Assembly: GCF_003991225.1 (NCBI RefSeq)
Contig: NZ_JTFC01000041.1
Span: 1-64,000, forward strand
Source of the DNA: Candidatus Kurthia intestinigallinarum
Lineage (GTDB): Bacteria; Bacillota; Bacilli; Bacillales_A; Planococcaceae
Direction: 5' to 3'
Length of the DNA: 64,000 nucleotides
Numbering within the stretch: position 1 is the stretch's first letter; every line of letters begins with the position of its first letter. Position numbers and translations under genes: made by a program. The notes under the pieces were generated by a model. It was given only the letters and a program-made list of their open reading frames with translations, was not told the DNA's origin and ran no database searches. Of this stretch, positions 1-64,000 are shown piece after piece.

Positions 1-81
1 AAAGGCAATATCATTTTTTTGTAATTTCACTTCTAAATCTAGCGGTAATATGAGTTGATTCATGTTATAATTTTTATACAT
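1..81 (-). CDS. IS1182-family transposase, N-terminal end only
   Basis: The reverse strand reads MYKNYNMNQLILPLDLEVKL and onward from an ATG at 79-81, with an AAAGGAG ribosome-binding site just upstream. This opening (YNMNQ, LPLDLE) is characteristic of IS1182-family DDE transposases. The gene runs off the left edge, so whether it is intact cannot be seen. The AT-rich stretch at about 100-175 probably carries the end of the element, but I could not define the terminal inverted repeat from one side alone. Confidence 0.8.
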   Translation of the reverse strand, partial: MYKNYNMNQLILPLDLEVKLQKNDIAF

Positions 82-175
82 AAAGAGTCTCCTTTTGGTT
101 GGTTTGGTGTGGTAACTTAATTTTATCAAAAGGGGCTCTTTTTATTCTATACAAAAACAAAAAAATTACAGATAA

Positions 176-211
176 AAAGGACTTCGGCATCTTCATTTGC
201 CGAAGTCCTTT
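176..211 (-). terminator. Intrinsic terminator of the SDR gene
   Basis: A 14 bp perfect stem, AAAGGACTTCGGCA (176-189) and its complement (198-211), encloses an 8-nt loop. T-rich sequence follows on the minus strand, so it terminates the dehydrogenase gene and may also act in the other direction. Confidence 0.85.
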
Positions 212-223
212 CTTTAGCTAGGG

Positions 224-243
224 TTTTGTCCCAGCCTCCTTTT
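224..243. repeat. Half copy of the GAGGCTGGGACA intergenic repeat
   Basis: TTTTGTCCCAGCCTCCTTTT matches one arm of the repeat found complete at 1950, 16321, 29151, 38374 and 46756. The central CCGGAA hairpin and the opposite arm are missing, so this is a degenerate or truncated copy. Confidence 0.7.
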
Positions 244-255
244 CCCTATATTAGA

Positions 256-990
256 TTATTGAGCAGTTAAACCGCCATCAATAACAAATTCTGAACCAGT
301 TGAGTAGCTAGATTCATCAGAAGCTAAGTATAATACTAAGTTTGAAACTTCTGAAGGCTCTGCTACACGGCCAATTGGAATATGTTTAGAAAATTCTTCT
401 ACTGCTGCTTTTGTATCTTCTTGAACAACCATTGGTGTTGCAATAACACCTGGGTGTACAGAGTTTACACGGATACCTTTACGAGATAATTCAAGAGCTG
501 CTGCTTTTGTAATACCACGTACAGCGAATTTTGTATCTGTATAACCGACAGCGCCACCTACTAAGCCGTTCATAGATGAAATATTAACGATAGAGCCTTT
601 GCCACCCTCGATCATAGCTGGTGCTACTGCTTTAATACCTAAGAATACAGATACTTGGTTGATTTCAACAATTTTACGATAATCTGAAAGTGTCATATCT
701 AAAATTGATTTTGCCATTGTGATACCGGCATTATTTACTAAAACATCTACTTTACCGAATGCTTCTACTGCTTTATCTACAACTGATTTCCAGTCTTCTT
801 CGCTTGTAACATTTTGTTTCACGAAAATTGCATTGTCGCCAAGTTCAGCGGCAGTTTGTTGACCTTTTTCTTCGTTCAAGTCTGTTAAAACTACTTTTGC
901 GCCTTCTTCAATGAATAATTTTGCGTGAGCCGCACCCATACCTTGTGCTGCGCCTGTAATAATTGCTACTTTACCTTCTAAACGTGCCAT
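256..990 (-). CDS. SDR-family NAD(P)-dependent dehydrogenase
   Basis: A 244-residue classical short-chain dehydrogenase. The Rossmann glycine motif TGAAQGMG is at residues 12-19, D37 ends beta-2 (usually NAD preference), NNAG is at 86-89, and the catalytic S139, Y150 and K154 (YTDTK) are present. The length is normal for the family. The best resemblance by motif is to 3-alpha/20-beta-hydroxysteroid dehydrogenase or secondary-alcohol dehydrogenase-like SDRs. The true substrate cannot be read from sequence. The start is supported by AAGGAGG 10 nt upstream. It is monocistronic, with its own promoter, a palindrome in the leader and a terminator. A second SDR lies at 9232-9960 but is a distinct, FabG-like member. 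Confidence 0.93.
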   Translation of the reverse strand: MARLEGKVAIITGAAQGMGAAHAKLFIEEGAKVVLTDLNEEKGQQTAAELGDNAIFVKQNVTSEEDWKSVVDKAVEAFGKVDVLVNNAGITMAKSILDMTLSDYRKIVEINQVSVFLGIKAVAPAMIEGGKGSIVNISSMNGLVGGAVGYTDTKFAVRGITKAAALELSRKGIRVNSVHPGVIATPMVVQEDTKAAVEEFSKHIPIGRVAEPSEVSNLVLYLASDESSYSTGSEFVIDGGLTAQ

Positions 991-1012
991 GTTAAATAGC
1001 CTCCTTATATAT

Positions 1013-1031
1013 GTGTAGATATTGCCTACAC
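1013..1031 (-). promoter_or_regulatory. Candidate operator in the SDR leader
   Basis: Perfect inverted repeat GTGTAG-N7-CTACAC between the predicted -10 box and the ribosome-binding site of the dehydrogenase gene. Position and symmetry suggest a repressor site. The regulator is unknown. Confidence 0.45.
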
Positions 1032-1035
1032 CTGT

Positions 1036-1065
1036 AAGTTACCATCTTTTATAATCCCATGTCAA
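1036..1065 (-). promoter_or_regulatory. Sigma-A promoter of the SDR gene
   Basis: On the minus strand TTGACA (1060-1065) is followed after 18 nt by TAACTT (1036-1041). The -35 is perfect and the -10 is weak, which would suit a regulated promoter. Confidence 0.5.
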
Positions 1066-1326
1066 CGAAAAGCACTTATTTATTTTAACACTAAAGAATA
1101 CTTGTATTAATTAGGAATGTTTAACAGTAAAGAAAATTTACACTTATCTAAAAGCACATTATAAGTCAAGTGATTAGCTTCTATTAAAAGGACCATTTAA
1201 CTCATTAATCAGTAATTTTCTACTCCCTTCTAATCACCCTTTAAACAGTAAAGAAAGAACATATTGGCATCGTTTCGTGCCATGTTATAGCGGTAATGGT
1301 TAATCATATATTCCTTTAAAAAGAAG
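1066..1326. other. AT-rich intergenic region, no gene seen
   Basis: Between the SDR promoter and the following membrane-protein gene I see no ORF with a ribosome-binding site, no hairpin with a T tract and no recognisable RNA. It presumably holds the promoter of the 1342 gene, but no convincing -35/-10 pair stands out. Confidence 0.5.
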
Positions 1327-1341
1327 GTGGGTAGATATGTG

Positions 1342-1944
1342 ATGAGTCAAACACTCGAAAATACATTACTACTGGGTGCTATATTTATTGTCGTCACAAT
1401 TTTCGGCGTTCGTTACGTACAAAAACAACAAAAGCGAAAATTAATAACCGGTTTTATAGTAGGATTACTAATTTCTTTATTAGGTGTCGCGTTTATACAA
1501 GGGGCCAAGCTATCTGTTGAGCTTCAACAATGCTCTACTACACCATTGTCACAAACATTAACTGATGAACAATTTTTAGCAAAACTCACATATGCTGAGC
1601 GTTTCGGTGATTCACTTACTGTGCAAATTGATGATTTGCGACAACTCGCAAAAACAAAAGACTTTCATTCACTACAAATCGCCACAAATGAATTATCTAC
1701 GTTATTAAAGGAACGTATTCACTCTATTAATTCATTAATCGAAAATGAAAATTTATCCTCACAGCAAACAAATTATTTACTACTTTATAAAAAAGGCCTC
1801 AGACAATATATTGATGCTACTACTCAGTTTGAAACCATTACCGAAACAAAAACAATTCATGCGCTACCTAACGCCTCTAAAAGATTTTCTCAGGGTCTAG
1901 CAACAATTGAACAGGCGCAGGTTATTATTAATTCAATGACCTAG
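1342..1944 (+). CDS. Two-TM membrane protein of unknown function
   Basis: About 200 residues starting MSQTLENTLLLG. Two N-terminal hydrophobic helices (about residues 5-22 and 35-58) flank a basic loop (QKQQKRK). A mostly helical, polar C-terminal domain of about 140 residues follows and probably faces outside. I recognise no family. A GTG 15 nt upstream (1327) is an alternative start, but the AAGAAGGTGGG ribosome-binding site is better placed for the ATG at 1342. The gene is followed directly by a copy of the intergenic repeat, whose hairpin could serve as terminator. Confidence 0.7.
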   Translation: MSQTLENTLLLGAIFIVVTIFGVRYVQKQQKRKLITGFIVGLLISLLGVAFIQGAKLSVELQQCSTTPLSQTLTDEQFLAKLTYAERFGDSLTVQIDDLRQLAKTKDFHSLQIATNELSTLLKERIHSINSLIENENLSSQQTNYLLLYKKGLRQYIDATTQFETITETKTIHALPNASKRFSQGLATIEQAQVIINSMT

Positions 1945-1949
1945 AAAAT

Positions 1950-2080
1950 GCTGAGACAAAACACGTCATATTCCTTTTTTAGTCTTCACAACGAAAAACC
2001 GGAACCGCGCCACAGCGCGATTCCGGTTTTTCTTATGCTCATGTGAGCAGTTATTTTACATGTATGTCAAAGCCTCTTTT
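1950..2080. repeat. GAGGCTGGGACA-type intergenic repeat, copy A
   Basis: About 130 bp with a central hairpin (AAAAACCGGAA, CGCG core, TTCCGGTTTTT) and outer arms GCTGAGACAAAACACG and ATGTCAAAGCCTCTTTT that are roughly inverted. The outer arms are more diverged than in copies B-E. It sits exactly between the stop codons of two convergent genes and probably acts as a bidirectional terminator. Confidence 0.85.
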
Positions 2081-2968
2081 TTATTGTTCCCCTTCTACTA
2101 AATCCTCTAATAAAATCGTTAAAAAGTGCTGTGCTTTTGGTGATAATTCTCTTTCTTTACGGTGGAGTACAACCGGTTCAAAAATAAGATGTAGGTCATC
2201 AGTTGGTACAATTTGAATTCCTGGAGTTTGCTGCACCCCCATCAGTGGCACAACACCAATCCCCATTTCTTTTTTCACAAGAGATTGTACAAGACCGATA
2301 TCATGACATTCAATTTCAATATTTGGTTTTAAGCCTTTTTCATAAAAAGCATTTAAAACATTTTCATACATCGAATAACCTTCCATACGCCCTAAAACAA
2401 TCAATGGCATCGTATGTAACTCAGCTAAGCTCACATGATTTTCTAAGAGCGACCAATTTTCTGGGAATAACGCCACAAAAATCTCTCGCGACAAAGTGCG
2501 CATTTCATAATCATGATCATACAAGGGCTTTAACATCATCGCGCACTCAATATCATTTTCACGAAGTTTTTCTTCCATTTGATGTGAGCTACCCTGTTGA
2601 ATATTTAAAAATACATTTGGATATTGCTGTTTGAATTTTTTTAATGAACCTACACAAAGCTGCGCACATGCAGTCGAAAGTCCGATTGATAATGTACCCG
2701 CTTCGCCCAATTCAATCTCTTTTACTGTTCGACGCATAATTCCCATACGTGATTTTAATGCCTCTGCCTGTTCAAATACATACTGCCCTGTTTCTGTTAT
2801 GGACCATTTTGTACGGTAACGCTCAATTAATGTCGTTTCAAGTTCTAGCTCTAATTTCTTTAATGCCTGACTTAGGGGTGGCTGTGCCATATGCAAGGCC
2901 TCTGCTGCTTTCGAAATATTCCCATGCTTCACAATTTCCGTGAAATAATGCAACTGTTTTAAATCCAT
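2081..2968 (-). CDS. LysR-family transcriptional regulator
   Basis: A 295-residue LysR regulator. The N-terminal winged helix (about residues 1-60) has the typical FxxIVKHGNISKAAEALHMAQ recognition segment, and a two-lobed periplasmic-binding-like effector domain follows. The ATG at 2966-2968 is preferred over an in-frame GTG three codons upstream because GAGGTG lies 6 nt before it. It is divergent from the YczE-like membrane gene at 3086. Two near-identical 19 bp sequences lie between them, so the usual LysR arrangement of controlling the divergent neighbour is likely. The effector is unknown. Confidence 0.92.
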   Translation of the reverse strand: MDLKQLHYFTEIVKHGNISKAAEALHMAQPPLSQALKKLELELETTLIERYRTKWSITETGQYVFEQAEALKSRMGIMRRTVKEIELGEAGTLSIGLSTACAQLCVGSLKKFKQQYPNVFLNIQQGSSHQMEEKLRENDIECAMMLKPLYDHDYEMRTLSREIFVALFPENWSLLENHVSLAELHTMPLIVLGRMEGYSMYENVLNAFYEKGLKPNIEIECHDIGLVQSLVKKEMGIGVVPLMGVQQTPGIQIVPTDDLHLIFEPVVLHRKERELSPKAQHFLTILLEDLVEGEQ

Positions 2969-2980
2969 TTTTCTCACCTC

Positions 2981-3030
2981 ATTATATATTTTTTATATGT
3001 TTTATGACTAAATTATATATTTTTCATATT
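2981..3030. promoter_or_regulatory. Paired LysR-type binding repeats between divergent genes
   Basis: ATTATATATTTTTTATATG (2981-2999) and ATTATATATTTTTCATATT (3012-3030) are direct repeats whose starts are 31 bp apart, about three helical turns. This is the spacing expected for a LysR tetramer's recognition and activation sites. Confidence 0.5.
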
Positions 3031-3085
3031 AATATTTACAGTTTATACTAACTATGAGTGACAGTTTAAAACAGGAGGCTTTTTT

Positions 3086-3757
3086 TTGAAACATTATGAT
3101 CGAACAATTAAACAGGTAACCGTTTATTTAAGCGGGCTGTTTATCTTAACACTTGGCATCAGCCTTTCCATTTATGCAGGACTTGGTGTCTCGCCTGTAT
3201 CCTCACTTGCTTATGCCTTTACATTAGCAACAGGAATTTCTGTTGGGCTAACTACTATTATCGCCAACGTCTTATTTATTATTATTCAAATTATCATTAC
3301 ACGTGAATGGAAATTTCGCTCCTATTTAGCACAATTTATTATTACATTATTTTTTGGCTCCTTTGCTGATTTTACTCTTTGGCTCGTTCAAGCCTTTTTG
3401 CCAATGCCTGAAACAATGCTACTGCGCGTCGTTTATTTAATGGCTAGTTTATTTGTCGTATCATTTGGCTTACTTGGATACTTATCTGCTCGCTTACCAA
3501 TGATGCCTTACGATGCTTTAACCTATGTCATCAGCGACCATTTCAATATGACATTTAGTAAAGCTAAAGTAACAAGTGACCTTTTAAATGTCATTATCGC
3601 AGGAATCGTCTGCCTACTAACTGTTCATCAACTAGGTTCTATCGGTATCGGTACAATTATTGCGGCATTATTTATAGGGAAAATTTTAGGTGTTTTTATT
3701 CGCTCTTGGCAACAACCACTTGTTAAATGGATGATGCATTCAAAGTATAAACCGTAA
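3086..3757 (+). CDS. YczE/YyaS/YitT-type integral membrane protein
   Basis: A 223-residue protein of about six hydrophobic helices. It shows features of the YczE-like membrane family: the N-terminal LFILTLGISLSIYAGLGVSP segment and the later RLPMMPYDAL segment. The function of the family is poorly known. The start is TTG at 3086-3088 with AGGAGG nine nt upstream; no in-frame ATG near the N-terminus would preserve the first helix. It is divergent from the LysR gene and probably its target. Many LysR-YczE pairs occur in Bacillales. Confidence 0.85.
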   Translation: MKHYDRTIKQVTVYLSGLFILTLGISLSIYAGLGVSPVSSLAYAFTLATGISVGLTTIIANVLFIIIQIIITREWKFRSYLAQFIITLFFGSFADFTLWLVQAFLPMPETMLLRVVYLMASLFVVSFGLLGYLSARLPMMPYDALTYVISDHFNMTFSKAKVTSDLLNVIIAGIVCLLTVHQLGSIGIGTIIAALFIGKILGVFIRSWQQPLVKWMMHSKYKP

Positions 3758-3897
3758 AAAAAATAAACACATTTACATGTAAACAAAAAGTAAATCGTGC
3801 TTATTATCTGAATATTTACGTTTCAAATTATGTAGTGTGGGAATATAATGATTAGTAAGAATATAAACTTCTTACCCATGTTATATTCTCCCTAAAT

Positions 3898-3941
3898 AAA
3901 GAAAAAGCCCGTCACTCCCCAGATGGCGGGCTTTTTCTTTA
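3898..3941 (+). terminator. Intrinsic terminator downstream of the YczE-like gene
   Basis: A 14 bp stem AAAGAAAAAGCCCG / CGGGCTTTTTCTTT with a 16-nt loop, followed by T-rich sequence. It lies 140 bp beyond the stop. The 3758-3897 stretch before it contains no gene. Confidence 0.8.
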
Positions 3942-3954
3942 TATTTTTATGTAT

Positions 3955-3984
3955 TAAAAAACTTCTCTCATTGGGTGAGAGAAG
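3955..3984 (-). terminator. Intrinsic terminator of the alpha/beta hydrolase gene
   Basis: A 9 bp stem CTTCTCTCA/TGAGAGAAG with loop TTGGG, with a run of six T on the minus strand. A 13 bp palindrome TACAGA-A-TCTGTA at 3998-4010 lies between it and the gene. Confidence 0.85.
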
Positions 3985-4060
3985 CGTAAGCGATTTATAC
4001 AGAATCTGTACCTTAATACCATACCATACATCTATTACAGTTTCCTAATAAATTTCGTAT

Positions 4061-4903
4061 TTAATTTATAAATTTTTGAATTGCTGTTGTTAAAATGTTT
4101 AATTGGTCAACCATCGGCGAATGACCACAATCTTTAATTTTTAAAACTTTTGCTTTACCTCCAAAATCTGTAATAATCTCCTGGGTCATTTTTTCTGATA
4201 CAACATAATCTCTATCCCCATAAATTATTAACATAGGCACTTGAATTTCATCGATTTCATCTGTGATATCAAATGTGTGTAGTGCATAATACACATCACC
4301 TAAATTTTGCTGTGTACAAATATCGCGTAAATACTTTCCGTAGTGATCGTGATCTGGTTTATAATGCGTATAAATTAATTGCTCCCATACTGCTTGGATA
4401 CCTGCATAGTTTTTCATACGTTGCATGGTCTCAACAGGCACTGTCACAAATGGATCATGAATAATTTCTTCTTTAGTTTCTGCTATACGCTGCTGCGCCT
4501 GTAAGAAAAATGGATACCCTCTCGTTGATGCTGATGCCACAAGAATGCATTTTTCGATACGATGCTCTGTATCATCTATGCACATATCCATCGCTACTGC
4601 ACCACCTGTTGACCAGCCGACCAATGTTACATTACGTAAATCTAACTTAGCCATCCATTCTTCCACATCATGACTAAAATCCTCAATGCGCTCAATCTCT
4701 CTACTATAAGAGGATTCCCCAAAACCTCTTAAATCTACAGCGTAAATCGTATACTTTTCATCTAGCGCTTCCATTACCGTATCCCAATGAAGTGACGATG
4801 TCATATTACCATGAATCAGTACAATTGTTTTGTCCCCTGTTCCTGGGCGATGACGATATGCAATTATTTCCCCATTCTCTAATGCTACTGTTGGCAGCCC
4901 CAT
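4061..4903 (-). CDS. Alpha/beta-hydrolase (lipase-box GWSTG)
   Basis: A 280-residue alpha/beta-hydrolase. The oxyanion motif HGNMTSS is at residues 31-37, the nucleophile elbow G96-W-S98-T-G is present, IIYGDRD supplies the acid and GHSPM supplies the histidine near the C-terminus. The start at 4901-4903 is chosen because AGGAGGG lies 7 nt upstream; an in-frame ATG 33 nt further out lacks a ribosome-binding site. There is no signal peptide, so it is cytoplasmic. A GWSxG elbow in a cytoplasmic Bacillales hydrolase recalls intracellular polyhydroxybutyrate depolymerases, and a FabG/PhaB-like reductase lies at 9232, but this link is only a suggestion. It is monocistronic between two terminators. 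Confidence 0.88.
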   Translation of the reverse strand: MGLPTVALENGEIIAYRHRPGTGDKTIVLIHGNMTSSLHWDTVMEALDEKYTIYAVDLRGFGESSYSREIERIEDFSHDVEEWMAKLDLRNVTLVGWSTGGAVAMDMCIDDTEHRIEKCILVASASTRGYPFFLQAQQRIAETKEEIIHDPFVTVPVETMQRMKNYAGIQAVWEQLIYTHYKPDHDHYGKYLRDICTQQNLGDVYYALHTFDITDEIDEIQVPMLIIYGDRDYVVSEKMTQEIITDFGGKAKVLKIKDCGHSPMVDQLNILTTAIQKFIN

Positions 4904-4983
4904 TATAAGCCCTCCTAAAATTGTATTTTTTACCAATTAAACTATACCCTTTTATTATTTATTAAGACAAATTTTCCCACAAA

Positions 4984-5023
4984 AAAAAGCATTTCCAAAG
5001 AAAACTCTTCGAAAACGCTTTTC
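4984..5023 (-). terminator. Terminator of the CsoR-family gene
   Basis: On the minus strand AAAAGCGTTTTC pairs imperfectly with GAAATGCTTTT, followed by eight T. It begins 2 nt after the stop codon. Confidence 0.75.
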
Positions 5024-5024
5024 T

Positions 5025-5285
5025 TTATCGACTTTTTACGACAAGCGTAATTGCTTCTTGCACGACCTCATTCATTTTATCATCATCGCCTTCGTTCTCA
5101 CGAATACATTCTAATAAATTATCTGTTACAATAACGCCAATTGTACGATCAACACCTGAACGAATTGCACTCAGTTGTGTAATGACTTCCTTACAATCTT
5201 TGCCTTCTTCCATCATTCGAAGAACACCACGCAATTGACCTTCGATACGTTTTAAACGATTCATAGCTTTTGCATCGTATTGCAT
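5025..5285 (-). CDS. CsoR-family repressor, CstR-like (Cys-Asn-Cys)
   Basis: An 86-residue all-helical CsoR/RcnR-family protein (MNRLKRIEGQLRGVLRMMEEG core). The first conserved Cys is in KDCKEV and the second in LLECIRE. The residue four before the second Cys is Asn where copper-sensing CsoR has His. A Cys pair without that His is the pattern of persulfide-sensing CstR, so sulfide/persulfide sensing is the better guess than copper. The start at 5285 has AAGGTGG upstream; in-frame codons further out have none. It is transcribed alone, and no copA, copZ or sulfurtransferase gene is adjacent. Its own promoter carries a perfectly placed operator. Confidence 0.88.
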   Translation of the reverse strand: MQYDAKAMNRLKRIEGQLRGVLRMMEEGKDCKEVITQLSAIRSGVDRTIGVIVTDNLLECIRENEGDDDKMNEVVQEAITLVVKSR

Positions 5286-5315
5286 CGAACCACCACCTTG
5301 TTCATTAATGCCCTT

Positions 5316-5344
5316 ATCATAATACCCCCATCCGTATAAGTCAA
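5316..5344 (-). promoter_or_regulatory. Promoter with CsoR-type operator in the spacer
   Basis: On the minus strand TTGACT (5339-5344), a 17-nt spacer and TATGAT (5316-5321) form a good sigma-A promoter. The spacer is almost entirely the sequence ATACGGATGGGGGTAT: a G/C tract flanked by inverted ATAC/GTAT, the classical CsoR-family operator layout. Repressor binding would block polymerase directly, giving autoregulation. Confidence 0.8.
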
Positions 5345-5410
5345 CTATTATTGCTCTACTATTCATATATAGCTTAGTAAAATTAATGTCCGTAGCACGG
5401 CTAATTTCCA

Positions 5411-5451
5411 TAAAAAAATGCCTGCTCAAATTGAACAGACATTTTTTTATT
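5411..5451 (-). terminator. Terminator of the 5'-nucleotidase gene
   Basis: A 7 bp stem ATGTCTG/CAGGCAT (with one G-U pair) followed by seven T on the minus strand, starting 3 nt after the stop. Confidence 0.7.
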
Positions 5452-5453
5452 TT

Positions 5454-7493
5454 TTATTTTGCAACGTCAATAATACGTCCTTCTGTTTTATTATTGACAG
5501 TTTTTAATGATTTTAATTGTTCCTCAAAGTTCTCCCAATCAGATAAACCTAGATCTTGTACTCGACCATCGGCATACGCTTTTTCAAATGTTGCAAAGCC
5601 ATCTCCACCTTTAGCAGTAAAGGCGTTTGTTGCAATTGTATAGGTTTGATCATCCTTGACATCTACATAATCATCCCCCTGTTTAATTTGGAATGATACG
5701 ATACGTGAGCCAACTGGTTTAGATGAATCAAATGTGTATTTACCACCTGCAATGTGTAAGAATCCACCACTTTCTTTTGGCGAGTCTTTTACACCATGCT
5801 CTAACGCTGCACGTAAATCTGCTCCTGAAATATCAACCGTCGCTAGCGTATTACCAAATGGTAGTACAGCAATCACTTCACCGACTGTAATCGGACCTGC
5901 GTTAATCGACGAACGAATTCCCCCACCATTTTGAAGTGCTAATACGACTTTATTGTTTAATGTTTTTGCCTTTGCTAGCATGCCATCTGTAATGTAATCG
6001 CCAAGTGCCGTTTCATTTGCGCGAACACTTTCTGTAGATGTAGCGGATGCACGTGGATTCGTTAATTCTTCTTCAGCCACTACGCCCGTTTCTTCATTAC
6101 TAATTTCAGCAATACGATCCTTATACTGTTTTAATTTTTCCGCAGCGGCTGGATTTTCTGCTTTTTCTGCAACATTTACTAAATGCTGTTCAGAAGCAGT
6201 AACTTCACCTTTTTTATCAAATGTCACACTTAAATTCCCTAAATTTTCACCATATTGACCTGTTTGAACAATAACAGTTGGTGCTTTTTCATTATTATCA
6301 TTATCTGTATCAACGGTAACAACCTGATCTAATTTCGTATGGGTATGACCACCTACAATGACATCAATTCCTTTAACTGTTTTCGCTAAAATTTGGTCAT
6401 TGTCATATACCGGGCTATCATCGTAACCAATATGTGTTAAGGCAATAATTTTATCGACATTTTGTCCTTTAAATGCTTTTACCGCTTTTTGCGCTTCTGC
6501 AATATAATTGTTAAATTCTATTGAACCAGGGCTTGAAATATCTTTTGTTTCCGCTGTTGTCAGGCCAAAGATACCCACTTTTTGCCCGTCAACTTCTTTA
6601 ATAATACCTGTATAAATTTGACCTTTTTCTGGATTCGAACTTACCAAGTCAGAGAATAAGCCTTTGAATTTATCATCTTTTGAAAAATCGACATTTGCAC
6701 TAACAAACGGGAAGTTGGCGTCTTTGATAAAGTCTACTAATGCTTGGTGTCCTTCAGCAGATGACCCTAAATCAAATTCATGATTTCCAAAAGTCGCTGC
6801 ATCGTAGCCCATCATATTCATAAATTCTAAGTCCGCTTGTCCTTTGAATTCATTGAAGTACAGCGTTCCACTAAATACATCACCTGCATCTAATAACACA
6901 TTGCTTGGATTATCTTTACGAATTTCATTAATTGCTGTTACACGCTTTGCCACACTATCTAAGTGCGCATGCGTATCATTTGTATGCATAATCGTTAACG
7001 AAAAATCCTGTTTAACACCATCTTTGAATTTATAGGTTTTACCATTAATCGTGACATTGCCATTTGCTAAATGCCCCTTTAAATAATACTTGCTATCTTT
7101 CCACCCATTAAATCGCTTGCCATCTTCAAAAAGAATTTTATTGTATTCCCCTGTTAATGGTAGACCGTCTTTAAAGCGTAATTTTTGCTGCCCTGAGTAT
7201 CCCGTATATGGCTTTCCTTGATGGTAATACACATCGTTATACCAATACGAAGCTTTCTTTCCTTTATTATAATAAGTATTTTTGTAAATTCCTTTAAATA
7301 ACTTGCCGTCTTTATATAACTTACCGTTGTACGTTTTATACCCTTTAACTACTTTTTTCGTTTTAACATCTACTAATTTTCCATTAACAATTTTGTATGT
7401 TGTTTTCGCATTTGTAACTCCTGGCGCCATCGCAATCGCTGACGTGAACATCGCCGTGCTCAGTGCAATTGCCGTCAATTGTTTCTTTTTCAT
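5454..7493 (-). CDS. Secreted 5'-nucleotidase/2',3'-cyclic phosphodiesterase with N-terminal YG-type repeats
   Basis: A 679-residue exported protein. The signal peptide covers residues 1 to about 29 (MKKKQLTAIALS to TNA). Residues 30 to about 165 are short Lys/Tyr/Gly-rich repeats of the type YxGKLYKDGKLFKG, unlike any catalytic domain and probably wall-associating. The metallophosphatase domain follows: TIMHTNDTHAHLD, DAGDVFSG, FGNHEFDLG, THIGYDD and GGHTHT are the metal and phosphate ligands. The C-terminal 5'-nucleotidase domain has QNGGGIRSSI and PFGNTL for nucleoside binding. It should release phosphate and nucleosides outside the cell. The ATG at 7491-7493 has AGGAGGG 6 nt upstream. The same repeat domain is seen in the surface protein at 47408-48457. 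Confidence 0.93.
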   Translation of the reverse strand: MKKKQLTAIALSTAMFTSAIAMAPGVTNAKTTYKIVNGKLVDVKTKKVVKGYKTYNGKLYKDGKLFKGIYKNTYYNKGKKASYWYNDVYYHQGKPYTGYSGQQKLRFKDGLPLTGEYNKILFEDGKRFNGWKDSKYYLKGHLANGNVTINGKTYKFKDGVKQDFSLTIMHTNDTHAHLDSVAKRVTAINEIRKDNPSNVLLDAGDVFSGTLYFNEFKGQADLEFMNMMGYDAATFGNHEFDLGSSAEGHQALVDFIKDANFPFVSANVDFSKDDKFKGLFSDLVSSNPEKGQIYTGIIKEVDGQKVGIFGLTTAETKDISSPGSIEFNNYIAEAQKAVKAFKGQNVDKIIALTHIGYDDSPVYDNDQILAKTVKGIDVIVGGHTHTKLDQVVTVDTDNDNNEKAPTVIVQTGQYGENLGNLSVTFDKKGEVTASEQHLVNVAEKAENPAAAEKLKQYKDRIAEISNEETGVVAEEELTNPRASATSTESVRANETALGDYITDGMLAKAKTLNNKVVLALQNGGGIRSSINAGPITVGEVIAVLPFGNTLATVDISGADLRAALEHGVKDSPKESGGFLHIAGGKYTFDSSKPVGSRIVSFQIKQGDDYVDVKDDQTYTIATNAFTAKGGDGFATFEKAYADGRVQDLGLSDWENFEEQLKSLKTVNNKTEGRIIDVAK

Positions 7494-7651
7494 CAAAACC
7501 CTCCTAAAATTGTCAAAATAGTCTTACTTGTTTATAGTATATAATAGAAGATAGTCTAAAATATAGTTATTTTAAGTTTATTAATATGAAATTTATTTAA
7601 ATTTAATGTCATATGAACCAAATATTTAACTATTTTGAAGGGGGTATACGT

Positions 7652-8020
7652 ATGCAACTTGCACAACTTATGCTATATGTAGAAAATCAAAAAGAAATTC
7701 GTGATTTTTGGGTAAAGCATTTTGATTTTGTTGTTAAAAATGAAGTAATGAATGGTGATATGTATATGATTGAACTTTCACCACATGCAAATGCGGAAAC
7801 AACCATCATTTTACATAATCGCGAACAAATAATGAAAATGTCTCCAGAAATCGATATGACAACACCTTCATTATTATTTGCAACATCCGATTTAGAGAAG
7901 CTCCATGCTCGATTAGTAGCAGCAAATGTTACAGTAGGTGAAATTGTCGATATGCCTGGATATCGTGTGTTTAATTTTGCTGATCCAGAAAATCATTACT
8001 TTGCTGTTAAACAAGCCTAA
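7652..8020 (+). CDS. VOC-family (glyoxalase/bleomycin-resistance fold) protein
   Basis: A 122-residue single-domain VOC protein: N-terminal AQLMLYVENQKEIRDFWVKHF and C-terminal GYRVFNFADPENHYFAVKQA give the two beta-alpha-beta-beta-beta halves. The Glu in MYMIELSP is in a metal-ligand-like position. The start at 7652 is preferred because AAGGGGG precedes it by 7 nt; an ATG 39 nt upstream lacks a site. The substrate is unknown; small VOC proteins include thiol transferases and dioxygenase-like enzymes. It is followed by an exact copy of the 15 bp dispersed motif. Confidence 0.85.
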   Translation: MQLAQLMLYVENQKEIRDFWVKHFDFVVKNEVMNGDMYMIELSPHANAETTIILHNREQIMKMSPEIDMTTPSLLFATSDLEKLHARLVAANVTVGEIVDMPGYRVFNFADPENHYFAVKQA

Positions 8021-8039
8021 CGTTGACCTTTTGTATATT

Positions 8040-8054
8040 TGTAAACATTTTTAC
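8040..8054 (+). repeat. Dispersed 15 bp motif TGTAAACATTTTTAC, copy 1
   Basis: Exact copy, 20 bp after the VOC gene stop. It has GTAAA/TTTAC inverted arms around a CATT core. Other exact copies are at 14843, 15007, 16194 and 17601. Confidence 0.8.
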
Positions 8055-8174
8055 TTTCATACAAAAAGAAACTTCGTACAATTCATGATACTTTACCAAC
8101 TTGTAAGAAATTAAAGTACATTACTAAAAACCATTTTTTTATAACCGATGATATACGTATGGAGGTGTGCGGCC

Positions 8175-8420
8175 ATGTATCTTTTAGGTATTATCGCATT
8201 TATTACCGCATTTTTAATGATAGCTTTATTCTCCTATCTCTTTAACGAAAAATCTGAAGTCATCGTTGATGGATTAACAGAAGAGGAAGAAAATGCTTTA
8301 TTAGAAGCGCATGAACAACAACAACGATTATTATGGCGTACAAGCTATATATTATTAACAGCTTTTGTCATCGCGATTGCACTTATTTTTGCACAGTCTT
8401 TATTAAATTATTATCGTTAA
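8175..8420 (+). CDS. Small two-TM membrane protein
   Basis: An 81-residue protein, MYLLGIIAFITAFLMIALFSYLF, then an acidic loop (DGLTEEEENALLEAHEQQQ), then a second helix (about residues 57-75). The start at 8175 has GGAGGTG 8 nt upstream; an in-frame ATG 27 nt earlier lacks one. Topology suggests both ends outside or both inside with an acidic linker. I recognise no family. Confidence 0.75.
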   Translation: MYLLGIIAFITAFLMIALFSYLFNEKSEVIVDGLTEEEENALLEAHEQQQRLLWRTSYILLTAFVIAIALIFAQSLLNYYR

Positions 8421-8425
8421 AAAGG

Positions 8426-8463
8426 AATCCACTCTTTGTTTGTTACAAAGAATGGATTTTTTG
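8426..8463 (+). terminator. Terminator of the small membrane-protein gene
   Basis: AATCCA-CTCTTTGT pairs with ACAAAGAATGGATT, followed by TTTTTTG, 6 nt after the stop. Confidence 0.8.
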
Positions 8464-8485
8464 TTTATTTGTAAAAAAAATTACT

Positions 8486-8500
8486 TGTAAACATATTAAC
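8486..8500 (+). repeat. Degenerate copy of the 15 bp dispersed motif
   Basis: TGTAAACATATTAAC differs from TGTAAACATTTTTAC at two positions. It is intergenic between convergent genes. Confidence 0.5.
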
Positions 8501-8505
8501 CGTAA

Positions 8506-8540
8506 AAAAGGAATCGTAACAAGTGCACGATTCCTTTGGG
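8506..8540 (-). terminator. Bidirectional terminator between convergent genes
   Basis: Stem AAAGGAATCG (8508-8515 core) / CGATTCCTTT (8528-8537) with an AAAAAA tract upstream, serving the zinc-ribbon gene on the minus strand. Confidence 0.75.
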
Positions 8541-8542
8541 CT

Positions 8543-8731
8543 TTATGACGAAATAGAGTGTTCATTCTCTTCAAAGTCATCATGGCTCGCTTCAATATGT
8601 CCACAATGTGGGCATGTGTAAACATAAGTTGGGTGATGTAGCGCTGTAAACGTACCATGATCTATTTCAATACGATCTTGTAAACTCAAAATTCGATTAC
8701 ATTTTGAACACGTCATCGCTTGGCTATTCAT
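8543..8731 (-). CDS. Small zinc-ribbon protein
   Basis: A 62-residue protein with two CxxC pairs (TCSKC near residue 8 and TCPHC near residue 41) separated by a stretch predicted as beta (RIEIDHGTFTALHHPTYVY), then an acidic tail. This is a typical one-zinc ribbon. The start at 8731 has GAGGCGGTG in front; an ATG six codons upstream does not. It lies 60 bp downstream of the 83-residue ORF at 8792 and may share its transcript. The role is unknown. Confidence 0.75.
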   Translation of the reverse strand: MNSQAMTCSKCNRILSLQDRIEIDHGTFTALHHPTYVYTCPHCGHIEASHDDFEENEHSISS

Positions 8732-8791
8732 ACTCACCGCCTCTTTCATTTATATTGAGACATTTGTAGCTATCGCTTTATGCGCCTTACC

Positions 8792-9043
8792 TTACTGATA
8801 AACATCTGGTAATTTTGAAGAATTAGAGATTACTTTATTTAGCATCATGTCTGCATCTGGATTATCAGAGATCATAAGTAATTCTCGTTGCTTGTCAGAA
8901 TGTACCGGTTCAATATAGAAACCTTCATTCATTATGACATGTACATACTGTGTCATGTCTCTACCCATTATTAATTTATATTCTTGTCCGTCCATTTCTA
9001 ACACAATAGCATCTCGTTCGATTCTTTTCATGACTGCCTTCAT
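8792..9043 (-). CDS. Small protein of unknown function
   Basis: An 83-residue soluble protein, mixed alpha/beta with an N-terminal beta-rich half (MKRIERDAIVLEMDGQEYKLIMGRDM) and a C-terminal helical half. The ribosome-binding site AAAGGCGGG is 7 nt before the ATG. I recognise no family. The zinc-ribbon gene follows on the same strand. Confidence 0.65.
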   Translation of the reverse strand: MKAVMKRIERDAIVLEMDGQEYKLIMGRDMTQYVHVIMNEGFYIEPVHSDKQRELLMISDNPDADMMLNKVISNSSKLPDVYQ

Positions 9044-9194
9044 TTATTTTCCCGCCTTTCATTAAATCAACAATTTGAAATGATAAGCGCATCCAACGTC
9101 ATCTAGCTATATATGTCTTTTGGTAGACTATACCCATTCTCTTCTTTTTTAATCTAAAATGCCTGTATATATGATGTATTTTCAGAATAAAAAA

Positions 9195-9218
9195 AGAGTA
9201 ACGAATTATCGTTACTCT
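9195..9218 (-). terminator. Terminator of the FabG-like gene
   Basis: A 9 bp stem AGAGTAACG/CGTTACTCT with a 6-nt loop. Seven T follow on the minus strand. Confidence 0.85.
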
Positions 9219-9231
9219 CCACTTATATAGC

Positions 9232-9960
9232 TTACATCATTATCGCGCCATCTACATGTAAGACATGCCCTGTAATATATTTTGCTTCATCAGAAGCTAA
9301 AAAAGCATACGCATTAGCAATATCTTCTGGTTCACCAAGCTTTTGTAATGGGATAGTCGCTTCCATCTTTTCAATTACTTTTTCAGGCATTGCAGCAACC
9401 ATTGCTGTTTTAATAAAACCTGGTGCTACGGCATTTGCTGTTACACCATTACGGCCAAATTCTTTTGCCCAAGACTTCGTCATTCCAACAATTGCCGCTT
9501 TTGAAGCCGCATAGTTTGTTTGACCAATGTTACCATAAATGCCACTTACTGAAGATGTCGAAATGATTCGACCATATTGCTTCTCTTTTAAAATTGGATA
9601 TACAGCTTGTGTACAATTAAATGCACCCTTAACATTCACATTCATTACTTGATCAAATTGTTCATCTGTCATTTTGTGTAACATTGCATCACGCGTAATG
9701 CCGGCATTATTTACAAGAATATCAACTGTCCCGAATTGATCTACTGCAAATTGCACCATTTCTGCTACGCTCTTTTTATCTGTCACATTTAGTTTGAAAA
9801 AGCGAGCTGAATCCCCAAGATTTTTCGCCACTTCTTCGCCATGATCAGCAAAATCCGCCACTACGACTTTTGCTCCTTCAGCCACAAATTTTTTCGCTGC
9901 TGCTTCCCCAATACCATTTGCAGCACCCGTAATAATGGCTACTTTGTTTTCTAAACGCAT
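9232..9960 (-). CDS. FabG/PhaB-like 3-oxoacyl reductase (SDR)
   Basis: A 242-residue SDR with TGAANGIG (11-18), D36 at the end of beta-2, NNAG (84-87), N109, S137, Y150 and K154 (YAASK). The pattern NNAGITRDAMLHKMT followed by VNVKGAFNCTQAV is typical of 3-oxoacyl-ACP or acetoacetyl-CoA reductases. Asp36 points to NADH rather than NADPH, which is unusual for a biosynthetic FabG and would fit a beta-oxidation or polyhydroxybutyrate-turnover role (inference). AGGAGGG precedes the ATG. It is not in a fatty-acid operon, so it is an accessory copy. A GTCACA-N4-TGTGAC palindrome lies 39 bp upstream. Confidence 0.92.
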   Translation of the reverse strand: MRLENKVAIITGAANGIGEAAAKKFVAEGAKVVVADFADHGEEVAKNLGDSARFFKLNVTDKKSVAEMVQFAVDQFGTVDILVNNAGITRDAMLHKMTDEQFDQVMNVNVKGAFNCTQAVYPILKEKQYGRIISTSSVSGIYGNIGQTNYAASKAAIVGMTKSWAKEFGRNGVTANAVAPGFIKTAMVAAMPEKVIEKMEATIPLQKLGEPEDIANAYAFLASDEAKYITGHVLHVDGAIMM

Positions 9961-10377
9961 ATAAAACCCTCCTCATATAAATTCGCTCAGCAAAATCCGT
10001 CACACCCCTGTGACATTGCTGGCTTTTTCTAATCTTAAAATTCAAATTGTCCCAGATTAGAAAAGTAATTTAGGAAAAATAGTAAATAATTAGTCTGCTA
10101 TTTTTACTAAATCATATGTAAATTATAGCAAATTTTTGAAATTTAATATGTTTTCTTTTCAAATTATTGAATTTTTTTGAAAAAATTAAAAAATACTAGC
10201 TTAAATCGGGAAGTTACTATAGAGGCAGCCGATTATTATAGACATGTATAAAAAATAAACCGATCTACATATGGTATATCTTTTCTATGTAGTTTGTTAT
10301 ATGTATATAATGATTATAAGAAATGCATTATCACTTCATGTAAATATTTTGTATAATAAACAAAAGGAGGAGTTTCG
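9961..10377. other. Long AT-rich intergenic region between divergent genes
   Basis: 417 bp containing the ribosome-binding site and palindrome of the FabG-like gene on the left and, on the right, a TATAAT (10352-10357) and AGGAGG for the beta-helix gene, with only a weak -35 (TTATCA, 10328). The middle (10030-10320) is very AT-rich with no ORF, hairpin terminator or repeat that I can identify. Confidence 0.6.
9999..10014 (-). promoter_or_regulatory. Candidate operator upstream of the FabG-like gene
   Basis: Perfect palindrome GTCACA-CCCC-TGTGAC, 39 bp upstream of the start codon. Regulator unknown. Confidence 0.4.
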
Positions 10378-12642
10378 ATGGCAACATTATACGTTTCACG
10401 TTATAAAGAAGGGGCTTATCAGTCTTTATTAGAGGCTTTAGAACATGCAGAAGATAACGATTGTTTAGAAGTTTCTGCAGGCATCTATGATGAAGTGCTA
10501 GTCCTACGTAAACCTGTAACCATTCATGGACATGGTGCTGTATGTATTATAGGTGATCTTGTTGTAGCACCTAATGTAAAGGCGACAGTCCAAAATTTAC
10601 ATTTCGAAAATGTTTTAGAAATGAAGGAAGCCACTGTACATTTTGAAAATTGTTGTTTTGCAGGCAACTATACGGAGCATACAATTTTAGCTCAAAACTC
10701 AACAATTAATTTGACAGATTGTTATTTTGAAAGCTCAGCTAAGGAAGCGAACAAAGCTTTCTTAGCAGTGGCTCAATCAACAATCAATTTATCAAAATGT
10801 CAATTTAACGGTAAATATTACGCAATATTTGCGAAAGAATGCCAATTAACAATTGATCACACACTCTTTAAAAATCAATTAAAAACACATCTTTATATGG
10901 AAGAAAGTCAATTAACAAGTACTCATAGTCGCTTTCAACAAGCTGTGCAAGCAATTGTTGCAACGAAAAAAACAACACTCAATATTTCTACAAGTTACTT
11001 CTCTGAACATACAATGGGGACGCAAATTGAACTTGCTCAATCATCAATGATTTTAACGAATAGTCAATTTCAAAAAGCGAAACAGCATCTTATATTAATC
11101 GATAGTCAAGCATCTGTTTCTGCAACACTTTTTACAGAAACAACAGATACACAAATCACTGCATCACAAAATTCTACATTCCGCGCAAAACATATGGAAT
11201 TAACATATGGTGAACATCATGCCATCTTAGGCCAAAATAGCGCGATTTATTTAACTGAGTGTAAAATTATGGAGCATAAAGGAAAGGAAAAAGCTCAAAT
11301 TCAATTAAATCATTGCCAGTTACATATCGATAATACAGCTATTTATCGTGGTAGCCACCGTGCCATTTTTGCTACACAATCCGAGCTTTCTATTAGCACT
11401 ACACATTTTATGACACATCGGGGCGTTCAACTAGAAGCTGTTGGTGGAAATTGCAAACTAACAGCATGTGAATTCCAATCTGAGCTAGCTAGTGCCATTT
11501 TATTAGCTGAGCAAGTTACTGGTACAATTAACGATTGTGCCTTTATCATTGCGGCTAAAAATCATATTACATTGGCAGCTAAGTGTGATATTGACATTAC
11601 ACATTGTCGTTTCGATCGTTGTGGAGGAAATGCAATCAATGTAAATAATAGTGCAATACGATTACAAAATATTATCGTGATGGGGCATCCATCTAACTTT
11701 CCAGCTATCTTCTTAGCACAAACTCAATTTAAAATTGATATACTTCAAATCTCAAATTCAAATGCCATTGCATTGCAGATTAACGACCGCAGTAGTGGAA
11801 CGGCTGAAAATCTAACATTCCATAATAATATGGATATTAATATCGATCTACTTAATAGTGAAGCTATTTTCAAAAATCTTACATTATATGATGGTACTTA
11901 TGGAATTTATGCAAATAATAGCAAACTAACTATTAATAATATCGAATGTGAAAACCAAAAATTAGATGGTATTCGTTGTCTTGAAAACGGTCATTTATTA
12001 TTAACTCAAGGAAAATTTAGTGGCGCTAATCAATATGGTTTAGCTAGTGAATATTGCACACTCTCACTAGAGCATGTAAATTTCATCAATAATGGTAGTG
12101 GAATTTATACAAAGGGTGCTACAGTAACATTAAATGATAGTCAAATATCCAAAAATAAACAACATGGTATTTGTGCAATAAGTAGCTCATTTAATTTATT
12201 AGATGTCTTATTCTCGCAAAACCTTGCAATACAATTTGATGCAACTCGTTCTACTTTACAATTACAACAAATTCATTTTAATAATGGTGGAACCGCTTTA
12301 GCATTAACAAATAAAGTGAACGCTACCTTTAATATGGTAACTTGTACAGACCATCTCCATCCGACAATCACAATTGATCAAAGTACACTTATTGGAAAGA
12401 AATGCTTTATTGCTGGTGGAGCCGATTATGGTGTGCGTGGAAAATCTAGTCAAATTACCTTTACAGATAGCACATTCAAACAACACGAAAAAGATGAATT
12501 TTATTTAGAAGGTGATAGTGAAGCTGTATTAACAGAATGTGAGATAGCGCCAAAACGTGCAAATGAACGTGGGGCTACACTTTTTGATAACTCTACAGTT
12601 TCATTAAATGGCTATATGATGTATCGCAAACGCAGTTCGTAA
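10378..12642 (+). CDS. Large cytoplasmic right-handed beta-helix protein
   Basis: A 754-residue protein. The first 50 residues (YQSLLEALEHAEDNDCLEVSAGIYDEVLVL) are the pectin-lyase-fold cap in which a 'repeat' helix precedes the first coil. The rest is a long series of imperfect 20-24-residue rungs with the pattern xLTxCxFxxxxxxAIxAxxSxLxIxxxxF, ending in MMYRKRSS. It has no signal peptide, TM helix or catalytic polysaccharide-lyase residues that I can recognise, so it is probably an intracellular scaffold or binding protein rather than a pectinase. It is monocistronic with a strong terminator. It is compositionally rich in Thr, Asn, Gln and Ile. Confidence 0.85.
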   Translation: MATLYVSRYKEGAYQSLLEALEHAEDNDCLEVSAGIYDEVLVLRKPVTIHGHGAVCIIGDLVVAPNVKATVQNLHFENVLEMKEATVHFENCCFAGNYTEHTILAQNSTINLTDCYFESSAKEANKAFLAVAQSTINLSKCQFNGKYYAIFAKECQLTIDHTLFKNQLKTHLYMEESQLTSTHSRFQQAVQAIVATKKTTLNISTSYFSEHTMGTQIELAQSSMILTNSQFQKAKQHLILIDSQASVSATLFTETTDTQITASQNSTFRAKHMELTYGEHHAILGQNSAIYLTECKIMEHKGKEKAQIQLNHCQLHIDNTAIYRGSHRAIFATQSELSISTTHFMTHRGVQLEAVGGNCKLTACEFQSELASAILLAEQVTGTINDCAFIIAAKNHITLAAKCDIDITHCRFDRCGGNAINVNNSAIRLQNIIVMGHPSNFPAIFLAQTQFKIDILQISNSNAIALQINDRSSGTAENLTFHNNMDINIDLLNSEAIFKNLTLYDGTYGIYANNSKLTINNIECENQKLDGIRCLENGHLLLTQGKFSGANQYGLASEYCTLSLEHVNFINNGSGIYTKGATVTLNDSQISKNKQHGICAISSSFNLLDVLFSQNLAIQFDATRSTLQLQQIHFNNGGTALALTNKVNATFNMVTCTDHLHPTITIDQSTLIGKKCFIAGGADYGVRGKSSQITFTDSTFKQHEKDEFYLEGDSEAVLTECEIAPKRANERGATLFDNSTVSLNGYMMYRKRSS

Positions 12643-12649
12643 ATTAATA

Positions 12650-12664
12650 AACTTGTTTACAAAT
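12650..12664 (-). repeat. Weak copy of the 15 bp dispersed motif
   Basis: On the minus strand TTTGTAAACAAGTTTAT shares the TGTAAACA half and an AT-rich second half with the motif. It lies just after the beta-helix gene. It is listed only because of its position. Confidence 0.3.
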
Positions 12665-12671
12665 AAACAAA

Positions 12672-12712
12672 AACCCCGTACGCTAGCAAATAACGTTAGC
12701 ATACGGGGTTTT
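12672..12712 (+). terminator. Bidirectional terminator after the beta-helix gene
   Basis: AACCCCGTACGCTA pairs with TTAGCATACGGGGTT and is followed by TTTATTTATT; an A tract upstream allows use from the minus strand. Confidence 0.85.
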
Positions 12713-12754
12713 ATTTATTGGTTCTTATAAGAATATTTCATCAACAAGTAAATT

Positions 12755-12769
12755 TGTAAACATTTAAAC
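12755..12769 (+). repeat. Degenerate copy of the 15 bp dispersed motif
   Basis: TGTAAACATTTAAAC, two mismatches to TGTAAACATTTTTAC. It overlaps the 3' end of the NUDIX gene (stop at 12764), like the copies that overlap or abut the stops of the RHH and Rep genes. Confidence 0.55.
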
Positions 12770-13555
12770 TTGTTTAAATTGATACATATCCTTATTTATC
12801 TTTTCAACGTACTGTAAGATAGTTGATTTAGCTAATTGCTCATTCATAATTGCCCCATATGCTTGTTTGAGTTGTTCAAACGAAAATGTTTCTGGTAACA
12901 ATTCAAGTGCTAATGGTGAAGTTTGTGCTCTTTCTCGCATACGTAAAATTGCATAGACAATTGCTTTAGCATGATCAAATGCAATATTTTGTTGTTCAAC
13001 AATATTTATTTTTTCATGTAATTGCTTTCCAACTTGTGTATACGTAATATCCAGCTCAGCTGACAACGTTCCTTTCTGTGGATGACTTAAGCGTAACATT
13101 ATACGCTGTGTTCCTACATATTTTTTCACAACAGGAAGTTCAATCGTAAAAAGAGCTACGTCAGCTGCATCATCAGCTGCTTTTGCAGCCAATAACGCCT
13201 CTCGATTTACAAGTGCTAAATAAGATGCGCTAATTACGCGCATCCGAGGATCACGATTTACATCTGACCATGTATATAACTGTGTTGCATAAATTTGTTG
13301 AAGTCCAGTTTCTTCTTGCAACTCACGCAGAGCTGCAGTATCTAAATCTTCGTCCATATCAACAAAGCCCCCTGGAAATGCCCAACTTTGCTTAAAAGGA
13401 TGTTGCTTTCTTTGAATTAGTAATAGTTGAAGTTTCTCATGTTGATTCGTAAAAATAATCATATCGGTTGTCATGCTAGGTGTTTCATATTTTCCTTTTT
13501 CATTCGCTTGATACCATTCAATGAATTGCTGTTCCGTCATATTTGTTGTATCCAT
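12764..13555 (-). CDS. NUDIX hydrolase with C-terminal winged helix (NrtR-like)
   Basis: A 263-residue protein. The NUDIX domain covers about residues 25-165 with a complete box: GGFVDMDEDL followed by RELQEETGL. A winged-helix-like C-terminal region (about 185-255, LLPETFSFEQLKQAYGAIM) follows. This two-domain layout is that of NrtR-type proteins, which bind ADP-ribose and repress NAD-synthesis genes, although the NUDIX box here is intact so it may also hydrolyse. The start at 13555 has GAAGGTG 6 nt upstream. No NAD gene is nearby. It is divergent from the PhnB-like gene at 13632. Confidence 0.88.
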   Translation of the reverse strand: MDTTNMTEQQFIEWYQANEKGKYETPSMTTDMIIFTNQHEKLQLLLIQRKQHPFKQSWAFPGGFVDMDEDLDTAALRELQEETGLQQIYATQLYTWSDVNRDPRMRVISASYLALVNREALLAAKAADDAADVALFTIELPVVKKYVGTQRIMLRLSHPQKGTLSAELDITYTQVGKQLHEKINIVEQQNIAFDHAKAIVYAILRMRERAQTSPLALELLPETFSFEQLKQAYGAIMNEQLAKSTILQYVEKINKDMYQFKQV

Positions 13556-13631
13556 TTTTATCACCTTCATAGAGTATTTTTTTGTCAAAAGGGAATAACA
13601 ATACCATCTTATCTTTAAGGAGGAAATTCCA

Positions 13632-14039
13632 TTGATTACACCTTATTTAATTTTTAATGGCGAGGCAACAGAAGCTATCACTTTTTACGCCAATGCTTTC
13701 CAAAGTAACGATACATCTATTATGACATTTGGCGAGGCACCTGAAAACCCTGAGCATCCAATACCGATGGATGCTAAAAATCGAGTAATGCATGGGTATG
13801 TAACAGTGGCTGGAGAAAAAATTATGTTCTCTGGTACATTTAGCGACGCACCTGCCTCAATTGGTAATAATATTACATTGGCCATTATTTCAAATGATAA
13901 AGAATTTATGCGTCAAGCATTTACTAATCTCTCTAAAGAGGGTGACATTTTAATGGATTTGCAAGAAACTTTCTTTAGTCCTCTTTATGGGTCAATACGA
14001 GATAAATACGATATAGAATGGCAATTCAGCTACGAATAA
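13632..14039 (+). CDS. PhnB-like VOC-family protein
   Basis: A 135-residue VOC protein of the PhnB/YjdN type: N-terminal ITPYLIFNGEATEAITFYANAF, the conserved HGYVTVAGEKIMFSGTF strand pair, and the C-terminal FFSPLYGSIRDKYDIEWQFSYE ending. The start is TTG at 13632 with GGAGG nine nt upstream. PhnB-like proteins have no settled activity. Divergent from the NUDIX gene, with only 76 bp for both promoters. Confidence 0.88.
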   Translation: MITPYLIFNGEATEAITFYANAFQSNDTSIMTFGEAPENPEHPIPMDAKNRVMHGYVTVAGEKIMFSGTFSDAPASIGNNITLAIISNDKEFMRQAFTNLSKEGDILMDLQETFFSPLYGSIRDKYDIEWQFSYE

Positions 14040-14057
14040 ACAATCTGTTATATATCA

Positions 14058-14085
14058 GAGTTGCACACACTGTGTAGCTCTTTTT
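14058..14085 (+). terminator. Terminator of the PhnB-like gene
   Basis: GAGTTGCACA pairs with TGTGTAGCTC (two G-U pairs) and is followed by TTTTT. Confidence 0.75.
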
Positions 14086-14216
14086 CTATTGTTTTAACTA
14101 CCTAAAACTGAAATATTCTCATTTTACACTTATTTTTGTTCTATAACTACTTGATTTTTTTGTATTCTGTTATATAATAGATTTAATTATAAAATAATTG
14201 AAGGAGCTGGTTAGCT

Positions 14217-14798
14217 ATGATTCAACTATTACACGTAACCCCCAAAACCGTAGGAAAATTTATTGGCTTAGGATCTACACGTAAAGTGGATCGCTTTGAC
14301 CAGTTTGTCGTTAAAACATTTTTACATCCGCTTGGAAAGAAACAAAGCTATCTAGAACAAAAAATGTATGAACATTTATATAAAGAAAACTTACATGCCA
14401 ATGTTGCACCTGTTTTACACATGGATGAACAAATATGTGTCCAGCCTTATTATCGTCCTGTTCCAGCTGACCTTGGAAATTATGCAATCGATTTTGAAAC
14501 AGACCCACGTGTAACAGATTCATTAAAACAAGCCATTCATCTTTTAAAAGATGAAATGGATTGTTATGATATTTTTGATAGTAGTAATTACGCATTAAAT
14601 AAAGAAGGCAAACTTATGTTAATTGACTATGGCATGACCTACGAGATGTATATGACCGAATGGCTGCCTTTAGCACGCCAGGGTATTCTTCCACAAATTT
14701 CAATGGGACAATGTGAAAGCTGTGGTGTCGTAAAAGAACTCCGTATTTATGGAGAAGATGATCCAGATCGTCGTTGCGTTTCTTGTGGGAAAATTTAG
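14217..14798 (+). CDS. Kinase-like protein with C-terminal zinc ribbon
   Basis: A 193-residue protein. It starts with a glycine-containing loop (KFIGLGSTRKVDRF) and FVVKTF with a Lys in the ATP-binding position. It continues with YDIFDSSNYALNKEGKLMLIDYGM, which resembles a kinase catalytic loop (D..N) plus a DYG in place of DFG. It ends with two CxxC pairs (CESCG, CVSCGK) forming a zinc ribbon. It is far shorter than a canonical kinase (about 250 residues), so it is a minimal or degenerate protein-kinase-like fold; activity is uncertain. GGAG lies upstream of the ATG. Monocistronic, followed by a terminator and the 15 bp motif. Confidence 0.75.
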   Translation: MIQLLHVTPKTVGKFIGLGSTRKVDRFDQFVVKTFLHPLGKKQSYLEQKMYEHLYKENLHANVAPVLHMDEQICVQPYYRPVPADLGNYAIDFETDPRVTDSLKQAIHLLKDEMDCYDIFDSSNYALNKEGKLMLIDYGMTYEMYMTEWLPLARQGILPQISMGQCESCGVVKELRIYGEDDPDRRCVSCGKI

Positions 14799-14842
14799 AG
14801 GTATTATTAATTAGCTACTATTCGTACTTTAAAAATAAACAC

Positions 14843-14857
14843 GTAAAAATGTTTACA
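14843..14857 (-). repeat. Dispersed 15 bp motif TGTAAACATTTTTAC, copy 2
   Basis: Exact copy on the minus strand. A second related sequence, TGTTTACATTTTTAC (14850-14864, plus strand), overlaps it, so this is a compound site. Confidence 0.8.
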
Positions 14858-14869
14858 TTTTTACATTAT

Positions 14870-14912
14870 AAAACCCGTTCAAAAAGCCATTAACTTTTTG
14901 AACGGGTTTTTA
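14870..14912 (+). terminator. Bidirectional terminator after the kinase-like gene
   Basis: A long stem AACCCGTTCAAAAAG / CTTTTTGAACGGGTT with a 7-nt loop and T tract. Confidence 0.85.
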
Positions 14913-14917
14913 TGTAT

Positions 14918-14950
14918 GCCAAAGTTATTCTCTAATTAACTAACTTTGGC
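14918..14950. other. Inverted repeat downstream of the partition operon
   Basis: Perfect 10 bp arms GCCAAAGTTA and TAACTTTGGC with a 13-nt loop. No T tract follows in either direction, so it is not a clear terminator. It could be a protein-binding site or a recombination remnant next to the partition locus. Confidence 0.5.
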
Positions 14951-15006
14951 GTAATTAGTTATTAATTCATTCTAACTATCCATTAATATAATTACACATG
15001 TATATT

Positions 15007-15021
15007 TGTAAACATTTTTAC
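15007..15021 (+). repeat. Dispersed 15 bp motif TGTAAACATTTTTAC, copy 3
   Basis: Exact copy overlapping the stop codon (15018-15020) of the ribbon-helix-helix gene. Confidence 0.8.
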
Positions 15022-15305
15022 TTATTTAAAATACGATTCATTACTTCTACATCTTGACGCTGTTCATCATCTAATGACTTCATATATGAATCAATCATAT
15101 CATTTACTAATTCATTCGCACTTTTAAATTCACATACTTTCACTAAATTTGAAATGCGATTTTTCGTCTCTTCATCAACACGTAGCATCGCTGCTTTATG
15201 TTGAACAGATTTTACACTTTTAATTTCTTCACTTACTTCATCCTTATTATATTTTAAATGATCAGGTAATGCTCGATCATGACGTAATAATGATTTTTTT
15301 GCCAT
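15018..15305 (-). CDS. Ribbon-helix-helix partition partner of ParA
   Basis: A 95-residue basic protein. The N-terminal about 35 residues are flexible (AKKSLLRHDRALPDHLKYNK). Then comes KAAMLRVDEETKNRISNLVKVCEFKSANELVNDMIDSYM, a strand plus two helices typical of MetJ/Arc (ribbon-helix-helix) proteins. In type Ib partition systems (ParG, omega, ParR-like) such a protein binds the centromere and stimulates ParA. It begins one or four nt beyond the parA stop (TAATGATG), with AGGAGG inside the parA end, so the two are translationally coupled. The second ATG (15303-15305) has the better spacing. Confidence 0.85.
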   Translation of the reverse strand: MAKKSLLRHDRALPDHLKYNKDEVSEEIKSVKSVQHKAAMLRVDEETKNRISNLVKVCEFKSANELVNDMIDSYMKSLDDEQRQDVEVMNRILNK

Positions 15306-15307
15306 CA

Positions 15308-16129
15308 TTAATCCTCCTCAATTTCCACAATACGTTTAATAAACTCATCGACAATTTCATCATACAAATTATGTACACGGTGATCATGCATATCATCATT
15401 TGTAATCCCTACTGAGTTAAAACGTTTAATACGCTCCATTGTTTTCACACGGTGCTCAAAAAGATTTTCTTCACCAAAAATAGCAATTGCATTTTGCATC
15501 GTTGCTTGTTCTACACGCGAATCTGCTTTTAAAATTACCGGTAAAATACCAACAATCTCTAATTGTGCTTTATCTTCATCTAGTAGATCTTGTAAATAAT
15601 TAATAAATACTTCTGCACCATCTAATGATGCTTCCTGCGTTTGTAAAACCAATACGACATAATCAGTTGCTGCAAGAGCTGCATCTGTAATATCTGAAAT
15701 AGTCGGCGGAACATCAATTAAAATAAAATCATACTCGTCTTGAATTGATTTTAATAATTCACGGAAGTAGAAAATTCGTTCACGCTCAGCCTGGTCTGTC
15801 ATACCCGGAAATTTCTTTTGTAAGAATTTGGGGTATAAATGGAATGTTGGCGTATTGGGAATTAAATCTAGATTATCGTGAATCGTAAAAATTGTTGTAG
15901 CTAAATCGCCAGCTTTTACACCATCTAACATATAATTTGAAATAACTGGTGTTTCCTCACGTTCAGTCATATACGTTTTTAATAAAAATGTTGTCGCATT
16001 TGCTTGTGGATCTTTATCAACAACTAACACTTTATAACCTTGTTTTGCAAGTGTATATGCGAAAAGGACAGCATTTGTTGTTTTTCCTGTACCGCCTTTA
16101 AAGTTTGCAAACGTAATAATTCTTGTCAC
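15308..16129 (-). CDS. parA: ParA-type partition ATPase
   Basis: A 273-residue deviant-Walker ATPase: KGGTGKTT at residues 11-18 with the signature K11, the A' motif VVDKDPQAN (about 36-44) and Walker B DFILIDVPP. There is no N-terminal DNA-binding domain, as in type Ib plasmid ParA and Soj. It should move plasmid or replicon copies over the nucleoid with its RHH partner encoded just downstream. The start is GTG at 16127-16129 with AAGGAGGG upstream. The promoter region (TATAAT at 16162-16167) carries two direct repeats AAAATAGTAAA, the second fused to a copy of the 15 bp motif, and a parS lies 90 bp further upstream. Confidence 0.93.
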   Translation of the reverse strand: MTRIITFANFKGGTGKTTNAVLFAYTLAKQGYKVLVVDKDPQANATTFLLKTYMTEREETPVISNYMLDGVKAGDLATTIFTIHDNLDLIPNTPTFHLYPKFLQKKFPGMTDQAERERIFYFRELLKSIQDEYDFILIDVPPTISDITDAALAATDYVVLVLQTQEASLDGAEVFINYLQDLLDEDKAQLEIVGILPVILKADSRVEQATMQNAIAIFGEENLFEHRVKTMERIKRFNSVGITNDDMHDHRVHNLYDEIVDEFIKRIVEIEED

Positions 16130-16161
16130 TAAAAACCCTCCTTATACTATAGTTGTTATTT

Positions 16162-16198
16162 ATTATACATGAAAATAGTAAATAAATAAAATAGTAAA
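16162..16198 (-). promoter_or_regulatory. parA promoter with direct repeats
   Basis: TATAAT at 16162-16167 on the minus strand. AAAATAGTAAA occurs at 16172-16182 and 16188-16198, 16 bp apart, where the -35 should be. The second copy merges into the 15 bp motif. This suggests autorepression by the ParA/RHH pair. Confidence 0.5.
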
Positions 16199-16208
16199 AA
16201 TGTTTACA
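16194..16208 (-). repeat. Dispersed 15 bp motif TGTAAACATTTTTAC, copy 4
   Basis: Exact copy on the minus strand directly upstream of the parA promoter, where type Ib partition centromeres usually lie. Confidence 0.85.
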
Positions 16209-16219
16209 TGATTACATAT

Positions 16220-16253
16220 TTAAATGAATGTTTCACGTGGAACATTCATTTAA
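16220..16253. promoter_or_regulatory. parS site (Spo0J/ParB binding) in a 34 bp palindrome
   Basis: TGTTTCACGTGGAACA (16229-16244) is a perfect match, on the other strand, to the bacterial chromosomal parS consensus TGTTNCACGTGAAACA. The symmetry continues outward through ATTCATTTAA on the right and its complement on the left, giving 17 bp arms with a single mismatch. No chromosomal-type ParB is encoded here, so host Spo0J would be the binder. Confidence 0.9.
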
Positions 16254-16320
16254 ACTGTTTCTACTAATCTTTTTTCTCCCGCATAAAATGAAGCATGCCT
16301 TATGCAACTTAACTTACTCT

Positions 16321-16464
16321 AAAAAAGAGGCTGGGACAAAACACGTCATGTTCCTTTTTTAGCGTTCGCAACGAAAAACCGGAACCGCGCCACCGCGCAA
16401 TTCCGGTTTTTCTTATGCTCATATGAACGGTTGTTTGTATACATATGTCCCAGCCTCTTTTTTA
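16321..16464. repeat. GAGGCTGGGACA-type intergenic repeat, copy B
   Basis: The best-preserved copy: arms AAAAAAGAGGCTGGGACA and TGTCCCAGCCTCTTTTTT are perfect inverted repeats, with an inner CCGGAA...TTCCGG hairpin. It lies between parS and the luciferase-like gene. Confidence 0.9.
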
Positions 16465-16473
16465 TTTCAGCTT

Positions 16474-17469
16474 TTAATCAATAAGTGCTTCCGCTAATAA
16501 ACGATAACTTTCTAATCGATGTTCAAAAGTAGATTGATTTGAATTAATCATAGCTTCATCAAAACCATATAAGTGTTGGTCTGCTAGCAATTGTTCAGCT
16601 ACTTGTTCTTTAGTACCTACTAAATGTAATTTACGGTTTTGTTCAATTGTGGCTAAGTCCATTTCAGACAATGGATAATTTTGAGCTTCTTCTGGCGTAA
16701 GTGCTTGTTGCGGTTCACCACGCATCAACTGTAGTCTAGAGATATCAATTGATTTCGCACGGTATTCTGCTTCCTCTTTTGTATCAGCTACTGTTGCCGC
16801 ATAACTAACAATAATTTGAGGCTCTTTCATAAAATCAGATGGAATAAATCGTTCGCGGTATAAATCAAAAATCTCCTTTGTTGCTTGCCCATTAAAAAAT
16901 TGTGCAAATGAATAACCTACACCGTAATCTGCAGCTTTTGCTGCACTTTGTCCAGTAGAGCCTAGTAACCACATACTAGCTAATGGAACTTTAGCTGGTG
17001 TTGTTATTACATTTGTATATGCTTGATCATCGGCTCTTTCTCCTGCCATCAATTGCTGGATAGCCATTAATTTATTATATTGTTCATCTACAAAAGGTCG
17101 CTTCCCTTGTGCCAAAGCATACGTTGCTGCATAGTCTCCGCCCGGAGCACGACCTAAACCTAAGTCAACTCTCCCTGGCGCAAAAGCACTTAACGTATTA
17201 AACTGCTCCGCAATCTTCAGTGCAGAATAATGCATCATCATGATGCCACCAGTTCCTACATGAATACGATTTGTTTGTGCTGCAATATATGTTGCGGTAA
17301 TTTCTGGTGCGCTACTTGCTAATGTACGTGTGTTATGATGTTCTGCCAACCAGAAACGCTCATAGCCTAGGTCATCTGCATGCTTCGCTAAAGCTACACT
17401 ATTATGTAGCGCCTGTTGTGCCGTCATTCCCTTAGCAATAGGGATTTGATCTAGTATGCTTAATTTCAT
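16474..17469 (-). CDS. Luciferase-like (LLM class) flavin-dependent monooxygenase
   Basis: A 331-residue LLM-class oxidoreductase. N-terminal MKLSILDQIPI, the RFWLAEHHNT segment, VGTGGIMMMHYSALKIAEQF and PGRVDLGLGRAPGGD are the hallmark flavin-binding-barrel motifs of the MsnO8-like group. It probably uses reduced FMN and oxygen on an unidentified substrate. AGAAGG precedes the ATG. It lies between the partition and Rep genes but on its own transcript and is likely cargo. The length is normal for the group. Confidence 0.9.
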   Translation of the reverse strand: MKLSILDQIPIAKGMTAQQALHNSVALAKHADDLGYERFWLAEHHNTRTLASSAPEITATYIAAQTNRIHVGTGGIMMMHYSALKIAEQFNTLSAFAPGRVDLGLGRAPGGDYAATYALAQGKRPFVDEQYNKLMAIQQLMAGERADDQAYTNVITTPAKVPLASMWLLGSTGQSAAKAADYGVGYSFAQFFNGQATKEIFDLYRERFIPSDFMKEPQIIVSYAATVADTKEEAEYRAKSIDISRLQLMRGEPQQALTPEEAQNYPLSEMDLATIEQNRKLHLVGTKEQVAEQLLADQHLYGFDEAMINSNQSTFEHRLESYRLLAEALID

Positions 17470-17571
17470 ATTATGACCTTCTTTCTACTTTCACAAGATA
17501 TCTCTATACTAGCAATTCTTATTTCATTTTCCTATAAATTTGCCTACATTTAAAACTCTATATTATAGAAG

Positions 17572-17597
17572 AAACTCCGTTCAAACGAACGGAGTTT
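17572..17597 (-). terminator. Hairpin after the Rep gene
   Basis: A 10 bp stem AAACTCCGTT/AACGGAGTTT with a 6-nt loop; the minus-strand tail is T-rich (TTTCTTCT). A likely terminator of rep. Confidence 0.65.
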
Positions 17598-17600
17598 ACT

Positions 17601-17615
17601 TGTAAACATTTTTAC
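17601..17615 (+). repeat. Dispersed 15 bp motif TGTAAACATTTTTAC, copy 5
   Basis: Exact copy 3 bp beyond the Rep stop codon, followed by TTATTA as in copy 3. Confidence 0.8.
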
Positions 17616-17618
17616 TTA

Positions 17619-19433
17619 TTAACTATTATGATTCATTTGTACAAGTGAGAACCATTTTTCACAATAAGCTTCTAATGGCTTCCTATTTTTTATTGAAATC
17701 TTTTTCGGTGGATTTTTTAAATACCGATGTAATGTACTGTAGGAAACATTCGCCTCTGCTGCTGCCACCTTAATCGTAATACTTCGTTCTTCAATAATAA
17801 ATGCTACTTTCTCCATTAAAGATAATTCTTCGACTTCTTCAACGGGCTCATGCGGAACATCAATTACTTTAGAAGCTAATTTCAATTCTGCAATACGTTT
17901 GTTTTCTACAACAAGTTGATCTGGGGGCGTGATAGAAATATCTAGTTTTTCCCACACATGTAAATACCATAATCGTTTTGCCGTTTCAACTTCTTCAAAT
18001 GGCTCTGTATACTTCCAAGATTTAATCACTTCATCATTTAGTAAATCATCTAGCACTCTTTCTACACGCTCACGCAAACGTGCCCCGTGTACACTATTTT
18101 TCCCAAAATCCATAATTTCAATTAGATGTCCTACACGGAAGGTTGATGCCTCTGAATTACGTTGGTTTTTCCATTCCGAATTTAGAAAGCGCACTAACCG
18201 CTTATGCTGACGATGTTTATAATAATTGTATTGAAATACCTTATAATCTAAATAGGCAAATGCTTGGTCATTATGAATTAACAATCGGTCGATTAAAGGT
18301 GAGGGTTTAATGGTCACTGAATAAATCCCTTTTGCTTTTTTTGTTTTTTTGTCATATGCCATCTCAATTGAGCCTATTTGGAATAATGGATGGAAATCTG
18401 CAAATTCATAATTTTGGCGGTCAATATCTTCTGTTTCTGGGTTGATAACAATGAAATCATCATTATCCATCGCAATCCAAACAGATGCAAGTGTCGCAAC
18501 ACGCTGCATAATATCAAACCGCTCTTTTTCTCGTACACGGAATGACTTTTCATAAGGGTCTTCAAATTTTAATCGTAATGCCTGGTCACTGTCAAAATGA
18601 ATATAGCCATAATCATTTTTAGGCTGTTTCATCCAAGAAAATGCAATTAAATCAAATAAGTCAGCAGATAGTTCATCTAAAGCGGAATTCGTTGATTCTA
18701 AGAGTGAAAACCAAATACGTTGTTTTTCTAATGTATCCGCTGGTAATCGCTGGATTTCTTCATCTGTACGAATTTCCGCAGTCCCTTGCTTCACACCATC
18801 TACAACAATTTCCTTTTGTAAATCTCCATCTTCATTTTCCTCAAAATCTTTTTTTGTTACTAAATCACGCAAAGCTTGATAACTATGGCTAGAGTTTGTA
18901 ATTAAATATTCCTGATCTTTTATTGCCGATACAATTTGTTCAGTTCCAATATCTGGCATATCAAGTGATAACTGCTCCTCTGGCTTATGCTCAACAATTA
19001 TAAAATCATCAAAGGGCTTAGAAGGGGAGGGCTGTTTGACATTATCAAGTTCTTGTTTTTTTACTTTTGGTTCTTTTTTGGGTGGCGTAGTCTTTTTCTT
19101 TTTAACGGGTTTTGGCTTAATACCCTCTTCTAAAACTGGGCGCATAACTTGGTCTAATAAATGACGTTGAGTATCATCCGCTAGTTTTTCACGCAAATCA
19201 ATTTTTCGAAATGCCCGATTATCGAGCATGATGAGCTGCACAAAATTTAAAAGTTTTTGAAAACTTTTTGATGGCTTATAATCATCTTCTTGTTGCATCA
19301 TCATCACATCAGTTGTCCATTCTGCTACATGCTCAAATTCGTCAATATATAACGGCTGTACCGCTTCACAAATTGCGAGTGGTTGTAAATCCTTCGTTAA
19401 ATATACATTATCAAGCATCGCTGAATAATCCAT
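17619..19433 (-). CDS. Probable replication initiator (Rep) protein
   Basis: A 604-residue protein I cannot place in a named Rep family by eye. It has an N-terminal helical region, a lysine/proline-rich linker (about 105-140, KPKPVKKKKTTPPKK), a central block (about 235-470, with FDLIAFSWM and repeated winged-helix-like segments such as YYKHRQHKRLVRFLNSEW) and a C-terminal helix-turn-helix (IKVAAAEANVSYSTLHRYLKN). The initiator role is inferred from its divergence from an iteron array and an AEP-primase gene and its proximity to parA. AAAGGAGG precedes the ATG at 19433 by 11 nt; an ATG nine codons upstream lacks a site. An iteron-derived inverted repeat in its promoter suggests autoregulation. 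Confidence 0.7.
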   Translation of the reverse strand: MDYSAMLDNVYLTKDLQPLAICEAVQPLYIDEFEHVAEWTTDVMMMQQEDDYKPSKSFQKLLNFVQLIMLDNRAFRKIDLREKLADDTQRHLLDQVMRPVLEEGIKPKPVKKKKTTPPKKEPKVKKQELDNVKQPSPSKPFDDFIIVEHKPEEQLSLDMPDIGTEQIVSAIKDQEYLITNSSHSYQALRDLVTKKDFEENEDGDLQKEIVVDGVKQGTAEIRTDEEIQRLPADTLEKQRIWFSLLESTNSALDELSADLFDLIAFSWMKQPKNDYGYIHFDSDQALRLKFEDPYEKSFRVREKERFDIMQRVATLASVWIAMDNDDFIVINPETEDIDRQNYEFADFHPLFQIGSIEMAYDKKTKKAKGIYSVTIKPSPLIDRLLIHNDQAFAYLDYKVFQYNYYKHRQHKRLVRFLNSEWKNQRNSEASTFRVGHLIEIMDFGKNSVHGARLRERVERVLDDLLNDEVIKSWKYTEPFEEVETAKRLWYLHVWEKLDISITPPDQLVVENKRIAELKLASKVIDVPHEPVEEVEELSLMEKVAFIIEERSITIKVAAAEANVSYSTLHRYLKNPPKKISIKNRKPLEAYCEKWFSLVQMNHNS

Positions 19434-19500
19434 AGGGGATACAGCCTCCTTTATTCTCATATTTATTAAAAGTATATCAAAACTCCATTGTAAAATCTTA

Positions 19501-20262
19501 TAATCTCATTTTTATGTAATATGTGCCCAATAAATTATCGGGCACATAAAATATCGATTAACCACTCTTATTGCAAGATGTGCCCAATACTTCTCCTTGT
19601 TTATCTACATAATCTCATTTTTATACCTCATCTACCCAATAAATTTAATTAATTGCTAAAGAAAGCCTGCTATATAAGCATTCTATTAAATATCATTATC
19701 GTGCATATTGTGCCCAATAAACTCTTTTTCTTATTAAATTTTATGTTTTTGCTCTATCTGCTTAATAAATAGCGGTTGTATCTACCCAATAAAGCGCTGA
19801 AAATCTCATTTTAAGTGTTGCATCTACCCAATAAAATATTCTGACAATTCTTGAACATACCGATTTATCAATGTTTTTCTATAATCTCATTTTTTACATG
19901 CAATCTCATTTTAAGTGTTGCATCTACCCAATAAATCAAAAAAATCAACTATTTTTATAAAAAAGATGCCTTTTATGTGCTATTTTGCTCTCACTTTTTT
20001 TTCACAAAAAGTGGATACACCCTATAAAATTTTTTTTGAGTTGCATCTACCCAATAAATTAAGCTATTTTTGCTGTTTTTTATTGTAAAACAATAAAAAA
20101 TGGTCTTTTATTCCATTAAAATTAGCGGTTGCATCTACCCAATAAATCATTTTAAGCGGTTGCATCTACCCAATAAATTTTTTGTTATATGTATAAAATC
20201 TTTTATTGACAACTCAAATCGGCATTTTTTATATAAACTAAAAATCTCAAAATCTCATTTTT
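19501..20262. other. Iteron-rich replication origin region
   Basis: A 960 bp gene-free region between divergent rep and primase genes. The 19 bp iteron GTTGCATCTACCCAATAAA occurs exactly or nearly so at 19629, 19772, 19817, 19917, 20040, 20125 and 20156. Shorter variants with TGCCCAATA are at 19521, 19578 and 19704, and decayed ones are near 19751 and 20010. A second repeat, AATCTCATTTT, occurs at 19502, 19611, 19801, 19882, 19901 and 20251. AT-rich tracts separate them. All full iterons point the same way. This is the architecture of an iteron-controlled theta origin. Confidence 0.88.
19521..19547 (-). promoter_or_regulatory. Inverted iteron half-sites at the rep promoter
   Basis: ATGTGCCC (19521-19528) and GGGCACAT (19540-19547) form an 8 bp inverted repeat built from the iteron core. 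It is about 90 bp upstream of the rep start. Inverted iteron halves at the rep promoter are a common autorepression site for dimeric initiators. Confidence 0.6.
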
Positions 20263-20306
20263 GCGGTAGTATGTTGCACACTTTGACAACTGAATCACTG
20301 TTCAAA

Positions 20307-20337
20307 AAACGCTGTAACACTTGATATGACAGCGTTT
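20307..20337. other. Hairpin between the origin and the primase gene
   Basis: Perfect 9 bp arms AAACGCTGT and ACAGCGTTT around a 13-nt loop. No T tract. A candidate single-strand initiation structure or operator for the primase gene. Confidence 0.5.
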
Positions 20338-20423
20338 ATCACGGTTTCAAAAAATGAGATAGTGTAAAAAGTAACCTTTTTTTTCGCTTATAATAATTTA
20401 ACAATAGCGAGAGGAGGATACCT

Positions 20424-21911
20424 ATGCAATTTCATTTTGAAGATTTTATTAATACACTCTTTCATGATAGCTTACGAACAGCACAAAATATGGAAAAAAC
20501 ACCAAATCGACAAGGCGGTATTTTTGCCGTTAAACAAAAGGAACATTTGCAAACAGCTTACGGAGTACAAGGCGATATTATTACATCGAAAAAACAATTA
20601 TGTTCACGTGTAAATAACTACTCACATTTTACGCCGAATCCTTATTTACAATATCGCTATACGAATCGCTATAAAGAATATGTAAAGGGCTTCGAAGAAC
20701 AAAACCTTTTACAAGTGAATACATTTGTAATCGATATTGATACAAAAAATTATTCTCCTCAAGAAATTTTACTTGCTTGCTTGGACGATAGTATTGGTAC
20801 ACCGACACTGTTACTAGAATCGACAAGAGGCTATCAACTTTATTTTATTTTAAGTAAGCCGCTTCATTTGAAAAAAGGAGGGGTTGGATTAGCTGTGGCT
20901 AAAAAAATAGCTGCACAACTCAAGAAAAGTCTTACTTGTGTAGGTGCAGATATCTTTTGCAATGATTTTGGTTTTTTCCGCATGCCTACAAAAAAAAATG
21001 TGCTGTGGGTAGATTTGACACATACATATGATATTTCTCAATTAATCAATTGGTCGCAACAGCAAGAGGATGACACAATCTCATTTTTCGTGTCAAACAA
21101 CTCACAACGCCAATCCTTAACACAACAAGAGTGGTTTAAAGCGCTGCTACAAACACCTGATATTCATGGTGGAAAAGGAATTTTAGGACGTAATAATACA
21201 TTATTCACACTGGCGCTAGCATGCTATGCTGATCAAATCTCATTTTCAGATGCAATGTGCACATTAGGCTCATTTAATGCACAGCTTCTCAAACCATTGT
21301 CTGCACGTGAATTTCATGCCATTATGAAATCTGCCTATAGTGGGCGTTACCAAGGTCCTGAGCGTTTTTATATTGAGCAATTAACAGAAGCGTATACAAA
21401 CGTAAAACCGTATGTAAACTATAAAGGCTGGTATAAGCATAAAAAAGAACGTGCAGCTCGTACGCGTAGCCATTTAAGTGAATGGGAGCAAGATCTAATC
21501 ACATATATCGAAGCTCAACCACATCAAGATGGATTTTTATGGACAACTCAGCGAGAGCTATGTAAAACTCTAGGAATCCCTAAAAGTACTTTAAACAAGC
21601 TTCTAAAGCATTCTAACATTGTGTTAACGCGTACTTTTGGTAAAGGCCGTAATGCGATGACTGGTTTTACAACACGCACTCTTTTTAATGCTGAAATGGT
21701 ATCACTCTATTTAAGCAAGAAAAAACATACTAAAAAACAATACCTAGCTTTTTTAACAACATACATCCATGCCGTAGAAGCATGCGATGTTTCTTTAGCA
21801 CGCACATCATTTATTGAAGAATTACAGCAACTAAAAATGAATTTAATAAATGGTCCACAATGCCATTACATATCTATATCTAGGCATAGAAAAAGCACAG
21901 CAATTACATAA
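20424..21911 (+). CDS. AEP-primase-like plasmid replication protein
   Basis: A 495-residue protein. The N-terminal half resembles archaeo-eukaryotic primases: NTFVIDIDTKNYS gives an acidic DxD pair (about residues 102-106), STRGYQLYFILSKPL fits the second motif, and DFGFFRMPT follows. The middle part (about 235-325, RNNTLFTLALACYADQISFSDAM) looks like a PriCT-type helical domain. The C-terminal 120 residues hold a helix-turn-helix-like segment (TQRELCKTLGIPKSTLNKLLK). It probably primes replication at the adjacent origin. GAGAGGAGG precedes the ATG. Copies of AATCTCATTTT occur inside the reading frame at 21078 and 21237. The stop codon lies within the terminator stem-loop. Confidence 0.78.
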   Translation: MQFHFEDFINTLFHDSLRTAQNMEKTPNRQGGIFAVKQKEHLQTAYGVQGDIITSKKQLCSRVNNYSHFTPNPYLQYRYTNRYKEYVKGFEEQNLLQVNTFVIDIDTKNYSPQEILLACLDDSIGTPTLLLESTRGYQLYFILSKPLHLKKGGVGLAVAKKIAAQLKKSLTCVGADIFCNDFGFFRMPTKKNVLWVDLTHTYDISQLINWSQQQEDDTISFFVSNNSQRQSLTQQEWFKALLQTPDIHGGKGILGRNNTLFTLALACYADQISFSDAMCTLGSFNAQLLKPLSAREFHAIMKSAYSGRYQGPERFYIEQLTEAYTNVKPYVNYKGWYKHKKERAARTRSHLSEWEQDLITYIEAQPHQDGFLWTTQRELCKTLGIPKSTLNKLLKHSNIVLTRTFGKGRNAMTGFTTRTLFNAEMVSLYLSKKKHTKKQYLAFLTTYIHAVEACDVSLARTSFIEELQQLKMNLINGPQCHYISISRHRKSTAIT

Positions 21912-21926
21912 TCACTGTGCTTAAAA
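21893..21926 (+). terminator. Bidirectional terminator between primase and telA
   Basis: Stem AAGCACAG/CTGTGCTT with a 14-nt loop that includes the primase stop codon; AAAAA on one side, TTAAAAG on the other. Confidence 0.6.
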
Positions 21927-21933
21927 GAATTAT

Positions 21934-23013
21934 TTATTGACCACTAAATACATCTTTTGCTTCATTGCGAATTTCTTCTAGACGTTTACGGTCTTGTTGA
22001 CGTTGGATAACTTGTTCATCTTTTACCTGTTTGTATTCATCAATACCTTTAGTAATGGTATCCCACATATCTTCAATGGTATCCATTTTAATGCTTGATG
22101 TACCGGTTCTGCGTGCAATATCTACACTTTGATTCATAATGTCTTTTGTTGTTTCACGGAGCATTTCATTAGCTCGATCTTCAAAGGCGTTAATTGAATC
22201 TGCATGAAGCTTTTGACGTTTGGCATTGACAGCATTAATGATGCCCATTTTAAAGATTGGAATCGTTGTTACAAAGGCGCTATTAATTTTAGCGATTAAA
22301 TCATTATTACCACGTTGAATGGTTTTAATTTGAGGAGCTGCAATAACAGCAACCATACGTGCTTTTTCTAAGTCGTCAACTTTACGGTCTAGAATTTCTT
22401 CGGCTGTACGAAGATTTTCTAGTTGAATACGTGCCATTTGATTACCAGCAGCTACTTGTGTTTCAAGTTTAGGAATATCTTGTTGACGTAGTTCTTCTAG
22501 CTTCATTTCAGCTGCAACAGCATATTTTTCAAGATTTAAGTAGTATTGAATATCTTCTTGATAAAGGCCTTCTAAATCGACGTTGTTTTTCTTTAATTCA
22601 TCTTCAATAATCATAAATTGCTGATGAATTTTATCAATTTCACTACCAAGTGATGTGTATTTAGCAAATAAAGAATCAATGCTTTTCTTAGCGCGATTAA
22701 ATAGTTTACCAAAGAAGCTAGGCTCTTTCAAAATCTCATCTTTATCAAATTTGTTCATGACTTTTTCAAGTTGTTTTAGTAAATCACTTGAATCATCTAG
22801 TTTTGATAATGTCATAGAATGTAGAATTTTATCTGTAAAACGTGATAGCTCCTGAGACGGCTCTTTACCTAAAGTTAAGATATCGTTAGCATCACGCCAA
22901 TCAACTGCTTTGATAATAGATGCTACCTCTGGATCGTTTCGAAGTGCTAAACGTGTTTCATTAGCTGTTTGCTCTGTTAGACCTTCTTTTTGTAATGGAA
23001 TTAACTCTGACAT
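21934..23013 (-). CDS. telA: TelA/YceH-family toxic-anion resistance protein
   Basis: A 359-residue, almost entirely helical and coiled-coil protein. Typical TelA segments are DLLKQLEKVMNKFDKDE, LGSEIDKIHQQF, the long central coil and IAAPQIKTIQRGNNDLIAKINSAF. There is no signal peptide or TM helix. In Bacillus subtilis the homologue YceH lies at the end of the yceCDEFGHI operon. Here it follows the YceG-like gene by 12 nt, so the two are co-transcribed. Its biochemical role is unknown, although it is linked to tellurite and cell-envelope stress. The start has AAGGAGG. Confidence 0.92.
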   Translation of the reverse strand: MSELIPLQKEGLTEQTANETRLALRNDPEVASIIKAVDWRDANDILTLGKEPSQELSRFTDKILHSMTLSKLDDSSDLLKQLEKVMNKFDKDEILKEPSFFGKLFNRAKKSIDSLFAKYTSLGSEIDKIHQQFMIIEDELKKNNVDLEGLYQEDIQYYLNLEKYAVAAEMKLEELRQQDIPKLETQVAAGNQMARIQLENLRTAEEILDRKVDDLEKARMVAVIAAPQIKTIQRGNNDLIAKINSAFVTTIPIFKMGIINAVNAKRQKLHADSINAFEDRANEMLRETTKDIMNQSVDIARRTGTSSIKMDTIEDMWDTITKGIDEYKQVKDEQVIQRQQDRKRLEEIRNEAKDVFSGQ

Positions 23014-23025
23014 ATAATTTCCTCC

Positions 23026-24645
23026 TTAGTCAAAAAAACGTTTACGAATTTTTTGAATAAATGATTGTGTTTTAGTAGGTTGTTCATAGTGGACATCAAA
23101 GACCATTTCTTCGAGTCGGTGAATGGTATAAATAGATGGTTCTAAGTAATTTTCAATATCTTGTTTACCGGTTGGGGTATAGAAAATAATATCAAAGCCA
23201 AAACGGTTTAAGAAACTAAATAATATGGCGTCTGCTCGGGTTAAATGCCCAAGTGATTCATCATAGAAAACAACGATTTTAGGTAGCTGTTGAGCGTAAT
23301 CAAAGCTTTGCATAAAGCGTAGAATCTCTTTTGGTACCATCGATAATTGCTTTAATGTGGTAATGGCAAGGTCGCGCTCTTTTTCGCCATTTATTTTTTG
23401 AATGCTTGGGTTCTCACAGCAATCAATAATAATACGTGCAATGGCTACTTGAATTTCAGGTGAGAGCTCTTTATATTGCCACCAACTTGTCCCCATCATT
23501 CGCTCACTATCTAAATTTCCTCCGACAAGGCTCTTATCGTAATGAAATTGGAAATTGGCTTTTGATTCTTTTACATATGGGAATTGCTGAATAAGTAAAG
23601 TGTTAGGTAGTTCAACAAGCGCATGCATCTTTTCCCAGTAATCCTGCTTATCACGTGACATCCCGTTTACTTTTGCAAAAATATTGGGAATGTAGATAGT
23701 TGGTTTTTGTGCTTTAAAGCCTGGGCGCATCATAGCGGGCTCTTTAGCATAAATGAAAATGTCATCATAGGTATGTTGCAACATGACATTATGTGGTTCA
23801 TAGTTTTGATACTGCCAGGGGCGATAAACACCATGTTCGTCCTCTATAAGACGTTCTAGCTGCTGTGTAGAACGATAACCGACCGTTGCTTGAACTTCTC
23901 TTATTTGCGTTGGAAACGGTTGCATAGGAGCTGTATCACCGTAACGATATACGGTTGATTCTTCATTATGTGGATCAAGTGGTTGAAAATCATCTTTTCC
24001 GGCTGGATGGAAGAGTAAAACATCACAGCCAAGCCACATTAATAATAATAAAAAATATCGCTGGCTTTGCGTCGTATCACCATACCACACGACTTTTGGA
24101 AAGGGTGTTTGTGGTGTAGCATCTTTCATCCACACAATCCAGTGATTTTTCATCCATTTGACTAAGTCGATTAAGAAGCGACGAAAATCATTAGATAGTA
24201 ATCCTTGTGCTTGCTGTTGTTGAAATGTTTTAATGACTCGAATCAGTGTCGTCTGTAAATGACGATTCATTTGTGGATCTTTGTGTTGTGGGATAAGTTT
24301 CGCACCATACATCATCGCAACGAGCCGATTAATTGATAAGCCTTTAGGTAATTCTTTATGTTGTTGCAAAATGTTTTGAAGGAGTTGGAAATCTTCATTT
24401 TGTATTTGTTTATTCAACTCTTCACTCAATACATGGACATCACTCGCTGTATGCCATTCGTACAACGTGTTAAAGTACTCGACATCGTCCAATGGAACAC
24501 CGAGAACGCGTACAGCAACGCGCTCAAATGTGAGATTTTGCTCGGTTAGACTATAGCGAGGGCGCTCTGTGCTAGCTAATAGGAAATAATTAAGCCAGTC
24601 ATCAGTGTCTTTCCATGGAAGAGGTGTAATCGTTAGTTGATTCAT
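23026..24645 (-). CDS. yceG: YceG-like tellurium/stress-cluster protein
   Basis: A 539-residue soluble protein matching the YceG-type component of TerD/TelA stress clusters. It is tryptophan- and proline-rich at the start (LTITPLPWKDTDDWLNYFLL), contains WYGDTTQSQRYFLLLLMWLGCDVLLFHPAGKDDF, and near the end has VFYDESLGHLTRADAILFSFLNRFGFDIIFYTPTG. The two repeated 'hydrophobic strand then D/F' units resemble a duplicated nucleotide-binding or glycosyltransferase-like fold, but this is only an impression. AAAGGGGG precedes the ATG. telA follows. The TerC homologue YceF, present between terD and yceG in B. subtilis, is absent here. Confidence 0.85.
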   Translation of the reverse strand: MNQLTITPLPWKDTDDWLNYFLLASTERPRYSLTEQNLTFERVAVRVLGVPLDDVEYFNTLYEWHTASDVHVLSEELNKQIQNEDFQLLQNILQQHKELPKGLSINRLVAMMYGAKLIPQHKDPQMNRHLQTTLIRVIKTFQQQQAQGLLSNDFRRFLIDLVKWMKNHWIVWMKDATPQTPFPKVVWYGDTTQSQRYFLLLLMWLGCDVLLFHPAGKDDFQPLDPHNEESTVYRYGDTAPMQPFPTQIREVQATVGYRSTQQLERLIEDEHGVYRPWQYQNYEPHNVMLQHTYDDIFIYAKEPAMMRPGFKAQKPTIYIPNIFAKVNGMSRDKQDYWEKMHALVELPNTLLIQQFPYVKESKANFQFHYDKSLVGGNLDSERMMGTSWWQYKELSPEIQVAIARIIIDCCENPSIQKINGEKERDLAITTLKQLSMVPKEILRFMQSFDYAQQLPKIVVFYDESLGHLTRADAILFSFLNRFGFDIIFYTPTGKQDIENYLEPSIYTIHRLEEMVFDVHYEQPTKTQSFIQKIRKRFFD

Positions 24646-24704
24646 TGTTTCAGGCCCCCTTTATTGCTTCTTCTACTGTACCACATACGGATAGCTTTAA
24701 TCTT

Positions 24705-24795
24705 TTTATTGGGTAGACACCGCATTTTTATGAGAATAGTGGAAATAGAATCCAAATAGTGTGCACATCGCGCATAAAAATGAGATTTTGAGATT
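24705..24795 (-). repeat. Outlying iteron and origin repeat in the yceG leader
   Basis: On the minus strand TGCGGTGTCTACCCAATAAA (24705-24724) is an iteron with one internal change. AATCTCAAAATCTCATTTTT (24776-24795) is an exact copy of the 20 bp at 20243-20262. They sit 4.5 kb from the origin, in the inverted orientation, between the TerD terminator and the yceG start. Confidence 0.85.
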
Positions 24796-24813
24796 CTACC
24801 TATGTAAAGACAA

Positions 24814-24839
24814 AGAAACCGCGCGGTTGCGCGGTTTCT
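24814..24839 (-). terminator. Terminator after the terD gene
   Basis: An 11 bp perfect stem AGAAACCGCGC/GCGCGGTTTCT with loop GGTT. T-rich tail on the minus strand. Confidence 0.7.
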
Positions 24840-24882
24840 CAGTGTGTTATGCGCAGACAATATGTCCTATGCGTTTGGTTAA

Positions 24883-25464
24883 TTAGTTTACATCTAGACC
24901 GTAATCAGTTGCTAGTGCAGCTAATCCACCTTGGTAGCCAGCGCCTACAGCATTGAATTTCCATTCGCTACCGTGGCGGTAAAGTTCACCTACAACGATT
25001 GCTGTTTCGATTGAGAAATCTTCACCTAAGTCATAGCGAATTAATTCTTCGTTTGAAGCAGCGTCTACGATACGGATAAATGAGTTTGAAACCATACCGA
25101 AGTTTTGACCACGAGATTCTGCATCGTGAATTGTTACAGTGAATGCGATGCGGCTAATATTTTGTGGGACATTGCTAAGTGCCACTTTTACTGTTTCATC
25201 GTCGCCATCGCCGTCACCAGTTAAGTTATCGCCAGAGTGTTCTACTGAACCATTACCACCAACTGTATTGTTATAGAAGATAAAGTTAGCAGGATCGTCT
25301 ACTTTGCTTGCATCGTTAAGTAAGAAGACAGAAGAATCTAAATCAAAATCTTGTCCGCCATCATATTTATTTGTATCCCAGCCTAAACCTACTACGATGT
25401 TTGATAACCCAGGATTACCTTTTGTTAAATCTACTTTTTGACCTTTTTGTAATGAAATACCCAT
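24883..25464 (-). CDS. terD: TerD-family protein
   Basis: A 193-residue TerD-domain protein. [20 protein letters not shown], the Asp-rich [11 protein letters not shown] and [14 protein letters not shown] supply the two calcium-binding sites of the family, and [10 protein letters not shown] and [18 protein letters not shown] are conserved C-terminal strands. Family members respond to tellurite, membrane and envelope stress and bind calcium in the cytoplasm. It is 16 nt downstream of a paralogue and ends in a terminator. AAGGAGG precedes the start. Confidence 0.95.
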
Positions 25465-25480
25465 AATATTTGTTTCCTCC

Positions 25481-26092
25481 TTATTGATAACTTGCTACAA
25501 CAGCGCTTAAGTTAGCATCTGTTGTGCCATTGCCAAGTGCAGCAAATTTCCACTCTGTGCCATGACGATAAATTTCACCTGTCACTAGAGTCGTTTTACC
25601 AGAATAATCATCTGATAGGTTGTAACGAATTAATTCTTCATGGTTGTTTGCATTAAATACGCGGATATATGCGTTTTGAATCATGCCGAAATGTTGTTTT
25701 CGATTGACAGCATCATAGATGTTTACAACGAATACAAGGCGATTGAATTCTGCAGGGATCGCTTGTAAATTGATTGAAATTACTTCATCGTCGCCGTCAC
25801 CAGCACCTGTTAAGTTGTCACCTGAATGTTGAACGGAACCATCTTTACTACGTAAGTTTCCGAAAAAGACAACATCCTCTTTAGATTTAACATGATCGTC
25901 TTTTAACATAATAACAGAAGCGTCACAGTCGACATTGCTTCCCTTATTACCGCCGCCAAATAAACCACCTAGAAAACCACCGCTGCTTTTATTTTCAGCA
26001 GGGTCCCAACCTAGGCCTACTTGTACTTTGCTAAGACCTGCATTGCCTTTTGTTAAGTCAACACGTTGGCCTTTTTGAAGATTGATACCCAT
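25481..26092 (-). CDS. TerD-family protein with glycine-rich insertion
   Basis: A 203-residue TerD paralogue: [43 protein letters not shown] and [15 protein letters not shown]. Compared with its neighbour it has an insertion of about 15 residues ([18 protein letters not shown]) just before the first calcium site, as in YceC-type members. A GTG four codons upstream is a possible start, but the ATG at 26092 aligns with the paralogue and has GGTGAAG upstream. It is the first gene of the stress operon and has an ECF-type promoter. Confidence 0.93.
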
Positions 26093-26153
26093 AAAAAACT
26101 TCACCGTCCTTAATGAAATGGAAATGTGCTAGCCTAAATACTAGTCTCTTACT

Positions 26154-26181
26154 TATACGACTTAGCTTCAAGAAAGTTTCA
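26154..26181 (-). promoter_or_regulatory. ECF sigma (SigW/SigM-type) promoter of the TerD operon
   Basis: On the minus strand TGAAAC (26176-26181), a 16-nt spacer and CGTATA (26154-26159). This is an exact match to the TGAAAC-N16-CGTA pattern of B. subtilis SigW/SigM promoters; the yceC operon there is also ECF-controlled. Confidence 0.85.
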
Positions 26182-26243
26182 TTTTTTAAAAAATAGTTAA
26201 AGAAATGAAGAACATTCAATCGAATACCGTTGTTTTGTCCATC

Positions 26244-26280
26244 AAAAAACACTTCCAAAGTTTTAATACCTTAGAAGTGT
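26244..26280 (-). terminator. Terminator of the 75-residue ORF
   Basis: ACACTTC pairs with GAAGTGT, followed by six T on the minus strand; 40 bp after the stop at 26323. Confidence 0.7.
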
Positions 26281-26322
26281 CTTTCTTTTGTTATATTGTC
26301 ACTGTTTTTAGGTTAGTCCAGA

Positions 26323-26550
26323 CTAGCGATTATTTTTATGTTGTGCAGCGCGTAATGCTTGTTCTAAAAAATCATATTGTGCAGTAGTTTGTAAGAGTGC
26401 CCCATTTGGCTCATACGGGTTACGGTCAAGCTCTTTTAATAGTCGAAATTTTTCCTCAGGTGAAATTGGTAGATCGTCTAAATCGCGATGAAATGCGCTT
26501 AGCACATGAATGGTTTCACTAAAATCAAGTACAAATCCATCATAAGGCAT
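26323..26550 (-). CDS. Small protein of unknown function
   Basis: A 75-residue soluble protein (MPYDGFVLDFSETIHVLSAFHRDLDDLPISPEEKFRLLKEL and onward), acidic then basic at the C-terminus, mostly helical. The start at 26550 has AAGGGAG; a further in-frame ATG 33 nt upstream lacks a site and would run into the motif-bearing spacer. I recognise no family. Confidence 0.65.
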   Translation of the reverse strand: MPYDGFVLDFSETIHVLSAFHRDLDDLPISPEEKFRLLKELDRNPYEPNGALLQTTAQYDFLEQALRAAQHKNNR

Positions 26551-26567
26551 TGAACTCCCTTCTTTCT

Positions 26568-26582
26568 GTAAAAATGTAAACA
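26568..26582 (-). repeat. Degenerate copy of the 15 bp dispersed motif
   Basis: On the minus strand TGTTTACATTTTTAC, two mismatches to TGTAAACATTTTTAC and identical to the overlapping site at 14850-14864. It is the rightmost member seen, so the family spans about 8.0-26.6 kb. Confidence 0.55.
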
Positions 26583-26634
26583 AGTTTATATGTAGATGCG
26601 ATAGCTAAAACGCTATTGCATAAGAAAATGAAAA

Positions 26635-26662
26635 CAGGAATCGCGTAATGACGCCATTCCTG
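26635..26662 (-). terminator. Terminator of the 151-residue ORF
   Basis: CAGGAATCGCG pairs with CGCCATTCCTG (one mismatch); TTTTC follows on the minus strand. Confidence 0.7.
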
Positions 26663-26691
26663 CTGTATTTATTCGCCAAGAATTGTGTTGT

Positions 26692-27147
26692 TCAGCATGA
26701 TTTTTTGGTGCTATTTTGTAGACGAATTTGCTCGCGGCGGAATGCGTACATCATCTCGTTGCGGATAAAGTGACGCAGTGTAGTCGCTTCATTCACAATA
26801 TTTGCAATTGATTCTGTTTCTGATACCGCTAGAGCGATTGATACTTGATAAAGTGGTGTGCCATCGTCAGCTGTCGTTTTATAATGTGCTAAAACTTGGC
26901 AATGCTTTTCAAGTGTTTCTAAGTAAGCTTGCTCGTAAAGAGGAAGAAGCGTGAGATCTTCCTGTTCGGGCATGAGTAATCGTTCATCCATGTATAACAC
27001 CGCATTGTGTGCGAGGTCGCGTTGAATCGCTAGATCATCTGCGCATGTATAAAGCTTAAACTCTTCTAAATCATGCAAACGCCAAGCATTCAGCTCATTC
27101 GCTAAAACAAGGTGTTCAAAGTACATTTCTAAATCTAAAGAACCCAT
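26692..27147 (-). CDS. Helical protein of unknown function
   Basis: A 151-residue acidic, helical protein (MGSLDLEMYFEHLVLANELNAWRL and onward), with a strand-rich segment in the middle (YQVSIALAVSE) and the ending FRREQIRLQNSTKKSC. AAGGAGGG precedes the ATG. No TM helix or signal. I recognise no family. An AGTCAG...CTGACT hairpin followed by TTTTT at 27188-27210 lies just upstream on the same strand and could be an attenuator or a terminator remnant. Confidence 0.7.
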   Translation of the reverse strand: MGSLDLEMYFEHLVLANELNAWRLHDLEEFKLYTCADDLAIQRDLAHNAVLYMDERLLMPEQEDLTLLPLYEQAYLETLEKHCQVLAHYKTTADDGTPLYQVSIALAVSETESIANIVNEATTLRHFIRNEMMYAFRREQIRLQNSTKKSC

Positions 27148-27187
27148 CCAAACCCTCCTTCATTAGTCATTTTTTATTCATAGAAAA

Positions 27188-27210
27188 AGTCAGCTGGAAT
27201 CCAACTGACT
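27188..27210 (-). terminator. Hairpin with T tract upstream of the 151-residue ORF
   Basis: AGTCAG and CTGACT, plus an inner TGG/CCA pair. On the minus strand TTTTTC follows. It lies in the 5' leader of the gene at 26692-27147, with no minus-strand gene further upstream. Confidence 0.4.
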
Positions 27211-27392
27211 ATACATTGACAAATGCGTTAACAATTATTTAATTCTAACGATTTTTGATAAGAATCGCAAGTGATTACAATGACAATATTTGTTGATAAA
27301 GTTTCTTGGCTGTTTCCAATTTAAAAAAATTGTGCTGGGCCGCACGATAGCGCCTGCGTTGTTCGAGCGTTTATGAATGATGCTACATAAGA

Positions 27393-27443
27393 GTTAACTT
27401 AAAAGTAAAAATTGTTGACTAAAATAAATGGATGGATTATAGT
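27393..27443 (+). promoter_or_regulatory. bioY promoter with BirA-type operator
   Basis: Sigma-A promoter TTGACT (27415-27420), 17-nt spacer, TATAGT (27438-27443). GTTAAC (27393-27398) and GTTGAC (27414-27419), 15 nt apart, form the inverted repeat expected for the biotin repressor BirA, and the second half overlaps the -35 box. Biotin-dependent repression is therefore likely. Confidence 0.75.
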
Positions 27444-27476
27444 AAAAAACGTTCATAGTTGAGAGGGGGGAAAGAG

Positions 27477-28064
27477 ATGACGACATACACAAGGGTACGT
27501 GCACGATTTACTGCGTATGATGTTGTGTATTGTGGCATGTTTGCGGCATTGATGATGATAGGGGCAAACATTACATCATTTATGCCATTTATGGTAGTCG
27601 GAGGGGTGCCCATTACATTGCAAGCATTTTTTGCAATATTAGCAGGACTTGTGCTCGGTAGTAAACGCGGGGCGATTGCGGTAGCTGTTTATGCGTGTGT
27701 CGGCTTAGCAGGGGCACCTGTTTTTGCACGTTTTAGCGGCGGCATTAGTCAATTATTGAGTCCTACGTTTGGCTTTATTATTGTTTTTATTTTGTCGGCC
27801 TACATCGCTGGAAAAATGATTGAAGTACGTTCAACAAAAGCAATGTATGTTGCAGCAGGACTTGTCGCCATGATGATTAGTTATTTACTTGGTACAAATT
27901 GGTTGTATGCCGCCTATAAATTATGGGCTGCTGCACCGGAAGGTTTTAGTTATTGGATGGCGTGGGCGTGGATGTTGCCGCCGCTACCGAAAGATATTGT
28001 GTTGGCTATACTAGCTGGTTTATTTGCATTTCGATTACGACACGTTATAAAGGTGGGAAACTAA
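27477..28064 (+). CDS. bioY: Biotin transporter substrate-binding subunit BioY
   Basis: A 195-residue integral membrane protein with about six helices and the BioY signatures GGVPITLQAFFAILAGLVLGSKRG and ARFSGGISQLLSPTFGF. It is the S-component that binds biotin for an ECF-type importer. No EcfA or EcfT gene is adjacent, so it would share the general module or work alone. The start at 27477 follows GAGAGGGGGGAAAG. It is co-transcribed with bioB, 17 nt downstream. Confidence 0.93.
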   Translation: MTTYTRVRARFTAYDVVYCGMFAALMMIGANITSFMPFMVVGGVPITLQAFFAILAGLVLGSKRGAIAVAVYACVGLAGAPVFARFSGGISQLLSPTFGFIIVFILSAYIAGKMIEVRSTKAMYVAAGLVAMMISYLLGTNWLYAAYKLWAAAPEGFSYWMAWAWMLPPLPKDIVLAILAGLFAFRLRHVIKVGN

Positions 28065-28080
28065 AAAGGTGGGAAACTAA
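28049..28080 (+). repeat. Perfect 16 bp tandem duplication at the bioY-bioB junction
   Basis: AAAGGTGGGAAACTAA occurs twice in a row. The first copy holds the bioY stop codon and the second supplies the ribosome-binding site of bioB. Confidence 0.95.
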
Positions 28081-28081
28081 C

Positions 28082-29077
28082 ATGAATTATCAACAATTAG
28101 CACAACGAGTTATCGATGGTTATGTGATAACAGATGAAGAAGCATTGGCTATTTTAGAAAGTCCAGATACCGAGCTATTAGCTGTATTAGATGCTGCCTA
28201 TCGTATCCGCTACCATTATTATGGGAATAAAGTAAAGCTGAATATGATTATTAATACGAAATCGGGCTTATGTCCAGAAAATTGTGGGTACTGTTCGCAA
28301 TCGATTGTATCAACAGCACCGATTGAAAAATACCCAATGATGAAACAACAAGAAATTATTGATGGGGCGAATCGCGCGGCATCACTACAAGTTGGGACCT
28401 ATTGTATTGTGGCAAGTGGCCGTGGTCCGCGTAATCAAGAAATTGATATTGTAGTAGATTCAGTGAAGGAAATTAAGGAGCACCATCCTGAAATGACAGT
28501 CTGCGCGTGTTTAGGAATTTTAAAGCCTGAACAAGCACAACGGTTAAAAGAGGCTGGAGTAGATCGCTATAATCATAATATTAATACGTCTGCTCGTAAT
28601 CATACGAATATTACAACATCACATACATACGACGATCGTGTACAAACGGTTGAACGTGCAAAAGAAGCCGGAATTTCGCCATGTTCAGGTGTCATTGTTG
28701 GAATGAAGGAAACAAAGCAAGATGTGGTGGATATGGCACGTAGTTTGCATGCATTAGATGCAGACTCGATTCCAGTTAACTTTTTAAATGCCATTGACGG
28801 TACGCCACTAGAAGGCATAAACGAACTGAACCCACGTTACTGTTTAAAAGTATTAGCATTATTCCGCTTCATTAATCCGACGAAAGAGATTCGCGTTTCG
28901 GGTGGTCGAGAAGTTAATTTAGGGCATATGCAACCACTCGGTTTATACCCGGCTAATTCAATTTTCCTTGGTGATTATTTAACGACAGATGGCCAACCTG
29001 GCGATGATGATAAAAAAATGTTAGAGCAATTAGGGTTTGAAATTGATTTAACGCCATTACAGCAAGCAAGCTGTTAA
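28082..29077 (+). CDS. bioB: Biotin synthase BioB
   Basis: A 331-residue radical-SAM enzyme that inserts sulfur into dethiobiotin. The cluster motif C64-PEN-C68-GY-C71 and the later NHNINTSARNH and IRVSGGREVNLG segments are diagnostic. The length is normal. The start at 28082 is preferred over upstream in-frame codons inside bioY because of GGTGGG. No bioADF or bioW is nearby, so the bioY-bioB pair implies use of imported biotin or dethiobiotin, with the remaining pathway elsewhere or missing. Confidence 0.96.
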   Translation: MNYQQLAQRVIDGYVITDEEALAILESPDTELLAVLDAAYRIRYHYYGNKVKLNMIINTKSGLCPENCGYCSQSIVSTAPIEKYPMMKQQEIIDGANRAASLQVGTYCIVASGRGPRNQEIDIVVDSVKEIKEHHPEMTVCACLGILKPEQAQRLKEAGVDRYNHNINTSARNHTNITTSHTYDDRVQTVERAKEAGISPCSGVIVGMKETKQDVVDMARSLHALDADSIPVNFLNAIDGTPLEGINELNPRYCLKVLALFRFINPTKEIRVSGGREVNLGHMQPLGLYPANSIFLGDYLTTDGQPGDDDKKMLEQLGFEIDLTPLQQASC

Positions 29078-29150
29078 AAAAATTTGCACTTATGGTAAAC
29101 CTTTTTTATAATATAGTTAACACAAAACTCCCCGTTTAGTGAAAAGGTAG

Positions 29151-29290
29151 AAAGAGGCTGGGACATAAGTGTAAAAATACTATCTCAGATGAGCATAAGA
29201 AAAACCGGAATCGTGCTGTGGCGCGGTTCTGGTTTTTTGTGGCGAACGCTAAAAAAGGAACATGAACTGTTTTGTCCCGGCCTCTTTTTT
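29151..29290. repeat. GAGGCTGGGACA-type intergenic repeat, copy C
   Basis: AAAGAGGCTGGGACATAAG and TTTTGTCCCGGCCTCTTTTTT arms, with an inner hairpin at 29200-29237. It is in the opposite orientation to copies A, B and E and lies downstream of bioB, where it probably terminates transcription. Confidence 0.88.
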
Positions 29291-29332
29291 CATTAGACGA
29301 AAAGTGGGTATAGTAATTATGAGGTGATTACT

Positions 29333-29599
29333 ATGGAATTTGAATTGACAGAAAAAGGTTATGAATTATTCCAGCAAGGGAAAAGTGTTGCGCGTATTGA
29401 ATGGTATGTTGAGGATAACGTGATGCAAATGACTGGAACGTATACAGATGAAGTGTTGCGTGGGCAAGGTATCGCTGGAAAATTATTGAATGAGGCGGTA
29501 GAGTATGCGCGCGCCCACGATTACAAGATGAAGGCGATTTGTCCATATGTTGTGAAGAAATTTGAGGATAGCGCATTTTATAATGATGTGAAAATTTAA
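29333..29599 (+). CDS. GNAT-like acetyltransferase (YjdJ/N-acetyltransferase-like)
   Basis: An 88-residue minimal GNAT domain with a strand pair (ARIEWYVEDNVMQMTGTYT), the acetyl-CoA loop RGQGIAGKLL and the ending AICPYVVKKFEDSAFYNDV. This matches the short YjdJ-type family (about 90 residues), which often acts with unknown substrates. The ATG at 29333 has GAGGTGA upstream. Confidence 0.88.
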   Translation: MEFELTEKGYELFQQGKSVARIEWYVEDNVMQMTGTYTDEVLRGQGIAGKLLNEAVEYARAHDYKMKAICPYVVKKFEDSAFYNDVKI

Positions 29600-29626
29600 T
29601 CGTAAAAAGAATAATGAGGACATGAA

Positions 29627-29662
29627 AATAGGAATGACACAACCCCGTCATTCCTATTTTTT
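29627..29662 (+). terminator. Bidirectional terminator between the GNAT and ABC genes
   Basis: A 12 bp stem AATAGGAATGAC/GTCATTCCTATT and TTTTTT, with an 8-nt loop. Confidence 0.88.
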
Positions 29663-29668
29663 AATCGG

Positions 29669-30436
29669 TTAAATTTTCGTTGTGCTACGTTTCCAACCAG
29701 TAGCCCATATACCAAGTAGACTAACAAAAATCGTCCATGCAACAACAATGCTACAGGTGCCCCATAAGTAATCGCTCTGTGTCGTTAGCCAAGAGGCGCC
29801 ATATAGAGCCAATTTGTATGGACTATAATGCCAATAAGCACCAATGACAGAATCGAGTAATATGCCAAGTGGAAACAGCACGATTGCAACAGTCATTGCA
29901 ATCGACGTTGTCCACAATGCGCTAAATGTTATGGTCGTGGCGATTACCATGAGTAACCATAGCCAATAAAAGAGCATCAACAATAAAAAAGCAGTCGTTG
30001 AGACGCCACCATATAATAGATACGTGTAATACATCGATGCACCAAAACCGGCAATTGTGCACACAAGTGTTAGCAGTGCCATCGCGATTAATTTACTCAT
30101 ATAAATCGAGAAATTAGAGACAGGGCGTACATAAATGAGTGTTGCGGTGCCATTTTGGCGTTCGCGACTAATCATCGAAGCTGTGATTGCGACGATAACG
30201 AGGAGGCCAATCATTTGAAATTGACCGAGTGAGGCGATTAGTAAATCACTTGGCGCAAGTTCTGGCATCGTCATAGAAAAACCGTCTGGCATATTGCCAA
30301 CAGTCGCTAAAATATCTTCCATATAATAGTTCGTGAGCGGATCGCTAATACCGAGCAAAATAAACAATAGTGGTAGCCATACAATACGATAACTGCGCAG
30401 CATTTCAAGCCATTCTTTTTTCAATAAAATTATCAT
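29669..30436 (-). CDS. ABC-2 type transporter permease
   Basis: A 255-residue membrane protein with six predicted helices, opening with MIILLKKEWLEMLRSYRI, the usual cytoplasmic elbow of ABC-2 permeases, followed by ISRERQNGTATLIYVRPVS after the second helix. It is translationally coupled to the ATPase gene (4 nt overlap). It forms the last gene of a regulator-PLDc_N-ATPase-permease operon and probably exports a lipid or peptide. The substrate is unknown. Confidence 0.9.
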   Translation of the reverse strand: MIILLKKEWLEMLRSYRIVWLPLLFILLGISDPLTNYYMEDILATVGNMPDGFSMTMPELAPSDLLIASLGQFQMIGLLVIVAITASMISRERQNGTATLIYVRPVSNFSIYMSKLIAMALLTLVCTIAGFGASMYYTYLLYGGVSTTAFLLLMLFYWLWLLMVIATTITFSALWTTSIAMTVAIVLFPLGILLDSVIGAYWHYSPYKLALYGASWLTTQSDYLWGTCSIVVAWTIFVSLLGIWATGWKRSTTKI

Positions 30437-31290
30437 AGGCTCATCACCTTCATAAAAATCTCTTCAAGAGAGGACGTATGCTGTTCAATTTTAACAATTG
30501 GTGCATATGTTGTACTTAAAAAAGAGAGTAAGTGTTGCATCGTTGGATAACTTGTCATTGGCACGAACACTGTTTTTTCAATTAGCTCAACTTGATGTTG
30601 TGTACTAAATGCTTGGGCATCTGCTTGCTCGCAAAATGTCACCGCAAAACGAGGGTCCATGTAACGCGCGCGAATCGATGGTAAAGTCCCTTGTTCAATG
30701 AGCGCACCATCTTTTAAAAAGAGGATTTGGTCAGTCATTTCTTCTGCATCATTTAAAATATGTGTTGAATATAAAATGGTTGTCGTCTGTTGCAATTTTT
30801 TTAATAAACTCATCATATCGCGACGCCCGAATGGGTCGAGTGCCGAGACTGGTTCATCTAATAATAAAATGGCTGGGCGATGAACAATAGCTTGTGCAAT
30901 GCCGAGGCGTTGCTTCATACCACCTGATAATGCGGCTGTTTTTTTCGTTAGCACTTCCTCTAGTCCAACAAATGATAGCGCTTCATGTGCTCGGCTGCGC
31001 GCTTCTTTTGTTGATAAACCACTTAGACGCGCGGCCATTTCTGTAAACTCTAGTACTGTCATCCACGGATAAAATTGCGGATATTGCGGAAGGAAACCGA
31101 TTTGAACATCATTATTTGTGATTGTGCCCGCTGTTGGTTTCAATAAACCTGTGAGCATCGATAAAATCGTCGTCTTACCTGCGCCATTTGGACCAATGAG
31201 CGCAGTTGCTGTATGTGGTTCTAATGTAAAACTAACATCATTGACGACGATATGTGCGCCAAATTGCTTCGTTAAATGAGCTGCAATCAT
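30433..31290 (-). CDS. ABC transporter ATP-binding protein
   Basis: A 285-residue ATPase: Walker A GPNGAGKTT (33-41), Q-loop GFLPQYPQFYPWMTV, signature LSGGMKQR, Walker B ILLLDEPVSALD and the H-loop YSTHIL. A C-terminal extension of about 70 residues is common in NatA/CcmA-like exporters. It overlaps the permease start by 4 nt and follows the PLDc_N-type gene with a 4 nt overlap. Confidence 0.95.
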   Translation of the reverse strand: MIAAHLTKQFGAHIVVNDVSFTLEPHTATALIGPNGAGKTTILSMLTGLLKPTAGTITNNDVQIGFLPQYPQFYPWMTVLEFTEMAARLSGLSTKEARSRAHEALSFVGLEEVLTKKTAALSGGMKQRLGIAQAIVHRPAILLLDEPVSALDPFGRRDMMSLLKKLQQTTTILYSTHILNDAEEMTDQILFLKDGALIEQGTLPSIRARYMDPRFAVTFCEQADAQAFSTQHQVELIEKTVFVPMTSYPTMQHLLSFLSTTYAPIVKIEQHTSSLEEIFMKVMSL

Positions 31291-31478
31291 ACGTTTTTAC
31301 GTCCGAAAATGAAGTACACAATCGGCCCAATTGTATTGACGACGATAACGACGAGAATCCATACCCATTTTGGTCCATTTGTGGCGTGGATGCGTTTAAT
31401 ATCAATTAATGCCATAATCATAAGTACAAATTGAATAACAATCAGTGGGGCGATAAGTGCCCAGTTTAGAGTATCCAT
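31287..31478 (-). CDS. PLDc_N-domain small membrane protein
   Basis: A 63-residue two-helix protein with the PLDc_N (phospholipase-D-nuclease N-terminal) pattern: LMIMALIDIKRI, NGPKWVWILVVIVVNTIGPIVYFIFGR. Such proteins accompany ABC-2 exporters in Bacillales and may be accessory or immunity subunits. It overlaps the ATPase gene by 4 nt. Confidence 0.88.
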   Translation of the reverse strand: MDTLNWALIAPLIVIQFVLMIMALIDIKRIHATNGPKWVWILVVIVVNTIGPIVYFIFGRKNV

Positions 31479-31479
31479 G

Positions 31480-32583
31480 TCATGACTTCCTCTCTAACAT
31501 ATGGTGAATTGTTTGGACAAGTAGCTTGTAATCATCGCGTTCATGTAGTGGTGCAAATGCAGGGTGCTGTGTAATGGATGACACAATATCGCGGCGTACA
31601 GAAGCTTCATCGCGTGGTGTGACAGTCGCCAGTTGCATCGTTGAATGAAGCCAGTGATTGATTAAGTTAAAATAGGTATCACCACATAGCTGAAGCGGAA
31701 ATGATAACTTAGTACATGCCTTCGCATATTCTTTTAGCATCACAATCGCCTCATCGTGCTTCTGTTGCTGCATATAGCCCGTTGCTGCCGTTAAATAAAA
31801 CACAAGACTCGTATTTGGATTTAACGCTTGGATATTCCACGTGTCAATGAGCTGTGTGACGCGTTTAATAGTTTCATCAAAATGAGTGGCTTCTTCTAAT
31901 AATAAGCTGTCGGTACATGTAGAAATGACGAGAAAGAGATGCTGATATGTGCTCGCTTGCAAAATTTCTGTTGCTTGCTCGATATTGCCGAGTAATTGAT
32001 GTGCCCGTGAAATTACTTGGTCTTCATTAAATTGGATTTGCACGCGGTTGCCGATTTTTTCGAGGACGTCACTAGCGCGTTGCTGCATGAGGAGCGCTAG
32101 ACTGCCAATCATGCGCGCTTCATTTAAGGAATCAAAATCATCGCTATATTGCTCGACACGTAAACAGAGTTGCTCAATGCGTACCGCTATCGTCACGGGA
32201 TTATCAGCGAGCGCCGCATAATTTAAATAGAGCTGCGCCATCTTCAATAAAAATGGAAAGCAAGAATAATAATCATGAATAAGTGCTTCTACTGCTACTT
32301 CGGCTTCATGAAATGGCTGCTCGTGAAACGCTGTTGACAGTTCTTTATAGAGCGCAATGATGTGTTCGGTCGTCAACTGCGGCTCATAACCAAGTAATGT
32401 ATCAATTGATAAATTGAAATAGGTCGCAAGCTTTGGCAGTATTGTAATATCAGGGTAACTTTGGCCTTTCTCCCATTTTGAAACGGCTGCCCGCGACACA
32501 CCGATGTACTGTGCCACTTGTTCTTGTGTCACGTTAAGCTCTTTTCGGCGAGTCGTAAAAATCGTTGAAAATTGTAGATTCAT
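31480..32583 (-). CDS. XRE-family regulator with TPR-like C-terminal domain
   Basis: A 367-residue protein. The N-terminal HTH_3 domain (about 5-60, RKELNVTQEQVAQYIGVSRAAVSKWEKGQSYPD) is followed by about 300 helical residues resembling tetratricopeptide repeats, a layout used by Rgg/PlcR-like and stress sensors. The start at 32583 is fixed by AGGAGGTGG. It leads the exporter operon, 1 nt from the PLDc_N gene, and probably controls it. A GCATTT-N7-AAATGC palindrome at 32645-32663 is a candidate operator. Confidence 0.9.
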   Translation of the reverse strand: MNLQFSTIFTTRRKELNVTQEQVAQYIGVSRAAVSKWEKGQSYPDITILPKLATYFNLSIDTLLGYEPQLTTEHIIALYKELSTAFHEQPFHEAEVAVEALIHDYYSCFPFLLKMAQLYLNYAALADNPVTIAVRIEQLCLRVEQYSDDFDSLNEARMIGSLALLMQQRASDVLEKIGNRVQIQFNEDQVISRAHQLLGNIEQATEILQASTYQHLFLVISTCTDSLLLEEATHFDETIKRVTQLIDTWNIQALNPNTSLVFYLTAATGYMQQQKHDEAIVMLKEYAKACTKLSFPLQLCGDTYFNLINHWLHSTMQLATVTPRDEASVRRDIVSSITQHPAFAPLHERDDYKLLVQTIHHMLERKS

Positions 32584-32644
32584 AACACCACCTCCTACAA
32601 ATAGCATATAGTTTCAACGTGAAATTTACTAGCGAGTAATTGTA

Positions 32645-32663
32645 GCATTTTGTAGATAAATGC
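32645..32663 (-). promoter_or_regulatory. Candidate operator of the XRE-exporter operon
   Basis: GCATTT-TGTAGAT-AAATGC inverted repeat 62 bp upstream of the regulator start; TGTAG also occurs three times in the surrounding 30 bp. Confidence 0.4.
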
Positions 32664-32820
32664 AACTGTAGGTTGATTTTTTAAGTACATACCGAATGTT
32701 CAGTTAAAATATCCCTTTTTAAGTTTTCTTAGTTGGAAGTCCACGCAAAATACGCTAAAATAGAGTGATTAAGAATTCTGATAGGAAAAGTAACATAGCT
32801 AAGGGAGGCCACCAAGAATT

Positions 32821-33750
32821 ATGGAATTACATGAATGGCTAGATAATAAAGTACCGTCGATCGCGCGTGAATTAACAGAAATTAACCGCGAGCATTTCGA
32901 TACAGAAAATTCGATTGGATTTAAAGGACGCGACCGCATCGTGAAAGTGTTAGAAAGCTTCCGTATGGCACTGTTCCCAGGAATCTATGACCAAAAGAAA
33001 ATGGATGAAGTACGCCTGAACATGGCTGTTAGCAACAACTTGCGTAAAGCGGCTGTTGATTTACGTGACATGGTTGAAAAAGTACTAGTCTATAGCAACG
33101 AAAAAGATTGTCCAACAGATGCGCGTGAGTGTGCCGATCAGATTGTCATGGATTTATTAAATAAATTCCCGGCAATTCGTAAAATGATTCAATCAGATAT
33201 TCAAGCAGCCTATAATGGCGACCCAGCGGCCGTATCATTAGAAGAAATTCTACTGAGCTATCCATCTATCCAAGCAGTATGCACACATCGTATTGCGCAT
33301 GAATTATATAAAATGGACGTTAAAATCATTCCACGTATCATGTCAGAGCATGCACATGATTTAACAGGAATCGATATTCATCCAGGTGCGACAATTGGCC
33401 ACTCATTCTTTATTGACCATGGTACAGGTGTTGTTATTGGTGAAACATGTACAATTGGGAATCATGTCAAAGTGTATCAAGGTGTTACATTAGGAGCACT
33501 TAGTTTCCCATTAGATGAGCAAGGAAATCCGATTAAAGGCATTAAACGTCACCCTGATATTGAGGATAATGTTGTCATTTATGCAGGGGCAACGATTTTA
33601 GGTGGGAAAACGAAGATTGGCCATGACTCGATTTTAGGGTCAAATATTTGGTTAACACATTCGATTGTGCCCTATTCTCGTGTGTACAATTCACAACCAT
33701 CACCTAATATTAGTAGTAGTAAAGCTGTGGCAATTGAATACGAAATTTAA
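32821..33750 (+). CDS. epsC: Serine O-acetyltransferase, EpsC/SatA type
   Basis: A 309-residue enzyme converting serine and acetyl-CoA to O-acetylserine. The N-terminal helical domain (about 1-165) is followed by a left-handed beta-helix with hexapeptides ([64 protein letters not shown]). The catalytic His of IDHGTG is present. The long N-terminus and the [15 protein letters not shown] loop mark the EpsC-type group rather than short CysE. The ATG follows AGGGAGG. No cysteine-synthase gene is adjacent. Confidence 0.93.
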
Positions 33751-33794
33751 TCAAAAAAGAAGCTAGGAATTTTAGTTTCATTCATTGGTTCATA

Positions 33795-33833
33795 AAAAAG
33801 GAATTGCGCTTTGATTGCGCAATTCCTTTTTTT
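33795..33833 (+). terminator. Bidirectional terminator between epsC and the P60 gene
   Basis: Stem AAGGAATTGCGC/GCGCAATTCCTT with A and T tracts on both sides. Confidence 0.88.
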
Positions 33834-33856
33834 CGACTATCGATGTCTTTTTAATT

Positions 33857-34942
33857 TTAAAGTCTTCCGTAGCTATGAAAATGTTTCGACCAATAGCTGT
33901 CTTGCACGTTCGTAATTTGCACACCACTTGAGCCAGCGTGGATAAATTGACCACCGCCAATATAAATCCCTGCATGAGAGACGCCTTGTTTATAAGTGTT
34001 TTGGAAGAATACGATATCGCCAGCACGTAAAGAACTAGCAGATACAGATTGTGCCTGTGCGCGGTAAGCAGCTACAGAAGTTCGTCCAATATTGTAGCCG
34101 TTATTTTTAAATACATAATAGATAAAGCCAGAACAGTCAAAGCCATTTGGTGTTGACCCTGCCCAAACATAAGGCACGCCTTGCTGTTTCATCGCAAGAT
34201 TTAAAATACCGCCACCAGCATTTGATGTCGCTGTAGTCGTTTTTGTAGATGAGACTTTATTAGATACGGTCGTTGTTTTACTTGCGTAAACTGGTTGTGC
34301 CTTGCCCTTTAATTTTAATGTTTGATTTGGGTGAATTAGGTTAGAAGTAAGACCATTAATACGTTTTAATTCAGACATGCTAATGCCGGTTCTACTAGCA
34401 ATAAGGCCAAGTGAATCGCCAGCTTTAACTGTGTATGTCGAAGTAGAAACTTTTTGCTTTTTCACGGTTTTTGTCGCTGGTGAGGCAACAACAATTTTCT
34501 TTGTTGTTTTTCCAGTCGTTTTTAACGATTGACCGACAAAGATTCGATCAGATGATAAACCATTGATTGATTTTAATGTCTGTAATGACATACCGTGCTT
34601 TGAAGCAATAAGACTTAAAGAATCACCAGGTTTGACTGTATATGTAGCTGAAGCGCTTGATGTTTTATGTGAAGGTGATGTTGTTGTCGATTTTTTCGTT
34701 GTTTTCAGTGTGTTTTTGGAACTTTTTATATTAATTTTTTGTCCTATATAAATATAAGGACCTTTTAGTTTATTGATTTTTTTAAGCTTATCAACGGATG
34801 TGTTGTACATAACAGCAATTTTTGAAAGGCTATCGCCAGCCTTTACCGTATACGTTGATGTTGCACTTGCAGTATCTGTTGCAGCAAAGAAAGCTGTTAC
34901 GGCTCCCGTTGCCATAAATGTCGTAATTAGTTCTTTTCTCAT
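33857..34942 (-). CDS. Secreted LysM (x3) - NlpC/P60 cell-wall hydrolase
   Basis: A 361-residue exported endopeptidase. The signal peptide covers about residues 1-27. Three LysM domains (about 30-73, 99-142 and 168-211, each starting TYTVKxGDSL) are separated by Ser/Thr/Lys-rich linkers. A C-terminal NlpC/P60 domain follows (about 245-361) with the catalytic Cys in FDCSGF, His in VSHAGIY and a third polar residue in FIHAGS. It is like B. subtilis LytF/CwlS D,L-endopeptidases. AGGAGG precedes the ATG. Its 400 bp leader has no recognisable c-di-AMP riboswitch. Confidence 0.95.
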   Translation of the reverse strand: MRKELITTFMATGAVTAFFAATDTASATSTYTVKAGDSLSKIAVMYNTSVDKLKKINKLKGPYIYIGQKINIKSSKNTLKTTKKSTTTSPSHKTSSASATYTVKPGDSLSLIASKHGMSLQTLKSINGLSSDRIFVGQSLKTTGKTTKKIVVASPATKTVKKQKVSTSTYTVKAGDSLGLIASRTGISMSELKRINGLTSNLIHPNQTLKLKGKAQPVYASKTTTVSNKVSSTKTTTATSNAGGGILNLAMKQQGVPYVWAGSTPNGFDCSGFIYYVFKNNGYNIGRTSVAAYRAQAQSVSASSLRAGDIVFFQNTYKQGVSHAGIYIGGGQFIHAGSSGVQITNVQDSYWSKHFHSYGRL

Positions 34943-35358
34943 GAATAGCTTTCCTCCTGGATAATAAGTAGTTTTAAATATCTAGTTAAATGTATTCGGA
35001 TTTGGTATGGTTTTTATATACCCTACTTTCATAATGTTATCCTCTTTTTTTTATATATTTTTATTAATTTTTAATAAAAAGCTTGTAAACAACGCCAAAT
35101 TTAAAAAAATCACGATGGCTAAAATCTTTAGCCGTTATAAAACCCCTTGAAACCTTGTTTTTTTAAATGAACCTAAAGATAAAAAAACGCAATTTTAAAA
35201 ACGAGTATAGGTCTAAAGTTAATCCTCTGAAAATTTATTTTCAGAATTTTTTAATTTTTTATGTTAAATAATCACTTGATGGCTTATAATGAAAACATCT
35301 TCTATAAATAGAAAATAGGGAGAAAGAAATTCCTTTTTAAATTAAGGAGTGGAGGAAT
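34943..35358. other. Non-coding leader region upstream of the P60 gene
   Basis: 416 bp, strongly AT-rich. It contains a GGCTAAA-ATC-TTTAGCC hairpin (about 35114-35130) and a TCTGAAAAT-TT-ATTTTCAGA stem with following T tract (35224-35260, plus strand). No ORF with a ribosome-binding site. I looked for GGGGAACC-type c-di-AMP riboswitch elements and did not find them. Confidence 0.5.
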
Positions 35359-35799
35359 ATGAAAGTAAACGTTCGCTATGCTACGATTGATGTACCAGTG
35401 AAGACATTGGATAATAAAACAATTGAGCGCATTGAAAAGGCGCCATTCGCAATGTATAATGAGCAACTACTAGCGCAAGAGAAAAGACATATGAATGCGA
35501 AGGAAGTGCATATCGTGACAGCGTATGAGCGAGATCTATTACTGCACCTCAAAGCAGCTTTCGTTTACTTTCAGCATTACCGAGCATTTGATGGTTTGAT
35601 GGCGCAGTCATTCTGTGGGAATCTAACACAATACGAACAAGTAACTGAGGAAACTGTACTGAAAAAAGTATATTACGTAACAATACGAGCTATTTTATTT
35701 GAACATACAGCGCAAAAAATCGCGCTTTCAGAAGGACAATTTTTACGATGCTATCGTGACGAAGATCAATGGATTTATGTCATTATGGAAAATGTCTAA
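35359..35799 (+). CDS. Protein of unknown function
   Basis: A 146-residue soluble protein (MKVNVRYATIDVPVKTLDNKTIERIEKAPF and onward) with an N-terminal strand pair and a central helix-rich region (YERDLLLHLKAAFVYFQHYRAFDGL). AAGGAGTGGAGG precedes the ATG. Monocistronic with a strong terminator. I recognise no family. Confidence 0.7.
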   Translation: MKVNVRYATIDVPVKTLDNKTIERIEKAPFAMYNEQLLAQEKRHMNAKEVHIVTAYERDLLLHLKAAFVYFQHYRAFDGLMAQSFCGNLTQYEQVTEETVLKKVYYVTIRAILFEHTAQKIALSEGQFLRCYRDEDQWIYVIMENV

Positions 35800-35802
35800 C
35801 TA

Positions 35803-35841
35803 AAAAGAGGGAATCGCGCGTTGGCGTGATTCCCTCTTTTT
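35803..35841 (+). terminator. Bidirectional terminator
   Basis: Stem AAAAAGAGGGAATCGCG/CGTGATTCCCTCTTTTT with one G-T pair. Confidence 0.88.
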
Positions 35842-35865
35842 GTTGAGAACCGCTAGTTGCAGTTT

Positions 35866-36483
35866 TTAGCGCGCTAACGTTTCCTCTAGCGCAGTATACC
35901 AATGTGAAATTTCTTTTTTGTAAAGTGTTCGATAAACGACGACACTTGTACGTCCATTTGTTAATAAATTGATAATCATTTTTGCGGATAGACCAAAGTC
36001 ATTTAATACCTTTAAATCACGCGCATCACATGATTGAAAGGCATCTTGATAAAAGGTTTTCACTCGTTTGTTTTTTGCAAGTGAATCTTTGCCAAGCAGC
36101 TGCATGAGTCGGTACGTATAAATGATTTCGGGGTAGCGACGTAAAAGCGGTGCAATTTTCTCATTTGTTTTAGGTGCCTCTTGTTGCACGACAAGAAGGC
36201 GTAAGAGTGTTCGTTCCGTTTGGAATCGCTGATGATAGCTATCTAACGCCATATAAAGAATACTTGTGATAGCCGTTGATGGAATCGCTGTAATAGAACC
36301 TTTTGTTGCATAAAGGAAAGCTGTTACGACAAAGGGAAAGACTTCAACAGCAATTAATAGCTGGATTATCCATGAAAGTGGCGCAGATAATAAAATCGCG
36401 ATTTCAACCGTGAACAAAACACTGGCTACTATCGTTAAGAGACGATGAATTGGTGGAAGTTGATAAATCATTGCCTTTGGCAT
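35866..36483 (-). CDS. Membrane protein of unknown function
   Basis: A 205-residue protein: two or three hydrophobic helices in residues 12-72, then a basic soluble C-terminal domain (about 80-205, with RYPEIIYTYRLMQLLGKDS). The start at 36483 is chosen because AGGAGG is 6 nt upstream; the earlier ATG touches the Shine-Dalgarno itself. I recognise no family. Confidence 0.7.
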   Translation of the reverse strand: MPKAMIYQLPPIHRLLTIVASVLFTVEIAILLSAPLSWIIQLLIAVEVFPFVVTAFLYATKGSITAIPSTAITSILYMALDSYHQRFQTERTLLRLLVVQQEAPKTNEKIAPLLRRYPEIIYTYRLMQLLGKDSLAKNKRVKTFYQDAFQSCDARDLKVLNDFGLSAKMIINLLTNGRTSVVVYRTLYKKEISHWYTALEETLAR

Positions 36484-36645
36484 AAGCATCCTCCTGTTTT
36501 TTTGTTATCTTTCAGGTACCCGTTAAAGCAAAAAAATAACAAAATCAGTATGGGTTTATAATTAAAATTAACGAATACCTATTTTGGTGCTAAAATAGTA
36601 GTTAAATAGGAATAAAATAAGAAATTGGTTTGAGGTATAGATGTC

Positions 36646-38367
36646 ATGAAACAGTTCGTTGTATTATTTATAGTTGTATTCACGCTCATTAGCAGTAATT
36701 TCACAGTTTCAGCGCATACATTATCAGCTGAAAATCGCTTGCATACACTTGATGGTGAATGGGTATTTTATTACAAAGAAATGATGACTAAAGGTACATT
36801 TGAACAAGGTAAGGTTGTACACATACCGAGCTCTTTTCAAAAATCAGTTGGTGTAAGGAATACATATGGCACGTATATTCGGAAGTGGTCCGTACCGAAG
36901 GAATGGCGTAATCATCGTCTAGCTGTACATATTCCTTTTGAATATAGCGCATATGCTTTCTATGTGGATGGGAAAAAACTGGTTTCTGTAGGGGAAGTTG
37001 GTCCTGAAAACCTACATGAAACATTGTTAGCTTCTCGAACAGCTTATTTCACACCATCAAAAGATACGGTGACATTTCAAATGGAAATGTCGAGTTTCCA
37101 GCAGATGCGTGGGGGTTTTGAAAATTCGATTTACATTGGAAATCAGGCAGCAGTTGATCGACAAAGTAATTTGCAATTTTATCGGAATACTGTTGTGTCG
37201 GGGCTAATGTTTATGATGGGTTTATTGATGTTAATTTTTGCATGGTTTTTAAAAGATTTACGTGAATTTTTTGTATTCGGTTTATTTTGTGTGAGCTTTG
37301 CAATCCGTTCGTTTTTTGCGGTGCCATTTTTATATGAAAAGGTGACAAGCATTTCATACGTGGGTGCGACAAAGATGGAGTATATTTGGACACTTTTATG
37401 CTTTGCTATTTTTATTTATTTAATGAAATTGTATTATGAAGGGTTTTTTGCTAAGTGGGTTGTATATAGTGTTTGGGTAATTTGTGGTTTGTTAATCGTT
37501 ATTACAGCATTGACCCCACCACTTGTTTTCCAAACCCTCTTCTTTAGTGTTTCGTGGGTGATGCTACCCGTATTTTTCTATCTATTATATGTCATGATTC
37601 ATTCGGCCCGATTAAATAAATGGGTGTCTCGTCTCAATATGATAGGGGCGATTATCGTATTTAGTGGTGTTATTTTAGATTATTTAAAAGGTAGTGGCGT
37701 TACCACGATTCGTTATGAAATGACAATGCCTGCTGTAGCGCTTTATTTATTACTACAATTAATTGCTATCGCAAAGGATTTTGCCGAAGGGCGCATGGAA
37801 TTAATTCGCCTTAATCAATCATTAGATGAAGAAGTAGCGTTACAAACAAAACAGTTGAAAGAGAAAAATGAACAGCTAGAGGCGCTTGTTTGGTAGGATG
37901 GGCTTACAGGTATTGCGAATCGTCGATACTTTAATGAAATGGTTGCCAATCAATTTGACCATGCAAAGCAGCAACAGCAAAAATGGTCACTCATTATGAT
38001 AGATATCGATGAATTCAAACAATACAATGACTATTACGGTCATGTCGCAGGGGATCAATTATTAAAGGTTTTTGTTGATATAATTAATAAAATCTTGCCT
38101 CCAAATGTATTATTTGCACGGTATGGTGGCGAAGAGTTTGTGTTGATTACGCAGGATGATCAAGCGATGTCTTTAGCTGAGGAGCTCCGTCAACGAATTG
38201 AGCATGCCAATTTGGAGCATCTAGGTCGCGATTTAAAGCGCGTAACTGCAAGTTTTGGGGTTGTGACATATACGAATGAGGAAACGGTAGAAGAATTACT
38301 GCATAAAGCAGATGAAAATCTGTATATGGCGAAACGGTCTGGAAGAAATCGTGTGTATGCATCATAA
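36646..38367 (+). pseudogene. 7TMR-DISM diguanylate cyclase split by an in-frame TAG
   Basis: One continuous reading frame of 573 codons with a TAG at codon 417 (37894-37896). Before it: signal peptide, an extracellular beta-rich DISM-type domain (about 30-170, LDGEWVFYYKEMM), seven TM helices (about 185-385) and a coiled coil (LDEEVALQTKQLKEKNEQLEALVW). After it, in the same frame: DGLTGIANRR and an intact GGDEF domain with RYGGEEF. An intact enzyme would make cyclic di-GMP in response to an external carbohydrate-like ligand. The stop falls exactly in the junction between coiled coil and catalytic domain, and CAG would restore it. A sequencing error or readthrough cannot be excluded. Confidence 0.88.
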
Positions 38368-38373
38368 TTGTAC

Positions 38374-38519
38374 AAAAAAAGAGGCTTTGACATACGTGTA
38401 GAAATCACCTCTTATAGGAGCATAAGAAAAACCGGAATCGCGCGGTGGCGCGGTTCCGGTTTTTCGTTGCGAACGCTAAAAAAAGAAAATGACGTGTTTT
38501 GTCCCAGCCTCTTTTTTTA
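38374..38519. repeat. GAGGCTGGGACA-type intergenic repeat, copy D
   Basis: Arms AAAAAAAGAGGCTTTGACA and TTTTGTCCCAGCCTCTTTTTTT with the inner CCGGAATCGCGC hairpin. It is in the same orientation as copy C. The right arm ends one base before the stop codon of the next, convergent gene. Confidence 0.88.
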
Positions 38520-38933
38520 TTATTGTATAGGTAAAACAAATTTTTGGGCTGGTGAACCATCTTGTGTATGCAAATAAATAACAGATGGTTCAATTTTAAG
38601 TAGTGTAACCTCTGCCGCTTCTTTTTGAAATACGGACCGAAAGAAATTACGCATTTTAATACGTAACTGGTCGTCCATTACATCGGTGACCTTTCCTTCA
38701 AATTCTAAGTAATTGTATTCAGTGCCAGGTTGATAGCCTAAAATAATGTGTACATTGGGATTTTTTTCAATGGCCATTAATTTAGCGGAATCTTTATCGG
38801 TTACCGTATAAAGAGTGGCGCCGTCACTTTTAAATGTCATATACCGTCCTGTTGGTTTGTCATCTTGGACGATGTAAAGTGTACCAATAGAAGCGCGGTC
38901 TAAAACAAGGCGAATATGTTCTTCTACAGTCAT
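38520..38933 (-). CDS. Pyridoxamine-phosphate-oxidase-like FMN-binding protein
   Basis: A 137-residue PPOX-type split-barrel protein (ASIGTLYIVQDDKPTGRYMTFKSDGATLYTVTDKDSAK, then NPNVHIILGY). It resembles general-stress protein 26-type flavin-binding proteins rather than the true PdxH. It is 12 nt downstream of a paralogue. AGGAGGG precedes the ATG. The substrate is unknown. Confidence 0.85.
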   Translation of the reverse strand: MTVEEHIRLVLDRASIGTLYIVQDDKPTGRYMTFKSDGATLYTVTDKDSAKLMAIEKNPNVHIILGYQPGTEYNYLEFEGKVTDVMDDQLRIKMRNFFRSVFQKEAAEVTLLKIEPSVIYLHTQDGSPAQKFVLPIQ

Positions 38934-38945
38934 AAAATTCCCTCC

Positions 38946-39362
38946 TTAATGGATAATAACTTCTAGTGGCTCATTACGCGTTGTATGCATAATGCGCATG
39001 CGAATCGGTTTGATTTTTAGTAGAACGTGATGCTGTTCATTAAATGAATTACGATGAATGCGGTCATAATTTTGTAAAACCGCCATAGCTTTTTCAGTAT
39101 CTTCAGCCTGCTCAACTTGACCTTCAATTTCTAAAAAAACATCATCTTCATGATCCTCATAGCCATATAAAATATGGGTGAATGGATTGTGTTTAACATG
39201 CTTTAAAATGTTTGAATGGACTGGGGCAATAGTATACAGCGTTAAATCCTCATCGTGAATAAATGTCATAATGCGTGCATAAGGTTTATCGCCGTCTACG
39301 GTGCCCATGACGCCATAGGGTTGCTTTTTTAAAATTTCTAGTGCTTGCAGTTTTGAGTCCAT
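38946..39362 (-). CDS. Pyridoxamine-phosphate-oxidase-like FMN-binding protein, paralogue
   Basis: A 138-residue PPOX-like protein (KKQPYGVMGTVDGDKPYARIMTFIHDEDLTLYTIAPVHSN) with HNPFTHILYGYEDHEDDVFLEIEGQV. Its layout matches the downstream gene, so the two arose by duplication or heterodimerise. AAAGGAGTGAGG precedes the ATG. Confidence 0.85.
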   Translation of the reverse strand: MDSKLQALEILKKQPYGVMGTVDGDKPYARIMTFIHDEDLTLYTIAPVHSNILKHVKHNPFTHILYGYEDHEDDVFLEIEGQVEQAEDTEKAMAVLQNYDRIHRNSFNEQHHVLLKIKPIRMRIMHTTRNEPLEVIIH

Positions 39363-39480
39363 TTCTCCTCACTCCTTTCTTAAAGTATTCCCTTAATTTA
39401 CAAAAAATAATAAAAATCACTGAAAAGTATTCATAAATTTAATGTAATTATGGATTTTTTTCATATATTTAATAAAAAAG

Positions 39481-39552
39481 CTATCTCAAACTGGTATTTT
39501 TTATTAAAATGAAAGCAAGTAACATCCTATAAATAATAATTTTTTGAGATAG
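39481..39552 (+). promoter_or_regulatory. Long-range inverted repeat around the 39572 gene promoter
   Basis: CTATCTCAAA (39481-39490) and TTTGAGATAG (39543-39552) are perfect 10 bp arms 52 bp apart. The interval contains a TATAAAT-like -10. This could be a pair of operator halves for looping or a cruciform. Confidence 0.4.
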
Positions 39553-39571
39553 AATATGAGGAGGGTTTTGA

Positions 39572-39997
39572 ATGAGTTTCCATTCGATTGGTAATGAAGT
39601 GCAGAAAACATTTTCTAGCGAGGATTTTAAGGCGTGGGTTGCACAGTGTACGGAGCATTTCAGTTTAACGATAATTTGCTCAAAAGAGGAACGCTATGAA
39701 GGGCAGCAAGCAATTAGTGAGCTTGGAAATTTATTTAAACATTATCATTCAAATGAAGACCCTGAATTGATGGATGTAGCACATTTTTCAATTAATGAAG
39801 AGCGTAAAATTTATGTGACAACAGTTCGCTATACAGAAAAAGGACAACAAAAACAACATTTATGGGTAAATAATATGGTTTGCCAAGAAGGTGAATGGAT
39901 GTTTGACTCATCGAATGTTTATGTGGAAGTAGATCCGTCATTATTAAAAAAATTCCGTTTTAACACATCGATTTTATATCAGCAGAAATTTGATTAG
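39572..39997 (+). CDS. Protein of unknown function
   Basis: A 141-residue soluble protein (MSFHSIGNEVQKTFSSEDFKAWVAQCTEHFSLTIICSKEERYEG and onward) with alternating strands in the second half (IYVTTVRYTEKGQQKQHLWVNNMVCQEGEWMFDSS). The pattern is compatible with an NTF2-like (SnoaL) fold, but this is weak. GAGGAGGG precedes the ATG. Confidence 0.7.
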   Translation: MSFHSIGNEVQKTFSSEDFKAWVAQCTEHFSLTIICSKEERYEGQQAISELGNLFKHYHSNEDPELMDVAHFSINEERKIYVTTVRYTEKGQQKQHLWVNNMVCQEGEWMFDSSNVYVEVDPSLLKKFRFNTSILYQQKFD

Positions 39998-40002
39998 CAT
40001 AG

Positions 40003-40033
40003 AAACAGCTTGCGTAATGCAGGCTGTTTTTTT
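40003..40033 (+). terminator. Terminator of the 39572 gene
   Basis: AAACAGC-TTGC / GCA-GGCTGTTT stem followed by TTTTTTT. Confidence 0.8.
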
Positions 40034-40059
40034 ATGCTTGAAAGGAATGAGGTGGGAAA

Positions 40060-40743
40060 ATGAATATATTATTAATAGAAGATGATGTGGTTATTGCATC
40101 ACAAATAAAAAAGGATTTTGCATCGTGGAACTATACAGTAGAAACACCAACGGATTTTCATGAAGTACTAAAGGATTTTGAAGCAATTGAGCCACAGCTT
40201 GTCATGATTGACATTCAGTTACCTGCGTTTGATGGCTTTCATTGGTGTCGTCAAATTCGAGCGATTTCAACAGTGCCGATTTTATTCTTATCCTCGCGTG
40301 ACCAGCCACTAGATATGGTGATGGCGATGCAAATGGGCGCAGATGATTATGTGCAAAAGCCCTTCCATATGGATGTACTGCGTTCAAAAGTACAGGCCTT
40401 GTTACGTCGCACCTATGATTACCAGGAAGTGAAGGAAGCGAATAATCAATTTCATGATGCACAGGTCGATTATGCGGCAAGTACCATTTCAAAGGGAGAG
40501 CAAGTGATTGAGCTAACAAAAAATGAGCAGTTTATTTTGAAAGTTTTGCTAGAATCCCCAGATGAAATTGTGTCGCGTGATGACTTGATGAAGCGTCTAT
40601 GGGATGATGCACGCTTTGTAAATGACAATACACTGACGGTGAATGTCAATCGACTGCGCGGCAAATTAGAGGAGCTCGGATTGGTTGATGTTATTGTGAC
40701 GAAAAAGGGCCTTGGCTATATGGCTGTGACACATCATGATTAA
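40060..40743 (+). CDS. BceR-type response regulator
   Basis: A 227-residue OmpR/PhoB-family regulator. The receiver domain has acidic E7-D8-D9, phosphoacceptor D51 and K in YVQKPFH. The C-terminal winged helix ends in NTLTVNVNRLRGKLEELG. The short linker and the downstream intramembrane-sensing kinase plus ABC pair identify a BceR/PsdR-type system. It overlaps the kinase start by 8 nt. A target operator TGACA-N4-TGTCA lies before the ABC genes. Confidence 0.93.
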   Translation: MNILLIEDDVVIASQIKKDFASWNYTVETPTDFHEVLKDFEAIEPQLVMIDIQLPAFDGFHWCRQIRAISTVPILFLSSRDQPLDMVMAMQMGADDYVQKPFHMDVLRSKVQALLRRTYDYQEVKEANNQFHDAQVDYAASTISKGEQVIELTKNEQFILKVLLESPDEIVSRDDLMKRLWDDARFVNDNTLTVNVNRLRGKLEELGLVDVIVTKKGLGYMAVTHHD

Positions 40744-41689
40744 ATTATTTTGGCGAGAGCATCGTGCAACGGGCTTGTTTTTCTTCTTTTGCTTAATCTG
40801 GATGAATGGCTTGCTATTGCTGGAGGTGGATTTTAAAAGTGTCGCGACGATTTATTTAAATTCGACACTGTTGTTTTTCTTCGCCTTATTTATAGGCTAT
40901 CGCTTTTTACGAGACTATCGACGATTGTATGCGTTGAATTTTCACAATGCGGAAGATTATATGGATGCCTTTAAACTTCAAACGGAACAGGCAGAGCTTG
41001 ATGCGATTCGTTTACTACATAAGACGCAGGCGGAAATACGAGAAACGAATGATTTTCAGGTGGCATGGGTGCATGAGGTGAAGACACCGTTGACTGCGAT
41101 GCGCTTATTATTAGATGAATTGCCATCTAGTGAGACGAAGCAACAACTAGAAGTAGAGTGGCTTCGTATTCACTTATTAGTAGATCAATCCCTTCATACA
41201 CTACGCTTATCTGCAGCGGAGCATGATTTGCTATTTGAAAAAGTATCCATTCGCCAGGCGATTATAAAGGAAGTACAGGAGCTTCAAAACTGGTGCTTCT
41301 TAAAAGAATTAGAAATTGATTTAGCAGTTGGCGATGATGTGTTAGTGACAGATGAAAAGTGGCTACGCTTTATTGTTCGCCAAATTTTATCAAATGCAGT
41401 GAAGTATAGCCATACAGGTGGCCTTATTACGATTCGTTACACGAAAAATGAGTTAATCATTCATGACGAGGGCATTGGAATTCGGATGGAGGACTTGCCA
41501 CGTATTTTTGAAAAGGGCTTTACAGGCTCTACGGGGCGTAAGCAATCTGCTTCAACGGGGATGGGATTATTTTTAGCGAATCAAACGGCGAAGAAACTTG
41601 GACTTACTTTACAGGCAACGTCTCATAAAGGCACAGATTTAATTATTCGCTTTCCAGAAGAAAATACCTATGCGAAAGTGCGTAAGTGA
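40736..41689 (+). CDS. BceS-type intramembrane-sensing histidine kinase
   Basis: A 317-residue kinase. Two TM helices (about 13-30 and 37-58) have almost no extracellular loop, so it senses through its partner transporter. The DHp motif WVHEVKTPL has phospho-acceptor H113, and the ATPase domain has the N box NAVKYS and G boxes DEGIGI and GMGLFL. BceS kinases need the BceAB transporter to detect the antibiotic. Its TGA stop is part of the operator for the ABC genes. Confidence 0.93.
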   Translation: MIKLFWREHRATGLFFFFCLIWMNGLLLLEVDFKSVATIYLNSTLLFFFALFIGYRFLRDYRRLYALNFHNAEDYMDAFKLQTEQAELDAIRLLHKTQAEIRETNDFQVAWVHEVKTPLTAMRLLLDELPSSETKQQLEVEWLRIHLLVDQSLHTLRLSAAEHDLLFEKVSIRQAIIKEVQELQNWCFLKELEIDLAVGDDVLVTDEKWLRFIVRQILSNAVKYSHTGGLITIRYTKNELIIHDEGIGIRMEDLPRIFEKGFTGSTGRKQSASTGMGLFLANQTAKKLGLTLQATSHKGTDLIIRFPEENTYAKVRK

Positions 41690-41700
41690 CAAAAATGTCA
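41687..41700 (+). promoter_or_regulatory. BceR-type operator before the ABC genes
   Basis: TGACA-AAAA-TGTCA, matching the TNACA-N4-TGTAA-type inverted repeat bound by BceR-like regulators. It overlaps the kinase stop codon and is about 80 bp upstream of the ATPase start, followed by a poor -35 and GATAAT, as expected for an activated promoter. Confidence 0.75.
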
Positions 41701-41780
41701 TGTTCCTGTCATGTCAATCAAACGATTTCGTTCGCGATAATGCGTAAACTAAACGTATTAAGAAATGTGGAGGAATCATT

Positions 41781-42542
41781 ATGGATATTTTAAAAGCAAC
41801 GCAGCTTCATAAAACGTATGGTAAGCGTCGCAATCAAATTGAAGTGCTAAAAGGAATTAGCTTTACAGCACAGGAAGGCGAATTTGTTGGCATCATGGGG
41901 CCATCTGGGTCGGGAAAAACTACATTATTAAATGTACTGTGCTCGATTGATCAGCCGACAAGTGGGGATGTGGCCATTAACAGCCAAAGTCTAACAACCC
42001 TTTCGAGTAAAAAACTTGCTTCTTTCCGTCGTACCCAAATGGGCTTTATTTTCCAAGATTATAATTTACTTGATACCTTAACGGTAAAAGAAAATATTTT
42101 ACTGCCACTAGCAGTGAGTGATATTTCAAAACAGGAAGCAGAAATGCGCGTTCAGCAATTAATGAATGAGCTAGATATTCAAGAACTAGCTCATAAATAC
42201 CCGAATGAAATTAGTGGTGGACAAAAGCAGCGTACTGCAGCGGCACGTGCTTTGATTATGAAGCCAGCGATTGTTTTCGGTGATGAGCCAACAGGAGCGC
42301 TTGATTCAAAATCAGCTGCCGCTTTACTTGAAAAGTTATCACAGTTAAATGAAGCGCAGAAAACAACGATTTTAATGGTGACACATGATGCGGTGGCCGC
42401 AAGTTATTGTAGCCGCGTACTGTTTTTAAAAGATGGGAAGCTCTATACAGAACTTTACAAAGGAGAACAAACACGGAAACAGTTCTTTGAAAATATCTTA
42501 AATACGCAGGCGATTTTGGGCGGTGATGGCTATGAAGCTTAG
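41781..42542 (+). CDS. BceA-type ABC transporter ATPase
   Basis: A 253-residue ATPase: Walker [10 protein letters not shown] (40-48), the Q loop FIFQDYNLL, signature [15 protein letters not shown], Walker [13 protein letters not shown] and the H loop VTHD. It belongs to the MacB/LolD-like group used in antimicrobial-peptide transport. GTGGAGG precedes the ATG. It overlaps the permease gene by 11 nt. Confidence 0.95.
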
Positions 42543-44502
42543 CACACTTGTCTTTCGTACAATGTGGAAAAATAGCCGATTATATGGCCTTTATTTTCTC
42601 GCATTAATTTTTAGTAGTGGTCTTTATTTTTCATTCTTAACTTTAGCTGCTAATCCAAGCGTTGTTGAAATGAACTCAACGAGTATGAAGGCAGGCGCTG
42701 CGTTTGAAGCAGGTTCGGTCATTTTAGTTGTGATTGTTTTCTTCTTCGTACTTTATGCCAATCAATTGTTTATGAAGCGTCGTAGTAAGGAGTTTGGGCT
42801 ATATCAGTTAATTGGACTACCAAAGGGTCGTATTGCACGCATGCTTCTATTAGAAAACAGTGTAATGTGGCTAATCGCCGTAGCTGTTGGTGTTGGAATG
42901 GGCGCAATTTTTAGTCGCTTTTTCGCACTGCTATTTTTAAAAGTTGTCGAAGTTGAACGTAGCGTAACAGTTGAGTTTTCACTAGATGCACTCGTTCAAA
43001 CAGCACTTATTTTTGTTATTTTATTTATTGTGATGTATTTACAGTCACTTCTTCATATGAGCCGTACCAAGTTAATTGATTTATTCCATACGTCTGGAAA
43101 AGCAGAGCAACGCGTGAAACGCTTTTCATGGATTAGCATGATCATTGGTTTTATGGGGATTGGTTTAATCATTTTAGGCTATTATCTCTCAACGCAATTG
43201 CTGACGAGTGATAAATTTAATACAGAAAATGCACTTTATGTGGGCATGTTGACGATTTTAGGGTCGGTTATTATGGGGACGTATATTTTCTTCCGCTTTA
43301 GTGTTTCTGCACTTTTGAATGTACAACGTAAAGCGCGTCAGGGTCATGTAAAAATTGTGGATATTGTTGCGATTTCTCCGATTATGCATCGTATGAAAAC
43401 AAATTCATTGTCCTTATCGTTAATTACGACATTAACAGCACTTGCTCTTGCGGTATTAACGTTATCGTATATCGCGTATACATCAGCAGATACGCGCGCA
43501 AAAGAGGGTATGCCTTTTGATATTGGTACTATTACAGAACAAGCAGTACAACTTGAAAAGGAATTTGATAAGGCTAGCATCGAATATGACAAGTATACAT
43601 TTGATATTCTTGAAGCGAGCTTTGATTTAAAGAATGCGTATTCACGTGAGATACCGGACATTTTACAAGATGATACGATGTCATTGCTTGTTGTTAAAGA
43701 AGGACAAGTAAAAAGTATGATGCCGGATTTAATATTGAACGATGATGAAGTCGCTGTCTTTAACTATGCAAAAATGACAGAGTTCTTTATGCCATTAGAA
43801 AAAAATAAAAAAATTGAGCTTGTTGATTTGAAGCAAAAAGCAACGATTACAATGATTGAAGAGCGCTTTGTATTACCATCGACGCTAAGCAACTCACCGA
43901 TTATGGTCGTATCGGATAGTATGTTTAATGAAATCAAAAAGCATACAATAAAATTGTCTTCTATTCAGTCATTCACTGGTTTCGATATTGAGGATGAACA
44001 GCAATTAGAAAAGGCACAACAAATCTATATGGACACGACGAATGGTATGGCGAAAGTTGGGGAAGGCAAGGATAGTTATAAAATGTCCTTCTCAACACAG
44101 GAGCAACATTATCGCGTATTCCTTGAAACAATGGGGATCGTCATTTTCGTAGCAGGATTCCTTGGCCTAGCATTCCTGTTAACAACAGGGAGTATTTTAT
44201 ACTTCAAACAAATGAGTGAAGCCGAAGATGAAGCACCGCAATTTACGATGCTACGTAAAATTGGCTTTACAGAGCAGGAATTAATGAAAGGTGTAAGCTA
44301 TAAACAACTTTTCAACTTTGGATTCCCATTACTCATTGGGATTTTCCATAGCTATTTCGCTGTAAAAGCTGGCTGGGTTATGTTTGGTATTGGCTTTGAA
44401 AAACCATTTATGACGGTATTAGCAGTTTATATTGTCCTTTACTTAGTATTTGCGCTCTTAACATTACGTTATTATCATAAAATTATCACAAAGAGTTTAT
44501 AA
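42532..44502 (+). CDS. BceB-type ABC transporter permease
   Basis: A 656-residue permease with about ten TM helices arranged 1+3 ... 4+2. A large extracellular domain lies between helices 7 and 8 (about residues 320-535), the bacitracin/lantibiotic-sensing domain of BceB proteins. It has FtsX-type segments at both ends. The start is taken as the ATG at 42532 (MKLSTLVF), with GGCGGTGA upstream. With BceRS-like sensors it should detect and detoxify lipid-II-cycle antibiotics. Confidence 0.93.
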
Positions 44503-44569
44503 GGCGAAACTTTTTCTAAGAAAATACGTGTTACTATAGAGAGAAAAGAAGTGAATAGGAGAAAAAATA

Positions 44570-45382
44570 GTGGATTTTGATGTGTTATATACCTTGAAGC
44601 TCATTATTATTGGGCTTGTACAAGGCTTTACAGAACCGATTCCGGTATCATCGAGTGGACATGTCATGATAGCGAGTCAGTTGCTTGGTGTAGGGGAGCA
44701 AGGTTTTACGTTCGCCATCTTAACGAATACGGCTTCATTACTAGCCATTCTAATTATTTATCGTCGTGATATTCAGCGTCTAATCGTTGGATTTGTGCGC
44801 TATATAATGACGCGACAAACGCAGTATAAGGCGGATTTCCGCTTTGCGCTATTCGTTATTATTGGGTCGATTCCAGCGGGTATCCTTGGCGTGTTACTAA
44901 GTGATGTCATTGCCGATTCGGTGAGCATGACAGTCATTGCCATGATGCTGTTTGTGACAGGGATTGCGCTATGGCTCATTCGTAATATGAAAGGGAGCAA
45001 AGGAGATCGTGATATTACCGCGAAGGATGCGGTGATTGTTGGCTTAGGCCAGGCTGTTGCCTTAACACCGGGGATTAGTCGCTCGGGTGCAACGGTGATT
45101 TCTGCTGTTGCGGTTGGAATGAAACAGGAAACCGCGCTCCGCTTTTCATTTATGCTCTATATCCCTGTTAGTCTAGGTGGTGTAGTGCTTGGTTTATCCG
45201 ATTTCTTAAATGAATCAAATAAAGCAGATTTAGCGATTCCATATATTGCCGCATTTATCGCCACATTTATGATGACGTACTTTGCGATGAAGTGGTTTAT
45301 GGGCATTATGAAAAAAGGCAAGCTACAATATTTTACTTATTATTGCTTTACAGTTGCTGTGTTATTACTCATATTTTTCTAA
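44570..45382 (+). CDS. uppP: Undecaprenyl-diphosphatase UppP (BacA)
   Basis: A 270-residue polytopic enzyme that dephosphorylates undecaprenyl pyrophosphate. Q18-xxx-E22, the P25-x-SSS-x-H31 segment and PGISRSGATV are the catalytic motifs. The start is GTG at 44570 with TAGGAG upstream. It lies 67 bp beyond the BceB-type permease gene and is likely transcribed with or near it. Overproduction of UppP and a BceAB pump protect against bacitracin through the same lipid target, so the grouping is functionally coherent. Confidence 0.95.
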   Translation: MDFDVLYTLKLIIIGLVQGFTEPIPVSSSGHVMIASQLLGVGEQGFTFAILTNTASLLAILIIYRRDIQRLIVGFVRYIMTRQTQYKADFRFALFVIIGSIPAGILGVLLSDVIADSVSMTVIAMMLFVTGIALWLIRNMKGSKGDRDITAKDAVIVGLGQAVALTPGISRSGATVISAVAVGMKQETALRFSFMLYIPVSLGGVVLGLSDFLNESNKADLAIPYIAAFIATFMMTYFAMKWFMGIMKKGKLQYFTYYCFTVAVLLLIFF

Positions 45383-45385
45383 AAG

Positions 45386-45424
45386 AAAACACGTTCTTGG
45401 GATGAGCCAGGGACGTGTTTTTTT
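45386..45424 (+). terminator. Bidirectional terminator after uppP
   Basis: AAACACGT and ACGTGTTT, imperfect, with a T run. Confidence 0.7.
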
Positions 45425-45427
45425 GCA

Positions 45428-46618
45428 TTAATCAATAACGGCGAACGTCATTATATAATAATCTTTTGCTGGGTAGGGGATGATGGTTCTTGAAAGATGC
45501 TGCCCTGTTTTTAAATTATAGGCATTGATTTCGCCGCGTGTTTTTTCATTTTTTACATATTGCGTGAAAATATAGGCTGTTTGATTGATAACGGTAATTT
45601 GATCAGAATTAGTATCCATTTGTGCTAATTCATTTTTCATTTGTTTATCAATCTTAAATTTCATTGCTGTTATTTTCGTCGTTTTGTCCATCATATAGGC
45701 CTTTTCAAAGGTATCTAAAATGACGAGCTTATTTTGTACAACAGCTAGGGTATCTGGATTGAAGTTTTTATCTTTAATCGCGATTTTTTTCTCTATTTTG
45801 AGTGTCTTAGGATTGAGCTGTAAGAGGCTGCCATTAAATTCATAAACATCTGATTGATAATCTTGTGTGGCAGGAATCACATGTGTTTTTGTAACTGCAA
45901 CATATAATTTTCCATGAAACATTATCATGGATTGATTGCTTGGTAAGGCACTTTGTGTGTATTCCTCCGCTTTTAATGTTAATTTTTTTGCCTGCATAAG
46001 TTTCCCTGTTTTTAAATTTACTTGATGAATATATTATGTAGCGTCAGGGTTTGATGTGGAAATATAGGCAATATCGTGGTGAATATAAATAGACTGGGCA
46101 AAGCCATTTGGAATGGTAACGATTTTTTTAGCATGAGCATTTGCTCGTTTCCAGTAAACAAGCTGCTGTGGTTTCGTATAATCAGCTGCAACGTCATAGA
46201 TGACATACTCGCCGTTTGTATGTAATGTAAAGGACTGTGCATTTTTTTGCTGAGTGGCCTTTAAGGACTGGATTTTGCCGGTCGTTAAATCAACGGTATA
46301 ACGGTCGCTTGAGCTGTTATTTACGAGGTAAGCATCCTTATCGGCTTGTTTAAAGGCAATAGGGTCTGAAATATTCATTTCTGCGCTTCTCGATAAATAA
46401 TTACCTTGTTGATCGATCGTAAAAAAAGCGCCTTTATTTTCTCGCGAGGCATTGGCTTCAGAAAAAGCGAGTATGTATTTTGCACCGTCTAAGGTCAGTG
46501 AATCCGTCGTATTTTCAGGAGTCGCTTGCTCCTTTTTTGCATCAGTCATAATATTGAAAATAATAATCCCGGCAATGATGATAGCACAGCTGGCTAACAT
46601 GAAGAGAATTTTTTTCAT
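45428..46618 (-). pseudogene. Membrane-anchored beta-propeller-like protein interrupted by an in-frame TAA
   Basis: A single frame of 396 codons with TAA at 46034-46036. N-terminal half: MKKILFMLASCAIIIAGIIIFN anchor, then alternating strands (FTIDQQGNYLSRSAEMN, YVIYDVAADYTKPQQLVYWKR). After the stop the frame continues for 12 codons (YIHQVNLKTGKL) to MQAKKLTLKAEE and further strand pairs (QTAYIFTQYVKNEKTRGEINAYNLKTGQHLSR). These short beta-repeat units look like an extracytoplasmic propeller. The ATG has AAAGGAG upstream. CAA at the stop would restore it. Function unknown. Confidence 0.82.
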
Positions 46619-46755
46619 ACATATCAAGTCTCCTTTATAGTAGGATTAATTGGTGTTTTCACCCATGTATAGTATGAGACATGTTTGTTAAAAGTAAATA
46701 GCCAAGCGCTTAAAGAGTACTTTCGCATTAAAGTCTTTTCAGAAGAAGTGTAAAT

Positions 46756-46893
46756 AAAAGAGGCTAGACAAAACACTTTATTTTCATTTTTTAGCGTTCG
46801 CAACGAAAAACCGGAACCATGCCACCGCGCGATTCCGGTTTTTCTTATGCTCATATGAGTGGTTGTTTTTACACTTATGTCCCAGCCTCTTTA
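46756..46893. repeat. GAGGCTGGGACA-type intergenic repeat, copy E
   Basis: Arms AAAAGAGGCTAGACA and TGTCCCAGCCTCTTT with the inner CCGGAACCATGCC hairpin. The right end supplies the TAA stop of the 46891 gene. Confidence 0.88.
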
Positions 46894-47256
46894 AGTCGTT
46901 TGTGCGCTTTTTTTGGCTTTTTTCATTTCTTTAAATGCTTGGAATAAGGAAATAACATAGACTATCCATACGGCATAGCCTGTTGGATTGATGCCATGTT
47001 GTGAACGGCCACCCATCCAGTAAAAAGCAATTGTCAGTAGCATCAATATAGTTGCTTCAACAATACTAAGAAACGCAAATTTTGATTTTGAAATCTTCCA
47101 TGCGAATTTCTCATTTCGTGCAAGGACAGTGCTCACGATGACAAGTGCGACTAAAATTATTAATGGTAGAAATAAGCTGACGCCTTCTTTAAAGAAATCT
47201 AAATACAGAATAAAAATGAATAGCAAATAAGCAAGTATCGCTGTATATTTCTCCAT
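46891..47256 (-). CDS. Four-helix membrane protein of unknown function
   Basis: A 121-residue protein with four hydrophobic helices (starting MEKYTAILAYLLFIFILYLDF) and a basic tail (FKEMKKAKKSAQTT). The start at 47256 has GTGGGTGC upstream. Its stop codon lies inside or next to repeat copy E, so the C-terminal residues may have been altered by insertion of the repeat. I recognise no family. Confidence 0.75.
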   Translation of the reverse strand: MEKYTAILAYLLFIFILYLDFFKEGVSLFLPLIILVALVIVSTVLARNEKFAWKISKSKFAFLSIVEATILMLLTIAFYWMGGRSQHGINPTGYAVWIVYVISLFQAFKEMKKAKKSAQTT

Positions 47257-47407
47257 AATAGCACCCACTTTACATTTATTTACATAATTATACCATGTCT
47301 ATGTGTAAATAAGTAGGTGAAGAGGCCGTGGCCATTAAAGTAACTTGCGTTGAATCAAAATTTTTCAAACGATAATAATTTATTTTTATTCAATAGCATA
47401 AATTTAG

Positions 47408-48457
47408 CTACTTAAAATACTTATCATCATATTTTTTCTTGAGTACTTTCAATTCATTGTTTAGCTGATGCGCGGCATAGTAAAGAGATGGATTACTTTG
47501 CGCAGTCGTACCGTTCTTTCCAAAGAGGCTTTCATAGCGAATGGCACGTGCCGTCAGGGCGTCATTTTCTGTCGTAAACCATTTTCCTTGATCCGCTTCG
47601 ACTTGTTTTAGTTTTTCGACATCATGTAGTAATTGATTGAAATCACTATTTGATTTTAATTGAAGCAGTGATTTGAACGAGAACGTTTTGTTGTTGAAAT
47701 GGAGTGCCCCGCGCCCTTCGCCGTAAAATAATGAAGAAATCGTGACGTTAAATGAACCATTTGATTGAATGCCGGTGAATGTAAATACTAAATCACCAAG
47801 TTGACCAGCGCCCGGCTCTATTTTCCAAGTGGCGGGACTTCCCTGCATAGAAATAATCGTGCTAGCAGATGGATATTTAATAGCGGAAGGAATGCCTGAA
47901 ATGCGCACAACGGCCGATTGCTCATCGGTATAGGATACCGTCACCATCGCATCACTTAGCATACCATTATAAATGTCTCTGCCATTATGATAATAATGCT
48001 GGCCATCAACACCTGTATACGGGTAGCCATCTGAATAAAGAATGCCTTTGTATTCCTTCATACCAGGGTAAAGTGGCTCGCCCTGATGTAATTTTTCATC
48101 ATGGACAAATAGCGCGTTGCTTTCAAAGACAATACCATCGACATAGAGCTTATTTTTGTATGTATTCACGCCCTGATGTTTTTTACCTTTTGCGTAAAGT
48201 ATGCCCTTGTATAATGTGTAGTTTTTTGGAATCGAGCCTTTAACATAGAGTGTATTTTTGTAAAGCACCGTCCCTTTTGCAAGCACCCCTTTTTTATAAA
48301 GTTGCTTTTTAAATACCGTCGTTTTTGTGACAATTTTGCCGGTCTTTGCATTGACGAGCTTGCCCTTAACGACCTTGTAACTCGCGGCTTGTACGGGCGT
48401 TGAGATACTTGAAGCGGCAAGCGTGATGAGTGCAGTTGCTGCAATTAATTTTTTCAT
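47408..48457 (-). CDS. Surface protein with N-terminal YG-type repeats
   Basis: A 349-residue exported protein. The signal peptide covers about residues 1-24 (MKKLIAATALITLAASSIS to VQA). Residues 25 to about 165 are repeats of the form KGKLVNAKTGKIV, YKNTLYVKGSIPK, YKGILYAKGKKHQG and YKNKLYVDG, the same type as the N-terminus of the 5'-nucleotidase at 5454-7493. The rest is a beta-rich segment (about 165-265) and a helical C-terminus (ADQGKWFTTENDALTAR to KYDDKYFK). AGGAGG precedes the ATG. The function is unknown; the repeats probably bind the wall. Confidence 0.85.
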   Translation of the reverse strand: MKKLIAATALITLAASSISTPVQAASYKVVKGKLVNAKTGKIVTKTTVFKKQLYKKGVLAKGTVLYKNTLYVKGSIPKNYTLYKGILYAKGKKHQGVNTYKNKLYVDGIVFESNALFVHDEKLHQGEPLYPGMKEYKGILYSDGYPYTGVDGQHYYHNGRDIYNGMLSDAMVTVSYTDEQSAVVRISGIPSAIKYPSASTIISMQGSPATWKIEPGAGQLGDLVFTFTGIQSNGSFNVTISSLFYGEGRGALHFNNKTFSFKSLLQLKSNSDFNQLLHDVEKLKQVEADQGKWFTTENDALTARAIRYESLFGKNGTTAQSNPSLYYAAHQLNNELKVLKKKYDDKYFK

Positions 48458-48794
48458 AAAGATAGCCTCCTTTTCTTATTAGCGTACCAATAGGAAATAG
48501 AGAAAAATAGCAGACAGAAGCGCTAATTTCAATGAATGAAATGATAGAAACTGTTCATTTTTAGTAAATAAATGAAGATGTATCCATTAATCGTTTGATT
48601 TCAGAAAATAGAATGACGAAAATTACTTATTTTTTAAATAAAGGGTATCTTTTTGTAACATTTTCTAGTTAAAATAGAAATGTTCACAAAATTGAGAAAA
48701 CTTTTGTGGGAATGCACGGAATAAAACGCTACTTTTCGTAGTGATTTATCTGAAAATTCTGTGCAAAATCTATACATATTTAGGGGGATGACAG
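48458..48794. other. Intergenic region upstream of cstA
   Basis: 337 bp between divergent genes. Hairpin-forming CGCTACTTTTCGTAGTG lies at about 48728-48744. GGGGGATGAC supplies the cstA ribosome-binding site. No clear promoter pair or cre site was found by eye. Confidence 0.4.
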
Positions 48795-50585
48795 ATGAAT
48801 GCCATTACACTTGTAATTGGAGCAATCTGTGTGCTAGCAATAGCGTATCGTTTATATGGTATTTTCTTTACGAAAAAAGTATTGAAAATCAATGATGATG
48901 CACCAACGCCTGCACATGAAAAAAATGACGGCAAAGACTATGTGCCGACAAACAAATGGGTGGCGTTTGGTCACCATTTCGCAGCTATCGCGGCAGCAGG
49001 GCCACTTGTAGGACCAATTTTAGCAGCACAGTTTGGTTATTTACCAGGCTATTTATGGCTGTTAATCGGGGCAGTAATCGGGGGTGCCGTGCATGATGCG
49101 GTTGTATTATTTGCGTCGATGATGAAAGGCGGTAAATCATTATCAGAAGTGATGCGTGAGGAGCTTGGTCCAGTAGCGGGTTTTTGTACAGGCCTTGCCA
49201 TGCTATTCATCATTACGATTACAATGGCTGGTTTATCGATGGTTATTTTAGGTGCGTTAGCAGAAAATCCATGGGGTACCTTCGCAGTGGCAGCAACGAT
49301 TCCAATTGCGATGTTAATGGGTGTGATGCAGCGTTTAATGAATAATTTATGGGTTCCGACAGTGATTGGTATTTTACTCTTAGTGGCAGCCGTATTCTAC
49401 GGTCCATACATTGAGGGTACATGGCTAGGAAACGTTTTAACATTAGATAAAGCGACATTATCAATTATTTTACCAGTGTATGCATTTTTCGCAGCAGCTC
49501 TGCCAGTGTGGTTCTTATTAGCACCGCGTGATTATTTAAGTAGTTTTATGAAAATCGGTGTTTTTATTGCACTAATTATTGGCGTCTTTATTATTAATCC
49601 AACAATCCAGTTCCCAGCTATTATTCCAGATTTCATTAATGGTGGCGGTCCAATTGTTGCAGGTCCTGTGTGGCCATTCGTTTCGATTACGATTGCATGT
49701 GGTGCGATTTCGGGCTTCCATGCCTTCGTTGGATCAGGGACAACACCAAAAATGCTTGACCGCTGGGAGGATATCCGCATCGTTGGTTTTGGAGCGATGC
49801 TTGTAGAATCACTTGTCGGGGTGATGGCATTAATTGCCGCAACGGTTTTACATCCGGGCGATTATTTTGCGATTAACTCTACACCTGAAGCTTTCCAAGC
49901 ACTTGGAATGGCGACGGTTGATTTGCCACAGCTTGCGGCAGCGGTTGGTATGGATTTAGAAGGTCGTACAGGTGGTGCTGTAACGCTTGCAGTCGGTATG
50001 GCGTCTATTTTTGCGGGTGTTGAGTGGTTTAGCCATTTAACACGTTATTTCTATCAATTCGTGATTATGTTTGAAGCCGTATTTATTTTAACGGCAATTG
50101 ATGCGGGAACGCGTACAGCACGTTATTTAATTCAAGATTTCTTAGGCAATGTGTATAAGCCACTTAAGAAAACAGATTGGCTACCAGGCACGATTTTTGC
50201 GAGTGCGCTTGCCTGTGTGATTTGGGGTTATTTACTCAACTCAGGTGATATCGCATCTGTATGGGCATTATTTGGTGTATCCAATCAGCTCATGGCCTCA
50301 ATCGGCTTAGCCTGTGGTGTCACGTATGTATTGAAAGTGGCAGACAAACGTATTTATGCGTTAACATGCTTTATCCCACTCGTTTACTTATACATTACGG
50401 TCAATGTAGCAGGGTTCTGGATGGTGAAAAAAGTTTACTGGAATTCAGCAGCAGGTGGCTTCAATGTATTAAACGGTATTTTATCATGTATTATGTTGGC
50501 GCTTGGTATCGTCATCATTATTGCCTCTGCAATGAAGTGGAAGCAACAATGGCAAGATCCACGCTTTGTGAAAACAACGGTATAA
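48795..50585 (+). CDS. cstA: Carbon starvation protein CstA (peptide/pyruvate transporter)
   Basis: A 596-residue polytopic protein with about 16 hydrophobic helices and the CstA signatures FGHHFAAIAAAGPLVGPILAAQFGYLP, GFHAFVGSGTTPKML and the C-terminal GVSNQLMASIGL. Close in length to B. subtilis CstA. CstA-family proteins import peptides or pyruvate on carbon starvation. The start is ATG 48795 after TAGGGGGATG. A terminator follows. Confidence 0.96.
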   Translation: MNAITLVIGAICVLAIAYRLYGIFFTKKVLKINDDAPTPAHEKNDGKDYVPTNKWVAFGHHFAAIAAAGPLVGPILAAQFGYLPGYLWLLIGAVIGGAVHDAVVLFASMMKGGKSLSEVMREELGPVAGFCTGLAMLFIITITMAGLSMVILGALAENPWGTFAVAATIPIAMLMGVMQRLMNNLWVPTVIGILLLVAAVFYGPYIEGTWLGNVLTLDKATLSIILPVYAFFAAALPVWFLLAPRDYLSSFMKIGVFIALIIGVFIINPTIQFPAIIPDFINGGGPIVAGPVWPFVSITIACGAISGFHAFVGSGTTPKMLDRWEDIRIVGFGAMLVESLVGVMALIAATVLHPGDYFAINSTPEAFQALGMATVDLPQLAAAVGMDLEGRTGGAVTLAVGMASIFAGVEWFSHLTRYFYQFVIMFEAVFILTAIDAGTRTARYLIQDFLGNVYKPLKKTDWLPGTIFASALACVIWGYLLNSGDIASVWALFGVSNQLMASIGLACGVTYVLKVADKRIYALTCFIPLVYLYITVNVAGFWMVKKVYWNSAAGGFNVLNGILSCIMLALGIVIIIASAMKWKQQWQDPRFVKTTV

Positions 50586-50587
50586 TA

Positions 50588-50625
50588 AAAAAGGAATCGT
50601 CAGCGAGCTGGCGATTCCTTTTTTT
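50588..50625 (+). terminator. Bidirectional terminator after cstA
   Basis: AAAAAGGAATCGTCAG / CTGGCGATTCCTTTTTTT with a short loop. Confidence 0.85.
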
Positions 50626-50632
50626 ATGAGAA

Positions 50633-51199
50633 TTATTCGATACCGTATTTGATATAACCGATTTGCATTTCACCTGAAGTTTTCATGGCATCAGGCGTTG
50701 AGCGTAATGCCTGTTCTTCTGACATTCCTTGATACTGTACCTTGTAGGCTGCAGGAGACATACCATATTTATTAACAAAAGCCGTTAATGTTTGAGGTTC
50801 GGCCTCGGCTTGTTTAGCGATTTCAGCTTGTTTAGCGTTTTCGGCTTGTTTAGCAGCTTCCGCTTTCTTTGCCGCAATACGTTCGTTTTTAACAATTTTC
50901 TTTTTAATGCCGGTTAGCTTGTTTACTAGTTTGTCTTTTTCATCTGTTTGTTGTAGTTGATTAACGACTTTTTTCGCCTTTTTATAGGTTGCCCAGTCCA
51001 ATTTCTTTTGTGCCTTCGCAACTACTTTGCTGGCATGCTTTTCTTGCTGTTGTACAATCTTTAGTGCTTCCGCTTTCTTTTGCTCGGCCAATTGTGCTGC
51101 TTCCTTTTTAGCAGCAGCTTTTTCTGCTACATCATTCGAGCAGGCAGCTAATGTGAAAAGAAGTAAGACAGCGGTACTTAATTTTGCGATTTTCCTCAT
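50633..51199 (-). CDS. Ltp-like/coiled-coil lipoprotein
   Basis: A 188-residue lipoprotein. The lipobox LAAC is at about residues 17-20, and a long Ala/Lys/Glu coiled coil follows, including four repeats of AKQAE (about 115-135). A C-terminal domain (LTAFVNKYGMSPAAYKVQYQGMSEEQALRSTPDAM) may be a short Ltp-like helical unit. AGGAGTTTTAATA precedes the ATG. A cell-surface role is likely. Confidence 0.85.
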   Translation of the reverse strand: MRKIAKLSTAVLLLFTLAACSNDVAEKAAAKKEAAQLAEQKKAEALKIVQQQEKHASKVVAKAQKKLDWATYKKAKKVVNQLQQTDEKDKLVNKLTGIKKKIVKNERIAAKKAEAAKQAENAKQAEIAKQAEAEPQTLTAFVNKYGMSPAAYKVQYQGMSEEQALRSTPDAMKTSGEMQIGYIKYGIE

Positions 51200-51298
51200 T
51201 ATTAAAACTCCTATTTCTATGTTTCTGATTAGTTTCCAGAAAATAGTATAGGCTTTTTCAAATGAAGTCGCAATAGGCGCTTTAAATCGTCAAAATCA

Positions 51299-53112
51299 TA
51301 TGTATATAATGATAACGATCAAGTGACTTCTGTGAAAATGCCGACGATGGAATTTAAGTATGCATATGACCTAAATGGTGATTTAAGTGCCACTACTTTA
51401 CCATCAGGTATTGAAACAAATTATACTTACAACAGTGATGGTCAAGTAAGTCAAATAAATAATGGCAATGATATAGTTACGTATGAATATGATGAAAATG
51501 GGAATACAAGTGCTATTTTACGAAATAATGAAGCCTTAAAAATATTTATGTATGAGGCTGAAACAAATGCCCTTGCAACCTATACATTAGGCCTGTTTAG
51601 TCAAAAATATGAATATGATGAGACAGAGCGTCTTATCAAGAGTCAAACAGTTTATAATGATGAAACTGCTTTCAATCAAGAAATTACTTATAAAGAAAAT
51701 AGTGATGACATAGACCAACTCAAGTATGGTCTGGACAGTACAAACGCTCATACGTATACAGTTGATACAGATGTTGCGAATAGTCAAACAACTTTAACAT
51801 TAAATGCTGATTTACTTGTACAAGTTGCACGAACAAATGATAGTAACTTATTAAATTCATTAGTTTATACAACAAAACAACAAACGCCTTTTGAAATCAC
51901 TTATGAATACACAAAGAATGGGAATATTTCAAAAGAAACAGTGAATGATACTTCAAGTTCATTTGAATACGATAAAAACGATCAATTAATCAGAGAAACT
52001 TTATCGAACGGTACGATTAATTCTTATGAATACAATGCTGTAGGAAATCGAACGCAATCAGACACAAATGGAATCGTTTCTACATTTACGTATAACGATG
52101 CGAATCAAATTAAAACGAAAAATGATACAGCGTTTGAATATGATAAAGATGGTAATTTACTACAAGATGAAAACTATAAGTACACGTACAACCAGCAACA
52201 ACGCCTTACTCAAGTAAAAACGTTGGAAGGTAACCCAGTTGCTTCTTACACATATGATGAAGATGGTCTACGTTTAACAAAAACAGTTGGTGATACAACA
52301 CATGAATACTTCTATAATAATGAAGTATTAGATATGGAAGTTGTGAAAGTAAATGATACTGTAACCGAGTACCGTTTATATGAATGGAATGGTTATACAC
52401 CACTTGGTATGATAGTGAAAGCCAAAAACAATGTGGATACTTTTGAAACGAAAGCATATCAATTCATCACAAATCATCGTGGCGATGTATTAAGCATTCG
52501 TGATAGTGAAGATAATGAAGTCGCCTCATACACATATGATGCATACGGAAACATTCTTACAGCTGAAGGTGCTTTAGCAAAAGCGAACCCAATTCGTTAC
52601 GCTGGTATTATGATGAAGAAACGAATAACTACTATTTACAAGCACGTTACTATAACCCAGAAAATGGTTCTTTCTTAGCGTTAGACCCACATCCAGGAGA
52701 TGATGACGAACCGCTGTCGCAAAATGGTTATAGCTATGAGAATGGTAATCCAGTGATGAAGATTGATCCTAACGGGAAATTAGCCCAAATATTAGGAGGT
52801 GCTCTGATCAATGCTGTATCCTATATAGCTAAATTAATTGCTAAATATGGAACTAAGAAATTCAAGAAAGAAATATGTTTTAAAGAATTAGGTATTACTA
52901 TGGGTAGAGGTGCTTTATCAGGAGCAATAGGATTAGGTTTAGTTAGTAAATTAAAAAAAGCTGGTGAACTCAGCGATATAGCAGGTAAATTTTTATCTGG
53001 ACATATTGCTCCGGCTGCTTATCTAGTCGGTAATTTTGGTGATTTTTCTAAAGGTTCGTTCAGTGAAAATCAAATACTCTCATATTTTGGTAAAACAGAA
53101 TCTTTTATTTGA
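51299..53112 (+). pseudogene. 5'-truncated, frameshifted Rhs/YD-repeat gene with C-terminal toxin-like domain
   Basis: The YD-repeat frame starts abruptly at about 51299 (YVYNDNDQVTSV) with no ribosome-binding site. It runs through about 20 YD repeats (YEYDENGNTSAI and similar) to NPIRYAGI at 52606, where one base appears to be missing. Restoring it gives YYDEETNNYYLQARYYNPENGSFLALDPHPG, the standard Rhs core end, and then GYSYENGNPVMKIDPNG. After DPNG come 114 residues (LAQILGGALINAVSYIAKLIAKYG to ILSYFGKTESFI) of variable, helical, partly hydrophobic sequence, the position of a polymorphic toxin. The N-terminal secretion and core parts are absent, so it is a reservoir fragment rather than an active gene. 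Confidence 0.88.
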
Positions 53113-53208
53113 GCAGGAATAAAACCTTTTGTACAAAAAATAAAGAATAAGTATACAAAGAAAAAAATGGTGGTTTTAAAGTGAAGTTTGAAAGGCGTGA
53201 AATAAGAT

Positions 53209-53457
53209 ATGTTTGAGAGTCCTTATATAGGCTTTGTTTTTTTGATGTTTCCGATAGTATTTGTATATCTATTCTCGCTCAAAAAAACAAAAGAATTATA
53301 TTTTAATGATTCAGATTGGGAGGCTTTCAGAAAAATAACTCCTTTTTCTCCCAAGGTTAACTATTACTTATGGGCTATTTTCATTTATGGAGGGTGTGCA
53401 TTTTTATTTTATTGTTTGATGCTCAAGATTTTATATGATTTTGGAGTAATTGATTAA
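53209..53457 (+). CDS. Candidate membrane immunity protein
   Basis: An 82-residue protein with helices at about 6-24 and 53-76 (MFESPYIGFVFLMFPIVFVYLF and LWAIFIYGGCAFLFYCLMLK) and a polar middle. AAAGGCGTGAAAT precedes the ATG. It starts 97 bp after the Rhs toxin-like end on the same strand, the usual place of the cognate immunity gene. A membrane immunity protein would match a membrane-active toxin. I recognise no family. Confidence 0.6.
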   Translation: MFESPYIGFVFLMFPIVFVYLFSLKKTKELYFNDSDWEAFRKITPFSPKVNYYLWAIFIYGGCAFLFYCLMLKILYDFGVID

Positions 53458-53468
53458 GAATTTTGTAT

Positions 53469-53555
53469 TCAAATAAAATATACACGATCAGACTTTAGTA
53501 TAGAATAAAGAGATTCAATTGACGCATTATTAGCTGCATAGGCATTGACCAAAGG
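53469..53555 (-). mobile_element. IS3-family OrfB remnant
   Basis: The reverse strand reads PLVNAYAANNASIESLYSILKS and on to a TGA stop. NASIES...LKS is the region around the last catalytic Glu of IS3-family DDE transposases. Only about 28 codons remain, with no start, so it is a decayed fragment. Confidence 0.6.
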
Positions 53556-53770
53556 CGGATATAAAGGCTATGAAAAATATGGATAGTAGGTGTAATGATT
53601 TTTTAAATGATATCCTATTTGAAATAATTTTCTTAATCTTATTTTTTTCAATGGGTTCTATTTATTCAATGATTAAGTTTCTTGGAGCTGCGATGATAGA
53701 AAAAAATACTCTGTTTTCGTCACTACCGATAACACCCCTTTACATGAATTGCATACACAATTTAAACACG

Positions 53771-53800
53771 AAAAAGGCAGTCAATCGACTGCCTTTTTTT
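53771..53800. terminator. Bidirectional terminator
   Basis: AAAAAGGCAGTC/GACTGCCTTTTTTT with a 4-nt loop. It falls inside an ORF of 115 codons that is therefore not taken as real. The rest of 53556-53931 shows no gene. Confidence 0.85.
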
Positions 53801-53931
53801 CTTGATTTTTTATTAGTTCGCTTCTCTAATCCCTTGGTAGTTTCAAAAGATTATCCTTTGATTTTCAATTTGGAGAAAATCGTATGTATTTTTGTTTCCA
53901 ACACAACATGCTTTTGATTATTTAAACAGCA

Positions 53932-54218
53932 CCTCTTTGCATTTTGATGAATGGCAATAGAGAACTTTCCCCAACTGGCACATTTGATACGCAAGTTACA
54001 GTTGCTCGGATCTCTTTTACTTGAACCCGAAGAGCCGCCTGCGCTTCTAATGTTTCCCCTCTATACTTTGTTGTGTTGATGATGTATTCGTTATCTCCTG
54101 TTCGTTGAGCAATTGCTGTTGCATATGAAAAAAGCGTCCCTCCTTGAATCGTGATCGTATCTGATGGAACGGATAATTTCCCGTCAAGCTAGTGTGCAAT
54201 GGCTTTTTCAGCTTTCAT
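53932..54218 (-). pseudogene. 95-codon ORF with in-frame TAG at codon 10
   Basis: Reads MKAEKAIAH-stop-LDGKLSVPSDTITIQGGTL to PFIKMQRGAV; TAG at 54189-54191. AGGAGGG precedes the ATG by 8 nt. Beta-rich small protein, possibly phage-structural or surface related, but unrecognised. It directly follows another short ORF with an in-frame stop, and the two look like an operon. CAG at codon 10 would restore it. Confidence 0.6.
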
Positions 54219-54229
54219 GGTGAGCCCTC

Positions 54230-54457
54230 CTATGCAAATTTACGAGCTGGCAGAACAACACTTGCTGTTGGCTCGAATGTGATAGTTTGTGTTTGGTCGT
54301 CAATTACTTTAACTGGAAATTCGCGCACCGATTTGCCATCGAGTGTAGCTTGCGAAAAGCTTACAACGTCCCCTACTGAAATTTATTCTAAAGAATCAAT
54401 TGCGCTAAATGTTATTGCTGACCAACCTGTGATACCTTTAGTGTTTACCATTAACAT
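54230..54457 (-). pseudogene. 75-codon ORF with in-frame TAA at codon 25
   Basis: Reads MLMVNTKGITGWSAITFSAIDSLE-stop-ISVGDVVSFSQATLDGK and on to LPARKFA; TAA at 54383-54385. AGGAGG lies 9 nt before the ATG. It ends 11 nt before the next ORF of the pair. Beta-rich. The strong ribosome-binding sites on both ORFs argue they were real genes. No family recognised. Confidence 0.6.
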
Positions 54458-54486
54458 AATAAAAATCCTCCTAAGATTAACTGTAG

Positions 54487-54840
54487 TTATAGTTTGTAAG
54501 TGTAGAAATCTATATAGATGCTAAGATCTTCTTCGACTGCTTGTTCTGGAAATACGGACCAATCCATTCTTTTAATAGAGAGGGATAATCCATACTTCTC
54601 TAAGATATAAAGAAGTGAATCCTCAATCATTCGAAATACGCAGCCCGCCGTATTCCTCTTGAATTTTTTAGATAGTCTATTGAAGTATTCTGTGGGGACG
54701 TTGTACAACCTTACGAAGCAGGAAAATTTAGTGTCCGCTTCATTAACTTCTAACGTTTCCAATACCGTATGTGCTATACGCAAAGATTGTGAATATACAT
54801 AGTCGAAAAATTTATCTGGGAATTCAAGTTCATGCGACAC
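54487..54840 (-). CDS. Protein of unknown function in a phage-like cluster
   Basis: A 117-residue helical protein (GTG start; MSHELEFPDKFFDYVYSQSLRIAHTVLETLEV, ending SIYIDFYTYKL). It starts 3 nt after the stop of the 48-residue ORF upstream, so the two may be translated together. No clear ribosome-binding site. I recognise no family. Confidence 0.5.
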   Translation of the reverse strand: MSHELEFPDKFFDYVYSQSLRIAHTVLETLEVNEADTKFSCFVRLYNVPTEYFNRLSKKFKRNTAGCVFRMIEDSLLYILEKYGLSLSIKRMDWSVFPEQAVEEDLSIYIDFYTYKL

Positions 54841-54843
54841 AGC

Positions 54844-54990
54844 CTAAACGCAAAGCTCTTTGGTTGCGCCAATCATCTTTAAGAAGTTGATTTGTGTGCG
54901 CACATAATGTGAATTCTCTAGGCCACCAGCTTCGAACCAGTCGTGCAAACGTTTGTTGACATCTCTTGCAACGTATACCGGTACTTGCAT
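54844..54990 (-). CDS. Small ORF, 48 residues, unknown
   Basis: MQVPVYVARDVNKRLHDWFEAGGL then NSHYVRTQINFLKMIGATKELCV. Amphipathic-helical, possibly DNA-binding. The ribosome-binding site is weak. A second frame just upstream (MTIKNEMILKELKR from about 55033) suggests a longer gene broken by a frameshift near 54990. Confidence 0.45.
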   Translation of the reverse strand: MQVPVYVARDVNKRLHDWFEAGGLENSHYVRTQINFLKMIGATKELCV

Positions 54991-55114
54991 CGTTTCAGTT
55001 CTTTTAGAATCATTTCGTTTTTAATAGTCATTAGTAAATCCCTATTCAATAAAGAATGGAGCTTGTTTGTTCAACACTGTAATTAATTTTAGGCAGATGT
55101 TAGCAGTACTAGAA

Positions 55115-55339
55115 TTATTGAAGTCTTTGTTCAAACCATTTACTTTGTTCTTTTTGCGACTCTACAAGCTCTTCATTTGATTCCAAACACCATGTAGTTA
55201 GGCCGAAAGAGATAGCCCAGATACATGCATAAAAGAAGTCATATGTAAGCAGATAGTAAATCGATTCAGTGGCATTGTAGATATTGATAGCCCACGTAAA
55301 GCGTTGAAGTAAGCGTGAGCCGTTAGCTGATGTTGTCAT
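55115..55339 (-). CDS. Small membrane protein of unknown function
   Basis: A 74-residue protein with one or two hydrophobic stretches (AINIYNATESIYYLLTYDFFYACIWAISFGLTTWCL) and a polar, charged tail (NEELVESQKEQSKWFEQRLQ). AGAAGGCG precedes the ATG at 55339. Topology recalls small phage holin-like proteins, but this is only a guess. Confidence 0.5.
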   Translation of the reverse strand: MTTSANGSRLLQRFTWAINIYNATESIYYLLTYDFFYACIWAISFGLTTWCLESNEELVESQKEQSKWFEQRLQ

Positions 55340-55504
55340 GCAGTTCGCCTTCTGTTGAAACATTGGAGCAATTTATTGATGCGTCGATGGCATATGCTAA
55401 GCCATCGACGAATATTGTACTGTCATGTAGCTCGAAAAAAAGTATTTTACCATATACTGAATAAATAAAATACGATACAATAGAGGTAATAACATAACGT
55501 GTAT

Positions 55505-55665
55505 GAGCTGGTGCGTGTGAGAGCATGCTTAAAAGGGAAGCGCGGTGAAAATCCGCCACTGTCCCGCAACTGTGATTCGGAGTCTTTTATGATAAGCCAC
55601 TGGGAAACTGGGAAGGCATAGAAGATGTGGATGAGAAGTCAGGAGACCTGCCAGTATCTAGTACA
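55505..55665 (+). promoter_or_regulatory. Cobalamin (AdoCbl) riboswitch
   Basis: Contains the conserved core in order: GGGAAGCGCGGTGAAAATCC, GCCACTGTCCCGCAACTGTGA, the AAGCCACTGGGAAACTGGGAAGGC segment and GTCAGGAGACCTGCC closing the P1 side. It lies on the plus strand. A terminator follows at 55758-55787. Confidence 0.93.
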
Positions 55666-55757
55666 CACCAAATGCCTACGTGGAAATAGGCGGTGTTTTG
55701 TGCGAAAGTATCGTGGTGTAAGATAGGCCACTTATTTGACTATGCATAAAAATCCAG

Positions 55758-55787
55758 CGCTATTTCTTTATTGAAATAGCGTTTTTT
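55758..55787 (+). terminator. Riboswitch expression-platform terminator
   Basis: CGCTATTTC/GAAATAGCG with a 6-nt loop and TTTTTTG, about 95 nt after the aptamer. It is a plausible ligand-dependent terminator controlling the small ORFs downstream. Confidence 0.75.
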
Positions 55788-55826
55788 GTTTGGCTTATGT
55801 TAAATAAAAAATGAGGAGTTTTACAA

Positions 55827-56006
55827 ATGAATGAAAACACGTATGTAGATCAATTTTGGATAATGATTTTAAACAACCAGGTAGCAGGTGTATATTCTAC
55901 AATGCAGGATATGCAAGCGGAATTAGTTGACGACCATCCACAAGAGCAGCAACTGATTATGCAGGCTTATGAAATTGTACGCCGTGAGTTAGTAGGACGT
56001 AGTTAA
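55827..56006 (+). CDS. 59-residue ORF downstream of the cobalamin riboswitch
   Basis: MNENTYVDQFWIMILNNQVAGVY then STMQDMQAELVDDHPQEQQ to VRRELVGRS. A soluble, helical acidic protein. ATGAGGAG precedes the ATG. It is the first ORF after the riboswitch terminator and so the expected regulated gene. I recognise no cobalamin-related family. Confidence 0.6.
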   Translation: MNENTYVDQFWIMILNNQVAGVYSTMQDMQAELVDDHPQEQQLIMQAYEIVRRELVGRS

Positions 56007-56007
56007 T

Positions 56008-56097
56008 ATGTTAAATGAAGCGGAAATGGATGAGCTTTTGCATGATTGGGACGGAGAAGAGCCGTTATATCAGGAATTTGAATTGATTTGTGCATAG
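56008..56097 (+). CDS. 29-residue ORF overlapping the riboswitch-controlled transcript
   Basis: MLNEAEMDELLHDWDGEEPLY then QEFELICA. It starts two nt after the previous stop, so it is likely coupled. Very short and acidic; it may be a remnant of a truncated gene rather than a functional peptide. Confidence 0.4.
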   Translation: MLNEAEMDELLHDWDGEEPLYQEFELICA

Positions 56098-56117
56098 GGA
56101 AATGGAGAGGATGTTAG

Positions 56118-56429
56118 ATGAAAAATTTGACGCTACAAGACATCGTTAATAGAAAAATCCAGTATATTAAAAATCGTTCCCCAGAAGAAAAGATAGATTT
56201 TGAGATTTACGATAGGGGGAGCCTTAAAGCATCTGTTGAGATTTTAAGTGATATAGAAACTTTAGATGAAAATGCATTTGTTAAAAAATATCTCGACTTT
56301 ATTCAAGCGAATAAAGAGACAAAATTCATCCTTGAAGAAGAGATAGAAGAATTTGATGGTTATAATAATTTTATTGTGTCTGTTCTCATGCTTTTGAACC
56401 CGATATATGAATATGATTTAGACGATTAA
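56118..56429 (+). CDS. Acidic protein of unknown function
   Basis: A 103-residue acidic, helical protein (MKNLTLQDIVNRKIQYIKNRSPEEKIDFEIYDRGSLKASVEIL and onward) with the ending LMLLNPIYEYDLDD. GGAGAGGATG precedes the ATG. Soluble. Its size and charge resemble immunity proteins, but there is no toxin partner next to it. It probably shares the riboswitch transcript, 20 nt from the previous ORF. A terminator follows. Confidence 0.6.
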   Translation: MKNLTLQDIVNRKIQYIKNRSPEEKIDFEIYDRGSLKASVEILSDIETLDENAFVKKYLDFIQANKETKFILEEEIEEFDGYNNFIVSVLMLLNPIYEYDLDD

Positions 56430-56441
56430 TTTCTAATGAAT

Positions 56442-56487
56442 AAAAACGCGTACCTGACCAAGTATATGGTAGGTACGCGTTTTTTTC
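56442..56487 (+). terminator. Terminator of the riboswitch-controlled ORFs
   Basis: AAAACGCGTACCT/AGGTACGCGTTTTTTT with a 15-nt loop. Confidence 0.85.
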
Positions 56488-56502
56488 TGATTAGTCACGA
56501 TT

Positions 56503-56735
56503 TATATACCGAAAGCGATGATGGAATGATTTCCTGCTTCCATCATTTCTAGAAAGTAATCCAGCTTATCAAATTGATAATATAATTCTTCTTTAGATTA
56601 GAAATCGACGTCTTTCACTTGTTCTAAAACAAAGGGATCTGATGGCATCGCACGAACAATTTCCCTAAGCTTTTCAATGCAGTGTATAAAAGAAGGCATC
56701 GATTCTTTCAATAATACAGTCGCTTTGAAATAATC
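56503..56735 (-). pseudogene. Truncated ORF with in-frame TAA
   Basis: The reverse strand reads DYFKATVLLKESMPSFIHCI then EKLREIVRAMPSDPFVLEQV, KDVDF-stop-SKEELYYQFDKLDYFLEMMEAGN, HSIIAFGI-stop; TAA at 56598-56600. No start codon or ribosome-binding site at the upstream end, which runs into the divergent 56826 gene. A helical protein fragment of unknown family; CAA at the stop would restore it. Confidence 0.55.
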
Positions 56736-56825
56736 TATGTGTCTATAATAAATACTATTTTTGCGAAAAGAAGGGATTGTGCAATTGCCTATAGAATACG
56801 ATTATATAAGTTCCTAAGAGATGGG

Positions 56826-57449
56826 GTGTTTGTCTTGTTAAATTATCCACTTATTGCGCCGCCTTTTGACATGAAAGATTTTGAAGAAATGAATAAAGGT
56901 GAAGCGAAGCAATTTTTTGATTGGTATATTTCTGAGATTCCTTCACGACTTAATGTGCTAGAGCAGTTAACACAAGGAAAAATCGAGCTGGATTTCTCGC
57001 CAGCGTCACTTATTCACCTGTTTGATTGGTATTTGTCTGTTATCAATTTATACAAACTTTCGGAGGAAGAATTGGAGGAGATTTTTCAATCATGGGATGG
57101 CCTGCCATGGTTTGTGTACGAAAGTGAAAAAGAAAGTCTGTTAGAGCATCCCTATGAGATAGATCAGGAAGATTACGCACTTGCATTGGATATTTCCATT
57201 TATTTTGCGGAGACTATTCGCGCTCATTTTCCAGAAGTACAATGGGCATATAAAACGAAACCAAAATCAGATGCAGAGCTCAATCAACCTATCTTGCTAT
57301 TTGAAACAGAAACGATTTATTACGAAAGAAACCCACGAAGGCTTCTACTTGTAATCATTGAGTACATTAAAAAGCATGATGTAACGTCTAAAAGTCTATT
57401 TGATATGTTTCATCAAGACGGGCAGCTAATTTTGGGAGAAGATGAATAA
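56826..57449 (+). CDS. Protein of unknown function
   Basis: About 207 residues from GTG 56826 (VFVLLNYPLIAPPFDMKDFEEMNKGEAK and onward). The frame is open further upstream to 56739, but that part is low-complexity and lacks a ribosome-binding site; a TTG at 56835 is an alternative. Tryptophan- and Glu-rich, helical (FFDWYISEIPSRLNVLEQL, LIHLFDWYLSVINLYKLSEEELEEIFQSWDG). It resembles immunity-type proteins of polymorphic toxin loci in composition only. Soluble. A terminator follows. Confidence 0.65.
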   Translation: MFVLLNYPLIAPPFDMKDFEEMNKGEAKQFFDWYISEIPSRLNVLEQLTQGKIELDFSPASLIHLFDWYLSVINLYKLSEEELEEIFQSWDGLPWFVYESEKESLLEHPYEIDQEDYALALDISIYFAETIRAHFPEVQWAYKTKPKSDAELNQPILLFETETIYYERNPRRLLLVIIEYIKKHDVTSKSLFDMFHQDGQLILGEDE

Positions 57450-57454
57450 AATGA

Positions 57455-57494
57455 AAAAGGTACGAAGCAGTTAGATGGCTTGGTACCTTTTTTA
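57455..57494 (+). terminator. Bidirectional terminator
   Basis: AAAAAGGTAC/GTACCTTTTTT stem with a 19-nt loop. Confidence 0.7.
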
Positions 57495-57555
57495 TATGGC
57501 AAATGGTTTAGAAAAAGGGAGCATATTAGGCAAGGAGTATGAGCCTTTTCATGCA

Positions 57556-58974
57556 CTATATCGTCAGCATCGAAGCGAGTTTTTGAATACCTATTTCCAT
57601 CTGCTCAAAAGTGGCATAGGCATAGGATAAGCGTAGATGATGAAAATCATTTGGCTGATAGACATATCCGGGGTGAATAATGATTTTTTGCTCGAGCATC
57701 GTCGTAAATAAAGCTTTTGTAATGACGGGCTCTGAAAATTTCAGCCAAATATAAAAGCCTCCTTTTGGAGATGTCCATGTGGCAATGTGATGGAAGTATT
57801 TCACAAGAAGCTGCTCGAGAAAATCAGCACGTATTTTTAATTGCTGTCGAAGGGTAACGAGTGATTTTTCGTATAGGCCCGTCGTTAGCCAATGAGTTAA
57901 AATTGCTTGTGAAATCGCACTTGAGCCATAATCCGTCTGCATTTTAATATCTGCCAAGCGTCGAATCACGGTTTTAGGACCGACAATCCAGCCAATACGT
58001 AGTCCGGGGCTGATCGTTTTCGAAACACTGCCCACATAAAGCACCTGCCCTGTCTGGTCGAGGGTTTTAATTGGGCGGCTTTTTGCTTCGTCAAATAGCA
58101 ATTCACCATACACATCGTCTTCAAGTATCGGAATCGACAGCTTACTACATATATCATACACATCTCTTTTTTCTTTCTCTGTCCAGATGCGTCCCGTTGG
58201 ATTTTCGAGCGTTGGAATCGCATAAAAAAGACCATGACGATTTCGTTTCAGCTTCGCCAATGTGTCGTGAAGATTCGACGGATTATCGACGCCGTACAGA
58301 TGCATGCCCGCTGATTGAAATGGATGAATCGAATTTAAATAAGAAGCCTTTTGCTGGAAAACAAATGAGCCCGGCTCTAATAATCCAACAGCAGTTAGCT
58401 GGAATGCCTGCAGTGCACCGGAAATAATCAAAATATTATCAGCTGTTGTTTCAATACCTCTTTTTTTCAAATGAATACAAAGATTTTCACGTAGCTCCTG
58501 ATTGCCCTGTGGCTCCGAATAACCGATTGCTTGCGGGGAAAGGGTGATGTTTTTTAGCGAGTTTTCGAGTGCCTGTGTTGGTAAAAGCTCTAATGCAAGT
58601 TCGCCTGTCCCTAAGCGTATCATGTCCTGTCTTTGCTCATAATCATTAATTAATTGAATGGTTTCGATGTTTGGCTTATGGATACTGGCGTTAATTTGCT
58701 GCTGCCATTTTGGCTGAGAAAGCAAATAAGGCCAAGGATTTTGGGCAATAAATGTACCAGAGCCAACAGCTGTTTCAAGCAAGCCGTTTGCCTTTAATTC
58801 CTCCATTGCGGTGTTGATGGTGCTACGATTAACGTCAAATTGTACAGCTAAGGCGCGCTGTGACGGACATTTCATACCGATTGGAAAATCACCACAGGCA
58901 ATGCGTTCGGTAAACCAATTCACAATTTGTGTATGATACGTTTGATAGCTCTCTTTTGTAGGCTTCCACTCCAT
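57556..58974 (-). CDS. MocR-family (GntR HTH + aminotransferase) regulator
   Basis: A 472-residue fusion. The N-terminal GntR winged helix (about 10-80, GMKCPSQRALAVQFDVNRSTINTAMEELKANGLLETAVGSGTF) is followed by a type-I aminotransferase domain with LGTGELALELLP, SVSKTISPGLRIGWIVG (PLP lysine in SVSKT) and FYIWLKF. MocR proteins sense PLP or an amino acid and repress or activate neighbours. It is divergent from the LysE-family exporter at 59082 and probably controls it through the palindromes between them. Confidence 0.92.
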   Translation of the reverse strand: MEWKPTKESYQTYHTQIVNWFTERIACGDFPIGMKCPSQRALAVQFDVNRSTINTAMEELKANGLLETAVGSGTFIAQNPWPYLLSQPKWQQQINASIHKPNIETIQLINDYEQRQDMIRLGTGELALELLPTQALENSLKNITLSPQAIGYSEPQGNQELRENLCIHLKKRGIETTADNILIISGALQAFQLTAVGLLEPGSFVFQQKASYLNSIHPFQSAGMHLYGVDNPSNLHDTLAKLKRNRHGLFYAIPTLENPTGRIWTEKEKRDVYDICSKLSIPILEDDVYGELLFDEAKSRPIKTLDQTGQVLYVGSVSKTISPGLRIGWIVGPKTVIRRLADIKMQTDYGSSAISQAILTHWLTTGLYEKSLVTLRQQLKIRADFLEQLLVKYFHHIATWTSPKGGFYIWLKFSEPVITKALFTTMLEQKIIIHPGYVYQPNDFHHLRLSYAYATFEQMEIGIQKLASMLTI

Positions 58975-58998
58975 ATAAGGTCAAGGTCTCCTTTTAAA

Positions 58999-59026
58999 TT
59001 GGTTGGGTAAATAACCAACCAATTGG
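58999..59026. promoter_or_regulatory. MocR-type operator between the divergent mocR and lysE genes
   Basis: TTGGTTG (58999-59005) and CAACCAA (59016-59022) form an inverted repeat, and CCAATTGG (59019-59026) is a further palindrome. They lie in the shared 100 bp between the two genes. Confidence 0.6.
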
Positions 59027-59081
59027 TCGTTTTCTACCAGTATAGCCTGCGATAAAGTAAAAGGGAAATGGAGTGAGAGAA

Positions 59082-59684
59082 TTGGAAACGATTATACATG
59101 GATTTATTTTAGCATTGGGTCTTATTTTGCCATTAGGCGTACAAAATGTTTTTATTTTTACACAGGGCGCTACACAGCCGTCACTCATACGCGCATTACC
59201 TGCGAGTATTACTGCTTCAATTTGTGATACAATTTTGATTTTATTATCGGTAGGGGGGTTGTCTTTTTTAATTATGCAGCTTGAGTGGCTACGCATGGTG
59301 ATGATGATTGGTGGCGTTTTGTTTCTACTCTATATGAATGTATCGATTTGGCGTTCAGCACCGAGTGGGGAAATGGATGGTACTGCCTTACCTATCAAAA
59401 AACAAATTTTATTTGCTTGCTCGGTGTCTTTTTTAAACCCGTCTGCATTAGTAGATATTATAGGAGTCATTGGTACAAGCTCCTTGCAGTATAGTGGCTC
59501 GGAGCTTGTGTTATTTACCGCGAGTTGCATCATCGTGTCATGGATTTGGTTTTTTGCGCTGATGTTGGTCGGCTCACGCATGAAATATTTACATAATCAG
59601 CGAAAAGTGATGATCATTTTTAATAAAAGCGCTGCGATTTTTATTTTTGCAATGGCCATTTATTTAATGGCTGGCTCTATATAG
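59082..59684 (+). CDS. LysE-family amino-acid exporter
   Basis: A 200-residue exporter with six TM helices; LGLILPLGVQNVFIFTQGA is the LysE/ArgO signature. The start is taken as TTG 59082 (METIIHGF) because GGAG lies 8 nt upstream and it matches the family start; a GTG at 59073 is an alternative. It should export lysine, arginine or a related amino acid. Divergent from the MocR regulator. Confidence 0.9.
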   Translation: METIIHGFILALGLILPLGVQNVFIFTQGATQPSLIRALPASITASICDTILILLSVGGLSFLIMQLEWLRMVMMIGGVLFLLYMNVSIWRSAPSGEMDGTALPIKKQILFACSVSFLNPSALVDIIGVIGTSSLQYSGSELVLFTASCIIVSWIWFFALMLVGSRMKYLHNQRKVMIIFNKSAAIFIFAMAIYLMAGSI

Positions 59685-59696
59685 AACGCATTCTAA

Positions 59697-59729
59697 AAAG
59701 GGTGCTTGGTCATTGACCGAGCACCCTTT
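59697..59729 (+). terminator. Bidirectional terminator after lysE
   Basis: AAAGGGTGCTTGGTC/GACCGAGCACCCTTT with a 2-4 nt loop. Confidence 0.85.
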
Positions 59730-59737
59730 GATGTCAT

Positions 59738-59950
59738 TTATTCGAAATAAAAAAGGTCTTCAAATTTCATCTCCAGTGCGATGCATAAAATTAAGGCTAA
59801 TTTTGCGGTAGGGTTGAATTGCCCCGTTTCGAGTGAACTGATTGTATTTCTTGAGACGCCGATTAGTTCGGCGAGCTCTCGTTGAGACATTTTTCTCTTT
59901 TTTCGTGCAGCGCGAATATGATTTTTTAACAATAATTCCTCTTTATTCAT
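59738..59950 (-). CDS. Small XRE-type (YgzD-like) HTH regulator
   Basis: A 70-residue Cro/CI-type helix-turn-helix, MNKEELLLKNHIRAARKKRK then MSQRELAELIGVSRNTISSLETGQFNPT, of the short YgzD/YozG type. The ATG at 59950 has GTGGAG upstream; an in-frame GTG sits inside that site. Such regulators often accompany a membrane protein gene; here only a 20-codon membrane-like stub (about 59972-60034) remains between it and the TnpB remnant, so the partner was probably lost. Confidence 0.85.
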   Translation of the reverse strand: MNKEELLLKNHIRAARKKRKMSQRELAELIGVSRNTISSLETGQFNPTAKLALILCIALEMKFEDLFYFE

Positions 59951-60027
59951 TTCAATCAACTCCACTTATCAAGTTTGGAGGATGTACCCAACAATAAAAG
60001 TAATGCAAATGGCTGCATTTAAAATAG

Positions 60028-60405
60028 TCATATACAAATGACACCGTACTGACGAATGAATGCCGTCGTCAACTTGTGTAAGAAGTCCTCTCGCTGAAAT
60101 GCCACTTTTTCACGCAAACGCGCCACTTTACGCCGTTGTTTTTGGTAGTTCATGCAGTCTCGTAAAACCCGGTTGTCTTTTTTCGCTTGTTCGTAACGGC
60201 GTGAAAGGTTTCGTTGCTCACGTTTTAACTTTTGTTCCATCTTAGCCGTAAAGCGTTGGTTATCCACTTTACGCCCATCCGAAAGAATCGCGAAATCGGT
60301 GATGCCTAAATCAATGCCAATTGCTTGATGTGTTTTTGGCAGGGGGTGAAATTTGGGGACCTCGCACGTAATGGACACCGAGAAACAACCACTCGTGTGA
60401 TAATG
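60028..60405 (-). mobile_element. IS200/IS605 TnpB remnant
   Basis: The reverse strand reads SITCEVPKFHPLPK then QAIGIDLGITDFAILSDGRK (RuvC I with catalytic Asp), NQRFTAKMEQKLKREQRNLSRR, the NYQKQRRKVARLREKVAFQR bridge helix-like segment and FIRQYGVICI, where it ends in TGA. The N-terminal about 150 residues, the RuvC II/III motifs and the zinc finger are absent, so it cannot be an active RNA-guided nuclease. No omega RNA-like end was identified. Confidence 0.85.
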
Positions 60406-60562
60406 ATTCTAAAGACATATCATAATATTAATAAATTATTCATCTTTTATTTGAATAAGCATTTTTTATTATAAAAAAGGTTTTTAGGAGGAAAGATAGG
60501 GAAACAGAATACTGTAATTAGTTTCCAATAATTACAAAACAATTCTTTCTGGAGGGTATTAC

Positions 60563-61072
60563 ATGAAAAAACTAAGCAAGTGGGCAATTGCAACAGCACT
60601 CACAACTTCAGCATTTGGATTAAGCTATGCGGCAGCACCATCATCTGCAACACAAGCACAGGCAGCGACGGTGAAATATTCGCAGGTGGACCATCTAAAT
60701 ATCCGTACAAGTGCAAGTACGAAAGCAAAAGTAGTTGGGCAATATAAAAGAAATAGTAAGGTAACGGTTATTAAAAGCTTTAATTCAAAATGGTATCAAG
60801 TATCTTACAAAGGCGTAAAACGCTATGTAAGTAAAGCTTATGTGAAAAAACTTCCTGTGGCAGTAGCACTTGGCTACGTAAAAACAGGTGGTGCGAATTT
60901 AAATATTCGTTCAGGTCCGAGCACAAAATATAAAGTAATTGGAAGCTATAAAGACGGCAAATTAATTTCATTAACAAGCTATGATAATGCAAAATGGTAT
61001 CAAGTTGTGTACAAAGGGAAAATCGGCTATGTGTCCGCTAAATATGTACATGGGCCATTTGACGCTCTGTAA
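60563..61072 (+). CDS. Secreted protein with two bacterial SH3 domains
   Basis: A 169-residue exported protein. The signal peptide covers about residues 1-35 (ends TQAQA). Two SH3_3-type domains (about 38-97 and 103-165) follow, with LNIRTSASTKAKVVGQYKRNSKVTVI and LNIRSGPSTKYKVIGSYKDGKLISL. There is no catalytic domain, so it is a cell-wall binding or accessory protein. CTGGAGGG precedes the ATG. Monocistronic with a terminator. Confidence 0.92.
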   Translation: MKKLSKWAIATALTTSAFGLSYAAAPSSATQAQAATVKYSQVDHLNIRTSASTKAKVVGQYKRNSKVTVIKSFNSKWYQVSYKGVKRYVSKAYVKKLPVAVALGYVKTGGANLNIRSGPSTKYKVIGSYKDGKLISLTSYDNAKWYQVVYKGKIGYVSAKYVHGPFDAL

Positions 61073-61082
61073 TAAAGTAGTA

Positions 61083-61117
61083 GGCCTTCAACAGTTGACT
61101 GTTGAAGGTCTTTTTTT
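61083..61117 (+). terminator. Terminator of the SH3b gene
   Basis: CCTTCAACAGT/ACTGTTGAAGG with a 2-nt loop, followed by TCTTTTTTT. Confidence 0.88.
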
Positions 61118-61163
61118 GAGGAATGAAAAAAACCCTTTGCAAGAAAGGGGTGGAAATAATCTA

Positions 61164-61295
61164 GTGTTGATTGTGTGCGGTCAGAAAGTGCAAAATATTA
61201 TCTTCCTGTACGGTGTTCACAGCGACTTTATTGTGCTGGATTTTCCCGCATCGGAGGCACTTATGGACAAGCTGATACCCTTTTTTACGGTTTAA
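61164..61295 (+). CDS. Possible 43-residue ORF
   Basis: GTG start after AAAGGGGTGG: MLIVCGQKVQNIIFLYGVHS then DFIVLDFPASEALMDKLIPFFTV. It has regular hydrophobic pattern and a plausible ribosome-binding site but overlaps the 3' end of the ferredoxin gene by 11 nt. May be a fragment of a larger lost gene. Confidence 0.35.
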   Translation: MLIVCGQKVQNIIFLYGVHSDFIVLDFPASEALMDKLIPFFTV

Positions 61296-61521
61296 AATAA
61301 TTTCTTGCTAAATCAATGGCGCCAAGCTCATCAGCAGGTAGCTCTTCTTGTGGATAAATGGCTTCAACCGGGCACACCGTTTCGCAGGCGCCGCAGTCAA
61401 TACACACATCTGGGTCAATGACATACTGCGTACCGGCAAGGACAATGCAATCAACCGGGCATGCAGCAAGGCAGGTGGCAGCTTTTTCATTTTGACAAGC
61501 ACTCGTAATTACAAAAGCCAT
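61285..61521 (-). CDS. 2[4Fe-4S]-type ferredoxin (4Fe-4S dicluster)
   Basis: A 78-residue ferredoxin, MAFVITSACQNEKAATCLAACPVDC with the second cluster motif CIDCGACETVCPVEAI. It resembles the fdxA-type short bacterial ferredoxin. A small electron carrier, probably for a radical-SAM or other redox enzyme elsewhere. AGGAGGTGCGTAAC precedes the ATG. It lies within the end of the upstream gene (coupled transcript with 61523-62032). Confidence 0.92.
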   Translation of the reverse strand: MAFVITSACQNEKAATCLAACPVDCIVLAGTQYVIDPDVCIDCGACETVCPVEAIYPQEELPADELGAIDLARNYFKP

Positions 61522-61522
61522 G

Positions 61523-62032
61523 TTACGCACCTCCTAAAGAATGTAGCACGTCATGCGGTGTATTGGCATAGTAGTCTGCATTTGTTTGCTGCAAGAAAGC
61601 GCGTAGTAATTCCTTGGAACGTGCATCCATATGCGCAATTATCGTTTTGCCTTTCATCGCGTGGTCTAAAAAATTTACTTGCTCCGGTAAGGATTTGTAA
61701 CCAAGTTTAATGCGGCGCTCGGACTTGGCTACGCGGACTTCACTTGCTGTAATCGCATGATAATAAGGACCTTTGTCATTCAATTCCATTGCCATCCAAA
61801 CAATCCAGTACGCATAATACTCTTCGGTGGCATGAGCTTTATCTGGTGAAAAGCGCACCTTTTTTTCAATCTGGCTACGACCATGTAAGGCGTCAATATC
61901 GATGTAAGCCTCGTCCTTATCACAGTCGATAATGATTGGTGTGATATTGTTTAAATCAATGACCCCAACACCAAAGCCGCCATCTCCATCCGTCGAATCG
62001 TTTTTTAAAATTGTAAATGCCATCTTTTTCAT
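61523..62032 (-). CDS. Conserved protein of unknown function upstream of ferredoxin
   Basis: A 169-residue soluble protein (MKKMAFTILKNDSTDGDGGFGVGVIDLNNITPIIID and onward) with charged helices and strand-rich N-terminus. It ends 1 nt before the ferredoxin start, so the two are co-expressed and possibly partners. AAAGGAGGCGC precedes the ATG. I recognise no family; the 62033-62304 upstream region should hold the promoter. Confidence 0.75.
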   Translation of the reverse strand: MKKMAFTILKNDSTDGDGGFGVGVIDLNNITPIIIDCDKDEAYIDIDALHGRSQIEKKVRFSPDKAHATEEYYAYWIVWMAMELNDKGPYYHAITASEVRVAKSERRIKLGYKSLPEQVNFLDHAMKGKTIIAHMDARSKELLRAFLQQTNADYYANTPHDVLHSLGGA

Positions 62033-62304
62033 GTATCTTGCGCCTCCTTTAGCCTTCTGTTACTACCAACATAGCATGCTGTTAATATGCTTTCTTCGGT
62101 CATAGGAATGAAGGTTACAAAGTTCATTCAAAAGGCTGAAAGAGTGGAGCGGTGAGTGTACACTTGCACATTTCGTTGAAAAGAAATGCGAAAATTGTCA
62201 TCGAAGTAAGTATGACGCTACTAGCTGTGGTACCATTAATAGAGGTAATGTTTATGTAGCTTGTCATGACATATAAAAGTTGCAGGCATTTGTGGAGGTA
62301 GAAC

Positions 62305-62787
62305 ATGGAGCTTGTTCATGAGTTAATTTCCCAATATGGGTATCTGATTGTTTTTGTTAATTTGATTTTAGGTCTTGTGGGCATCCCTGTGCCAGATGAA
62401 ATACTGCTACTGGCGGTTGGCTATTTGACGAAGTTTGGATCACTTCATTATGGCTATGCACTGATTATTAGCTTTGCGGGCGCGTTTTCGGGAATGTTTA
62501 TTAGTTTTGTTGTTGGCAAAAAGGCGGGGCAACCCCTTACAAGAAAGTTGTCAAAATGGCTTAGAGTAAAAGAAAAATCGAAAAAAAGAGTCAAGAAATT
62601 TATGGCAAAATATGGTCATCTATCGATTTTAATTGGTTGCTTTATTCCAGGCTTCCGTCAAATTATTAGTTATTTTTGCGGCACATCGAATATGAAAATG
62701 AGCGTTTATACAATGTATACGAGTATTGGTGCTTTTTCATGGTGCTTAGTTTTTATTACAGTGGGTCGTCTGATTGGTCACTTATGA
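62305..62787 (+). CDS. DedA-family membrane protein
   Basis: A 160-residue DedA-type protein with four to five helices, GLVGIPVPDEILLLAVGYL at the start, and the conserved FIPGFRQIISYFCG region (F/Y-xx-R-x-x-x-x-x-x-G). It is shorter than the typical 200 residues. DedA proteins act in lipid-carrier (undecaprenyl) or proton/phospholipid translocation. GTGGAGG precedes the ATG. Confidence 0.85.
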   Translation: MELVHELISQYGYLIVFVNLILGLVGIPVPDEILLLAVGYLTKFGSLHYGYALIISFAGAFSGMFISFVVGKKAGQPLTRKLSKWLRVKEKSKKRVKKFMAKYGHLSILIGCFIPGFRQIISYFCGTSNMKMSVYTMYTSIGAFSWCLVFITVGRLIGHL

Positions 62788-62832
62788 GCTTCTGAGACTT
62801 TATTGGCGCTAGTAGATTATCGGTTCGTAACA

Positions 62833-62872
62833 AAAAGAAGGCATCATGTGAGCACATGATGCCTTCTTTTTT
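62833..62872 (+). terminator. Bidirectional terminator between DedA and GNAT genes
   Basis: AAAGAAGGCATCATGT/ACATGATGCCTTCTTT, loop GAGC, with A and T tracts on the flanks. Confidence 0.88.
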
Positions 62873-62888
62873 ATGCCTATTTTTTCGC

Positions 62889-63302
62889 CTACGCATTCAT
62901 TTTAGCAAAGGCAACTAGTTCGCCTTTATCACAAGATGTAAAGCCATTTTTTTCATAAAAATGACGTACATCTGGCGCTTCTTCTGTCAATAATACATGC
63001 TGGCGTACATGATTGTATTTTTCAAGCGTAAGCTGTAATAAATGCGTCGCGATGCCTTCGTTTTGATGGCTCGTTAACACTAAAATATCCTGAATGTAAA
63101 GAATTGTTAAGCCATCACCAATGACACGTACAAGGCCAATCAGTTTATCTTCTTGCCATGCTGAGAAGATGGCGAGTGATTGACGGCAAGCCTGCTGTAA
63201 TAAGTCAAGGTCGCATGTGTAAGCTGTCCAGCCAACATCGCTGTATAAGGCTTCTAGCTGGTTAACTGGAATATTTTTGTCTTCTTTTACTATAAAATTC
63301 AT
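62889..63302 (-). CDS. GNAT-family N-acetyltransferase
   Basis: A 137-residue acetyltransferase: GWTAYTCDLDLLQQACRQSL, KLIGLVRVIGDGLTILYIQDILVL (strand 4), the acetyl-CoA loop HQNEGIATHLLQLTL and ending HFYEKNGFTSCDKGELVAF. Normal size for the family. The ATG follows GAGGAGG. Substrate unknown. Confidence 0.9.
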   Translation of the reverse strand: MNFIVKEDKNIPVNQLEALYSDVGWTAYTCDLDLLQQACRQSLAIFSAWQEDKLIGLVRVIGDGLTILYIQDILVLTSHQNEGIATHLLQLTLEKYNHVRQHVLLTEEAPDVRHFYEKNGFTSCDKGELVAFAKMNA

Positions 63303-63417
63303 TGATTTTCCTCCTCTTTCATTATGCTGTAGAGGAGTTAGCGTAATTTCACCATCAGTAAGACCACCTTTTTTAAAGTTGTCCTTAGTTTAATTGGAAA
63401 ATTTAAACATGTCAATG

Positions 63418-64000
63418 CTAGTTAAACAACGCCGTTAGCATTGATGGCAAGGTCGCATAATCCGTTAGTACAGCGTCCGCTTCTATCGTTTTTTGCTGCG
63501 CGTCTGTTTTCAAAATGCCCTTCATACCTACCTGTTTTGCGGCCTGCACATCATTTAGCGGATGGTCGCCAATAAAAACACTTTCTAAAGGCGTGACATG
63601 TAGCTTTTCAAGCGCGCGTAAAAAAATGGCGGGATTCGGCTTTTTAATGCCTTGTGACTCTGATATGAGGATAACGTCAAAATAATGTGCAATACCGAGT
63701 GCCTGAATATTCGCTAGCTGAAAATCATGATAGCCGTTCGTAATAATACCGAGTGCGATTTGCTGTTGTGTGAGATGATACAGCATATCTTCAAGGTGAG
63801 GAAAGGCGATGCAGTGACGCGGAAAATTGGTTACATAATCTGCCAGTAACATCTGCCATGTAAGCGTAGAAGGGGGGAGTTCACTGAGAAGTTGCTGATA
63901 TACGCGGTCTTTCCATACATAGCCGTAGTTGTCGAGCTCGATAAAACGCGTGCAATAGCGCTCCTTTGAAACAGCCTTTAATGCATCGAAGCGGTCATAT
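63418..64000 (-). CDS. HAD-superfamily hydrolase, N-terminal part beyond the window
   Basis: At least 193 codons, open to the right edge (YDRFDALKAVSKERYCTRFI upstream of MLLADYV). Contains LGIITNGYHDFQLANI (motif II, ITNG), KKPNPAIFLRALEKL (motif III Lys) and SVFIGDHPLNDVQAAKQVGM (motif IV GDHPLND). The motif I DxDxT is off the window. It resembles YjjG-type nucleotidase/phosphatase HADs. It is probably a phosphatase of small sugars or nucleotides. Confidence 0.88.
   Translation of the reverse strand, partial: YDRFDALKAVSKERYCTRFIELDNYGYVWKDRVYQQLLSELPPSTLTWQMLLADYVTNFPRHCIAFPHLEDMLYHLTQQQIALGIITNGYHDFQLANIQALGIAHYFDVILISESQGIKKPNPAIFLRALEKLHVTPLESVFIGDHPLNDVQAAKQVGMKGILKTDAQQKTIEADAVLTDYATLPSMLTALFN

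Follow-up and report, generated by a model that had tools for sequence, protein, structure and literature searches.

Two repeat families at a putative megaplasmid origin of Candidatus Kurthia intestinigallinarum follow the Rep protein rather than the neighboring primase

We analyzed a window of 64,000 nucleotides from Candidatus Kurthia intestinigallinarum (contig C186 of genome G000), in which two divergent genes border a 963-bp intergenic region at 19461-20423. The rep gene, on the minus strand at 17619..19433, encodes a putative initiator of 604 aa counted from the ATG at 19433. Its reading frame is open to 19460 (613 aa), and because the orthologs align from residues 5-10 of this longest ORF (start 19460) onward, the start at 19433 given in an earlier note on this DNA is plausible. 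On the plus strand, 20424..21911 encodes a primase-like protein of 495 aa with a PriCT_1 match (PF08708, E = 1.9e-08, 34.2 bits versus a cut-off of 21.1). Partition genes lie near rep on the minus strand at 15018..16129, comprising ParA (15308-16129) and a PrgO/DUF5388-like gene (15018-15308). The intergenic region itself contains a single ORF of 74 aa. C186 has no tRNA, and 68% of it aligns to one K. huakuii contig. A block at 25385-33759, starting in a TerD gene, matches K. huakuii C15 at 97.5% identity, whereas the other pieces longer than 1.5 kb shared with C15 show ~74-84% identity, and the block therefore looks recently transferred.

Two repeat families, iterons and shorter boxes, occupy the intergenic region. 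The 14-bp iteron core ATCTACCCAATAAA is present in seven exact copies, all on the plus strand (within 19625-19643, 19775-19793, 19817-19835, 19917-19935, 20040-20058, 20128-20146, and 20159-20177). Five degenerate copies with 2-4 mismatches lie on the same strand (within 19516-19534, 19573-19591, 19703-19721, 19751-19769, and 20010-20028), and one with 4 mismatches lies on the minus strand. The plus-strand array spans 19516..20177, and its motif family is also found in three Kurthia orthologs. The earlier note had counted at least seven 19 bp iterons; that number holds for the 14-bp core, whereas the full 19-mer GTTGCATCTACCCAATAAA occurs in five exact copies and one with 1 mismatch (search up to 3 mismatches; shuffle mean 0.01).

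The box AATCTCATTTT (reverse AAAATGAGATT) forms an array on both strands at 19502..20361. We recovered the six exact copies reported before, on the plus strand at 19502, 19611, 19802, 19883, 19902, and 20251, together with a reverse box with 1 mismatch that precedes the primase gene on the minus strand (20351). Two more exact plus-strand boxes reside inside the primase reading frame at 21077-21087 and 21236-21246; both had been noticed earlier, at positions (21078 and 21237) that were one base off. At ≤1 mismatch, the whole window contains 16 boxes compared with a shuffle mean of 5.83 (sd 1.99), and 0 of 100 shuffles reached 16. Within the 3.93-Mb genome, 9 of the 13 exact boxes fall at C186:19502-24787 and 8 of 8 exact copies of the iteron sequence CTACCCAATAAA at C186:19632-24716. 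This excess of boxes and the genome-wide clustering of both repeats within 5.3 kb exclude chance. The two independent repeat families of the earlier note are both present and specific to the replicon. In three Kurthia orthologs, conservation is 0.84 for boxes, 0.83 for iterons, and 0.59 for the remaining region. A DnaA-box scan of 19461-20423 returned no exact site and an Rfam search of 15000-26000 no match. Promoter-like sites in 19300-20600 were not above shuffles (5 versus 7.9), and we therefore assigned no promoters. A hairpin seen by eye (AAACGCTGT...ACAGCGTTTTTT, 20305-20340, minus strand, before the primase gene) is absent from the terminator scan.

Both repeats recur at a remote mini-site on the minus strand upstream of yceG (24705..24793), where a AATCTCAAAATCTCATTTTT element contains an exact reverse box (24777-24787) and one iteron core lies beside it (24705-24716). 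The element at 24.7 kb nearly duplicates the intergenic one at 20245. K. huakuii and K. massiliensis also carry the box element, and K. huakuii the adjacent iteron as well. In the K. massiliensis counterpart, the iteron is missing and a transposase-like coding sequence, identified by eye, follows the box element.

The impression that Rep fits no named family survived the profile searches that the earlier note had proposed for Rep and the primase, the latter being assigned to PriCT_1. Searches of Rep against Pfam, NCBIfam, and PHROGs gave no named initiator family, only general helix-turn-helix (HTH) models at the C-terminus. Profile-profile comparison with hhalign returned a probability of 0.3% for RepA_N (PF06970; positive control 100%) and of 0.5% for 13 Rep_3 (PF01051) proteins, two halves of which gave 99.9%. 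The whole genome G000 likewise has no RepA_N or Rep_3 match. In line with the suggestion that the replicon type may be undescribed, we recognized no description of it in the open-access papers searched, and the Rep family and its dual code appear undescribed within that body of papers.

Rep relatives are found in 28 PLSDB records, on plasmids of up to nearly 400 kb. Their hosts are mostly Peribacillus, Cytobacillus, and other Bacillaceae, with single records under the names Arthrobacter, Klebsiella, and Paludibaculum. Among sequenced genomes, relatives occur in 13 of 61 related genomes, in 14 of 261 from the order (E ≤ 1e-20), and in 7 of 398 from the class (E ≤ 1e-15). Scanning viral contigs with the Rep profile yielded 102 stretches with 0 confirmed relatives, and a phage collection gave no match. 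The window's genome contains four Rep matches, on C186, C24, and C57, plus a weak partial one on C187. In a published K. intestinigallinarum genome, three megaplasmids (502, 469, and 371 kb) accompany a 2.43-Mb chromosome (PMC12160564); C186, C24, and C57 presumably stand for megaplasmids like those three (371-502 kb). In the public sequence of K. senegalensis (L025, L039), an in-frame stop interrupts the orthologous Rep. On pYJ4A of Kurthia sp. YJT4 (L105), Rep (391 aa) and a primase gene, both shortened, adjoin ant(9)-Ia, and a full primase gene is located elsewhere on the plasmid.

We then compared repeats across this family by de novo repeat finding in 30 regions, 23 with Rep (the discovery loci) and 7 at primases without an adjacent Rep. 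All discovery loci but one (22 of 23) have two unrelated repeat families upstream of rep; in the exception, G001C24, the second family is weak, and the iteron has only 3 copies in the de novo scan of G025C7 and C. firmus. The general pattern is one of direct iterons mostly on one strand and of short boxes on one or both strands, which often consist of AAAATG followed by a variable end. Two families could be read by eye in ~16 of 21 held-out loci. They were not read in G438C30, MetaB218, or the distant G256, G260, and G099, the last three of which have no such HTH and no such repeats. As in iteron-controlled theta replicons, direct and replicon-specific repeats lie beside the gene of a plasmid-specific putative initiator.

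The three replicons of the window's genome carry three different iteron/box pairs, namely ATCTACCCAATAAA with AAAATGAGATT (window type, C186), CCACAAGTGTCGCTCG with TGAATAATT (C24), and GGACAAACCCGTGTA with AAATGCACCA (C57), and each box is kept in other Kurthia species. One host factor common to the three replicons therefore cannot read them. A further type, that of G021C2, pairs TCGGGAACTAGGTGTA with AAAATGAACCAC. We typed loci by exact 8-9-bp cores; allowing 1 mismatch confuses ATGCACCA with ATGAACCA. By these counts, another type's box never exceeds 2 copies in a Rep region, and 2 was also the highest count for eight core types in 1500 shuffled regions. The consensus sequences behind these types were read by eye, and the loci are related by descent.

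The primase has relatives in 1441 PLSDB records. The primase and Rep trees disagree; both repeats go with Rep. P. asahii has a Rep with 89% identity to the G021C2 protein, and its iteron and box are those of G021C2. Its primase shares 34% identity with that of G021C2, 63% with that of Peribacillus pB, and 55% with that of C. kochii, and belongs to the clade of the latter two. The P. asahii primase ORF contains 2 ATGCACCA boxes, the type of the Peribacillus pB/C. kochii clade, and 0 of its own type, which in this one case looks like the trace of a primase swap. Plasmids of C. firmus, B. badius, and P. simplex have Rep and both repeats, and no primase relative anywhere on the record. One weak BLASTP match aside, the protein of 370-385 aa that stands at the position of the primase gene in these three is unrelated to the primase. 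Conversely, among seven plasmids chosen for their primase, six lack a Rep relative and the seventh (pYJ4A) has the shortened one at another location; the seven upstream regions contain Rep-linked iterons or boxes in no more than single copies. These observations lend no support to the earlier suggestion of two binding proteins, for example Rep and the primase-like protein. The primase nevertheless probably takes part in priming here.

Some plasmids differ in what adjoins rep or the primase gene. Proteins of 370-385 aa without a Pfam match take the place of the primase gene in L079, L081, and L082, and have relatives in 17 PLSDB records. In L061, L064, L065, and L067, where no Rep lies beside the primase, AAAAGTRGAAA is repeated on both strands upstream of the primase gene, and Rep-linked iterons are absent.

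Partial Mantel tests at 14 loci separate the two proteins. Box similarity is associated with Rep when the primase is controlled for (r = 0.77, p = 0.0002), and shows no association with the primase when Rep is controlled for (r = -0.31, p = 1.0). The corresponding values for the iteron are 0.70 (p = 0.0002) and 0.03 (p = 0.40). The superseded 1-mismatch typing pointed in the same direction, with Rep links of 0.51 for the box and 0.70 for the iteron.

We next asked which parts of Rep carry these associations, aligning 40 Reps and using 26 loci. Near relatives (Khua15, Kmas4, G003C13, G005C3, G003C20, G192C2, and G310C17) and loci with no consensus pair set (Pfrig_BFRIG, G438C30, BacC02, MetaB218, and Barach) were left out, and Pasahii and Lcaps were dropped by the 85% filter. 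For the box, the association with the C-terminus given the middle part (0.51, p = 0.0008) exceeds that with the middle part given the C-terminus (0.19, p = 0.10). The iteron shows the opposite order, 0.34 (p = 0.0002) for the middle given the C-terminus and 0.18 (p = 0.04) for the C-terminus given the middle. Leaving out one locus at a time keeps this order; when each iteron type is represented by a single locus (n = 15), the contrasts become smaller (0.51, 0.31, 0.12, and 0.19). The division between the two parts is not sharp. Rep windows 420-471 and 460-511 are also associated with the box (0.43), and nearest neighbors chosen by the C-terminus or by the middle predict the box equally (0.86 each). 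In a three-part regression, the box is linked to the C-terminus (549-600; 0.48, p = 0.037) and to 381-520 (0.55, p = 0.052), and the iteron to 178-380 (p = 0.001), with a smaller link to 549-600 (0.33, p = 0.026). Iteron similarity follows Rep residues 178-380, and box similarity follows the C-terminal HTH and, less surely, residues 381-520.

The C-terminal HTH domain, which we propose as the box reader, spans residues 540-613 (17622..17843, minus strand), with its third helix at 574-582 (YSTLHRYLK). AlphaFold2 predicts a confident HTH fold for the C-terminal 74 residues (mean pLDDT 89.0); the full-length model, built from 3 sequences, reached a pLDDT of 33.5 and was not used. Foldseek relates the HTH to XRE-type HTH proteins (SinR) and restriction controller proteins, with a probability near 1 for the XRE type and no match at E ≤ 0.001 (best 0.042). 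HTH_3 is found in 11 of 14 Rep family members. Each of the nine discovery loci that carry ATGCACCA shows the helix HTTLSRY, across 4 iteron types. Of five box predictions written beforehand, four held: HTTLSRY loci in G067C65, G192C2, P. psychrosaccharolyticus, and Niallia all have ATGCACCA, although the C-terminal domain of G192C2 hardly differs from the L. capsici one. The fifth failed, as G083C56 (HSTLLRY) has AAAACGCACCACTT in place of the predicted ATGAACCA. HSTLSRY with a KRQNK tail goes with ATGCACCA in five loci, whereas HSTLSRY goes with AAGTTGCA in P. simplex and P. frigoritolerans BFRIG, the latter with another tail. The helix alone therefore does not fix the box.

Could a protein other than Rep read the boxes? 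If Rep read the iterons and the primase read the boxes through a C-terminal winged HTH, one could account for the over-representation of own-type boxes in primase ORFs (29 in 20 ORFs, 12 of which have at least one; shuffle mean 1.36, maximum 6; other-type boxes 4); the raw count in Rep ORFs is 8 in 21. Weak HTH matches near primase residues 360-395 and the short two-strand AAAAGTRGAAA family at the primase of four plasmids, three without a Rep relative and the fourth (pYJ4A) with its shortened one elsewhere, would fit as well. This division of labor is nonetheless unlikely in our judgment, as the link between box and primase is gone once Rep is given, the foreign primase of P. asahii sits beside the box of its own Rep, and three plasmids have boxes with no primase relative at all. 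In addition, primases with 65-68% identity to the L. capsici pFN9A and G025C7 proteins (61% for Sporosarcina) stand beside AAAAGTRGAAA and no ATGCACCA, and the reverse is also seen. Another plasmid regulator, either a small repressor or the ~370-aa divergent protein that replaces the primase, seems quite improbable as the box binder. Extra small genes, lying between rep and the primase gene or beside rep, in Niallia (a ribbon-helix-helix protein) and P. frigoritolerans CK6 speak for it. So does one weak BLASTP match, from a search of 26 sequences, between the Peribacillus pB primase and the B. badius 370-aa protein (25% over 186 aa, E = 2.4e-4). When the profiles of the 370-aa proteins and the primases are compared, however, the probability is 1.3%, the window's intergenic region offers no such gene beyond the 74-aa ORF, and box type associates with Rep segments.

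Two readings that involve neither a primase nor a regulator fare worse. That the boxes are a centromere read by the partition proteins would suit the nearby, replicon-specific partition genes (15018-16129), but ATGCACCA occurs beside ParM (L080, L083, L097), beside ParA relatives (L030, L032, L033, L036), and with neither ParM nor ParA detected in the stretch examined (L037, L060, L079, L098-L100), making a centromere highly improbable. We give just as little credence to unwinding or host-protein sites (A-tract DNA, DnaA-like sites, or sites for another host factor). The boxes are A/T-rich and many start with AAAATG, as such sites might, yet one genome has three different boxes on three replicons, each conserved in other Kurthia species, and 19461-20423 contains no exact DnaA box.

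With moderate confidence, we interpret the region as the origin of a theta-type iteron megaplasmid replicon whose single ~600-aa initiator would read two unrelated site families. The initiator role of Rep, its binding to the two families, the matching of its parts to the sites, and the function of the boxes are all inferred. The N-terminal half of the central part of Rep (~178-380) would read the long direct iterons, marking and opening the origin. The C-terminal HTH, possibly together with 381-520, would read the short boxes in the origin, the primase gene, and the distant mini-site, and the divergent primase, or its replacement, would make primers. The boxes may form a second, differently tuned set of Rep sites through the origin and beyond, serving control (titration, handcuffing, or repression of rep/primase promoters) or helping assembly. 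We think that control of initiation is their likeliest role, by analogy with RctB of Vibrio chromosome 2, with assembly and promoter repression as the alternatives.

A broader picture is offered only tentatively. These replicons could represent a widespread Bacillota plasmid family with a two-letter address, in which one initiator has two DNA-reading parts that evolve separately. Identity and incompatibility would then be set by a varied iteron code, and control by a box code that changes more slowly. Under this proposal, three megaplasmids with sister initiators might coexist in one cell, Rep-origin units might move past foreign primases, and the site with iteron and box ~4-5 kb away might act as a built-in titration switch.

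Among known systems, plasmids with Rep_3 initiators (PF01051) resemble this replicon in having direct iterons beside the initiator gene, but Rep has no PF01051 match. In R6K, F, and P1, which are of this class, the iterons are direct and adjoin the initiator gene, and the second sites are inverted half-iterons, whereas the boxes described here do not resemble iterons. The RepA_N plasmids of Gram-positive bacteria are similarly large and low-copy, with PrgP/PrgO-like partition genes (those here score below NCBIfam cut-offs). Their origins lie inside the rep gene, and neither Rep nor the whole G000 genome has a PF06970 match. The PriCT_1 plasmids of Enterococcus, Listeria, and Lactobacillus share a primase related to the 495-aa protein, yet 6 of the 7 sampled are without this Rep, and those sampled are without these iterons and Rep-linked boxes.

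If one initiator does read two codes, the family would supply many naturally occurring combinations of protein and site variants for probing the role of the second site family, and a means to ask how related megaplasmids stay compatible. To our knowledge, a second site family at an origin has so far been studied mainly in Vibrio chromosome 2. Its initiator RctB is the closest functional parallel to Rep, the likeness being two dissimilar site families in one origin together with remote sites, although RctB is not among the 12 PDB chain matches to the Rep profile (E ≤ 1). V. cholerae ori2 is served by one large initiator with several DNA-binding parts, which recognizes 11/12-mer iterons and dissimilar 29/39-mers (PMC6090056, PMC5395669) and is titrated by sites distant from ori2 (PMC6090056). 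Compared with ori2, the boxes here are ~10 bp rather than 39, rep is divergent from the primase gene, and the hosts are Bacillota. Because RctB already exemplifies one initiator with two site families, the arrangement proposed for Rep is not a new principle.
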